DNA of 41,489 bases, from NCBI GenBank assembly GCA_017550025.1, contig JAFYLU010000091.1, positions 1 through 41,489 on the forward strand. Direction: 5' to 3'. The notes beneath the pieces are model-generated. The model searched no databases and was not told the DNA's origin. It saw nothing but the letters and a program-made list of their open reading frames with translations. This DNA comes from Bacteroidales bacterium (GTDB lineage Bacteria; Bacteroidota; Bacteroidia; Bacteroidales; UBA932). Each line of letters begins with the position of its first letter. Position 1 is the stretch's first letter. This document shows positions 1 through 41,489 of the stretch, piece after piece. The translations under genes and the position numbers were made by a program.

Positions 1-319
1 CACCTGCAGTATCCAAAGCTCCTCTAAGGATGTGGTAACGCACACCCGGAAGGTCCTTTACACGACCACCGCGAACAAGCACGATTGAGTGCTCCTGGAG
101 GTTGTGGCCCTCGCCTGGGATGTACGCGTTGACCTCTTTAGAGTTAGTAAGACGTACACGGGCAACCTTACGCATTGCTGAGTTAGGCTTCTTAGGTGTA
201 GTAGTGTACACACGTACGCATACGCCTCTTCTCTGAGGACAAGCATCCAACGCGCGAGATTTGCTCTTCTCGACGATAACCTCGCGTCCTTTGCGAACTA
301 ATTGTTGAATTGTAGGCAT
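1..319 (-). CDS. rpsL: 30S ribosomal protein S12 (C-terminus cut by window edge)
   Basis: This encodes the ribosomal decoding-centre protein S12. The first 106 residues are visible, from [10 protein letters not shown] to the hallmark [13 protein letters not shown] near residues 84-96; roughly the last 20-30 residues lie outside the window. The family block [10 protein letters not shown] is at about residues 40-49. Lysines at about positions 43 and 88, where streptomycin-resistance substitutions usually arise, are both present, so the protein looks wild type there. The ATG at 319 is the family start. An AT-rich leader and a TATATTTG promoter element lie upstream. In most bacteria rpsG and fusA would follow, but they are outside the window. 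The identification is secure. Confidence 0.97.
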
Positions 320-371
320 AAATGTTTGTAAATCTTTAATTTATGTATATTACCCCATATTTTTGGGGCTG

Positions 372-405
372 CAAATATACGAATATTTTTTTATTTATCA
401 ACAAA
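372..405 (-). promoter_or_regulatory. Bacteroidota-type promoter for rpsL
   Basis: On the minus strand a TTTG (402-405) is followed after 22 bp by TATATTTG (372-379), close to the Bacteroidota primary sigma consensus TTTG-N19-21-TAnnTTTG. Transcription would start near 365 and give a leader of about 45 nt. The predicted leader start overlaps a small CCCCA/TGGGG stem (353-368). Confidence 0.6.
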
Positions 406-482
406 TTTACTGAATTTCAGTGTTTTGCTATGTTGATAACTTCATTTTCGCAGCATTCCGAGGTTATATGCACAAGTTTTTG

Positions 483-490
483 TATATTTG
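483..490 (+). promoter_or_regulatory. TATATTTG -7 element for the alkyltransferase gene
   Basis: A plus-strand TATATTTG sits about 57 bp upstream of the ATG at 547. No convincing TTTG lies at the expected -33 distance, so this is a half-match. It supports translation starting at 547, because the in-frame start at 343 would lie upstream of the promoter. Confidence 0.4.
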
Positions 491-546
491 GGAGTTGGGC
501 TACAGGACAGGGGCGCCGGAAAGAAATCCGCAAGAATTTTCAAGCT

Positions 547-1161
547 ATGAAAACAGACCTGAAATGGGTGATTGTCCGCATTGACGGAAAGATTGCCGCC
601 ATATCAACCGACTACAGGATGCTGGCAGACATCTCAAGACGTCTTGCCTGCGACGGCAAGGCCGGAACATCAGGGAAAGGCCGGACAACGAATCCGGTAT
701 CATATCAGAACATCTCCGCCGAGACCGTAAGCTTCGAGGAGATCTGGAGACTGAAGAAGGAAGCCACCTGGGATGACCTCCTTCTGTTCGGAACGGAATT
801 CCAGAAGAAGGTCTGGAAAAAACTTTATGACCTGACACACACCGAAGACGCTTCCGGCAAGGACGCAAGACTCATCAGCTACACCGATTTTGCAGAACTG
901 TGCCAGAACCGCGCAGGCGTGAGGGCCGTCGCCCACGCCATCGGCCTCAATCCGGTTTCCGTGATAATCCCATGTCACCTTGTCGTACCGAAAGAATCAA
1001 TCGACAGGATACGCGATATCCGGCACAGAGCAGAGGCAACCATATTCAAGGGGGAAGACCTGTGCCTGGGCAGCATTCTCGCAGATACAGCCATAGACTT
1101 CGGAGAATACGCGTCGGGCAAGGAGCTGAAGAGGGCCCTGATAACCCTTGACCTTACCTGA
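547..1161 (+). CDS. methylated-DNA--protein-cysteine methyltransferase family protein
   Basis: A 204-residue protein of the Ogt/AdaB/MGMT suicide-repair family, which removes alkyl groups from O6-alkylguanine onto an active cysteine. The C-terminal half carries the diagnostic block: RAVAHAIGLNP (about residues 126-136, with the arginine-finger helix) followed by IPCHLVV (141-147). Cys143 is the predicted acceptor. The usual PCHRV reads PCHLV here. The N-terminal half (1-80) is divergent. I chose ATG 547 because the upstream extension is AT-rich and precedes the likely promoter. The stop TGA (1159-1161) abuts the convergent SIMPL gene's stop. An alkyltransferase-like protein would have tryptophan in place of the cysteine, so true repair activity is more likely. 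Confidence 0.8.
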   Translation: MKTDLKWVIVRIDGKIAAISTDYRMLADISRRLACDGKAGTSGKGRTTNPVSYQNISAETVSFEEIWRLKKEATWDDLLLFGTEFQKKVWKKLYDLTHTEDASGKDARLISYTDFAELCQNRAGVRAVAHAIGLNPVSVIIPCHLVVPKESIDRIRDIRHRAEATIFKGEDLCLGSILADTAIDFGEYASGKELKRALITLDLT

Positions 1162-1869
1162 TCAGTTATTCAGATAATAGGTGACAGATGTCACGACACG
1201 CACCTTCTTTATATAAGGAGTATTGCTGTCACGGTTCTCGATGGTGAAAGTTCCCTGATTTGCAGACTTTATCTTTCCAAGGCGGCTGTCCGAATCCTTT
1301 GCAAACTTGTACGCCGCCTCACGGGCATTCATTGTCGCCTCCTCTATCATGTCAGGCTTTATTTCATTCAGCCCTTCATATCTGAACTCAACCGGATTCT
1401 CCCAGCTGTTGCCACTTCCGGTGACCACTCCCTTCTTAAGAAGATCCGACTGTTCTGACATCAGAGCGAGAACCTTGTCCACCTTATCCGTACATACGGT
1501 GATGACATTTGTCGCAATGTAACGGTATTTACGGCCACTGCCACCGTATTCTTCTGCATACTTGTCGGAAATTTTCGGCACAGACACAGTTATTTCGGAA
1601 GCATCGATGCCTCCCTTTTCCAGAAAAGCCATGATGACGGCATTGTTCCCATCCGTCTGGTCATATATTGACTGGACATCATCAGCCATGACCTTATAGA
1701 CCACCGGCCAGATCACCTTGTCCGCCATCACTTCTCTTTCACACAGTCCCTTCACATTGACCACCCTGTCATATGAACGATATTTAGCCACCGCACCTGT
1801 CATATGAAATCCGATGACGATGAGTCCGACCATTACAAACAGGCCGCCGTAGAATCTTCCCTTATCCAT
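1162..1869 (-). CDS. SIMPL (DUF541) domain protein, membrane-anchored
   Basis: A 235-residue protein with one N-terminal hydrophobic segment (about residues 7-27), probably an uncleaved anchor or signal peptide. It is followed by a SIMPL-type domain: a strand rich in VNVKGLCEREV (about 37-47), a central region on intermolecular pairing of arguments and time-like indices typical of the family, and an N-A-R-E-A-A-Y-K-F-A helix (about 184-193). Family members are periplasmic or envelope proteins linked to stress protection, but the biochemical role is unclear. It sits downstream of a terminator, so it is probably transcribed separately from the plug-only gene. Confidence 0.75.
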   Translation of the reverse strand: MDKGRFYGGLFVMVGLIVIGFHMTGAVAKYRSYDRVVNVKGLCEREVMADKVIWPVVYKVMADDVQSIYDQTDGNNAVIMAFLEKGGIDASEITVSVPKISDKYAEEYGGSGRKYRYIATNVITVCTDKVDKVLALMSEQSDLLKKGVVTGSGNSWENPVEFRYEGLNEIKPDMIEEATMNAREAAYKFAKDSDSRLGKIKSANQGTFTIENRDSNTPYIKKVRVVTSVTYYLNN

Positions 1870-1888
1870 AACCTATCGATTTAATGAC

Positions 1889-1911
1889 GCCTGAACCAAC
1901 AAGAATCAGGC
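1889..1911. repeat. Inverted repeat upstream of the SIMPL gene
   Basis: GCCTGA (1889-1894) and TCAGGC (1906-1911) form a 6-bp stem with an 11-nt loop. It lies between the plug-gene terminator and the SIMPL start at 1869. It could be a leader hairpin or operator. It lacks a T-tract, so it is not a terminator. Confidence 0.35.
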
Positions 1912-1920
1912 TATATGATA

Positions 1921-1951
1921 CAAAAAGGCCGCATTCTGTCTATGAATGCGG
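1921..1951 (-). terminator. Rho-independent terminator of the plug-only gene
   Basis: On the minus strand a perfect 8-bp stem (1944-1951 paired with 1929-1936) with a 7-nt loop is followed by CC and TTTTT (complement of 1922-1926). It begins 8 bp after the TAG stop of the plug gene, so the gene ends as a unit with no room for a downstream beta-barrel. Confidence 0.8.
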
Positions 1952-1958
1952 ACCCATA

Positions 1959-2471
1959 CTATTTCTTTGTTGTGATCAGGATCACTCCGCACGCACCCCT
2001 TGTGCCATATATAGAGGCTGAAGCATCCTTGAGCACCTGTACAGACTTCACATCACGAGGATTGAGGAAACTTATATCATCTACGGCCGAACCGTCGACA
2101 ATAAAAAGAGGATCCGTTCCCGAATTTATAGAATTGATTCCCCTTACCGCATATTTATACGAATTGCCGTATCTTGTGACGACCAGTCCGGGCACCCTGC
2201 CCATCAGATATTCTCCGATATCGGAATATGTCGCAATCTCGTCATCCTTGACATCCACTCCCGACACTGATGTGGTGAGACTCTTCTTCCTTATATAGCC
2301 ATAGCCGATGTTCACGGAGTCATTTTCAAACTCCAGCATTCGCAACGAATCACGGACAGCCCTTTCTATACGTCTTTGTTCTCTCCTGGCTTCACGCGCT
2401 TCTCTCCTGTCCTGGGCAGCAGCAGTAAAAGACAGGACAAACACGAACGCAACTACACATATCGTCTTCAT
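1959..2471 (-). CDS. Stand-alone SusC/TonB-receptor plug-domain protein (no barrel)
   Basis: A 170-residue exported protein. It has a signal peptide (1-20, ending AAAQ), a highly charged Arg/Glu helix (21-45), then a complete SusC-like plug: SDIGEYLMGRVPGLVV (about 83-98), the Y-A-V-R-G-I-N-S-I core (107-115), PLFIVDG (121-127), VLKDASASIYGTRGACGVILITTKK (146-170, cited by position). Translation ends exactly where a SusC barrel would begin. The ORF is intact and a terminator follows within 8 bp, so this is not an obvious truncation by frameshift. Plug-only proteins have no established function; competition with or gating of full receptors is conjecture. It is 34 bp downstream of a 50-residue peptide gene and probably co-transcribed with it. 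Confidence 0.8.
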   Translation of the reverse strand: MKTICVVAFVFVLSFTAAAQDRREAREARREQRRIERAVRDSLRMLEFENDSVNIGYGYIRKKSLTTSVSGVDVKDDEIATYSDIGEYLMGRVPGLVVTRYGNSYKYAVRGINSINSGTDPLFIVDGSAVDDISFLNPRDVKSVQVLKDASASIYGTRGACGVILITTKK

Positions 2472-2505
2472 AGCATCCTGATTAATTTATAAGGATCTCC
2501 CTTTA

Positions 2506-2658
2506 TCAATATAAGTCGTGTCCATAAAGGCTCTGGTCCCACGGATTGCCGGGCACTTCTCCCAAGCCTTCATTGCTTCCGCACAACACACCTTCGGACA
2601 GTATTTCATACTCCACTACTTCCGGAGACACATATTTTTCAGCAAAAAAGTTTTTCAT
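2506..2658 (-). CDS. Small 50-residue peptide, Bacteroidales recurrent type
   Basis: The peptide starts MKNFFAEKYVSPEVVEYEI and continues with LSEGVLCGSN and a Gly/Pro/Asp-rich tail ending in tyrosine. Its shape (short basic start, Y-x-S/A-P-E-V, a mid-sequence LCxS, then a polar Gly-rich tail) recalls small peptides seen in many Bacteroidales genomes, whose function is unknown. Start ATG 2658 is preferred because a TATATTTG element lies at 2678-2685, only 20 bp upstream; the upstream in-frame start at 2721 would precede that promoter. It is the first gene of a two-gene unit with the plug-only protein. Confidence 0.6.
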   Translation of the reverse strand: MKNFFAEKYVSPEVVEYEILSEGVLCGSNEGLGEVPGNPWDQSLYGHDLY

Positions 2659-2677
2659 AAATATAAATCCATATCTG

Positions 2678-2685
2678 CAAATATA
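2678..2685 (-). promoter_or_regulatory. TATATTTG -7 element for the peptide/plug operon
   Basis: The minus strand carries TATATTTG 20 bp upstream of the ATG at 2658. No good TTTG is found at 19-21 bp further upstream, although the region is T-rich. The predicted leader is short (about 12 nt). Confidence 0.5.
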
Positions 2686-2764
2686 GAAAATCTTTGCAAA
2701 AAGTGCCCGAAAATCCCCCAAAAATGCATTTTTTCAAAAAAAATGTAATTTTTTCACAAAAAAG

Positions 2765-2795
2765 TTTGGAAGTTTAAAAAATCTGCGTACCTTTG
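2765..2795 (+). promoter_or_regulatory. Consensus Bacteroidota promoter for tRNA-Gly
   Basis: TTTG (2765-2768), 19 bp, then TACCTTTG (2788-2795) match the consensus exactly in sequence and spacing. The predicted start is near 2802, giving a 5' leader of about 25 nt before the mature tRNA at 2827. Confidence 0.85.
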
Positions 2796-2826
2796 CAATC
2801 CCAAACAACAAGAACGGGTTTTAAAT

Positions 2827-2902
2827 GCGGAAATAGCTCAGTTGGTAGAGCACAACCTTGCCAAGGTTGGGGTCGCGAGTTCGAGTCTCGTTTTCCGCTC
2901 CA
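2827..2902 (+). tRNA. tRNA-Gly (anticodon GCC), CCA encoded
   Basis: The cloverleaf folds fully: acceptor GCGGAAA (2827-2833) with TTTCCGC (2892-2898); D arm GCTC/GAGC; anticodon stem CAACC (2853-2857) with GGTTG (2865-2869); loop TTGCCAA, giving anticodon GCC at 2860-2862; T arm with TTCGAGT loop (2880-2886). The discriminator is T2899 and CCA is encoded at 2900-2902. Confidence 0.97.
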
Positions 2903-2907
2903 AAAGA

Positions 2908-2925
2908 GTCAGCAGAAATGCTGAC
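2908..2925 (+). repeat. Hairpin directly after tRNA-Gly
   Basis: GTCAGCA-GAAA-TGCTGAC is a perfect 7-bp stem with a GAAA tetraloop, 5 nt after the CCA end. It lacks a long T-tract (only ACTTTT further on), so it may mark the tRNA 3' processing boundary or act as a weak terminator; the strong terminator lies 40 bp downstream. Confidence 0.6.
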
Positions 2926-2967
2926 TTAACTTTTGAAAATAACCAGACGTGGTACAATTATATATGC

Positions 2968-3001
2968 AGTCGCCCATTAAAGAGGCGGCTTTTCTTTTTT
3001 T
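2968..3001 (+). terminator. Rho-independent terminator of the tRNA-Gly unit
   Basis: AGTCGCC (2968-2974) pairs with GGCGGCT (2984-2990), 7 bp including one G-T pair, with a 9-nt loop. The T-rich tract TTTCTTTTTTT (2991-3001) follows. This is a standard plus-strand terminator. Confidence 0.85.
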
Positions 3002-3037
3002 ATACCGATTTCGACTGACAACCACCACATCAACAAT

Positions 3038-3069
3038 ATGTCCGTGCCGCCAGAATGGAGCACGGACAT
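3038..3069. repeat. 10-bp perfect stem-loop in the PUL 3' region
   Basis: ATGTCCGTGC (3038-3047) and GCACGGACAT (3060-3069) pair perfectly around a 12-nt loop, 41 bp beyond the stop of the last PUL gene. Neither strand has a T-tract after the stem, so classical termination is unlikely. A 3'-end stabilising structure or protein-binding palindrome is possible. The rest of 3001-3110 shows nothing recognisable. Confidence 0.5.
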
Positions 3070-3110
3070 CCTATTAAATAATTGACAATCAGGTTATTAT
3101 TTACCACCTG

Positions 3111-3854
3111 CTAAAAGCTGAATTCGAAGCGGTAGAGCTTCGGAGAGTCCTCGTCGCTGCCGACCCATACGCAGCCGCGGGCGCGGTCCACGCAGATGGA
3201 CTCTGCGTTCTCGATCATCGGAACATCATATGATGCAAGCAGCCCGCCTGCCGGTGTGCAGAGGAAGATCTTCCTCATGTTGGAATCCATTACCCAGAGG
3301 TAATCAGACTCGGGCTCATAGCACAGGCCTGCTACCTCAGTAGCAAAATCCGAAAGGGACACCTTGGAAAGGAGAGTTCCGTCAAAGCGGTACTGCCAAA
3401 GATGGGCATGTTCCTGACTGCCGACAAAGAGAATGCCGTCCTTATAGTATTCCACACCCTCGAGACCGCCGTTCCTATAATTATCGTCAATCGCTTCCTG
3501 CACAGGGAATACGTCTGAAACCGTTTGATAATCCGGCGCTGCAAGCCTATAGACATGCTGCTCGCCCTCTATGGCAAGATAAAGGTCACCGGTCGCAGGA
3601 TCGAGTGTCAATCCCTCCATGTCCGCATCATAAACCAGCATCTCGGAAACGGCACCGTCAAATGAAATACTCTTCACAACTCCCTGGTCGCCGCATGAAA
3701 CAAGCATTGTCCCATCAGCACTCATGCACAATCCGGAAAGTTCTTCTACATCAACGTCGTATACAACATGGCCCTTCATTATAGGAAGGGCATTCTTTCC
3801 GTATGATATTACGGAAAGAATGCATGCCAAAATAAAAAGTATATTCCTTTTCAT
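3111..3854 (-). CDS. SdiA-regulated-type beta-propeller protein, exported
   Basis: A 247-residue protein with a signal peptide (about 1-20) followed by a single propeller of the SdiA-regulated (YjiK-like) type. Recurrent blade motifs are visible: EELSGLCMSADGTMLV (about 37-52), MEGLTLDPATGDLYLAIEGE (79-98), GLEGVEYYKDGILFVG (129-144), EVAGLCYEPESDYLWVMDSN (172-191) and AESICVDRARGCVWVGSDED (217-236). The same motif order recurs in the C-terminal half of the GH18 protein at 13969-16053, so the two are paralogous modules at opposite ends of one locus. Ligand and function are unknown; glycan or phosphoester binding is a guess. It is the last gene of the PUL, 3 bp downstream of the GH2 gene. Confidence 0.75.
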   Translation of the reverse strand: MKRNILFILACILSVISYGKNALPIMKGHVVYDVDVEELSGLCMSADGTMLVSCGDQGVVKSISFDGAVSEMLVYDADMEGLTLDPATGDLYLAIEGEQHVYRLAAPDYQTVSDVFPVQEAIDDNYRNGGLEGVEYYKDGILFVGSQEHAHLWQYRFDGTLLSKVSLSDFATEVAGLCYEPESDYLWVMDSNMRKIFLCTPAGGLLASYDVPMIENAESICVDRARGCVWVGSDEDSPKLYRFEFSF

Positions 3855-3857
3855 ATC

Positions 3858-6368
3858 CTACTTATCCAGTTCAATATGAAGACCCTTTACATCTGCAGTG
3901 CAGGTTACTGTCTTTGTCTGGCCTGGGAAGAGAGGGAAGAAGTTGTCGCTCCAGTATGCCGGAACAACAAGATTTCCGTCCTTATCCTTGGCCTTGAGGA
4001 TGTTCATGTATGAGATTACCGCTGAATTGTTCACGAGGGTAACGGTGTATTTTCCATCCTGAGCCTCAACTGTCATCCGGATATCGGCTTCCGGCTGGGC
4101 AAAAGCGAAGCTGAGGTCAGTAAACTCAACTACAGGGGTGTAATACCATGTGTAATCCTCCCAGTCATACACATCCGGCTTTGCACCTATGCAATAGAAG
4201 TTGTCAGCCAGAATATTTCCTTCAGCATCGGCAATTTCCAGCGCGATGAAATGAGCTGTGCCGTCAAAATCATTGAGGTCAAATGCCTTCACCGTATTGC
4301 GGTATGATGTCTCGATCTCGCATGCATCCTCATAAACAAGGGCAGAACCTGCGTCATAAACCTTCACGGACGCAATGAGCTTTCCTGCATCCTTGCCCTC
4401 ATTGACAGCATATACATTGTGATCCTTATAATTATATATGAGCTGAATCGGCTCACAACCCTTTCTGGTTGCGTAATATGCCGCGCATGGCACTCCATAA
4501 TAGTCGTACTGCTGCCAGTAGATCGACGGCCATGCCGAATTGAGCATCCACTGAACGATACCTGTAGAAACCGGAGTATTCACACGGAACGCCTCGAACA
4601 TCGCACGAGTGGCATCGTAGTCCACTGCATGGCCCTTCCTCACGTAATCCTCAAGGTCGGTAGCCTCACCATAAAGGCCGTTGATCACGCGCGTAAGCTC
4701 ATCCATTGAGTTCATGGCTGTGCCAGAAGTAGTACAGTGACGGTCCCAACACTCAGAAAGCGGCCAAAGATGCTCCTCAGGAATCATCTTGCGGAGAGAC
4801 TCCGACTGAGGGAGGTTGGCTCCGATACCTGTCTCAGTGTTGAATCCGAAGGCTCCGCCGTTCTGTGTGTCAATATACCAATAATCCGGACCCACATACT
4901 CATATGGACCCGCCATCTTGCTTCCTGACCATCCGGTAAGCTTACTCTCCAGACTCTTTGCCGAACTGATATAAGGACGATAGTCATATTTCTCATAAGT
5001 CTCAAGATAGCGTTTTTCAAGATCATAGATAGGAACACAGTCACTACCTGTCATCCAAGCGATTACTGAAGCATGATTATGGAGTCTTATCACCTGATCC
5101 TCGAAATATCTTGCCGCCAGGTCGATTTCCTTTGGCTCATAGATACATCCTACGTGGTGGATCTCAGGAATGCCGCAGTAGTTCTCCCACTCCCACTGAC
5201 AACTCCATCCGACAAGGGCAAGCACGCCCTCTCTATCGCAAACATCATAGATGTGATCATCCTTACCCCAGATGTTCTCGAAACGGATAAGGTTCATATT
5301 CATATGCTTCACATACTCAACCTGTCTTTCAAGACCTTCATAAGTATCTCTAAGGAAAATGTCATCAGTCCAGCCAGCGCCCTTAAGAAGAATATCCATT
5401 CCGTTAAGGGTGAACTGTCTGTAGCCATATTCGTTCAGGCGGCTTTCGATCTTTCTGATACCGAAGGTAACGTCCTCTCTGTCAGAAACAACACCTTCTG
5501 TCTCCACATCCACTGCAAGATCATAGAGTTCTGGAGTTCCCAGATCATAGCTCCACCATACTCTCGGATTATCAACATGAAGATTTGCTGCCTGATCTGG
5601 AGTAACAGTTACAATTGTCTCCTCACCACCAGCAAGCTCTACAGGCACGCTGCATGTACCACAATCCTGAAGATCAAGAATGATGTTTCCGGAAACAGGG
5701 TGAGACTGGTTGTTGCGCAGTGTCACGCGCACCTCAAGATCCGCCTCCGCCATAGTCTCCACGTCAAGATCAGGAATCACATATACATCCTGGATGGAAA
5801 CAGGACCAGTAGCACGAAGCTGAACTGTCTGAATAATACCCATGCTCTCATCAAGCGGTCTTGGATTCCAGTCCACGAAACCTATGTTCAGGTCGCGTGG
5901 TTGAGCTCTCTTTACGCGCACCTCTACAGTATTCTTCTTTCCAAGAAGATCCGTTACGTCATATTCCCTTTTGATGAATACGCCGTAAGTGGTGTCCGAG
6001 GATGCGATGCATACATCATTGACAAAGATGTCGGCATAATAGTTCAACCCGTTGAATACCAGGTCATAATGCTGACCTTCAGCCTTGTCCAGAGCAAATG
6101 AAGTCTTATATATCCATGTCTTGTCGAAAATGGTCTTGTCTACATCAAAATAATTGAGACCGTCAAGAAGATCCTCGCCCAGAACACCGGCATCACAAAG
6201 AGCTCCGGCAACCGTCGAAGGGACTTCCACGTCATAAGTCTTGCTGTCACCCTCCTGATTGAGAGTCCATTGATCAAGAATAACCTCATCACCCTGATTC
6301 AAGGCAATAGGAGCGGTACAGGCACACACGAGTGCTGCACAAACATTTACAGATAGTATCTTTTTCAT
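3858..6368 (-). CDS. GH2 exo-beta-D-glucosaminidase-like lipoprotein (CsxA-type)
   Basis: An 836-residue secreted enzyme with signal peptide and probable lipobox (VCAC, Cys17). Order: jelly-roll sugar-binding domain (about 30-190), immunoglobulin-like domain (190-300), TIM barrel (about 305-600), C-terminal beta domains. The barrel reads TLNGMDILLKGAGWTDDIFLR (320-340, by position), SVIAWMTGSD (434-443), GPYEYVGPDYWY (487-498) and GFNTETGIG (508-516). These match the exo-beta-D-glucosaminidase subfamily of GH2, in which aspartate replaces the usual glutamate acid/base: Asp443 is the predicted acid/base and Glu512 the nucleophile. The predicted reaction removes terminal GlcN from chitosan-type chains. 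Alternatives are beta-mannosidase-like relatives. It follows the ROK gene by 5 bp and fits a GlcNAc/GlcN locus. Confidence 0.83.
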   Translation of the reverse strand: MKKILSVNVCAALVCACTAPIALNQGDEVILDQWTLNQEGDSKTYDVEVPSTVAGALCDAGVLGEDLLDGLNYFDVDKTIFDKTWIYKTSFALDKAEGQHYDLVFNGLNYYADIFVNDVCIASSDTTYGVFIKREYDVTDLLGKKNTVEVRVKRAQPRDLNIGFVDWNPRPLDESMGIIQTVQLRATGPVSIQDVYVIPDLDVETMAEADLEVRVTLRNNQSHPVSGNIILDLQDCGTCSVPVELAGGEETIVTVTPDQAANLHVDNPRVWWSYDLGTPELYDLAVDVETEGVVSDREDVTFGIRKIESRLNEYGYRQFTLNGMDILLKGAGWTDDIFLRDTYEGLERQVEYVKHMNMNLIRFENIWGKDDHIYDVCDREGVLALVGWSCQWEWENYCGIPEIHHVGCIYEPKEIDLAARYFEDQVIRLHNHASVIAWMTGSDCVPIYDLEKRYLETYEKYDYRPYISSAKSLESKLTGWSGSKMAGPYEYVGPDYWYIDTQNGGAFGFNTETGIGANLPQSESLRKMIPEEHLWPLSECWDRHCTTSGTAMNSMDELTRVINGLYGEATDLEDYVRKGHAVDYDATRAMFEAFRVNTPVSTGIVQWMLNSAWPSIYWQQYDYYGVPCAAYYATRKGCEPIQLIYNYKDHNVYAVNEGKDAGKLIASVKVYDAGSALVYEDACEIETSYRNTVKAFDLNDFDGTAHFIALEIADAEGNILADNFYCIGAKPDVYDWEDYTWYYTPVVEFTDLSFAFAQPEADIRMTVEAQDGKYTVTLVNNSAVISYMNILKAKDKDGNLVVPAYWSDNFFPLFPGQTKTVTCTADVKGLHIELDK

Positions 6369-6373
6369 TGCAG

Positions 6374-7201
6374 TTAGATAAGAGATGCTCCGATGATAGG
6401 GATTTCACCGCCTGTACGGACATCAACGATAAGTTTTTCAATATTGTTTTTAAACGGAAACCTTTCCTTCAGGTATCCGACCATCTGATCACGGAAAAGA
6501 GGAAGAGCATTGGCGATACCTCCTCCAAGCACGATATGGCTCGGATCGTAAGCAAACATCAGGATCATAAGCGCATATCCCAGATTCCTGCCGAACTCTT
6601 CGAAGAGCTTCATCGACCCCGCATTGCCGGCCAATGCCGCCGCACTGGCTTCATGAGGTTTTACACCATGCCTGTCAAAGAACTGACGGCTGCAATATTC
6701 TTCCAGACAACCATCCTTATAATCGAGATATCCAAGCTCTCCGGCTCCGCAATTGACACCGCAGAACAGACGTCCGTGGTCAACCACACCTATTCCTATG
6801 CCTGTTCCGAGGGTCACAGTAACCAGGACTTCCGGCTTAGCATTTACCGGATATGTGCCATAAGCACCCATTGCATAACAGTTGGCATCATTATTTACGC
6901 TGACCGGAAGACCAAAACGCTCTTCCAGAAAACTTTTAAGATGCACCTCCTTCCATGAAGGTATATTGGCGGCATCATATACGATGCCTTTCTCCACATC
7001 TACCACAGAAGGAACGCCTATTCCTATCTTTGTGACAGAAGGCAGCAGCATTATGGAAATCTGCTCCGCAAGATATTCCAGGGTCTGCTCCATAGTGGCA
7101 GATGGAGCGAACGAAGGAACCGAAGCCATGTTCACGACTACGCCATTATCGACAAGCCCCAAGCAAAGATTCGTTCCTCCCAGGTCTACAGCTAGTACCA
7201 T
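6374..7201 (-). CDS. ROK-family sugar kinase
   Basis: A 275-residue cytoplasmic protein with the ROK fold. The ATP phosphate loop is DLGGTN (6-11), VNNDAN (102-107) carries the catalytic Asp105, TLGTGIGIG (130-138) is the second phosphate motif, and GAGELGY (152-158) is the ROK signature. The usual histidine of ExGH is Tyr158 and the CxCGxxGC zinc cluster is reduced to GC (164-165) plus Cys170, so zinc binding is probably lost. In this context it likely phosphorylates GlcNAc or GlcN released by the GH20 and GH2 enzymes. No DNA-binding helix-turn-helix is present, so it is a kinase rather than a NagC-type repressor. It lies between alkaline phosphatase 1 (22-bp gap) and GH2 (5-bp gap). Confidence 0.85.
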   Translation of the reverse strand: MVLAVDLGGTNLCLGLVDNGVVVNMASVPSFAPSATMEQTLEYLAEQISIMLLPSVTKIGIGVPSVVDVEKGIVYDAANIPSWKEVHLKSFLEERFGLPVSVNNDANCYAMGAYGTYPVNAKPEVLVTVTLGTGIGIGVVDHGRLFCGVNCGAGELGYLDYKDGCLEEYCSRQFFDRHGVKPHEASAAALAGNAGSMKLFEEFGRNLGYALMILMFAYDPSHIVLGGGIANALPLFRDQMVGYLKERFPFKNNIEKLIVDVRTGGEIPIIGASLI

Positions 7202-7223
7202 GATATTATATATTATCAGATTA

Positions 7224-8381
7224 TTATTTGATCAATGCCCTTATCTTATCGGACAGCTCGGTGTTCTCATATACACCGATAAAGTCTTCCGAATGAGGTC
7301 CCCACGCGAACACCGGAAGAGCTATCCCGTTGTGTCCAGTAGTCGAATAATTCACCCGTATCCTCTTATCGTCCAAGCTTCCGCTGAGCAGGGTCATTCC
7401 TCCTGTAGCATGGTCGCCGGTAACGATCACAAGTGTCTCTCCATCCTTTGCCGCCCATTCGAGGACAAGACCTATCGTACGGTCAAAGTCAAAGATTTCC
7501 TCCATCGTCTTGCCGGCTTTATTGTCATGACCTCCGTCATCGATGCATGAGCCTTCGACCATCAGGAAGAATCCCTTTTTGTTGTCAAGAAGCTGGAGAG
7601 CCTTCTCTACTGAAGCCGGAAGGATATCACCGCGGTCAAGAGCCGGCTGGAGTTCATGACTATCCATAAGAGCGACAACCGGACCTTCCTCAACCGCCAT
7701 GAGGTCTTCCTTGGTCTCTACATAAGTATAACCCTTAGCCTTTACCTGTTCTGTAATATCCTTTCCGTCCTCCCTGTTGCGCCAGAACTTGTAGCCACCT
7801 CCTGAAAGAAAGTACACTCCACTGCCAGCCATCTGCTCGACGATATCCTCCTGGCTCTTACGGGTCGCCGAATGGCTGAAGAATACAGCTGGAGTTGCAT
7901 CGTTGACACGGCATGTCACTGCCGCACCAGCTCTCTTACCCTTCTCCATAGCCTCCTCTGCAAGTGACTTGACTGCAACACTGTCCGGAGTCATCGCCAC
8001 CATACCGTTATTCGTCTTGTGGCCCGTAGCAAGGGCAGTACCTGCGGCTGCAGAGTCTGTCACGAGCTTATTTGCAGAATATGTCCTCTGGATACCCACA
8101 TTAGTGAAATTGTCCAGATTAAGCTTTCCTCCGTTGCACACCCATGCCGCGCTGATCTGCTCAAGACCCATTCCGTCGCCGATCATGAAGATGATGTTCT
8201 TGACCTTCCTGCCATGAGGTTCCTCTACGGAAACGGTCTCATAAGGCTCGAGCATTGTGTACTTGTCATCTTCCGCAAAGTTGTTTACAGCATACTTCGA
8301 CCTGTCTCTATCAACAACCTGTGAAAAAGACATCACTGTAAATCCGAAGATGAACGCTATAATAACCAGTGTTCTTTTCAT
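7224..8381 (-). CDS. Alkaline phosphatase (PhoA family), exported
   Basis: A 385-residue phosphomonoesterase with signal peptide (1-20, ending SFSQ). It shows the family metal and nucleophile motifs: MIGDGMG (66-72, Asp69 metal ligand), VTDSAAAGTALATG (107-120, Ser110 nucleophile), GGHDNKAG in the middle, then GDHATGG and GHNGIALPVFAWGP near the C-terminus. It is periplasmic or extracellular. It lies in the GH20-AP-ROK-GH2 unit, 12 bp after GH20. A second member of the same family is encoded at 10536-11708. Presence inside a glycan locus suggests phosphate removal from the glycan or its fragments, but ordinary phosphate scavenging cannot be excluded. Confidence 0.9.
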   Translation of the reverse strand: MKRTLVIIAFIFGFTVMSFSQVVDRDRSKYAVNNFAEDDKYTMLEPYETVSVEEPHGRKVKNIIFMIGDGMGLEQISAAWVCNGGKLNLDNFTNVGIQRTYSANKLVTDSAAAGTALATGHKTNNGMVAMTPDSVAVKSLAEEAMEKGKRAGAAVTCRVNDATPAVFFSHSATRKSQEDIVEQMAGSGVYFLSGGGYKFWRNREDGKDITEQVKAKGYTYVETKEDLMAVEEGPVVALMDSHELQPALDRGDILPASVEKALQLLDNKKGFFLMVEGSCIDDGGHDNKAGKTMEEIFDFDRTIGLVLEWAAKDGETLVIVTGDHATGGMTLLSGSLDDKRIRVNYSTTGHNGIALPVFAWGPHSEDFIGVYENTELSDKIRALIK

Positions 8382-8393
8382 AATTCAGTAAAT

Positions 8394-10463
8394 TTAATTC
8401 TTTCTGTGACGATAAGCTATTCCCTCTGACTCATAGTAAGGCATCTCATGAGATACCACAGTGCTGTAGTATCTGTCAAGATCCTCCATGAAGAGAGGAT
8501 CATCTGCGACTATGGTTCCTTCCCATGAAGGACTTGCATTCCATGCCCTCTCGAAGACACCGCATACCTTAGGGAACACATAAGAGGTCACATGATCAAA
8601 ACTTCTCACTGTCTCCGTCCATAGCTGGGCCTGTACGCCGACAACGTTCTCTCTTGCCGTCAGAGAAGTCTTTCCTTCAGGAAGTGTGCTGATATCACGC
8701 ATCCTTCCCTTGTCATCCCATCTGACTGAACGGTATATGTCATAAGGAAGAAGCGAGAAACTTCTTCTCTCATCCACGAAGCCTCCCCACGAGAGACCAC
8801 GCTCGGTCTTGTCAGGGGTATATGCGAAATCGACATAAGTGTTTGTCATATTGGAAAGCACCACCGGAACTCCGTCATTGGCATATTTATACGGATATTC
8901 CTGCTGTTCTCCACCTGTATGCCAGAAATTCACCGAATACAGGTTCTTCTTCATCCTTTCGTACACATGATCCTCGAGATCCATGACAAGCTCCTGCCAT
9001 CCTGCGATCTTTACGCCTCTAGCCTCAGCTATGTCAAGCACGTTCTCAATGTAATATGACTTGAGAAGCTCGATGTTGTCCCAACCTCTCTCTGCCATGA
9101 TCTTCTGACATGCAGGCGATCCCACCCATGCACCATGCGGCACCTCATCACCGCCGACATGGATTGCAGGAAGAGGGGCACCGGCCTCCTTATGATATGC
9201 GATGAGATCATCAAATACAACCTCTATGAACTTATATGTAGACAGCAGCGCTACATTGATGGCATTGTCCCTATAATACTGCACTGAGCAATATTCGGAC
9301 ACATCCTCCTTCTCGCTGAGCAGACAACTGTCGTCGCCGGTACGCTCCGCATAAGCCTCCATTGCCTTGATAGCTGCTCTTGAATGACCAGGCGTATCAA
9401 ATTCAGGAATGACCTTGATACGACGCTCCCATGCGTATCTTACGATTTCAATATAATCCTCCTTCGAAAGGTGACCGTTTGCTGACGACTCCATATCATC
9501 AGGATCAATTCCACCGTTATATGACGGAAGGAGGTAATCCTCCTCGACATACTCCCCAGCCTGATTCTTGACAGGGAAAGAATGGTAGGCACCGTAAGAG
9601 GTGAGCTCAGGGAACTGAGGGATCTCCACTCTCCATCCTTCATCATCACCGAAATGCAGATGGAACACATTCACCTTATAATGCGCAAGGATGTCAATGA
9701 ACTTGAGGATATTCTCTTTAGAAGTAAAGTTGCGTGATATATCAAGCATGAAGCCTCTATATACGAAGTCAGGCCAGTCCTCAATCACGAGGTCAGGAAG
9801 CTCATTTCCACCGGCATTCCTTATAAGGTTCTCAAGGGTCACCTTGGCATAATATGCCCCATCTTCGTCTGCTGCCTCTATCCTACATGCTCCGTCAAGG
9901 GTGATCTTATACCAACCTGCCTTCTGACCCTCTACCATGACAGCCTCCGGGAGTGCATCAACCGTAGTTGTACCCTCAGCCGGCTGAACGTGCTTGAGAG
10001 AAGGAACCATGTCCCAAACCTCTGTCTTGACGTGATTATAAGGAAAATCAGGAATATTCTCTGACGGGAGGAACTCGTACTTGACCTCAAGAGGAATACG
10101 CCTGGATTCTTTTTCGAGCACAAAACCCTCCGGTGCCCAGCAATGGCGCTGGAGAGGACGGTCTGAATACTTCACTACGAGATTCTTGCCCTCGCGAGCA
10201 AGAGGAATCATCTTATACCAGCATCCGTGATGGAGTTCAATGACGCCTTCTGTACCCTCAACCTCGCGGGAATCGATATGGTTGGAGGTAAGCCACAACG
10301 TCCAATCTGTTCCTTCGGGAGCATTGACAACTGTAATTACGTGCGTCGCACGTCCTGTCTCAGCATCTTTCTCACCTTCGGTCCAAACAATTGAAGGCTT
10401 GTTACAGCAGCTTGCCACAACAAAAACAAGCGCCATTGCAGTAAACAATAAGCTCTTTCTCAT
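8394..10463 (-). CDS. GH20 beta-N-acetylhexosaminidase lipoprotein
   Basis: A 689-residue exo-enzyme that releases terminal beta-GlcNAc (or GalNAc). It has a lipoprotein signal with Cys at about 19-20, a GH20 N-terminal alpha/beta domain (about 125-230), then the catalytic barrel starting DFVYRGFMLDISRNF (232-246), with HLHFGDDEGWRVE (268-280) and VIPEFDTPGHSRA (351-363). The catalytic pair Asp439-Glu440 lies in HVGGDEVPHGAW (435-446). The neighbouring acetamido group of the substrate would act as nucleophile, as is known for this family. It is the first gene behind an internal TATATTTG promoter and probably finishes chito-oligosaccharides made by the GH18 enzymes. Confidence 0.93.
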   Translation of the reverse strand: MRKSLLFTAMALVFVVASCCNKPSIVWTEGEKDAETGRATHVITVVNAPEGTDWTLWLTSNHIDSREVEGTEGVIELHHGCWYKMIPLAREGKNLVVKYSDRPLQRHCWAPEGFVLEKESRRIPLEVKYEFLPSENIPDFPYNHVKTEVWDMVPSLKHVQPAEGTTTVDALPEAVMVEGQKAGWYKITLDGACRIEAADEDGAYYAKVTLENLIRNAGGNELPDLVIEDWPDFVYRGFMLDISRNFTSKENILKFIDILAHYKVNVFHLHFGDDEGWRVEIPQFPELTSYGAYHSFPVKNQAGEYVEEDYLLPSYNGGIDPDDMESSANGHLSKEDYIEIVRYAWERRIKVIPEFDTPGHSRAAIKAMEAYAERTGDDSCLLSEKEDVSEYCSVQYYRDNAINVALLSTYKFIEVVFDDLIAYHKEAGAPLPAIHVGGDEVPHGAWVGSPACQKIMAERGWDNIELLKSYYIENVLDIAEARGVKIAGWQELVMDLEDHVYERMKKNLYSVNFWHTGGEQQEYPYKYANDGVPVVLSNMTNTYVDFAYTPDKTERGLSWGGFVDERRSFSLLPYDIYRSVRWDDKGRMRDISTLPEGKTSLTARENVVGVQAQLWTETVRSFDHVTSYVFPKVCGVFERAWNASPSWEGTIVADDPLFMEDLDRYYSTVVSHEMPYYESEGIAYRHRKN

Positions 10464-10494
10464 GTTTTAGGGTTATTACTTTGGTTATTTTAGA

Positions 10495-10502
10495 CAAATA
10501 TA
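10495..10502 (-). promoter_or_regulatory. Internal PUL promoter (-7 TATATTTG) before GH20
   Basis: The 72-bp gap between alkaline phosphatase 2 and GH20 carries a minus-strand TATATTTG 32 bp upstream of the GH20 ATG, the only such element noticed inside the long block. No TTTG lies at -33; the position is instead near a TGCGCAAAAT motif (10518-10527) shared with the susC1 upstream region. An activator-dependent second transcription unit is inferred. Confidence 0.55.
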
Positions 10503-10517
10503 GAAGAAAGGGTCAAG

Positions 10518-10527
10518 ATTTTGCGCA
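10518..10527 (-). promoter_or_regulatory. Candidate regulator half-site TGCGCAAAAT
   Basis: The minus strand reads TGCGCAAAAT, ending 15 bp upstream of the -7 element. It shares its core with the direct-repeat half-site TGCGCAAATT upstream of susC1 (32718-32727). A second half-site 21 bp upstream (10539-10548) is only weakly similar. Confidence 0.35.
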
Positions 10528-10535
10528 CAATGTCA

Positions 10536-11708
10536 TCACTTTCTGATAAGCTCGTCTATCTTCCCAGGTATGTCTGTATTCTTCATGACACCGGCAAAGT
10601 TTTCTGCTCCAGCACCGTATGCGAAGATAGGAACAACTGTTCCTGTATGACCGGATGTGCTGAACTTAAGTCTAAGAGGGCCCTCGTTTGCAGGAGTATG
10701 ACCATTGTAATATACACCTGCGCCACCTGTCTCATGGTCTGCTGTCACAACGAGAAGAGTCTCAGGATGATTGTTCACATAGTCGATCATCGCGTTGAGT
10801 GTGCGACCGAACTCCTGCATCTCCACGATCATGCCGTCTGAATCGTTATTATGACCATAACCGTCGATGATTGCGCTCTCGATCATGAGGAAGAAACCGT
10901 CCTTGTTGTTGCGTGAAAGCACGTCGAGTGCCTTTACAGTAGCCTTCTCAAGATATACTGTAGGCTCTGAAAGGTGAGTTGCATTTACATCCTCATTGAT
11001 GGCCGCCATCTGAGCTGCGAGACAAACCTCCTGTCCCTCAGCAGCACTTGCCGTACCGTTGTTCTCCTCTCTTCTGTGGAGGTCATAAAGCGGAAGGATA
11101 CCTACGAACTTGTCTGACTCTGTATTAAGGACAGTCTCCCAGTTAAGATACACATCATATCCCTTCTCTATGAGGGTAGCTGTGAGGTCCAATGAGTCAG
11201 GACGGGCGATGAAGTGGTCAAGACCGCCACCGATAGCCACATCAACCTCACTCTCAGTAAACTGCTTGGCGATGTCGTAAACCATCTTGCGGCTTGTCAC
11301 GCCTGCGTAAAACGCGCCAGGTGTTGCCTCTGTGAGGGTTGTGTTCACCACGATACCTGTCTTCATTCCGTATGTCTGAGCCTTCCTGAGGACGCTTGTA
11401 AGCTGATTTCCGTCAGGATCCGCTCCCACATAACCGTTGTTCGTGCGTGTGCCTGTTGCAAGTGCAGTGCCACCTGCAGCAGAGTCTGTCACATAATTGT
11501 TTGCAGAGCATGTCTCTGAAAGACCGATAACCGGAGCCTCCTCGAATCCTGTCGGCTCATCCTCTGTAAGAAGGAGTGTGGTAACAGCTCCGAATCCCAT
11601 ACCGTCACCGATAAGATAAATTACGTTCTTTACCTTGGGCTCATTGTTGCAGCCGGTAATTGCCAATGCAAGCGAAAGCATTGCCATTGATATAAAACTC
11701 TTCTTCAT
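10536..11708 (-). CDS. Alkaline phosphatase (PhoA family), lipoprotein
   Basis: A 390-residue second PhoA-type phosphatase. The lipobox AITGC places the lipidated Cys at 20, so it is membrane-tethered, unlike the soluble-looking paralogue at 7224-8381. Motifs: LIGDGMGFG (32-40, Asp35 metal ligand), YVTDSAAGGTALATG (72-86, Ser76 nucleophile), GYGHNND for metal coordination, TADHETGG and TSGHTGTVVPIFAYG near the end. It is 34 bp downstream of the GH18-phosphatase fusion and is the last gene before the internal promoter. The two enzymes differ too much along their length to be a recent duplication, which suggests different substrates or locations. Confidence 0.9.
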   Translation of the reverse strand: MKKSFISMAMLSLALAITGCNNEPKVKNVIYLIGDGMGFGAVTTLLLTEDEPTGFEEAPVIGLSETCSANNYVTDSAAGGTALATGTRTNNGYVGADPDGNQLTSVLRKAQTYGMKTGIVVNTTLTEATPGAFYAGVTSRKMVYDIAKQFTESEVDVAIGGGLDHFIARPDSLDLTATLIEKGYDVYLNWETVLNTESDKFVGILPLYDLHRREENNGTASAAEGQEVCLAAQMAAINEDVNATHLSEPTVYLEKATVKALDVLSRNNKDGFFLMIESAIIDGYGHNNDSDGMIVEMQEFGRTLNAMIDYVNNHPETLLVVTADHETGGAGVYYNGHTPANEGPLRLKFSTSGHTGTVVPIFAYGAGAENFAGVMKNTDIPGKIDELIRK

Positions 11709-11742
11709 AGTTGTAAATTTAAATTGATTCTAACTTATGGGA

Positions 11743-13902
11743 TTATTTCACCATCTGAGTCTTGATCTCATTGATGTCATTCTGAGGAACACCGATTGAA
11801 AGGAGGTATTTCTCAACGCATTCCGCGAATGTTTTACCGCCGAAACTCCACACATATTCACATGCACCTCTGAATGTGCTGACATTGCGGGTGTGGTCAT
11901 AGTATTGGTTCGGCTCATCACCGGACATACTCCAATCTGCAGGGGAGAAATATGTCAGTTCATAGTCCTTTCCAAGGTCTCCCTCAGACACGCCAAGCAG
12001 ACCGAGGGTCAGCATGGCGATAGTACCTGTGCGGTCACGTCCTGCTGAACAATGAATGAATACCGGCTTGTTGTTTCTGAGGCATTTCGCAATGAATGTG
12101 AAGCACTGCTTGACGCCGCTTGCATAGGTCGTCATCATTCCCTTATATCCGTGAGGGAATCCAGGGCAGATGAAGTCTATATCACTGCCAGCCGGAGACT
12201 TTGATGCAGATCCAGCGTCTCTGAGATCGAGATCGGCCTTGATACCAAGAGCCCTCCATTCTTTCTTTCCAGCATCATCAATCCTGACAGCGCCGCCTCG
12301 ATAAAGCTTGCGATACACCACAGTCTTGCCATCCTTGGTCTTCCATCCGCCAAGATCTCTGGCATTGCGGACTCTGTTGCTGAAATAAACCTGATGGATC
12401 GAACCGGTGGTCTTGAATGCTCCATTTGCAACGGCAGTCCCATCGCTATCTGTTACTGTATAATGATAAGTTGAATTAGGGACAAGGTTCAAAAGATCCT
12501 GCTTGGAAACTCCTGCTGACAGGGAATATTCACGGCTCCATTCCTCATCCCAGACCTTAAGCGTAGTCTTGCCCGTATAGCCATTGAGATCCCAGCTGAT
12601 TGTCACCGATGGTGGTATGTCTGCCTCTCCAGGACCTCCGCCAGGGTAATTTTTGATATAGGAAGTGGTCTTGTCCTTATAATCCACATTATAGGTTACC
12701 TCATCCATGAATTTCTGCACATATGCATTGGTAACCTGGTAAGACTCCAGATTACTGTCATTGCCTGTACCCTCATCTGAACCTACGCCGAGAAGGCTGC
12801 CAGCCAAAGTCTTTGATAATGTCCAGTTGTTGTCATCTGCCTCAATGTTCCAGTACATTGCTCCAAGAAGTCCCTTGCTCTTGATGAAGTCGGCCTTAAG
12901 AGCCAGAGACTTGGCATTATCATAGCAGATAACCATATTGCCGCCTGCATCCACGAGATATGGAACCTTGGACTGGTCATCCCAGCGCTCGGTATATGTG
13001 CTTAAATAGCTTGAAGCCAGGTCAACGTAATCAACGCTTTCACCCTGAGCCGGCTTACCATAAAACGGAACACCGAGAACAAGCTTCTCATATGGTACTC
13101 CTGCCTGATAATGCTTCTCTACAGACTCCGCACAGCTGTTCTTTGTCTTGGAAGAAGAGTACAGCGCAGAATGATGATATGGAGGTCTTCCCATATCATA
13201 GGTCATGATATTTACAAAGTCAAGGTATTGCGTCACATTTTTGAAGTCATAATACTTCACGCCTGCATATGTTGCGATAGTGAGAAGTCTGTCTTTGCCG
13301 AGTGTCGCCCTAAGGTCTTTCATCAGCAGGGTAAAGTTGCCGATGTCATTTGGCGATGACGAAATACCTGCAGAAGAACTGCCAGGGTATTCCCAATCGA
13401 TATCGATACCGTCAAGACCGTAGGTCTTTACAGCTGCCAGACAGTTCTCTGCGAATTTTTTTCTGTGATTTGCATCGGCTGCCATCTCACTGAAGTTGCC
13501 TGCACCCCAACCTCCGACTGAAAGCACCACCTTCAGGTTTGGATTCTGACTCTTCAACGCAACTATCTTTCTGAGACGTTCCGGTTTCTTTACATCAAGG
13601 CTCTCGAAGTCATTCTTGATGAGCGCAAATGCATAATTTATGTGCGTAAGCAAAGTCGGGTCCGGCATACGTGTGTCCCAATATGTTGCATAGCCTACGA
13701 TAACAGGCCCTCCTGTAGGTGCTGGAACCGGGTCTACAGGAGTTTCAGGAGTCTGAGGGTCATCAGATGGATTCTGCGTATTGTTATCTTTTCCTTGTTC
13801 CCAATTAGGGGGAGGTATGATAAATCCTGGATTTGGATCAGTGCAACTTGTCAGCGCAATCGTGAGGATCAAAAAGAAAAGGAGAGTCTTTGTAAATTTC
13901 AT
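11743..13902 (-). CDS. GH18 chitinase fused to a tyrosine-phosphatase-like domain, lipoprotein
   Basis: A 719-residue surface lipoprotein (lipobox ALTSC, Cys20) with a Pro/Asp linker (21-64). The GH18 domain (about 65-372) shows LKVVLSVGGWG (123-133) and the catalytic DGIDIDWEYP (164-173, acid Glu171), with the DWEYP form typical of chitinases. A beta-sandwich or Fn3-like stretch follows (about 430-500), then a phosphatase domain (about 505-719) with N-A-R-D-L-G-G-W (513-520), R-K-L-Y-R-G-G (531-537) and the P-loop IHCSAGRDRTG (616-626), giving Cys618 nucleophile and Arg624. This resembles the bacterial Y_phosphatase3 (PF13350) group. ATG 13902 is chosen because it begins the signal peptide; an in-frame start at 13950 adds 16 residues without signal character. 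Endo-cleavage plus dephosphorylation of one glycan is inferred. Confidence 0.88.
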   Translation of the reverse strand: MKFTKTLLFFLILTIALTSCTDPNPGFIIPPPNWEQGKDNNTQNPSDDPQTPETPVDPVPAPTGGPVIVGYATYWDTRMPDPTLLTHINYAFALIKNDFESLDVKKPERLRKIVALKSQNPNLKVVLSVGGWGAGNFSEMAADANHRKKFAENCLAAVKTYGLDGIDIDWEYPGSSSAGISSSPNDIGNFTLLMKDLRATLGKDRLLTIATYAGVKYYDFKNVTQYLDFVNIMTYDMGRPPYHHSALYSSSKTKNSCAESVEKHYQAGVPYEKLVLGVPFYGKPAQGESVDYVDLASSYLSTYTERWDDQSKVPYLVDAGGNMVICYDNAKSLALKADFIKSKGLLGAMYWNIEADDNNWTLSKTLAGSLLGVGSDEGTGNDSNLESYQVTNAYVQKFMDEVTYNVDYKDKTTSYIKNYPGGGPGEADIPPSVTISWDLNGYTGKTTLKVWDEEWSREYSLSAGVSKQDLLNLVPNSTYHYTVTDSDGTAVANGAFKTTGSIHQVYFSNRVRNARDLGGWKTKDGKTVVYRKLYRGGAVRIDDAGKKEWRALGIKADLDLRDAGSASKSPAGSDIDFICPGFPHGYKGMMTTYASGVKQCFTFIAKCLRNNKPVFIHCSAGRDRTGTIAMLTLGLLGVSEGDLGKDYELTYFSPADWSMSGDEPNQYYDHTRNVSTFRGACEYVWSFGGKTFAECVEKYLLSIGVPQNDINEIKTQMVK

Positions 13903-13968
13903 GTTCTTAATGTCGGTTATATTGGCAGTGGCCGGGAATTTCCCAGCCACCGCAATCTTAAAATTCTG

Positions 13969-16053
13969 CTACAGTCCTGAGAACTTGACTTTATGCAAAA
14001 GGGAGAACTGCTCATCTCCACAGTCTTCACCGACCCAGATGCAGCCGTTCTTCTTGTCCACACAGATTGCTTCAGGGTTCCAATCAGCGAAATCGCCGAT
14101 ATAATACTTGGCAATCAGCCTGGTGGCAGCACCGTCGAACAGATAGATTGTGTAAGGATCATATTGCGGCTTCTCACTGTTGGAGTTGGAGTCGATCACC
14201 CACAGCCAATCGTTCTCTTCGTCATAGTCCAGACCTGCAATCTCGGAGATGTTGGAACATACCGTACGAAGGCTCTTCTTCTCCTGCAACTTGCCGTCCA
14301 GAGTGTAGCGGAACAGAGTGGCTCCTGTCTGGGTTCCCAGCAGAAGTTCGCCCTTATACCAGGCGATGCCCTCCACGCCGGAGTTGCCCATGTCGCTCGC
14401 TCCGTCCACTACCCAGTCAAAGTTGGTCTTGGAGTTGTAACCCGGAGCCGGTACCACATAACCGGAATTGGAAGTTGACTCCAAGCCGACATACATCGTG
14501 CCCGTAGCCGGATCCATGGCAAGTGCCTCCATTTCAGCGCTCTTGTCCCAGTGGAGACTGAAAGTTCCATCGAAATTGATACGATACAATCCACCGTTGT
14601 CGTCACAGCCCCACAGGAAGTCACCATCCTTGCTCAAACACAGACCAGAGAGTTCCGGAATCCACTTGCCATCACTGGTCTGGAGTTTCTTGGAGAATTC
14701 CACCTTGCCCATCTTAGGCGCTTCTTTCTCCGGAACCCACTCGTCCGGGCGTTCGTACTTGCCTGGAGCATCCGGATTTCCGTCCATGGCATGCTTGACC
14801 GCATGGCGGAGTGTACCATTCTTGTCATCAAGACGATACTCCCAGATCATTGCACCAAGCATATTCCTGGACTTGAGGAATTCCACCTTTGCATTTACGG
14901 ATTCTATGTCCTCGTAGCTGGCGTACATCTTGCCAAGGGCGTCGGCAAGGTATGGCACCTTGGCCACATCATCCCATACACGGTAGTTCTTGCCAGCCAC
15001 GCTCTTACCATCACATGTCCCGTTGAAGAAGATGTCTTCAAGGTCACCATAAGTAACCGAACCAGGATAATAGTTGCTGGTGGTTTGCTTGTAACCGTCA
15101 CCGTGACCGTAGAATGGAATACCGAAGTTCATCATCTGGTAAGGGATACCCTGCTGGCCGTGGAAGATATTGTCAATAGCCTCCTGGCAGGTGCGGGAAC
15201 CGGCAATGGAGCTACGGTAGAGAGGAGAATTGTGGTAAGGAGGGTTGCCCTCGTCATAGGTCATCACATTGATGTAGTCAACGTACTGCAGGGCACCTGC
15301 GTTATCAGTATATTTTCCGCTTGAAGAAGCCGCGTAGGAAAGTATCTTGTCCGGCATTGCCTCCCTCATTTCCTTGAGAAGGGTGATGAAGTTGTACCAG
15401 TCAGAAGGGTCGGCGCCATTGACATATTCTCCGTCCTTGGCCGCATAGGTAGGATACTCCCAGTCTATGTCGAAGCCGTCAGTTCCGTACATCTCCGTAA
15501 TAGCCACGCAGTCTTCCACAAAAGCTTTACGTTTTGCTTCATCACGAGCCATCTGGGACCAACCATCTGCATTCTTGCCCCAACCACCCATCTGGAACTT
15601 GACCTTAAGTTCCGGATATTGGGCTTTGCAGGCAACTAACTTCTGCACCAGGGTAATGGTTTTGGCAGGGATTTCATATCCTGTTCCGTTCACCTTGTCC
15701 TTGAAACGAACGTGTCCCACATTGATATGGGTAAAGTTTCTCACTTCTTCCAGGGACGGGAACCAATCATCCTTGGTGTACTCCGTATAGTAGATCTCTA
15801 TGATAGGAGTGATACCGATACGAGCCTTACGCTCCGGGCTATCCCAAGGATTGTCGGCAGGAAGGTCAGGTGTATCCGGATCCGCACCGGGATCTTCAGG
15901 ATTGAAAGGATCCCCCGAAGGGATCTCTCCCGAATTCGGCTTGGTATTGGGATCAGGAACAAGCATTCCCATTCGATCCTGAGTGCAGCCGCATACCGCT
16001 GCCAGGAAAACCAGCAGCGGCAGCAGCAATATAAACCTGAATCTACTTTTCAT
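13969..16053 (-). CDS. GH18 chitinase-like enzyme fused to an SdiA-regulated-type propeller, lipoprotein
   Basis: A 694-residue lipoprotein (VCGC, Cys23) with a long Pro/Asp/Gly linker (25-75). The GH18 domain (about 78-425) carries VKFQMGGWG (151-159) and DGFDIDWEYP (192-201, acid Glu199), plus YINVMTYDEG (260-269) and IWEYRLDD near its end. A C-terminal propeller (about 455-694) repeats the blade motifs of the stand-alone protein at 3111-3854: PELSGLCLSKDG, MEALAMDPATGTMYVG, GVEGIAWYKGELLLG, EIAGLDYDEENDWLWVIDSN and PEAICVDKKNGCIWVGED. The predicted role is endo-hydrolysis of beta-1,4-GlcNAc chains at the cell surface, with the propeller as a binding or sensing module. It lies 12 bp after the FISUMP lipoprotein gene. 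Confidence 0.88.
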   Translation of the reverse strand: MKSRFRFILLLPLLVFLAAVCGCTQDRMGMLVPDPNTKPNSGEIPSGDPFNPEDPGADPDTPDLPADNPWDSPERKARIGITPIIEIYYTEYTKDDWFPSLEEVRNFTHINVGHVRFKDKVNGTGYEIPAKTITLVQKLVACKAQYPELKVKFQMGGWGKNADGWSQMARDEAKRKAFVEDCVAITEMYGTDGFDIDWEYPTYAAKDGEYVNGADPSDWYNFITLLKEMREAMPDKILSYAASSSGKYTDNAGALQYVDYINVMTYDEGNPPYHNSPLYRSSIAGSRTCQEAIDNIFHGQQGIPYQMMNFGIPFYGHGDGYKQTTSNYYPGSVTYGDLEDIFFNGTCDGKSVAGKNYRVWDDVAKVPYLADALGKMYASYEDIESVNAKVEFLKSRNMLGAMIWEYRLDDKNGTLRHAVKHAMDGNPDAPGKYERPDEWVPEKEAPKMGKVEFSKKLQTSDGKWIPELSGLCLSKDGDFLWGCDDNGGLYRINFDGTFSLHWDKSAEMEALAMDPATGTMYVGLESTSNSGYVVPAPGYNSKTNFDWVVDGASDMGNSGVEGIAWYKGELLLGTQTGATLFRYTLDGKLQEKKSLRTVCSNISEIAGLDYDEENDWLWVIDSNSNSEKPQYDPYTIYLFDGAATRLIAKYYIGDFADWNPEAICVDKKNGCIWVGEDCGDEQFSLLHKVKFSGL

Positions 16054-16065
16054 GGTAAAGGATTA

Positions 16066-17940
16066 TTATTCAGCAGATTCCGCTACGCAACGTACGCTAC
16101 CGCCACGAGAGCGAACCTGGCCGGAACGCTGGAACTTGGTACCATCGTCAGTGTAGCCATACATACCATAACCGTTCACGGTACCACTATCCCAACGTCC
16201 AGACCATACAAGAGTACGTACTCCTGCCTTCTTCTGCCCCTCTGTACCTTCATCCATATAACCGGCAAGAGGGAAGATCATAGTACCAAGGGTATAGCAG
16301 CAGTTATCAGTATCAACTGCAAAATAATCTCGATCAACCAAGTTGCCATCCCAAAATCCACATGATTTATTACGTTCAGGAAGCATGTAGCCAACCGGAC
16401 ATGGGTCATAAATACTCTTTTCAGTTTCACCCCAGAGTTTACCAACAGCGTCAGTTATCTCCGGCAGCCAGTCTTTGCTGTTTTCGTTCTTGGTCACATA
16501 AACGGTAGGATTCTTGATTGCTTCCTCAACTGTCATAGGGCCTGCCTGACTGGTCATTTCTGTACCGGCTACGGTAATGGCACCAGCACCGTTTACCACA
16601 CCAAGGCCTGGGAACGGATCCTTGCGGCCCCACTCATAAAGAAGACCGAAGGACTCTACTGTTGCGACTTGATCAAGAGCTGCAGGTGTATCTACAAGAG
16701 CTCCAAGGTTTCTGCTCATTGCTGGCTTGACAGAATAATTCTGCTCAACAGCGTCAGTGACCGGAGTAGCAGGAATCCAGATGTGCCAGCTCCAGAGAAC
16801 CTCATCATTGGCATCAAGGGCAGCGATGAGAGCATTACCAGGCTTCAGTGTTGAAGGAGTAGAGAAAGTGATGAAGTCATCTGAATAGTCAACAGAAGCG
16901 ATAACGCTGTTGGCAGTCACTACCTCCTGATTATTCCATGTTTCCCAAAGGAGAGCAGCCTTTGCAACAGCTCCGACACTTTCCTCAGTATTACCCTTCA
17001 CGAGCGGGAACTTGTATTCGCCAGCCTCACTCACGATGTAGCAGTTCGCGGTTCCATTCTTACCAAGATTCTTAGGACCTTCCTCAATTGCAGAATTGAT
17101 TACAATGTTCACGAAAGAAGTAAGACCTACCTTAGAGTCAGCATATGCAAGGAGAACTGCGCTCTCTGTAAGTTTGAGAGGAGTAATGACGATGTTTGCG
17201 TCGTCTACCTCAACCTTGAAAGCCTTTGGATTGTATCCCGATACATTAACCTCTGTTCCGGCAGTCTTTGCAGACACGGTGTAAGGAATAGTGATCGGAT
17301 CCATAGTCTCATACTCGAATTCTGTAGTGGCGATGTTCAGCCTGAAGGCTTCAGCGAACGGAATGTTCACTGTTGATCCGTCAGACAAAGTCAAGACAAC
17401 AGCCTCGTCGGTAACCGCAAGGTCAGTGAAGATGCCATCCTGGAGAGTAGCACCGCCGGTATCATCGCTTGATACAACGGGTCCGAGGTTAGTCTTCTTG
17501 CCATTGATCTCGACAAACAGGTTTCCTTCTTCATCGATGGAGAAGACAGGAGTCTGGTACACAGGCACCTCTTCACCATCCACCTTGATGGCGATACCAT
17601 CCACCGCCCATACCAGCTGGCCGGCACCGTCACGAATTACGGAGAACACAGGACCTTCAGACGGATCAGTCGGAACAATATTGAAGTGTACTACATTGCC
17701 GTCAGTGTAAGTAACTGTGATTCCAGTGGTGCGTCCTGTTTCCGGATCCTTATACTCTTCTACCTTGCGAACGAACTTGCCATCACCTACAGCGGACTGA
17801 AGGGCCGAAATGTCGTTCTCCAGCTTGCTGATTCGAACGTCCAATCCATTGATCAGATCTCTAAGGCCAGTGTCGTCATATTCCATGGCGCAGCCCACTG
17901 TCAGGAGCGCCAGCACAACGAGAGTAAAAAACTTTTTCAT
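16066..17940 (-). CDS. DUF4988-like plus FISUMP-like surface lipoprotein
   Basis: A 624-residue lipoprotein (LLTVGC, Cys17). Residues 20-55 form a short coiled coil (RDLINGLDVRISKLENDISA region) followed by beta repeats up to about 200, as in DUF4988 proteins of PULs. A middle beta domain covers about 200-285. The C-terminal half (about 292-624) has NLGALVDT, LLYEWGRKDPF, IYDPCPVGYMLP and GGSVRCVAE, the landmarks of the Fibrobacter succinogenes major paralogous (FISUMP) domain. That half is homologous to the next gene upstream (17970-19814). It is probably a surface glycan-binding protein; the ligand is unknown but the context suggests GlcNAc polymers. Confidence 0.75.
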   Translation of the reverse strand: MKKFFTLVVLALLTVGCAMEYDDTGLRDLINGLDVRISKLENDISALQSAVGDGKFVRKVEEYKDPETGRTTGITVTYTDGNVVHFNIVPTDPSEGPVFSVIRDGAGQLVWAVDGIAIKVDGEEVPVYQTPVFSIDEEGNLFVEINGKKTNLGPVVSSDDTGGATLQDGIFTDLAVTDEAVVLTLSDGSTVNIPFAEAFRLNIATTEFEYETMDPITIPYTVSAKTAGTEVNVSGYNPKAFKVEVDDANIVITPLKLTESAVLLAYADSKVGLTSFVNIVINSAIEEGPKNLGKNGTANCYIVSEAGEYKFPLVKGNTEESVGAVAKAALLWETWNNQEVVTANSVIASVDYSDDFITFSTPSTLKPGNALIAALDANDEVLWSWHIWIPATPVTDAVEQNYSVKPAMSRNLGALVDTPAALDQVATVESFGLLYEWGRKDPFPGLGVVNGAGAITVAGTEMTSQAGPMTVEEAIKNPTVYVTKNENSKDWLPEITDAVGKLWGETEKSIYDPCPVGYMLPERNKSCGFWDGNLVDRDYFAVDTDNCCYTLGTMIFPLAGYMDEGTEGQKKAGVRTLVWSGRWDSGTVNGYGMYGYTDDGTKFQRSGQVRSRGGSVRCVAESAE

Positions 17941-17969
17941 ATGGTTCTATATTAGTTATTAGTTACAAA

Positions 17970-19814
17970 TTATTCTACGGTACAGCGCACTGAACCAAGA
18001 CGGGCTTTCGGTGCGGAGCCGAATTTAAAGGTACCCTTGTCGTAGCGAAGGTCAGCGCAAGGTCCCTTGGCATCATCGGATGACTGAGAAGTCCAGTACA
18101 GGGTACGGGTACCCACCTTCGCGAGGGCGTCCACACCGTAGTCGTCACGGTAACCGGCAATCGGGAAGACAGATGCCTCTGGAGAGCCAAGCTTGAGCCA
18201 TCCGGCTGCGCTGTTGATGCCCCATCCCGCCTGTGCAGTCAGGTCACTTGACCAGAACGGATTGGCAGTGATCTTCTTCGGCACTCTGTAACCCGGAGGA
18301 CACGGATCGTAGATGGTCTTTTCGGCATCTGCCCACAACTCGTTGTTCGGAGTCAGGCACCAATCTCCGTTGTTGATGTGACCGAGCAGACGCGGATCAG
18401 CAATAGATTCCTCAAGGGAAATCTGACCTTCTGCCAAAGTTTCAGGAACCCCGTAATAGGTCGCAGGGCTTTCGCCATTGAATTCAGCAGCCGCTGTGAA
18501 CGGATCCTTGCGGCCCCATTGGTACATCATGCCATATGAAGTCGGATCCACCTGTCCGTCGGTCGCAGCAGTTGCTACGAGGGCACCCAGGTTACGGTCC
18601 ATAATATCTACACCCATGATGCCACCGAAGTTTGCGGTCACGATACTTGTCGCTGGAATCCAGATGTGCCAGCTCCAGAGGATATTGCCGTTCGCATCCT
18701 TAGCGACAACCATCGCGTTGCCGGCTTTCAGAGCCTCCGGCGTACGGATGATTATGTAATCCTCAGCGAATGAAGCAGAGGCAAGCACGCTGTTCTGTGT
18801 AACCTCTGATGCGTCGTTCCAAGTCTCCCAGAGAATCTCGGCAGACTCCACATCAGGGATATAGTTTGTAGGCTCATTTCCATATACCGCCTTGAACTTG
18901 TAGGTACCCGGCTCCTCAATGATATAGCAGTTCGCGTTACCGACCATATCCAAATCCTTGACATCGCTGGAGAACGGATTGTCATAATGCTGGATGTCTT
19001 CAGTGATGTCACCGATATTCACAATGCCGCCGCGTGCAATCTCCACAGGATCAGTGTATTTGAATATCTTGGTATAGTCATCCCCTTCTTTGAACTTCAC
19101 AACGAAGCCTGACTTGAAAGCAGTGCCTTCCGGCAGGAAAACCATGAGTTCAGAATCGTTGATGGTTCCGTCCATCTGGAGAATTGGATTTCCTACATAC
19201 TGCTTGTAGTTCTGCTCATTGTCGGTAATCTTCACCTGCAGGAACTCATATCCGATCGCGTCCTTCTTAGGAGTTGATATGGTATATCCGTCATAGTTTC
19301 CGTCCACTGACATTGTCAAGAGGCCGCAGATATTCTGGAACTGGAAGGTATCTTCGTTGTTGCACGCCGCCATGATCTGCGCATTGGAGGTCGTGAACTG
19401 ACTATAGAAGAAGCAGTGCTTGAGGTTGTTCACAAATGACGCCGGATAAGAGGCATACAGGGTGCTTGAGCAGTCTTCTCGCTTATATGGATAAAGTCCG
19501 CTCACCTCAACAGTCGCAGCCTTGCCGTCATCAGAAATGTCGTCGGCTGCAAGAGTGACAGTCACCTGATTCTTGGCATATTCGCCATGAACCACGATCT
19601 GATCGCCGGCCACCCAAGCTGTCTTCAGAGCATCTGGCACCTCCTCGCCCTCCCCGAGAGTGAATTCAGGGAGGACAAAAGTGAGCGTACGGGTCTCCGG
19701 TTCCACTTCAGGCACCCCTGGAACCGGACCTTCCGGATCAAAAGGGTTCTCGTTGCAGGCGAAAAGCGGGAGAATGACTGCGCAAAGAATCGCTATGTTG
19801 TAAATCTTTTTCAT
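17970..19814 (-). CDS. Fimbrillin-like plus FISUMP-like surface lipoprotein
   Basis: A 614-residue lipoprotein (PLFAC, Cys20 counted from MKKIYN). The N-terminal 270 residues look fimbrillin-like (TWxxGDQIxV-type strand at about 66-75, YPY and LYASYPA segments, MVFLPEG at 223-229). Residues about 290-614 match the neighbour at 16066-17940, with shared blocks NANCYI, WETWN, ILWSWHIWIPAT, DRNLGALV, YQWGRKDPF, YDPCPPGYRVP and GSVRC. I chose ATG 19814 because it begins the signal peptide; ATG 19826 adds only four residues and remains possible. Probable surface glycan-binding or adhesin role within the PUL. Confidence 0.72.
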   Translation of the reverse strand: MKKIYNIAILCAVILPLFACNENPFDPEGPVPGVPEVEPETRTLTFVLPEFTLGEGEEVPDALKTAWVAGDQIVVHGEYAKNQVTVTLAADDISDDGKAATVEVSGLYPYKREDCSSTLYASYPASFVNNLKHCFFYSQFTTSNAQIMAACNNEDTFQFQNICGLLTMSVDGNYDGYTISTPKKDAIGYEFLQVKITDNEQNYKQYVGNPILQMDGTINDSELMVFLPEGTAFKSGFVVKFKEGDDYTKIFKYTDPVEIARGGIVNIGDITEDIQHYDNPFSSDVKDLDMVGNANCYIIEEPGTYKFKAVYGNEPTNYIPDVESAEILWETWNDASEVTQNSVLASASFAEDYIIIRTPEALKAGNAMVVAKDANGNILWSWHIWIPATSIVTANFGGIMGVDIMDRNLGALVATAATDGQVDPTSYGMMYQWGRKDPFTAAAEFNGESPATYYGVPETLAEGQISLEESIADPRLLGHINNGDWCLTPNNELWADAEKTIYDPCPPGYRVPKKITANPFWSSDLTAQAGWGINSAAGWLKLGSPEASVFPIAGYRDDYGVDALAKVGTRTLYWTSQSSDDAKGPCADLRYDKGTFKFGSAPKARLGSVRCTVE

Positions 19815-19841
19815 AATCTCATTCATTTTAAGGTCCTTTGT

Positions 19842-21380
19842 CTAGTCTTCCCAATTCATCGGAGGAGTGTATTCGTACCACTCAAGGACAGCGGAACCGG
19901 AGTTCTCGTTATCCACACCGATGTAAATATTGAAGCCAGTTCCCCAAGTAATGGTACGGAGCAGCGTCTCTGATGTGTCGAAGCTGTTTGTCTCCACGCC
20001 GTTCACCAGGTAGGTGACATGGCAGTATCCTGCACCGCTAGGGTCAAACTTGTAGGTAATTTCCACAGGCTGAGTAAAATCTACGGCAGTATAGGCCTCT
20101 ATAGTAGGCTTATTGCCGTCGCCTGCAGCGTTCACATCATAACCGATCTTGCCGTCGGCCGGACGGATGTCGGCCTTGAGTTCGGCACCCTCGTCGAAGC
20201 AGAACCAGTGGCGCACGCGAACTCCTGTCGATGATGCCGGATTCTGCGTGATGGAGCTCCAGTGGAAGGTGTAGTTACCGAACGGCATGCTGCTGTTGTG
20301 CAGGCGGGACTTGGCAGTAAAGAGAGTTCCTCCAAGATCCTTGCTGTAAGACGGCGCATTAGTCCAGTCTGAACTCCAGTTGCCGAGTTCATCGCTGTTG
20401 AACGGTACGCGGACTGGTGTAATCTTGTATGCCTGCTTCACCTTGATCTCCTTAACAGCGGCATAGTCGCCTTCGTTGACAACTACGTTCTTGAGGAGAA
20501 TAACCGCGCTGCGAAGACCTTCAGTATCGTTCTGGGTGAAGGAGAGCTGGATCTTGCCGTCGCCTTCGCCGGTTGGTGTGAGGATCTCAAACCAGTCATC
20601 AGACTCTGATTCCTTCGTAACAACCCAGTTGGCGTTGGACTGAACATCCAGTTCAGCAGCAAGCTGATCATAGCCGGCGCGGATCTCGGTAGAGAGCGGA
20701 ACCAACTGAACACCGTCCTGAGTGAACTTGATGAGACCTACGGCAACATCGTGGCGGTCGAACACGGTCACCTCAGCATAACGAAGTTCTGAGGTGTTCT
20801 CTGCAGCGCTCACAGTAACAATGCCATTGCCGTTTCCGGTGGCACCTTCAGTAACTTCTACCCAGTCACCGTCAGTGACACGAACACTCCAATCCTGGTT
20901 GGAATCTATGTGGATAAAGTGATCGCCACCCTGCTTGGTAACATCCTGATCAAGGTCTTCCTCTGAGATTGTCAAGAAAGCACTACCTTTCTGGCGGACA
21001 ACGATTTCCTTACCCACCCAGTAGTCACTCTTGATGATAATCTTATCTTCCCTGTCATCAAGGGCAATATTGTCGTAGTACTGCACGCGGACAGTTGTGG
21101 CTTCTGCCTTTCCTTGATGCACGAGATCAGGATCAGAGGCTTCACCCTCCTCCTCGCTGATGATACACCAGTCCGGATGTGCGCTCGTAATGGTCCAAGG
21201 CTCGGAAGATACCACCATGATGGTGAAGGCCTTGGCTCCGTACGCAGGCAGGTCGTAGCTATCCTCCGCGCGGTAACGTAAGTCCACAATCTTCATGGGC
21301 TCATCTACCTTCTGCTGGCAACCGCCGAGCCCTGAAATCAGGGCCACGGCTGCGCAGATTATCAATAAATATCGTTTCAT
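19842..21380 (-). CDS. BACON-repeat surface lipoprotein with unknown C-terminal lectin-like domain
   Basis: A 512-residue lipoprotein (GLGGC, Cys21). Three BACON-type beta repeats follow (about 35-133, 135-222, 223-318). Each has the W-T/S-I/V strand after an asparagine or serine (SSEPWTI, SNQDWSV, SNANWVV) and ends in a V-R/K-Q-K/A or F-T-Q motif. The C-terminal region (about 325-512) is a beta-rich domain with many aromatic residues (NYTFHWSS, VRHWFCFDEG, YEYTPPMNWED), resembling a concanavalin-like carbohydrate-binding jelly roll. It is probably a surface glycan-binding protein. BACON repeats usually act as spacers, so binding would lie in the C-terminal domain. Confidence 0.75.
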   Translation of the reverse strand: MKRYLLIICAAVALISGLGGCQQKVDEPMKIVDLRYRAEDSYDLPAYGAKAFTIMVVSSEPWTITSAHPDWCIISEEEGEASDPDLVHQGKAEATTVRVQYYDNIALDDREDKIIIKSDYWVGKEIVVRQKGSAFLTISEEDLDQDVTKQGGDHFIHIDSNQDWSVRVTDGDWVEVTEGATGNGNGIVTVSAAENTSELRYAEVTVFDRHDVAVGLIKFTQDGVQLVPLSTEIRAGYDQLAAELDVQSNANWVVTKESESDDWFEILTPTGEGDGKIQLSFTQNDTEGLRSAVILLKNVVVNEGDYAAVKEIKVKQAYKITPVRVPFNSDELGNWSSDWTNAPSYSKDLGGTLFTAKSRLHNSSMPFGNYTFHWSSITQNPASSTGVRVRHWFCFDEGAELKADIRPADGKIGYDVNAAGDGNKPTIEAYTAVDFTQPVEITYKFDPSGAGYCHVTYLVNGVETNSFDTSETLLRTITWGTGFNIYIGVDNENSGSAVLEWYEYTPPMNWED

Positions 21381-21392
21381 AATAAATTACAA

Positions 21393-23060
21393 TTATTCAG
21401 CGATTGGAGTAATTGTGCAAGACTTAAGTATATAATAAGAGCCGTCGTCGACTGCATCATAGAATCCGAAGAACCATCCTCCCATATCAGGATTTGCCTC
21501 ATTAAATGGACAACCAATATCAAGCTTGAAGACCTCTTCATCATTCATTCCGAATACAAATGTCTCAGGTTTGAATTCAAACTGATATGACTGCATTGCA
21601 TTCATCTGCTCAACAGTAAGAGTGTTTGCACTATTATAATACTCACTATTACCAGTAACCACCTTGTCACGAAGTCTCATCTTACCCTGTGACATCCAGT
21701 TGCCAAAGTCACCTCTTTCCATAGAGAAGAACCAGAACTGACCCTTCTCTCCCCAATGCATCTCCTCTACAACGATATTGGCAGAGAAGTGTGTAAGACG
21801 ATCCTTAATCTCAACCCTTCCTTTATCTGCGCCTGATACCTTTACAGAACCATCCTCAAGAAGTTCGCAAGATCCGGTAAGCTCAAAGTTCACGTCCTGA
21901 GTGATCTCGACGCTCTCTGTAGCTGTGCCTGCAACGATGTTGACGAGGCCTTTGCGCGGAGCGAAAGAGCTGTTGAAACCAGCCACAACCTTGAAATGGG
22001 AGTCATCTACCTTCTCTACGGTGAAGCCTGGAACATCAGTCTGAGGCTCCCAGCTCTTGGTAGTGTTAACCTCGATGAGCAGCTCACCTCCCAAACGATT
22101 GATGGCAGGGTCTTCCGGAGCTATGATCTCGAAGGTTGCACCAGACTGGAAGATCTCGAACTCGTGAGACTGTCCGCCCGCAGTCACGGTAATCACAGCG
22201 CTACGGTTGACATCCTCGTTAGGAGTAGCTGTTACATTGATTACTGTTACATTGTTGCTGCCTTCGCCTGATTCCTTGTCGAAAGAAACCCAGTCCTTAT
22301 CTGCACTCACTGTCCAAGGGAGGTCAGTGCGGACCTTCAACTGCTGAGTTGCTCCTGCGCCAGAGAACGTACCGGTAATTTCAGTGAGGTCGAAGGTTCC
22401 CTTCTGCGCGATATCGAAGGATTCCTCGTCATCGCCGGCAACGACAGTCACAGTTGCGACGCGCTCGAGCACGTCACTAGGCTCTGCTGTGGCAATGATG
22501 GTGATGGTTCTTCCGTCCGGATCAGGCTGGCCGTTCTCACGATTGAATGAGAGCCAAGACACGTCAGTACGTACTTCCCACTCCATGTTTGTATTGATGG
22601 TGAAGGAAAGAGGACCGCCTGTCGCCACAAAGTCCTTAGAAATCGGTGTCACAAACAACTTGCCCTTGCGGCTCTGGTTGATTGTGATGGTGTAATATTG
22701 GTTGATGCGTTCGCCCCTGACGGTCAGGGTTGCGGTACGATCTTCCCCACTTTCATTGTCAGCCACGCTCACGACCACGTCGGAGATAAGGCTGGAAGAT
22801 GAGCTGGAAGATGGCGTAACGGTGCACCACTCTGCGCCGCTGGAACGTGTGATGGTCCACGGCGTGTTGGAACTCACGTTGAAAGTCACGTTGTCCGCGT
22901 TCGTTGAAGGGAACGAATAGCTGTCCACAGCGTCACAGATCAGCCTCAGGTTCGCCAATTCCTTCTCTGGGGTCATCTGCGTGTCAATATCAAACTGCTG
23001 GCAGGCAGCCGCAGTCAGGAAGATGGACAAGCTTGCAATGATTCTAGTTAGTGTTTTCAT
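21393..23060 (-). CDS. BACON-repeat surface lipoprotein (four repeats)
   Basis: A 555-residue lipoprotein (TAAAC, Cys20). Four BACON repeats are visible by their strand motifs SNTPWTI, TNMEWEV, TDLPWTV and NTTKSWEP, each closing with a QxG/QS/QD element (INQSRKG, IAQKG, IFQSG, ITQDV). A Ser-rich run lies at about residue 85. The last 150 residues form a separate aromatic beta domain (HWGEKGQFWFFSMERGDFGNW region) of unknown family, likely a lectin-type fold. ATG 23060 starts the signal peptide; an in-frame ATG at 23081 adds seven residues. It immediately follows SusD2, the usual place for a surface glycan-binding protein. Confidence 0.75.
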   Translation of the reverse strand: MKTLTRIIASLSIFLTAAACQQFDIDTQMTPEKELANLRLICDAVDSYSFPSTNADNVTFNVSSNTPWTITRSSGAEWCTVTPSSSSSSSLISDVVVSVADNESGEDRTATLTVRGERINQYYTITINQSRKGKLFVTPISKDFVATGGPLSFTINTNMEWEVRTDVSWLSFNRENGQPDPDGRTITIIATAEPSDVLERVATVTVVAGDDEESFDIAQKGTFDLTEITGTFSGAGATQQLKVRTDLPWTVSADKDWVSFDKESGEGSNNVTVINVTATPNEDVNRSAVITVTAGGQSHEFEIFQSGATFEIIAPEDPAINRLGGELLIEVNTTKSWEPQTDVPGFTVEKVDDSHFKVVAGFNSSFAPRKGLVNIVAGTATESVEITQDVNFELTGSCELLEDGSVKVSGADKGRVEIKDRLTHFSANIVVEEMHWGEKGQFWFFSMERGDFGNWMSQGKMRLRDKVVTGNSEYYNSANTLTVEQMNAMQSYQFEFKPETFVFGMNDEEVFKLDIGCPFNEANPDMGGWFFGFYDAVDDGSYYILKSCTITPIAE

Positions 23061-23093
23061 ATATCGATAGTTTTTATCCAAGGTTGACGACTG

Positions 23094-24776
23094 CTACCAG
23101 CCGGTATTCTGAGGGTTGAGGTTTGGATTACAGAAGAGCTCGCTCTGTGGAATCGGGAACAAGTTCTGACGTGCAGACCAAGTACGAGTCTCGACAGTCA
23201 TACGCCTGTAGTCACTCTTACCACCGCTGCGGGTGATTTCCACACCGTCGATCTGTCCCTGTGTAGCCTGGCCGATGTTCCAGCGGCGCACGTCCCAGAA
23301 ACGATGGTCTTCGAACGCGAACTCCACACGCCACTCGCGGCGCACAGCCTCACGGAAATCACTCTGTGAAGTTACTGTCACGTCAGGCATACCAGCGTTT
23401 GCGCGGACCATGTTCAGAGCTTCAAGAGCGCTGACAGTGAACTCTCCTGCTGTTGATGTCGGACTTCCGAGATACTCATTCATAGCCTCAGCATAAGTCA
23501 GGAGAGCCTCCGCATAGCGGTAAACAATCCACTGGTGCTTGTTGCTCACAGAGTTCTCCGGAGTGAAGCTGGTGCTTTCCTGGATGTAACGGCGGAGATA
23601 GTATCCTGTTGGAGAACCTAAGTCATTGCGGGTTGCTGAGTAGTCCTTACCGCCTACGAAGGTCTCGATTGTGGATCCCTTGAACGACATACCATCAGCG
23701 AGGATTGCACGCGCAAAGCGTGGATCGCGACCTTCATACGGCTTGGTGATGTCGAAGTCAGGATCGGAAGTCTGCCAACCGTCTGAACCGAGCGTGATAT
23801 CATAACCATTCGCTGTCTGGAACGCATCAACAAGGTTCTGAGTAGGATAAGTACCTGACATGTAGGTACGCTGTCCCTCAGTGAAACGAACCGGGAAGTT
23901 ATACAGCTCGAAGCTGCTGCTTTCCGAACGCATGATCGCGAAGATCACTTCCTGTGAGGTATAGTTGTTGGCCTTCTCATCAGGATCCAACCTGTAAACA
24001 TTCAGTTCCATGATTTCCTTGGCAGCGGCTGCGGCCTTCTCCCACTTTGACTTGTCACCTGAAGGGTTGTGAAGTGGACTGGCAGCATACAGGAGAGCCT
24101 TGGTCTTCACAGCAAGGGCGAAACCTCTGGTGACACGGCCGGTCTCATCATCCAGCAAGCCCACATAGGTGTCAGGCAGATTTTTAGCTGCCTCGTCACA
24201 CTCGGTCACGATGAAGTTAATGACCTCATCGAAAGGAGTCTTCTCGATCATGTTGGCCTCCTCGGCAGTCAACATAGTCAGCGGCATCGGGATGTCGCCG
24301 TATCGACGAGCCAGTTCGAAGAAATAATACGCACGCAGAACCTTTGCCTGGTACGGATAGTACTTGAGGTGCTCCAGCCAACGCTGGTACTTGGTGTCGT
24401 ACTGGTACATCGACAGGTCCACGGTCTTGATTGACTCAAGGAACTCGTTGGCCGAACGGATTCCACTATACATAGTGCTCCACTTGTCGTCCACCGTGTT
24501 CAGAGCGCTCCAAGTACCATTGGTGAAACGCTGCACGCTTGCATCAGGATCACCGTATTCAGCATCGTCAGAGCCACAGTCGCGCAGGGCGTCGCTCACG
24601 TCGTAGATATTCTTATTCGGCATATATCCATAGATATTGGTGAGCATCTTCTGGATATTGCTGTATGTAAGGTACATGTCGTCACGACTGTAGTCGCTCG
24701 AAGATTCGTCGAAGTCCAGGAAATTGCAGCCAGTCGCAAGGAGGGCTACAGACAAAATATAGAATAACTTTTTCAT
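23094..24776 (-). CDS. SusD-family surface lipoprotein 2
   Basis: A 560-residue RagB/SusD-type nutrient-binding lipoprotein (LLATGC, Cys17). Typical features: NFLDFDESS just after the lipid cysteine, an alpha-helical TPR-like core (YAEALLTYAEAMNEYLG near residue 420; ALEALNMVRANAGMP), the R-R-E-W-R-V-E-F-A-F-E-D-H-R-F-W-D-V-R-R-W signature (about 477-497) and a C-terminal PIPQSELFCNPNLNPQNTGW ending. It forms the lid over SusC2, encoded 12 bp upstream. Confidence 0.92.
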   Translation of the reverse strand: MKKLFYILSVALLATGCNFLDFDESSSDYSRDDMYLTYSNIQKMLTNIYGYMPNKNIYDVSDALRDCGSDDAEYGDPDASVQRFTNGTWSALNTVDDKWSTMYSGIRSANEFLESIKTVDLSMYQYDTKYQRWLEHLKYYPYQAKVLRAYYFFELARRYGDIPMPLTMLTAEEANMIEKTPFDEVINFIVTECDEAAKNLPDTYVGLLDDETGRVTRGFALAVKTKALLYAASPLHNPSGDKSKWEKAAAAAKEIMELNVYRLDPDEKANNYTSQEVIFAIMRSESSSFELYNFPVRFTEGQRTYMSGTYPTQNLVDAFQTANGYDITLGSDGWQTSDPDFDITKPYEGRDPRFARAILADGMSFKGSTIETFVGGKDYSATRNDLGSPTGYYLRRYIQESTSFTPENSVSNKHQWIVYRYAEALLTYAEAMNEYLGSPTSTAGEFTVSALEALNMVRANAGMPDVTVTSQSDFREAVRREWRVEFAFEDHRFWDVRRWNIGQATQGQIDGVEITRSGGKSDYRRMTVETRTWSARQNLFPIPQSELFCNPNLNPQNTGW

Positions 24777-24788
24777 CTCTTTTCCTGT

Positions 24789-27536
24789 TTAGAAGTTGAA
24801 CTTGATACCGGCCCAGAAGACTCTGGTAGAAGGATAGTAGGCTCCTAACTGCTCAGGATCGGCAAATTTGATATTGTCCAGGCTGAACAGGTTGGTTCCG
24901 GTCAATGTGACGGTTGCGTCACAGACTTTCATCACCTTCTTCGGAATAGTATATGATATGCCCAGATTGCGCAGCTTGATGAAGGAACCGTCGCGGTACC
25001 AAAGCGAGTTTGCCTGGTAGTTGTTCGGGTTCTCCTGAGTAGTCAGGCGCGGCATCGTAGCGTAAGCCTCGCGGCCAGGTGCCCAAGTGACTTCACGGTC
25101 CAGGAATGTCTGGGAAATGGTTCCGTTAGACACAAGCGGCTGGTACAGTGGAGAATCCAGGAGATCGATTGTGACACCTGTCACGCCCTGGAAATCCGCA
25201 TACACCTTGAAATTCTTATAGCTTGCATGGAGGCCGAAACCGAACTGGAGAAGCGGTGTCGAACTACCGAACATCTTCACGCGGTCCTGCTTGTCGATGA
25301 CACCGTCACCGTTCTGGTCGCGATACTTAAGGTCGCCAGGACGGACAGCGCCGAAGGTCTGCTGCGGGCTGTTGTTGATTTCCTGCTGATTCTGGAAGAT
25401 ACCGATGACCTCAAGACCATAACACTGGTCCACAGGATTACCCTTGTGATAGAGGTAGTCGTACATCTGGTAAGCCTGGCCATCGTTAATCACTTCGGTG
25501 AACAGCCATCCGCCGTTTGCGTATACGCCATAGTCGAAGTCTCCGTGACGGTTGTTCCAAGAAACAGAAAGGTCAACACCTTTATAAGTATATTCGCCGA
25601 TGCTCTGCTCGTTCACGCCAACACCAATCACGTCTGAGATGTTGGATGGTGAGATGAGGATGTTACGGCGGTCCTCAGCGAAGCCTTCTGCATTGATCAT
25701 GAGTCGCTTGTCAAAGAGACCCAGGTCTACACCGAATGTAGCCTTGCGTGAGAGCTCAGGAGCCAGCGTTACGGCAGCCATATCACCCTCTGTGCGGCCG
25801 CTGTAACCCGAACCGCCATTAGGACCAAAGTAATAGCTGTTGCCGCTCACATAGTTCTGGCGCCAGAGTTCGTGCTCCAGATCGGAGTCAGAACCGCTGA
25901 GACCTGCAGAGCCATACGTCTTCAGATACAGATAATTCTTGTCAAGAATGATGTATGCCAAGCTCAAAGCCGGATACACGTTGAAGCGGCTGCCCTTAGG
26001 CATGTAGGATGAACCTGAGTAGTTGACTACTGCATCTGCGAAGAAACGCTTCTTCCAGTTATAGCTCACTGTGCCTAGAACCTCCTGTGTCTTGGAAGAG
26101 TTGTTCTGTCCGCTGAGGATCCATGAGCGCTGGCGGTATGCGGCATGGGCGTCTATGTGATGGACACCAAAGTCACGCTCCCAGTTCAAGCGAGCCTGGA
26201 ATTCCATCTTCATCTGCAGGCTGGAGAACCAGTGGCTGTACTCGACAGTCTTGGAATTTGTGCCATAGTACAACTGCTCGGAGAGGATGTAACTCTGGTT
26301 ACCCTGAGTAGCCACTGTGCTGATAAGCTCTGAATACTGGTATTCCTTAGTAGCATCCTCAGACAAGCGACCGATATAATCGAACGCCACACTAGCGTCA
26401 GCTGAAAGACCAGGAACGAACATTCCGAAATCCTGACGGAGCAACATGTCAGCAAGCACCTTGGTCTGAGAATACTGCTTCTGGCCAAGTTCCTGCATCT
26501 GGGCTACCGGATTCAAGGCACCGTATAATGAAGTTCCACCATAGATGCCATCGGCCTGCTTCACAGGGAAAGCAGCAGAAGGGAGAGTATACAATGTCTC
26601 CTCAATACGACCGCTGTAGTTGCCCTTGTTAAATTCTGCCAGGCGTGCTTTCACGTTGATCTTCATCAATGTGGACTCTGTAATTTTTACGTCCACGTTG
26701 GCGCGGATACCCAGACGGTTGTCATAATGGTTCGCGTTGTAGCGGTCGTCTGAGGTAGCCTTCTTATAAAGGAAGTCCTCCTTAAGGTATTCGACTGCAG
26801 TAAAATAGCGGAAGTTGCGGTTACCTCCCATGAATGTGAATTCTGCCTGGTGGTTGTCACCGTGGTTACGGTAGACTTCGTTCCACCAGTTCACGTTCGG
26901 ATAGGCGTACGGATACTGGCCACTATACAAAGCGAGGAGTTCGGATTCGCTGTATTTGACTGGCAGTCCATCCAAAGTACGAGCCTCGTTCATAAGGAAA
27001 CCATAAGTATATGCGTCCGCAAATTCAGGCGCGCGGAACATAGTCTGATAGCCGTACTGGTACTTTGCGGTCACCTTAAGCTGAGAATCCTTACCGCGTT
27101 TGGTGGTAATGGAGACAACTCCGTTGCCGCCTTTCACGCCATAGAGGGCGGAAGCAACCGCGTCCTTGAGGACTTCAACCTTATCAATCTCGACACCATC
27201 AAGGTCATCTAATGAACGGGGAACACCGTCCACCAGTACGAGCGGGCTGTGGCCATGCAGGCGAAGGGTCAGCTTCAGTTTGGACTGATTAGAGTCATAT
27301 ACACTGGAACTGTTCTTTACCAGGAGGCCGGATAACTGCCCGTAAAGGGCGTTAGCAATATCCACTTCAGGACTCTTCTCGAAGATGTTCTCGCACACGG
27401 TCGGATTACCGTTAGCCTGGAGTCTGAACAGGTCTCCCAGGTCAACGGAGTCCAGTTGCGATTTGGTATTCTGTGCGAAAACCGTCGTACCGGCGAGCAG
27501 AAGCGGAAGGGTTATGTATGCTAATAATCTTTTCAT
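24789..27536 (-). CDS. SusC-family TonB-dependent transporter 2, lacking the N-terminal regulatory domain
   Basis: A 915-residue outer-membrane oligosaccharide transporter. After the signal peptide (1-21, VFAQ) it goes almost straight to the plug (about 50-148: ANALYGQLSGLLV, PLVLVDGVPRSLDD, KVEVLKDAVASALYGVKGGNGVVSI cited by position). It lacks the roughly 85-residue CarboxypepD_reg domain present in SusC1. The barrel ends with the aromatic IKFNF. Calcium-like DQNGDGVIDKQDR lies in an extracellular loop in the C-terminal third. ATG 27536 begins the signal peptide; 27548 is an alternative. It pairs with SusD2. Confidence 0.92.
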   Translation of the reverse strand: MKRLLAYITLPLLLAGTTVFAQNTKSQLDSVDLGDLFRLQANGNPTVCENIFEKSPEVDIANALYGQLSGLLVKNSSSVYDSNQSKLKLTLRLHGHSPLVLVDGVPRSLDDLDGVEIDKVEVLKDAVASALYGVKGGNGVVSITTKRGKDSQLKVTAKYQYGYQTMFRAPEFADAYTYGFLMNEARTLDGLPVKYSESELLALYSGQYPYAYPNVNWWNEVYRNHGDNHQAEFTFMGGNRNFRYFTAVEYLKEDFLYKKATSDDRYNANHYDNRLGIRANVDVKITESTLMKINVKARLAEFNKGNYSGRIEETLYTLPSAAFPVKQADGIYGGTSLYGALNPVAQMQELGQKQYSQTKVLADMLLRQDFGMFVPGLSADASVAFDYIGRLSEDATKEYQYSELISTVATQGNQSYILSEQLYYGTNSKTVEYSHWFSSLQMKMEFQARLNWERDFGVHHIDAHAAYRQRSWILSGQNNSSKTQEVLGTVSYNWKKRFFADAVVNYSGSSYMPKGSRFNVYPALSLAYIILDKNYLYLKTYGSAGLSGSDSDLEHELWRQNYVSGNSYYFGPNGGSGYSGRTEGDMAAVTLAPELSRKATFGVDLGLFDKRLMINAEGFAEDRRNILISPSNISDVIGVGVNEQSIGEYTYKGVDLSVSWNNRHGDFDYGVYANGGWLFTEVINDGQAYQMYDYLYHKGNPVDQCYGLEVIGIFQNQQEINNSPQQTFGAVRPGDLKYRDQNGDGVIDKQDRVKMFGSSTPLLQFGFGLHASYKNFKVYADFQGVTGVTIDLLDSPLYQPLVSNGTISQTFLDREVTWAPGREAYATMPRLTTQENPNNYQANSLWYRDGSFIKLRNLGISYTIPKKVMKVCDATVTLTGTNLFSLDNIKFADPEQLGAYYPSTRVFWAGIKFNF

Positions 27537-27554
27537 ATTCGTGCACATTTTAGA

Positions 27555-29384
27555 TTACCAACCCGGATTCTGGGTCATTCCGTAGCCCTTGTTAATCTCT
27601 ATCGCAGGGATTGGGGCAAGATACCACTTGGTATCCCAGCTGGTGTACCACTTACGAGGCGGATACGCTTCCTTTTCCTTGAAGGTGAAGACTGTCGCCG
27701 AAGTGTTGCTGTCGCCGTAAGACGTCAGACCCTTGAGCGTAGTAGTGAAGGCCTCGGTCAAGCCCCAGCGGACCATATCGAACCAACGGACCTCTTCAAA
27801 ACCGAACTCGAGTTCACGCTCCAGGATGAGAGCCTCGCGGAATTCTTCCTTCGTCATACCCTCAGGAAGACCAGGAAGACCGACGCGGGCGCGTACGGCG
27901 TTCACCCATGTGTAAGCCTTATCGGATGGACCGCCATCGGCCTCGTTGTAAGCCTCAGCGCAGTTCAGGAGCACTTCAGCGAAACGCATGAATGGCCAAT
28001 GCTGCGGCTGTGATCGATCGGTATTCTGCTGCAGGACGAACTTCATCATCAGGAAGCCTGGACATCCATCCTGGTGATACTTGTGGTTGTCATAGGCACG
28101 GCCTACTGAGCCATCCCTCCAAATGTCGCCTGGAACGCAGACGTTCTCATAGAGACGAGGGTCGCGGGTCTCAGAGAAAGTAGCTCCATTGACTTTCAGC
28201 GTACCCATTGGGTCTGGCTTAAAGAACGGATGCTCAGGCCATTCTTCTTTACTCTCCCAAGGGAAATCCTCTGGGAACGACGTTCCGTCTGCCCACGGGA
28301 ACTTGTTCACCCAGTTAAGGGATGCTCCACTTCCGTAAGAACCCTGCACCTCGTAATGCTTATCATTGTAGCTGGTGCTGTTGGACTTGCGGATGGAAAT
28401 GATGCTCTCTGTGGTTCCGCGCTCATAGTAACCCTTGCGGTAAGCCAAACGGTAAGATCGAGGACTGATCAGACCTGTCAAGGCATCTGGCTGAGCTTCG
28501 CACAAAGCGTAGTGACCGTTAGACAGCAGCTCGCGCATGAACTCATCCGCTGCAGCCTTCGCAGCCTGCCAACGGGCAGCATCATAGTTTCCATAACAAG
28601 TATACTCGTCAGCCTCAGGGTGCCATTTCTCATCAGAATTGAAAGTAGGCGAAGCGGCGAAGCACAAAACACGTAGCTTGAGTCCCAATGCAGCGGCGCG
28701 GGTCATACGACCGTCATCCACAGCGCTTACAGACCACGGAAGATCCGGAACGGCCTCGTCACAAAGACTTACGATGTAATCAACTGTCTCTGCAAATGTG
28801 TTGCGCGGATAGACCATTTTCTCGGCAGGGTCGACTGCATGATCCAAGATAGGAACGCCGCCCAAGTAACGGAGCATGTTCGAGTAGGCAATGGCCATGC
28901 AGACCTTAGCTTCAGCCTTCTTCTGAGCAAGGAGGGCAGGGTCAGCGTCAGGAACGCGGTCGGCATTCTCCAGGAACAGCCAAGCGTAGCGGATCACGTG
29001 GTAATCCTTCTCGCTACCGAAGCGGTAGTTCTCACCACCGGCATAGGAACCGGTCAAGTTGGCAGAAAGACCACCAGAATAATATAGGTTGTTCGGACCG
29101 TCGCTGTCCGAATGCTTATTGCTGATGAAGTGGTCGGTGATGGACTCCAGGAAATCGCCTCCCATCTTGGAATCGAAATCAGAGATCAGACCATAAGGGA
29201 GATAATAATAAGCCGAAGTCAGCACCTTGTCGGCGTCTTTCACGGTTGCAAACAGGGTGTCAATAGTGGCGCCGGAAGTTTCCGGAGCCTGAGAAAGACC
29301 GGCGTCTCCCAATTTCATGCTCTCACAAGCGACCACACCAGCGCCCACAAGGGCGATTGTTAAAAGTTGTGTTATTTTTTTCAT
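27555..29384 (-). CDS. SusD-family surface lipoprotein 1
   Basis: A 609-residue RagB/SusD-type lipoprotein (GVVAC, Cys20). Helical core motifs: ADKVLTSAYYYLPYG (about 51-65), RFAEVLLNCAEAYNEADGG (about 480-498), VNAVRARVGLPGLPEGM, and LELEFGFEEVRWFDMVRWG-type signature near 530-550. It ends with NKGYGMTQNPGW, the usual SusD finish. It lies 12 bp after SusC1 and is its partner lid. It is longer than SusD2, so the two pairs may take different oligosaccharides. Confidence 0.92.
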   Translation of the reverse strand: MKKITQLLTIALVGAGVVACESMKLGDAGLSQAPETSGATIDTLFATVKDADKVLTSAYYYLPYGLISDFDSKMGGDFLESITDHFISNKHSDSDGPNNLYYSGGLSANLTGSYAGGENYRFGSEKDYHVIRYAWLFLENADRVPDADPALLAQKKAEAKVCMAIAYSNMLRYLGGVPILDHAVDPAEKMVYPRNTFAETVDYIVSLCDEAVPDLPWSVSAVDDGRMTRAAALGLKLRVLCFAASPTFNSDEKWHPEADEYTCYGNYDAARWQAAKAAADEFMRELLSNGHYALCEAQPDALTGLISPRSYRLAYRKGYYERGTTESIISIRKSNSTSYNDKHYEVQGSYGSGASLNWVNKFPWADGTSFPEDFPWESKEEWPEHPFFKPDPMGTLKVNGATFSETRDPRLYENVCVPGDIWRDGSVGRAYDNHKYHQDGCPGFLMMKFVLQQNTDRSQPQHWPFMRFAEVLLNCAEAYNEADGGPSDKAYTWVNAVRARVGLPGLPEGMTKEEFREALILERELEFGFEEVRWFDMVRWGLTEAFTTTLKGLTSYGDSNTSATVFTFKEKEAYPPRKWYTSWDTKWYLAPIPAIEINKGYGMTQNPGW

Positions 29385-29396
29385 GGTACGCTCGGT

Positions 29397-32300
29397 TTAG
29401 AAGTTGATGTTAAGGGCAAGGTTGTAAGTCTTCACCAACGGGTACTGTCCATCAGATGACTTGGATTTAGCTTCCGGATCCTGCAGTTTCATTTTAGAGA
29501 GAGTCCAGAGGTTGTATCCTGTGAACATCAAACCCAGTGAGTTGATGCCCAACTTATCCAAGAAGCGGCTGCGGGAGAAAGTATAACCAAAGCTGGCGCT
29601 CTTCAGACGGATATAGGATGCATCCACAGTCCAAAGAGTTGAATCCATGGAGTTCCACGGGTAGTTGGTCTTGGTGAAACGCGGCAGGGTACCGTCCTCA
29701 CGACCAGGGGCCCATGGGTTGTCGTTGTCAATCCAGGAGTTCTCCGCGAAAATATTCAACAGACCGCGGTGACCAGAGTTTGTGAACGGAATACGATAGT
29801 CATCATTCCATACACGGCTCACATTTGTGGCAGCCACCCAGTTCAGATTCAGGTTGAAGCCCTTATATCCAAACTTCCAGTTGGAACCGAACACGTATTC
29901 CGGACGGTTCGGATAACCGTCGTACATTCTGTCGCGTCCGTCAATGATGCCGTCACTGTTGAGATCCTTGTACATACAGTCACCAGGGTATACTGCATTG
30001 GAAGGCTGCGGCAGGTCTGGATTCAGGCGCATCACGCCGTCAGCATCAGTGTAGAAGTCACTCTTCTGGTACAGACGGTCGAATTGGTACAACAGGTAAC
30101 GGCCGGTAGGACCACCTGTCTCGCGCTGGTATTCGTACTCAGGTTCAACTTCGTCCTGGAAGATAATCTTGTTACGGGCGAAAGTGACATTGGCATTGAG
30201 GTCGTATGTGAAATTACCTATACGGTCATTCCAGCCGACTTCGAGTTCAAAACCCTTGTTATTCACTATACCGAGGTTCATGTTCGGGAGTGATGTCGCA
30301 ATGATCGACGGCAGCGAATTAGGAGTAATCAGGATACCTGTGCGGTGCTCATAGAAGAGATCGCCGGAGAAATGCAGACGATAGTTCAGCAGGTCAAAGT
30401 CCAGACCAATGTTGGACTTGAGCGCAGTCTCCCAGGTCACTCCGTTGTTACCCGGTGTACCCAATTCATAACGAGGAACACCGTCGCTCTTGTTCACACC
30501 AAAGTAATACGAACCAACATCATTCCAGACACCGTCCATGTACATGAATCGTACTGAATTACCCTGGTCGTTACCTACGAGTCCGACAGAAGCGCGGAGC
30601 TTGAGGAAATCAACCCAGCCAACCTTCTCCATGAAATTTTCCTCGGAAATAACCCAACCCAGGGAAGCTGACGGGAACAAACCGTAGCGTGTCTTACCTG
30701 GAGCGAAGTTTTCAGAACCGTTGTAACCGGCAGAGAAATCTACGAGGTACTTATCGTCATAGCCATATGTAGCGCGAGCTACCCAACCCACGTAACCGTA
30801 TGGGAGCCAGCTATATTTTGACGGATAGTAGTCACGGGACTGATTGTACAGGAGAAGACCGCTTACTGAATGTTTTTGAGCGAACTTGCGTCTGTAGTCG
30901 ATACGGGCTTCCAAGTACCAGCTCTTGTCGTCGTCAGTTGACTCGCTATAACTCAGGGTTGGCTGACTGCCGCTGATCACAGGGACATAAGTACGGTCAA
31001 ATGCCGGATCGGATATATCCATGCCAGAACCGTCGACCCATGAAGCGTATTCGATGGTCTGGTGATAACCCCCGGAACCAGTACGTTTCTTGGTCAGGGA
31101 CATGTCTGTATCATAGGAGCCCATGACTGAAGCACTGAGACCTTCTGTGATGAAGTCCAGTCTCTGGGTAATGGTCATATCCATTCCGAGGGTTGTCTTA
31201 TACTTGCTCTGATAACCAGACCAGTAGTAATATTCCCAACCGTTCCACTTGGTAAGACCGTCCGGGAGTGCATCGTATGAAACTACTGTCACCGGCATGC
31301 CGTTCACAATACCTGGAGATGCAGTCGGATGGGCCCACAACATCGTAAGCATCCAGATGTTGTCACGACCATCGTTAAGCGGCTCGCGTGTATTACCGAT
31401 CACACCGCTGATATTGAACTTCATGTCAGTGGTCTCGGTAAGCTTGAAGTCCAGGTTTGCACGGTAGTTATAACGGTTGTAAGCGTAGTTATTATCATAG
31501 GTAACTCCAGGAATCTGCTTGAGCAGACCGTTCTGGAACATGTAACCCATCGACACGAAGTAGCGAACCTTGTCCGAGCCACCAGAAATATTGATGTTGT
31601 TCTTGGTCTGGAGAAAGGCATCGCGGAACATCAGTTCGTTCCAGTGGGTATTCGGATACATGATAGGATCGGATCCTGTGCGATAAGCCTCGATGGCCTC
31701 GCGAGTGAAGTACAGACCTGGATCTGTCTTTCCGTCGTTCCACTGATACACGTTGTAGTAACGGGCGAAATCGTAGCTGTCGCACTGCTCGATGTAAGAC
31801 ATCGGCATCTGAACACCGGTGATTGAACTAACTGAAATCTTTGGCTTACCTGCATCACCTCGCTTGGTTGTGATGATGATGACACCATTCGCACCGCGCA
31901 CACCGAACACTGCAGTAGATGCCGCATCCTTCAGGACGGACAAGCTCTCGATTTCGTTCGGATCCACTGTGTTCATCGGACGCTCGACACCATCGACCAA
32001 GATGAGCGGGCTGGCATTGGATTCACTCAGGGAACCTACGCCTCGGATGTAGATCTTGGCATAGTCTTCACCTGGCTGACCGCTCTCCTGTACTGTGGAG
32101 ACACCTGGCATCTGACCGGCGAGAACGTTGGTGACGTCGGCTACAGGCGCTTTGACCAAGGCTTTGTTGTCAATGGAGGTCAAGGCTCCTGTAATGGTTG
32201 CTCTGGTCTGCGTACCATACGCAACCACAACCGTGGCGTCCAGGGTCTGGGTATCTTCTTGAAGCACGACGGTAAATTTCTGCTTCTTGCCTACGGTAAT

Positions 32301-32573
32301 CACTTCAGTGACGTAGCCAAGGCCAGATACTTCGATCACAGAATTCTCTCCGGGTACGGTAAGCGTAAAACCTCCGTCCATGTCGGCAGCCACACCGGTG
32401 GTCGTCCCCTGGATAGTGACAGCCGCACCGATTACCGGTTGTCCTGCTGCATCAATGACATTACCCTTGATGGTAATGCCCCTGCTTTGTGCGAGGGCTG
32501 TTGCTCCCCACATTCCCAGGAATAGACACATCAGAGCAGCCAGTTTGGAAAAATGGACTACTTTCTGTTTCAT
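29397..32573 (-). CDS. SusC-family TonB-dependent transporter 1
   Basis: A 1058-residue outer-membrane transporter with signal peptide (about 1-29, ALAQ), CarboxypepD_reg-like domain (about 33-106: ITIKGNVIDAAGQPVIGA then TTGVAADMDGGFTL), plug (about 115-240: LAGQMPGVSTVQESGQPG, YIRGVGSL, PLILVDGVERPM, VLKDAASTAVFGVRGANGVIII by position) and a 22-strand barrel ending NLALNINF. ATG 32573 is used because it starts the signal peptide and lies behind the TACCTTTG promoter; the in-frame ATG at 32678 would be upstream of that promoter. It is the first structural gene of the PUL. Confidence 0.95.
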   Translation of the reverse strand: MKQKVVHFSKLAALMCLFLGMWGATALAQSRGITIKGNVIDAAGQPVIGAAVTIQGTTTGVAADMDGGFTLTVPGENSVIEVSGLGYVTEVITVGKKQKFTVVLQEDTQTLDATVVVAYGTQTRATITGALTSIDNKALVKAPVADVTNVLAGQMPGVSTVQESGQPGEDYAKIYIRGVGSLSESNASPLILVDGVERPMNTVDPNEIESLSVLKDAASTAVFGVRGANGVIIITTKRGDAGKPKISVSSITGVQMPMSYIEQCDSYDFARYYNVYQWNDGKTDPGLYFTREAIEAYRTGSDPIMYPNTHWNELMFRDAFLQTKNNINISGGSDKVRYFVSMGYMFQNGLLKQIPGVTYDNNYAYNRYNYRANLDFKLTETTDMKFNISGVIGNTREPLNDGRDNIWMLTMLWAHPTASPGIVNGMPVTVVSYDALPDGLTKWNGWEYYYWSGYQSKYKTTLGMDMTITQRLDFITEGLSASVMGSYDTDMSLTKKRTGSGGYHQTIEYASWVDGSGMDISDPAFDRTYVPVISGSQPTLSYSESTDDDKSWYLEARIDYRRKFAQKHSVSGLLLYNQSRDYYPSKYSWLPYGYVGWVARATYGYDDKYLVDFSAGYNGSENFAPGKTRYGLFPSASLGWVISEENFMEKVGWVDFLKLRASVGLVGNDQGNSVRFMYMDGVWNDVGSYYFGVNKSDGVPRYELGTPGNNGVTWETALKSNIGLDFDLLNYRLHFSGDLFYEHRTGILITPNSLPSIIATSLPNMNLGIVNNKGFELEVGWNDRIGNFTYDLNANVTFARNKIIFQDEVEPEYEYQRETGGPTGRYLLYQFDRLYQKSDFYTDADGVMRLNPDLPQPSNAVYPGDCMYKDLNSDGIIDGRDRMYDGYPNRPEYVFGSNWKFGYKGFNLNLNWVAATNVSRVWNDDYRIPFTNSGHRGLLNIFAENSWIDNDNPWAPGREDGTLPRFTKTNYPWNSMDSTLWTVDASYIRLKSASFGYTFSRSRFLDKLGINSLGLMFTGYNLWTLSKMKLQDPEAKSKSSDGQYPLVKTYNLALNINF

Positions 32574-32619
32574 GTTGTTAAATTTTATGTGAGTTAGTTG
32601 TATTTGTATCATCGAAATC

Positions 32620-32643
32620 TGTCGGTACCAGCATGGTACGACA
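32620..32643. repeat. Inverted repeat in the susC1 5' leader
   Basis: TGTCGGTACC (32620-32629) and GGTACGACA (32635-32643) form a 9-bp stem with one bulged base and a 5-nt loop. It lies between the predicted transcription start (near 32656) and the susC1 ATG. It may be a leader hairpin affecting expression or a protein-binding palindrome. Confidence 0.5.
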
Positions 32644-32662
32644 AAAAACGGTGTAACCTCGA

Positions 32663-32670
32663 CAAAGGTA
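32663..32670 (-). promoter_or_regulatory. PUL promoter -7 element (TACCTTTG) before susC1
   Basis: The minus strand reads TACCTTTG, matching TAnnTTTG, 90 bp upstream of the susC1 ATG. No TTTG occurs 19-21 bp further upstream, as expected for an activator-dependent promoter. The predicted leader is about 83 nt. Confidence 0.6.
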
Positions 32671-32696
32671 GCACTCAAAAAAATTGAAGATGGATA

Positions 32697-32729
32697 TTTT
32701 TGCGTATATTATGGAACAATTTGCGCAAA
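32697..32729 (-). promoter_or_regulatory. Candidate AraC-type operator: direct repeat with 21-bp period
   Basis: On the minus strand TGCGCAAATT (32727 to 32718) and TACGCAAAAA (32706 to 32697) are direct repeats offset by exactly 21 bp, two helical turns, as is usual for AraC-family dimer sites. The first half-site is also part of the perfect palindrome TTTGCGCAAA (32720-32729). The pair ends 26 bp upstream of the -7 element. Binding by the adjacent XylR-like regulator is inferred. Confidence 0.45.
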
Positions 32730-32747
32730 ACAATCCTAATGATTGTT
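32729..32747 (-). repeat. Weak stem-loop at the end of the regulator gene
   Basis: AACAATC (32729-32735) and GATTGTT (32741-32747) form a 7-bp, AT-rich stem with a 5-nt loop overlapping the regulator stop codon. On the minus strand it is followed by only TT, so at best it is a weak terminator between regulator and PUL. Confidence 0.3.
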
Positions 32748-33906
32748 ATTTACCGAGCTTTTTTCGCCTATATTCAGTAGGAGTGCACCCCTTGAACTCC
32801 TTGAATCGACGAGATATGCTCTTGGTGTCACACTCATCGAGTCTTGCCGCGATATCGGAAACGGAATCATTGGTTGACAGCAGAAGCTGCGCGAAGCGAT
32901 TGATTCTTTTGGCGGAAATGTAGTTGTAGATGGTCATGCCTGTCATCTTCTTGAAACGGTTTTCAAGAAGTCTTCGGGATATCGGAACACAGTCCAGAAT
33001 GTCTGACACCGATATCTTCGTATCAAGGTGGGCATGTATGTATCGGATGGCCATCAGGACCTCCTTGTCATTCGTGGCGAAGATAGACGAAGATAACCTC
33101 TCAACCACAAACAGAGGTTGAAGGACAATGTCTTCCCCCATGTACGAATGATCCTTCACCATCCTTTCTGCCATGGCCGCGGTAGCCGCACCACCGCGCT
33201 CGATGTCGACATTGATAGTCGACATCGAAGGATTGGACATGTTGCATAGGATTTCGTCGTTATCGACACCTATGATAGCCACGTCAAACGGCACATGAAT
33301 GCCGCATAATTCACAGGCCTGAAGAAGGATGTTGCCCTGGTTATCGTCACAGGCCATGATGGCGATAGGCTTCGGCAGACTTTTCAGCCACGCAGTCAGT
33401 TCTGACTGGTCATAATACCACATGTTGTCGATGTTCTGGCCATCGTACATGTAAAAATCAGCATCATCAGGATACGATTCCTTCACTCGTGTCCTGAAAG
33501 CATCGCATCGTTCATCGGACCAGCAGACGCCGTTATATCCGAAAAAGCCGAAATTCGTATATCCCTTGGACAGGAAATACTCTGCCGCCATAGTTCCGGT
33601 ACGGATATAATCTCCAGTGATGTTCGGTATATTATCGAACTTGGCTATATAATCCTGAGCCAAAGCGACTATTCCATTCTTCCTGAACAGGGACACATCA
33701 TCATCCGGCTCAAACTGAGCGATGACCACATCTGCCCTCCATTCCTTCGCCCATGCAACCACGCCTTCGATTCCAAGCTGACGTTTATAAGACGGTGGCA
33801 TCTTACACACCACCCATTGTTCCGTGCCTTGGGAGTAGTCTAAGATACCACGAAGAAATCTGTAAGCGAATTGCTCTGTGAAGTCTGTAATGAAGAGCAG
33901 TCTCAT
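32746..33906 (-). CDS. XylR-like transcription regulator (LacI-type sensor plus AraC DNA-binding domain)
   Basis: A 386-residue cytoplasmic regulator. Residues about 1-275 form a periplasmic-binding-protein-like sensor of the LacI/XylR type (RFLRGILDYSQ at 16-26, VVIAQFEPDDD, IAIMACDDNQGNILLQAC, VAIIGVDNDEILCN). Residues about 285-383 are an AraC double helix-turn-helix (ISVSDILDCVPISRRLLENRFKK, then SVSDIAARLDECDTKSISRRFKEFKGCTPTEYRR by position). It senses a sugar by analogy with E. coli XylR. It is 9 bp after pheS, so it probably shares that operon's transcript, and it lies 172 bp upstream of susC1. Hybrid two-component or sigma/anti-sigma systems are more common PUL regulators, so this type is less usual. 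Confidence 0.87.
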   Translation of the reverse strand: MRLLFITDFTEQFAYRFLRGILDYSQGTEQWVVCKMPPSYKRQLGIEGVVAWAKEWRADVVIAQFEPDDDVSLFRKNGIVALAQDYIAKFDNIPNITGDYIRTGTMAAEYFLSKGYTNFGFFGYNGVCWSDERCDAFRTRVKESYPDDADFYMYDGQNIDNMWYYDQSELTAWLKSLPKPIAIMACDDNQGNILLQACELCGIHVPFDVAIIGVDNDEILCNMSNPSMSTINVDIERGGAATAAMAERMVKDHSYMGEDIVLQPLFVVERLSSSIFATNDKEVLMAIRYIHAHLDTKISVSDILDCVPISRRLLENRFKKMTGMTIYNYISAKRINRFAQLLLSTNDSVSDIAARLDECDTKSISRRFKEFKGCTPTEYRRKKLGK

Positions 33907-33915
33907 CAGAAATTA

Positions 33916-34941
33916 TTAAAGTGATGTCTCGAACTCCTTGAGGAAACGAAGGTCGTTCTCGAAGTAGTTACGAAGGTCACGCACCTGCCACTTGAGCATT
34001 GCGATACGCTCTACACCCATTCCGAATGCGAAGCCGCTGTATTTCTTGCTGTCGATTCCCGAAGCCTCGAGGACATTAGGGTCTACCATTCCGCAGCCCA
34101 TGATCTCAAGCCAGCCGGTTCCCTTACAGATGTTACAGCCCTTTCCGCCGCAGATGTTACAGCTCACGTCAATCTCCGCAGAAGGCTCCGTGAACGGGAA
34201 GTATGAAGGGCGCATACGGATCTGGGTCTGCGCTCCGAACATCTCACGGGCAAAGAGCAGGATAGCCTGCTTCATGTCAGCGAATGTCACATTCTCGTCA
34301 ATATAAAGTCCCTCCACCTGATGGAAGATACAGTGTGCTCGTGCAGAGATAGCCTCGTTTCTGAACACACGGCCAGGGCATACGATACGGATAGGAAGAG
34401 GCATCTTCTCCATCGCACGCACCTGAACAGATGAAGTGTGGGTACGGAGAAGCACCGGATTGTCGCTGTCATTGATGAAGAATGTGTCCTGCATCTCGCG
34501 GGCCGGATGCTCCGGCGGGAAGTTGAGCGCCTCGAACACATGCCAGTCATCCTCCACTTCCGGACCTTCCGCAACATCATATCCGAACTTGCGGAAGATG
34601 CTCACAATCTCCTCGCGCGCGATTGACACCGGATGGCGTGATCCCAATGAAACAGGATCTCCAGGCATTGTATAGTCGAATGAAGCAGCACCGGCTGCAG
34701 GAGACTCGGCAGCAGCTTCCTTAAGTTCCTCTATCTTTGCAGCCGCAGTATTCTTCAGCACATTCAGTTTCTGACCGAACTCTCTCTTGAGTTCCGGCGC
34801 AACTGTCCTGAACTCGTCAAAAAGCGCTGTGATCTCGCCTTTCTTACCAAGGAGACGAACACGAGCCTGCTCGATCTCCTGCTCTGTCTTGCATGACAAA
34901 GCCGCAATTTCAGCCATCAAGGCCTCAATTCTCTCTCTCAT
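33916..34941 (-). CDS. pheS: Phenylalanyl-tRNA synthetase alpha subunit
   Basis: A 341-residue catalytic subunit of the alpha2-beta2 enzyme that charges tRNA-Phe. It has an N-terminal coiled coil (about 1-90), then class II motif 2 (VFRNEAISARAHCIFHQVEG, about 194-213) and motif 3 (GFAFGMGVERIAMLK, near 306-320). A Cys-rich insertion CNICGGKGCNICKGTGW (about 261-277) is common in the family. Downstream neighbour is the PUL regulator (9 bp); upstream is a nitroreductase (23 bp). pheT is not in the window. Confidence 0.97.
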   Translation of the reverse strand: MRERIEALMAEIAALSCKTEQEIEQARVRLLGKKGEITALFDEFRTVAPELKREFGQKLNVLKNTAAAKIEELKEAAAESPAAGAASFDYTMPGDPVSLGSRHPVSIAREEIVSIFRKFGYDVAEGPEVEDDWHVFEALNFPPEHPAREMQDTFFINDSDNPVLLRTHTSSVQVRAMEKMPLPIRIVCPGRVFRNEAISARAHCIFHQVEGLYIDENVTFADMKQAILLFAREMFGAQTQIRMRPSYFPFTEPSAEIDVSCNICGGKGCNICKGTGWLEIMGCGMVDPNVLEASGIDSKKYSGFAFGMGVERIAMLKWQVRDLRNYFENDLRFLKEFETSL

Positions 34942-34964
34942 AAATATATTGTTTTATTCTATTA

Positions 34965-35444
34965 TTACTCTTCTTCAGGATATCCTATGGCTATGGCGCA
35001 ATACGGACGAAGTCCTTCCTTGATACCGAGAAGCTCGCGGACATAGTCTTCCGCCCTGGCTCCGTCCGGCTCAAGCCTTACGCAAGGACGGCCGTTGATA
35101 TGCACCCAGCAGCTCACAAGATCCATGGCTGTAACAGCAAGCTGAACGAATGTTGCCGAAATGGCGCAATTGTCCACCCAAAGGTCAGTCTTGCTCTCGT
35201 CACCCATGATCACAATGGCAGCAGCCGCGCCTTTCAAGAGGGCAGAGCCGTAGTCCCTCATCTGCGAGAGTGCCTCAAGGGTATCCTTATCCTCGACGAT
35301 CATGAAAGCCGAGCTCTTGCTGTTTCGTGAAGAAGGTGCAGTCTGTGCAACCTTTACGATAGCATCAAGCACTTCCTTTTCCACAGGTCTGTCGGAATAT
35401 TTCCTGACGCTGTGTCTTTTCTCAATTACTTCCAAAAAATCCAT
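34965..35444 (-). CDS. Nitroreductase-family FMN oxidoreductase
   Basis: A 159-residue protein, short for the family. It has the N-terminal FMN-binding RHSVRKYSDRPV (10-21), APSSRNSKSSAFMIVED (about 36-52), an acidic central helix with DNCAISATFVQLAVTAMDL (about 91-109), and a C-terminal LRPYCAIAIGYPEEE. The predicted activity is NAD(P)H-dependent reduction of nitro or quinone-like compounds; the physiological substrate is unknown. It lies in the pheS operon, 13 bp after the small secreted protein. Confidence 0.88.
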   Translation of the reverse strand: MDFLEVIEKRHSVRKYSDRPVEKEVLDAIVKVAQTAPSSRNSKSSAFMIVEDKDTLEALSQMRDYGSALLKGAAAAIVIMGDESKTDLWVDNCAISATFVQLAVTAMDLVSCWVHINGRPCVRLEPDGARAEDYVRELLGIKEGLRPYCAIAIGYPEEE

Positions 35445-35457
35445 ATGATCCTCCTGA

Positions 35458-35865
35458 TTATTTCTTTCCTTCCGCCTTCATGCGTCGCTTTTCACGAGCC
35501 TTCTGTGCCTTTCCCGCACCCTGTCGGAGATAAACAGCCCACTGCTCGTCTGTGAATATCTTCCTGTATGTCGCATCTATCTGCTCCATCCATTTGTCCT
35601 GTACCGCCACATACATGGAAGTGTTTTCGATCTTTGCTTTCTTCATCTCCTCGTATTCCGCCATCATCGCAGGGAAATCATGCTTCAGGGTAGAGTCCAC
35701 ATAAAAAGTCTGCCAGTCCTCGAGATCAAGCAGCTTCTGAAGTCTGTCCGCCTCCATTTCAGCCTGCTGATAGATGTCCGGCATCTTCTCCTGCTGCTGG
35801 GCAAGGGCCCTGACAGAGAACAAAGCAGACAAAAAAGCCAGCAGAACGCATAAATTCAATTTCAT
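35458..35865 (-). CDS. Small exported alpha-helical protein
   Basis: A 135-residue protein with a signal peptide (1-22, ALA) and a helical, charged body ending in Lys/Arg/Glu-rich sequence. LLDLEDWQTFYVDSTLKHDFPAMMAEYEEM (about 45-74, by position) and IFTDEQWAVYLRQGAGKAQK (about 105-124) resemble LTxxQ-type periplasmic helical proteins in broad style, but no family is certain. It is first in the pheS operon, behind a good promoter. Confidence 0.7.
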   Translation of the reverse strand: MKLNLCVLLAFLSALFSVRALAQQQEKMPDIYQQAEMEADRLQKLLDLEDWQTFYVDSTLKHDFPAMMAEYEEMKKAKIENTSMYVAVQDKWMEQIDATYRKIFTDEQWAVYLRQGAGKAQKAREKRRMKAEGKK

Positions 35866-35883
35866 AACTACCGAAAATTTTTA

Positions 35884-35891
35884 TAGTTTTG
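35884..35891 (+). promoter_or_regulatory. -7 element TAGTTTTG for the C69 peptidase
   Basis: TAGTTTTG matches TAnnTTTG and lies 53 bp upstream of the ATG at 35945. A TTTC at 35860-35863 is 20 bp upstream, a near match to -33. The predicted start (about 35898) overlaps the start of the divergent transcript. Confidence 0.5.
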
Positions 35892-35913
35892 CAAGATGAT
35901 GCATAAAATCGGA

Positions 35914-35944
35914 CAAAAATAAATAATAATAACAAAAGAACAAA
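35914..35944 (-). promoter_or_regulatory. Promoter of the pheS operon
   Basis: On the minus strand TTTG (35941-35944), 19 bp, then TATTTTTG (35914-35921) match the Bacteroidota consensus. The predicted start is near 35907 with a leader of about 42 nt to the ATG at 35865. The -33 box ends at the base before the divergent peptidase ATG. Confidence 0.7.
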
Positions 35945-37708
35945 ATGAGAAGACTTACTACTGCCCTCATCCTGACGGTAATGACCATGTGCTGCATCGG
36001 CTCATACGAAGGAAAAGCCTGCACGAACGTGCTTGTAACGAAGGGTGCCAGCACAGACGGCTCCAACATGATTTCATATGCTGCTGACTCGCATCAGCTC
36101 TACGGCGAGCTGTATTATGCCGCTGCCGGAGTATGGCAGAGCGGGGACATGAGACAGATAAACGAATGGGACACCGGAAAGTTCCTCGGATATATCCCGC
36201 AGATCGCACGTACATACCAGAGAGTCGGCAACATGAACGAGCATCAGCTCATCATCGCCGAGACAACATACGGCGGACGCCACGAGCTTGAAGACCCTAA
36301 AGGCATAATGGACTATGGCTCACTCATTTATGTGGCACTCGAAAGAGCGAAGACAGCACGCGAAGCGATCAATGTGATCGTTGATCTCGCTAACACATAC
36401 GGCTACTACTCTAGCGGAGAGTCATTCTCTATCGCCGACACCGAGGAAGTATGGGTGATGGACCTCATCGGAAAGGGACCGGACAACAAGGGTATCGTAT
36501 GGGTGGCAAGAAGAGTTCCTGACGGATATATCTGCGCTCACGCGAATCAGGCACGCATCAGCACCTTCCCTCTTGACGATCCCGAAAACTGCATGTATGC
36601 TCCGGATGTGATCACATTTGCGCGTGAAAAGGGATATTTCGAAGGCGAAGACAAGGATTTCAGCTTCTGCGACGCATATGCACCGCTTGATTTCAGCGGA
36701 ATGAGAGGTTGCGAAGCACGTGCATGGGCCGCTTTCAACATCCTCTGCGACGGCAAGTTCACATTCATTGACGAGAACGGCAACGAGGTTACAAAGGACG
36801 CATACGACTATATCGACTACGCAATGGGATGGGACAAGACAAAGAGATTCCCTCTCTTCGTGAAGCCTTCACGCAAGATCAGCGTAAAGAACGTTGCTGA
36901 CGTAATGAGAGACCATTACGAAGGTACTCCTATGGACATGACCACAGACATCGGAGCAGGCGGAAACGCACTTCCTTACCGCTGGAGACCAATGGGCTTC
37001 GAGCACGATGGCAAGTCATATGTGAACGAAAGGGCGATCGCCACACAGCAGACAGGATTCTGGTTCGTGGGACAGTCACGCGGATGGCTCCCTGACGAGA
37101 TCGGAGGAGTGAACTGGTTCGGATGCGACGATGCCGCAACATCTTATCTCACACCAATTTACACCAGCACCTACGAGGTCCCTGAATGCTTCCGCACAGG
37201 AAACGGAAACATGATCACATATTCCCCTACATCGGCATTCTGGATGACAAACCGCGTTGCGAACGCATGCTACAAGGCATACAACATCATGTTCCCTACA
37301 GTAGATGCTGCCATCGACGCATGGGAGGCTGAAATGGCTGAAGCAGTGGCAAAGGCAGACGAGGAGGCTCTCGCAATTTACAAGGCTGCACAGGAAAAGC
37401 CACGCAAGCAGATCCGCAGAAACGACAAGGCACGCAAGACCGTAGACCCATATACCGAAGTACGCGACTATCTCACAGCATTCTCTGTAGACAACGCACA
37501 GAAGATCTTCGACAAGTGGGTTGCCCTCGAGCAGCTTCTCCTTGTGAAGTTCATCGACGGTAATGTGAAGGCACAGAATGAAGACGGAAGCTTCGTGACA
37601 AACGAGCACACAAATTGCATTCCTGCCGGCATCACCCAGCCGGGCTACACCGAGAAATGGAAAAAATATGTAGCTGAAGACCACGGCGAGACAGTCATTG
37701 AGAAATAG
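35945..37708 (+). CDS. Secreted C69-family dipeptidase (PepD-like)
   Basis: A 587-residue N-terminal-nucleophile hydrolase. A signal peptide of about 25 residues ends GKA, and processing would expose Cys26 (ACTNVLVTKGAS) as the catalytic nucleophile. Family landmarks follow: DGSNMISYAADSH (38-50), IIAETTYGGR, DYGSLIYVALERAKTAREAI, and the ESFSIADTEEVWVMDLIGKG region. The C-terminal part has helical Lys/Glu-rich stretches. It probably trims dipeptides in the periplasm. It is divergent from the pheS operon and is followed by its own gap before the TonB receptor gene. Confidence 0.9.
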   Translation: MRRLTTALILTVMTMCCIGSYEGKACTNVLVTKGASTDGSNMISYAADSHQLYGELYYAAAGVWQSGDMRQINEWDTGKFLGYIPQIARTYQRVGNMNEHQLIIAETTYGGRHELEDPKGIMDYGSLIYVALERAKTAREAINVIVDLANTYGYYSSGESFSIADTEEVWVMDLIGKGPDNKGIVWVARRVPDGYICAHANQARISTFPLDDPENCMYAPDVITFAREKGYFEGEDKDFSFCDAYAPLDFSGMRGCEARAWAAFNILCDGKFTFIDENGNEVTKDAYDYIDYAMGWDKTKRFPLFVKPSRKISVKNVADVMRDHYEGTPMDMTTDIGAGGNALPYRWRPMGFEHDGKSYVNERAIATQQTGFWFVGQSRGWLPDEIGGVNWFGCDDAATSYLTPIYTSTYEVPECFRTGNGNMITYSPTSAFWMTNRVANACYKAYNIMFPTVDAAIDAWEAEMAEAVAKADEEALAIYKAAQEKPRKQIRRNDKARKTVDPYTEVRDYLTAFSVDNAQKIFDKWVALEQLLLVKFIDGNVKAQNEDGSFVTNEHTNCIPAGITQPGYTEKWKKYVAEDHGETVIEK

Positions 37709-37721
37709 CCACATTTAGGTA

Positions 37722-37752
37722 TTTTCACTGCCTGCAGAGCCATATAACTTTG
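37722..37752 (+). promoter_or_regulatory. Promoter of the TonB-dependent receptor
   Basis: TTTT (37722-37725), 19 bp, then TAACTTTG (37745-37752). The -7 element matches consensus and the -33 box is one base off. The ATG is only 16 bp after the -7 element, so the leader would be about 10 nt. Confidence 0.55.
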
Positions 37753-37767
37753 CAGGCGGTAATTTTT

Positions 37768-40605
37768 ATGATGCGCACCGGAATACTCATATTCATCCTT
37801 TCGTTCTGGATATCCTTATCCGGCATATCGGCCGCAGGAGCTCCGGCAGGACATCCTGTGCGCGGCCGCGTGCTGGAAGAGGGCAGCATGCTTCCGATTG
37901 CCGGTGCAGTCGTGAAGATAGGCTCGGATTATCTCTGGACAACGACAGACATTGAGGGAGAATTCGCGTTTTCAAATGTCTATCCGGGAGAATATGATAT
38001 CGAGGCATCATGCCTGGGCTATGTGTCCGTCACATTGACAATAAATGTACGGGAAGACATGAAGCCCCTTGAAATAAGGCTGAAGGAAAGCTCGCTGGCT
38101 CTGGATGAGGTGGTTGTGACGGCGCAGAAGGCAAAGGACGGATTGAGCACGACCCACAGTCTCGGAAGGGATGCCCTCAACCATCTGCAGATCTCGAACA
38201 TGACTGACGTAGCTTCTCTGCTTCCCGGAGGAAAGACTGTCAACCCGGACCTGACATCAGAAAATGCCTTTTCGCTGAGAGAAGGCGGTGCTAAGGGCGG
38301 AAACGCAGCCTTCGGAACTGCTGTGGAAGTGGACGGAGTGCGACTTGGCAACAACGCCTCATTCGGTGAGATGGGCGGAACCGACACACGAAACGTTGCG
38401 GTGGAGAACATCGAGTCCATAGAGGTGATCACAGGTGTTCCGTCTGCAGAGTATGGCGACCTCAACTCGGGCATGGTCAAGATCAACACAAGGAAGGGCC
38501 GCACTCCAGTCAATGTGACATTCTCCGTAAACCCGCGCACCTACCAGGCTTCAGCCTCAAAAGGAATTGACCTTCAAGGAAATAACGGAACACTTAACAT
38601 CAGTGCGGAATGGGCACGGGCAGTAAAGAAGCTCATTTCCCCATACGAATCATACGACCGTACAGGATTTTCCGCAAGCTACAGCAACTCCTTCGCGAAT
38701 TCCCTCCGCCTCGAAGCCGGATTTGCCGGAAACATAGGAGGAATGGATACGAAGGACGACCCTGACGCCTTCACCGGAGAGTACAGAAAGGAAAGGGACA
38801 ATGTGTTCCGAGGCAACACCTCATTGACATGGATGCTGAACCGCCCATGGATCACCAGCCTGAAGGCAGAGGCATCGGTAAACTTCAACGACAATCTGTC
38901 AAGATACCACAAGTACGAATCATATGCATCCAATCAGCCGTCCGTGCATGCACAGAATGAAGGATATTTCCTCGCAGACAGGCTCCCGCTTACATATTTT
39001 TCGGACCAGGTCATCGACTCGAAGGAGCTCGATCTTGCGGCATCCGTAAAATACAACTGGCACAGGAGGTGGAACGACACCAAGAGCGTACTCAAGGCCG
39101 GAGTTCAGTGGAAGGCCAACGGAAATGTCGGTCAGGGAGAATACTATGAAGACCCTTCTCTTGCTCCGAACGGCTACAGGCCACGTCCGTACACGGATTA
39201 TCCGTTCATGCACAACCTATCGGTATATGCAGAGGAACAGCTGACAATCCCTATTGCAACCACAAGGTTAGAAATAATGGCCGGTCTCCGACTGGAAAAC
39301 GTGTTCATCAGAAATTCCTTATATAACAACAAGAACACGCTGTCGCCGCGATTCAACGCCAAGTGGCAGCTGACCGACGGTCTTTCGATCAGAGGAGGAT
39401 GGGGTATTACCGAAAAACTGCCGTCATACTACATCCTTTATCCTAAACAGGAGTATAGAGACATACAGACCTTCGGATTTTCATACGGGGATAAGACCAG
39501 CTATGTCTATTATACCCAGCCATATACGGTCACATTCAATCCTGACCTCCGTTGGCAGCGCAACAGCAACTCCGAGATCGGAATCGATGCAGCTTTCGCT
39601 GGTATGAAGGTATCTTTAGTGGGTTATTACAACGTAACCAAGGGCCCATACAACTTCCTGAACGTATACGAGCCGTATTCGTACGACATTCTCCAGCGCC
39701 CTGAGGGCTTCGTCATGCCGGACAATCCGCAAATAAAGGTGGACTCTCAGACCGGAATGATGTATGTGCGCGGATCGCAGGACGACTACTGGACTCCTAT
39801 GGAGGTGAAGGTCACCGACAGGACTTTTGCGAAATCGACCAAGCAGAACAACGGAGCTGACGTCAAGAGAGCAGGAGCCGAATTGGTGGTGGAATTCCCT
39901 GAGATCAAGCCGTTGAAGACAACGTTCCGTCTCGATGCGGCCTATACTTATACAAAGTACCTCAACGAGCAGCTGTCGGCATATTACCAGAAAGGATGGT
40001 CACACACTACCCTTGCCGACAGATCGTATCAGTATGTGGGCATCTATGCCAACGGCGGAAACGACGACTCCGTGACAAACGGAAAGATCACGCACAACCT
40101 CGACGCAAACCTAACTGCGATAACCCATATTCCGCAGGCACGAATCATCATCACATGCCGCCTGGAGGCTACGGTACTCCGCCGCAGCCGCAACCTCTCG
40201 CAGTACAACGGTGCAGACTATGCGTTCACAGTGTCGGAGACAGACAATAACCCGACAGGAGGAAACATCTACGACGGAAACTCATACACAGCAATCTATC
40301 CGGTGTCATATATGGACCTGGAGGGGAATGTGCACCCATTTACGGCGGCGCAGGCTGCTGATCCTGACTTTGCTAACCTGATATTGAAGTCCGACAACAT
40401 CTATACGTTCGCCCAGGACGGATACGGAATGTACATGTCCGCGAACCTTAGCATCACAAAGGAGATCGGCGATCATATATCCCTGTCCTTCTTTGCGAAT
40501 AACTTTACGAATTCACGACCATACGTCAAGTCGATGGCGACAGGCGTGGGAGCAATCTTTACCCCTGCCTTCTACTACGGCCTGACCTGCAGGTTGAAGT
40601 TTTAA
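37768..40605 (+). CDS. TonB-dependent receptor with carboxypeptidase-like regulatory domain
   Basis: A 945-residue outer-membrane receptor. A signal peptide (about 1-22) precedes a CarboxypepD_reg-like domain (about 30-115: GRVLEEGSMLPIAGAVVKIG, TTTDIEGEFAF, LGYVSVTLTI), then ALDEVVVTAQKAKDGLSTTH (about 113-132), plug (about 140-245, with TAVEVDGVRLGNNASFGEMGG and SAEYGDLNSGMVKI) and a barrel ending YYGLTCRLKF. It is not SusC-type: no SusD follows and the plug lacks the SusC VLKDASA signature. ATG 37768 is used; a further upstream in-frame TTG at 37750 falls inside the promoter. The next gene is a DUF4876-type lipoprotein, the probable partner. The substrate is unknown. Confidence 0.9.
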   Translation: MMRTGILIFILSFWISLSGISAAGAPAGHPVRGRVLEEGSMLPIAGAVVKIGSDYLWTTTDIEGEFAFSNVYPGEYDIEASCLGYVSVTLTINVREDMKPLEIRLKESSLALDEVVVTAQKAKDGLSTTHSLGRDALNHLQISNMTDVASLLPGGKTVNPDLTSENAFSLREGGAKGGNAAFGTAVEVDGVRLGNNASFGEMGGTDTRNVAVENIESIEVITGVPSAEYGDLNSGMVKINTRKGRTPVNVTFSVNPRTYQASASKGIDLQGNNGTLNISAEWARAVKKLISPYESYDRTGFSASYSNSFANSLRLEAGFAGNIGGMDTKDDPDAFTGEYRKERDNVFRGNTSLTWMLNRPWITSLKAEASVNFNDNLSRYHKYESYASNQPSVHAQNEGYFLADRLPLTYFSDQVIDSKELDLAASVKYNWHRRWNDTKSVLKAGVQWKANGNVGQGEYYEDPSLAPNGYRPRPYTDYPFMHNLSVYAEEQLTIPIATTRLEIMAGLRLENVFIRNSLYNNKNTLSPRFNAKWQLTDGLSIRGGWGITEKLPSYYILYPKQEYRDIQTFGFSYGDKTSYVYYTQPYTVTFNPDLRWQRNSNSEIGIDAAFAGMKVSLVGYYNVTKGPYNFLNVYEPYSYDILQRPEGFVMPDNPQIKVDSQTGMMYVRGSQDDYWTPMEVKVTDRTFAKSTKQNNGADVKRAGAELVVEFPEIKPLKTTFRLDAAYTYTKYLNEQLSAYYQKGWSHTTLADRSYQYVGIYANGGNDDSVTNGKITHNLDANLTAITHIPQARIIITCRLEATVLRRSRNLSQYNGADYAFTVSETDNNPTGGNIYDGNSYTAIYPVSYMDLEGNVHPFTAAQAADPDFANLILKSDNIYTFAQDGYGMYMSANLSITKEIGDHISLSFFANNFTNSRPYVKSMATGVGAIFTPAFYYGLTCRLKF

Positions 40606-40607
40606 AG

Positions 40608-40628
40608 ATTGCCGGTCGAGCCGGCAAT
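40608..40628. repeat. Perfect hairpin overlapping the DUF4876 gene start
   Basis: ATTGCCGG (40608-40615) and CCGGCAAT (40621-40628) pair perfectly around TCGAG. The hairpin begins 3 bp after the receptor stop and covers the ATG at 40627. It looks like a REP-type intergenic element or a structure that occludes translation initiation. Confidence 0.7.
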
Positions 40629-40635
40629 GACGATA

Positions 40636-41489
40636 ATGAAACGATTAATATACATATTGTCAATAGTCCTGGCTGCGGCCTCATGCGCAGACATCAGGCA
40701 CGTCAACCCTTATGAGGGGATGCACGTGCTTACCGTCGCGCCGCAGTGGCCTGAGCCAGAAAGCTCGAAGAATTTCTGGCTCGCCCCGAGTAGGGACCCA
40801 AATATTATCTGCGCCGAAGTCAGGGTCGAGGACATGAACACCGGCAGCAGGTATGTATCCATGACTGACGCAGCCGGCACTGCAACCTTCACCCTTCCGA
40901 ACGGACTCTACAGGGTGACCCTCAGCGGACGCGACGGCTCCGACGTGTTCAACGGCTCTGCTGACAAGGTAGTGGTTTCAGGCAGCGACCTTACCCTGCC
41001 GCTCAAGCTGTCGATCTCGAAGGCAGGATCCATCGTGATCAAGGAGCTGTACTGCGGAGGCTGCAAGAAACTGCCGCAGGAGGGCGACTACCAGGCAGAC
41101 CAGTACATCATCCTGCATAACAACGACTACCAGATGCAGTATCTTGACGGAATCTGCTTCGGAACATTGTCTCCATACAACTCTACAGGAAGCAACCCAT
41201 GGATATCGGAAGGAGGCGAGTTACCTGAATTCCTACCGTTGATCCAGGCCGTATGGCAGTTCCCTGGCGACGGAGATGACTTCCCGCTCCAGCCTGGAGA
41301 AGACGCCGTGCTATGTCTGCGTGGAGCTATAGACCATGCAGCCCAGTACCCTCTGTCAGTCAACCTCAACAGGCCGGACTACTTCGTCTGCTACAATTCG
41401 ACATACTTCGACAACACCAAATTCCACCCTGCACCGGGTAATCTGATATCACAGGACAGATATCTTGACGTGGTCATCAAGACAGGAAA
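40636..41489 (+). CDS. DUF4876-type lipoprotein (C-terminus cut by window edge)
   Basis: An open frame runs from ATG 40636 to the window end (284 full codons) without a stop. It begins MKRLIYILSIVLAAASCAD, a lipoprotein signal with Cys17. A beta-sandwich, carboxypeptidase-regulatory-like segment follows (about 55-110: AEVRVEDMNTG, VSMTDAAGTATFTLPNGLYRV). The next part reads IVIKELYCGGC (about 134-144), DQYIILHNND and YLDGICFG, the lamin-tail-like pattern of DUF4876 proteins usually found next to a TonB receptor. The function is unknown; a surface-exposed partner of the receptor is inferred. ATG 40627 is an alternative start three codons upstream, inside a hairpin. Confidence 0.78.
   Translation, partial: MKRLIYILSIVLAAASCADIRHVNPYEGMHVLTVAPQWPEPESSKNFWLAPSRDPNIICAEVRVEDMNTGSRYVSMTDAAGTATFTLPNGLYRVTLSGRDGSDVFNGSADKVVVSGSDLTLPLKLSISKAGSIVIKELYCGGCKKLPQEGDYQADQYIILHNNDYQMQYLDGICFGTLSPYNSTGSNPWISEGGELPEFLPLIQAVWQFPGDGDDFPLQPGEDAVLCLRGAIDHAAQYPLSVNLNRPDYFVCYNSTYFDNTKFHPAPGNLISQDRYLDVVIKTG

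Follow-up and report, generated by a model that had tools for sequence, protein, structure and literature searches.

A putative surface lipoprotein joining GH18 chitinase and Y_phosphatase3 domains in a chitin/chitosan-type utilization locus of Bacteroidales

Chitin utilization loci of Bacteroidota hold genes for SusC/SusD, GH18 and GH20 proteins. The locus described here lies in a window of 41,489 nucleotides (the whole stretch of DNA analysed, positions 1 to 41,489 of contig JAFYLU010000091.1 in assembly GCA_017550025.1 of a Bacteroidales bacterium) and adds to this set an exo-glucosaminidase-like GH2 protein, two alkaline phosphatases, and a phosphatase domain fused to a GH18 domain. Chitin PULs of Bacteroidota have been described, in the sections available, by two reports (PMC5127042, PMC10449523). 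The GH18 part of the fusion shares its family and the motif DGIDIDWEYP with its best PDB match, 5gzu, titled Chitinase (E 2.8e-86), to which the window protein adds a C-terminal phosphatase and a lipobox. An EndoS-type endo-glycosidase was considered in place of a chitinase and rejected on sequence grounds, PF23916 scoring far below PF00704 and the best PDB match bearing the title it does.

For the phosphatase half, the closest described systems are Cys-based enzymes of the Pfam family PF13350. The module matches PtpB of M. tuberculosis (MptpB, 1ywf) and 8dhi by profile, best in the P-loop region, and a full-text literature search found no paper accompanying 8dhi/8dhj. With MptpB, Pho16B and PF13350 it has in common NxRDLGG-like and HCxxGxDRTG motifs as well as the profile match, and it differs from the MptpB/Pho16B class in being fused to GH18, in its lipid anchor, and in carrying Arg for Lys. 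The accessible sections of one study describe an atypical lipid phosphatase class in which the P-loop Asp is the acid/base and the Lys is important in substrate binding, and within it Pho16B, a secreted, promiscuous phosphatase with phytase activity, for which ten substrates were tested, InsP6 and glucose-6-phosphate among them (PMC6409689). The published loop HCXXGKDR[TA]G is not matched exactly by the present module, as Lys is replaced by Arg in 31 of 31 modules with the rest kept (H, C, G, R, D, R and T of the P-loop are invariant in these 31 aligned modules); by its profile match, the module is placed within PF13350 and not strictly inside the published motif. The same sections name PhyAsr of Selenomonas ruminantium as a PTP-like phytase (PMC6409689). 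Cys-based phosphatase chemistry is common to the window module and phytases of this type. We take the PTP-like phytases to belong to another Pfam family. Full-text literature searches, with subscription papers and preprints outside their scope, gave no description of a GH18–PF13350 fusion among the matches listed. Each domain is known; the architecture appears to be new, and some of its members have phosphatase-rich surroundings.

The fusion gene and its operon

The fusion is encoded by a single frame of 719 aa that begins with ATG and contains no internal stop, an in-frame GTG 16 codons upstream being an alternative start. The original prediction, made from the letters of the DNA, had described an uninterrupted frame with a lipobox, an intact GH18 active site and an intact phosphatase P-loop, and all of these were recovered at the residues named, to which the minus strand can now be added. 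The lipoprotein signal ends in the lipobox LTSC. The catalytic DxxDxDxE of GH18 is present as DGIDIDWEYP (D164–E171, with Glu171 the predicted acid) within a PF00704 match (E 1.2e-71; 242.4 bits against a curated cut-off of 29.6), and the HCx5R loop of the phosphatase as IHCSAGRDRTG, with Cys618 and Arg624, within a PF13350 match (E 4.2e-30; 105.9 bits against 22.2). The C-terminal region matches only PTP-type chains in a sequence search of the PDB. As both catalytic motifs are complete and conserved across relatives, the further claim that the protein is not decaying also stands. The proposed beta linker fared less evenly: residues 372-505 of the window protein have no Pfam match, and because the equivalent stretch in the homologues L111, L112 and L139 gives fn3 matches below the Pfam cut-off, the spacer is called fn3-like only provisionally. 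In view of its profile match to PtpB and 8dhi and of the chemistry described for that class, the module is probably a Cys-based phosphomonoesterase held at the cell surface beside a chitinase. The features of the locus, in the order of transcription, are as follows.

32746..33906, minus strand: regulator with a periplasmic-binding-like domain and an AraC-type HTH, upstream of SusC
29397..32678, minus strand: SusC-type TonB-dependent transporter (profile search)
27555..29384, minus strand: SusD-type lipoprotein (domain match and signal)
24789..27548, minus strand: possible second, divergent SusC of 919 aa, before a SusD gene, no Pfam match
23094..24776, minus strand: second SusD-type lipoprotein (Pfam and signal)
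16066..23081, minus strand: four lipoproteins, two with BACON, one with no Pfam match, one with DUF4988 (Pfam and signal)
13969..16053, minus strand: second GH18 lipoprotein with a C-terminal beta-propeller-like region (weak SGL match)
11743..13902, minus strand: fusion lipoprotein; signal and lipobox at about residues 1-20, Pro-rich linker to about 65, GH18 at 68-356, fn3-like spacer at about 372-505, Y_phosphatase3 at 510-718
10536..11708, minus strand: alkaline phosphatase (PF00245) with VTDSAAGGTA and a lipoprotein-type signal, 34 bp downstream of the fusion gene
8394..10463, minus strand: GH20 family protein (beta-N-acetylhexosaminidase family), lipoprotein-type signal
7224..8381, minus strand: second alkaline phosphatase (PF00245) with VTDSAAAGTA and a signal at the N-terminus but no lipobox
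6374..7201, minus strand: ROK family protein (Pfam)
3858..6368, minus strand: GH2, CsxA-like putative exo-glucosaminidase (profile match to 2vzs)
3111..3854, minus strand: phytase-like/SGL beta-propeller protein, N-terminal signal

Sixteen genes on the same strand, from SusC (32678) down to 3111, follow one another with gaps of 3-72 bp, in the order SusC, SusD, a probable second SusC/SusD pair, four lipoproteins, the second GH18 and the fusion, and then alkaline phosphatase, GH20, alkaline phosphatase, ROK, GH2 and the beta-propeller protein. A home-made SusC profile gives the possible second SusC 928 bits, though that protein may itself have been among the sequences used to build the profile. 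The four lipoproteins are possible glycan binders, the second GH18 lipoprotein contains no phosphatase domain, and the ROK protein is likely a GlcNAc/GlcN kinase. Both alkaline phosphatases keep the DSA motif (in VTDSAAGGTA and VTDSAAAGTA, respectively), which we take to be their nucleophile motif, and two of the three PF00245 frames in the genome lie in this operon. Since residues 20-829 of the 836 in the GH2 protein match the exo-beta-D-glucosaminidase 2vzs (E 2.1e-113), the target glycan likely contains GlcN besides GlcNAc, and a CsxA-type enzyme for deacetylated (GlcN) units would be at hand. A SusC/SusD pair, GH18 and GH20 lie within one gene run, as in chitin/chitosan PULs, and by its predicted enzymes the locus is a chitin/chitosan-type (GlcNAc/GlcN-polymer) PUL with two alkaline phosphatases. 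Because such a PUL is here combined with two extra phosphatases, it is plausible that chitin-type breakdown and the release of phosphate are linked. A promoter and terminator scan gave figures close to those of shuffled sequence.

Other observations concern proteins in and beside this gene run. An SGL/phytase-like beta-propeller is found in the protein at 3111-3854 and, weakly, in the C-terminal part of that at 13969-16053, and a homologue of the former (L126) matches both the SGL and the phytase-like families. A 170-aa protein with an N-terminal signal, encoded at 1959-2471, has a TonB plug domain as its sole Pfam match.

Fused relatives and their history

Forty-nine distinct fused sequences, the window copy included, were collected from many MAGs. 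A pattern scan with the fusion protein as query, run on GTDB species genomes, supplied the first relatives. Its best 80 matches represent 79 loci; about 30 of these hold a full or contig-cut fusion, and the remaining loci, except L038 and L042, match in the GH18 part alone. The rest of the 49 were found in extra loci from the window's family and genus. Fusion-bearing records are labelled Bacteroidales, Bacteroidia and, once, Prevotellaceae, and the source, where named in the record titles of the best-80 scan, is ruminant gut. Within the genus, the module occurs in 145 of 400 genomes (E <= 1e-10); a count by eye puts about 45 of the listed matches with fusion-like scores in frames of at least 700 aa. 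PF13350 occurs in 84 of 299 family genomes, where 40 stretches chosen mainly around long frames yielded three more GH18 fusions (L083, L084, L095). The order sample has the module in 10 of 393 genomes (E <= 1e-10), in frames of 277-414 aa apart from the window's own, the only one of fusion length. PF13350 (E <= 1e-8) was found in 18 of 395 genomes of the phylum sample with no GH18 fusion except the window's, the frames measuring 183-384 aa besides the window's 741 aa and one of 655 aa (G1243, L180) that has no GH18 match.

The GH18 motif is kept in 47 of the 49 fusions, the other two (L027, L036) beginning at a contig end beyond the motif, and the P-loop in 48, the exception (L137) ending at a contig end. 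An alignment was made of 27 out of 32 fused or possibly fused sequences (the window, L003-L031, L034 and L036), identical, cut and two-frame sequences being left out; D164, D167, D169, E171, Y235, D236 and W351 of GH18 and H617, C618, R622, D623 and R624 of the phosphatase are invariant among them. The window was compared with L004, L005 and L034, and in the pairs that allowed a value dN/dS lay at 0.06-0.09 in GH18, at 0.04-0.13 in the phosphatase and at 0.12-0.19 in the spacer. These values are rough because dS is high; purifying selection is indicated for both halves. The fusion is kept in proteins as low as 52 percent identical to the window's and occurs in differing gene neighbourhoods.

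Trees of the two halves, both built from quick searches, bear on the origin of the fusion. Among 58 phosphatase modules the fusions require two label changes; the only other module to fall among them is that of L038, which has a gene of its own (386 aa) and a long branch. In the tree of 108 GH18 domains, a single group (SH-aLRT 98 percent) contains 46 fused rows together with 7 unfused ones, and the tree has 7 label changes in all, at least 4 of them forced by well-supported branches. Two of the unfused rows are only apparently so: L029 is cut, and L031 has its GH18 and phosphatase halves in two overlapping frames, possibly through a frameshift in the record. The phosphatase is missing from at least five close GH18 relatives (L032, L033, L035, L037, L042), which look like real losses, a pattern that, as far as these trees can tell, fits a single origin of the fusion followed by losses. 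L038 carries the phosphatase module and a GH18 as separate genes in one cluster, beside an alkaline phosphatase; since this GH18 falls outside the fusion group and instead clusters with additional unfused GH18s, those of L004, L005 and L041, a simple fission of the fusion was rejected for this locus. A MAG from horse faeces encodes, at L042:9236-12118, a distantly module-like protein (HCQGGADRTG) directly before a GH18 gene, apparently a separate pairing of the two activities.

Phosphatase modules and phosphatase genes around the fusions

Occurring also without GH18 and with other partner domains, the phosphatase is a reusable surface module. A Pfam scan of 21 module proteins without GH18 found, above cut-off, fimbrillin-like PF13149 in L086 and L105, BACON in L108, Big_2 in L082, L097, L101, L128 and L139, and a PF00756 esterase in L090, with no partner above cut-off in the rest of the 21. 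The same module being joined to Ig-like, BACON, fimbrillin-like and esterase domains, it need not be chitin-specific, and since many module loci are without GH18, its substrate may be unrelated to chitin. Near relatives (L122-L125) are lipoproteins of 410-428 aa with no GH18 within 1.4-7.4 kb either side. Three loci (L082, L115, L118) combine SusC/SusD, the surface phosphatase module and an alkaline phosphatase with no GH18 match seen, and by their gene content look like organophosphate uptake loci; in L116 the module is next to an alkaline phosphatase, again with no GH18 seen and without SusC/SusD in the piece examined. A second enzyme–phosphatase fusion of the same genus is found at L090:5596-7791, where Pfam places Y_phosphatase3 and then the PF00756 esterase on one chain, and the same layout is probable for L091:4659-6854, its near twin in the tree.

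Other phosphatase genes accompany part of the fusions. An alkaline or histidine acid phosphatase gene lies at most 3.5 kb away in 14 of the 49, PF00245-like in six (window, L004, L005, L006, L034, L168) and a histidine acid phosphatase in eight (L011, L012, L018, L019, L095, L132, L146, L148). Pfam names PF00328 on L012 and L018 and a home-made profile identified the others; RHGxR and HD motifs are kept in all eight, and the gap to the fusion gene is 7-25 bp in seven. The histidine phosphatase gene of L019, L095 and L146 is on the opposite strand and therefore not in one transcript with the fusion. Given the mean density of such genes in 61 genomes of the genus (202 matches to PF00328 and 135 to PF00245, fragments counted), about 1.1 neighbours would be expected for 49 fusions; at 16 matches per genome, close to the maximum observed, the figure would be about 3.1. 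Related lineages occur among the 14 cases, which therefore do not count as 14 independent events, and a very small binomial value obtained for the neighbour counts leaves common ancestry out of account and is not to be taken as a probability. As a control, GH18 genes without the module have such a neighbour in 3 of 49 cases, namely L038 and L041, whose loci resemble the window's PUL, and L040, a Proteiniphilum locus of a different lineage with GH18, two alkaline phosphatases and a ROK gene. Gene calls in the relatives are simple open frames and flanks are often short. Neither type of phosphatase gene was found within 3.5 kb of 35 of the 49 fusions, and 36 have no SusC/SusD profile match in DNA of up to 10 kb, many stretches being shorter; with alkaline phosphatases at 6 and SusC/SusD matches at 13 of 49, a neighbourhood of this kind was rejected as a rule for all fusions. 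Judged by eye from MAG titles (L168 is untitled), the copies with an alkaline phosphatase are from the rectum, colon and cecum, and most of the titled copies that lack one are from the rumen, reticulum, omasum or abomasum, L036, from cecum, being a counterexample.

Proposed function and alternatives

The reading that we favour, at about even odds, is that a tethered chitinase-phosphatase cuts chitinous material and strips the phosphate that comes with it; relatives with both halves intact suggest feeding on chitin-like material that carries phosphate. At the cell surface, the GH18 domain would bind and cleave chitin or its partly deacetylated form, probably from fungal walls or comparable debris in the gut of ruminants. 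The fn3-like spacer would hold beside it the Cys-based phosphatase, with Cys618 as presumed nucleophile, Arg624 binding phosphate and Asp623 as acid/base, which may remove phosphate monoesters carried either by the glycan itself or by compounds bound within it (inositol phosphates or sugar phosphates, for example). Neutral oligomers could then pass through SusC/SusD and be finished by GH20 and the exo-glucosaminidase, with the ROK kinase feeding the products into metabolism, and the alkaline phosphatases would finish the released esters. An association of chitosan with polyphosphate in fungal walls would be one candidate source of the phosphate. A more specific version, which we regard as doubtful, holds that the locus and the fusion dismantle a phosphorylated or phosphate-crosslinked chitin/chitosan-type glycan by chain cutting and dephosphorylation in one place; such a glycan is not yet described in the ruminant gut, and full-text literature searches for phosphorylated chitin in this setting found no paper.

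It is also possible, if rather unlikely, that the protein scavenges phosphate from organic esters of any kind, be they phytate, sugar phosphates or lipids, the GH18 domain mainly parking the enzyme on chitin and the two reactions being uncoupled. The varied partners of the module (Big_2, BACON, fimbrillin-like and PF00756 esterase domains), its place beside alkaline phosphatases with or without SusC/SusD where no GH18 was seen, and the promiscuity of its class member Pho16B, as given in the accessible part of PMC6409689, all agree with this, but the GH18 catalytic residues are kept as strictly as those of the phosphatase, more than an anchor needs, and the window copy lies within a GlcNAc/GlcN degradation PUL. 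Improbable in our view is a phosphatase aimed at eukaryote phosphoproteins or phosphoinositides (of host, ciliate or fungus), with GH18 as a binding arm and attachment or interference in place of nutrition. The P-loop class does include lipid- and protein-acting bacterial phosphatases, and some modules are fused to fimbrillin-like domains; lipoprotein anchoring, PUL context and broad phosphatase neighbours nevertheless point to nutrition, and the Pfam matches of the window include no delivery system.

Two further alternatives deny the single chain a purpose. Neutral domain shuffling would have joined two lipoprotein genes, both working, without benefit from the joining, as the many partners of the module and the stand-alone occurrence of related modules and GH18s might allow; the persistence of the fusion down to 52 percent identity and across varied neighbourhoods argues instead for selection, and this explanation has little probability. 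The window does come from a MAG of 121 contigs, yet the finding of 49 distinct fused sequences across many MAGs makes chance joining or misassembly very unlikely and rules out an artefact of assembly or frame for practical purposes.

A natural chitinase-phosphatase with both activities on one chain would tie the recovery of carbon to that of phosphorus at the surface of the bacterium. The fusion would then point to a phosphate-bearing glucosamine polymer, or to phosphate-loaded chitinous matter, as a nutrient in ruminants, and the reusable surface phosphatase module can serve to find further phosphate-linked loci.
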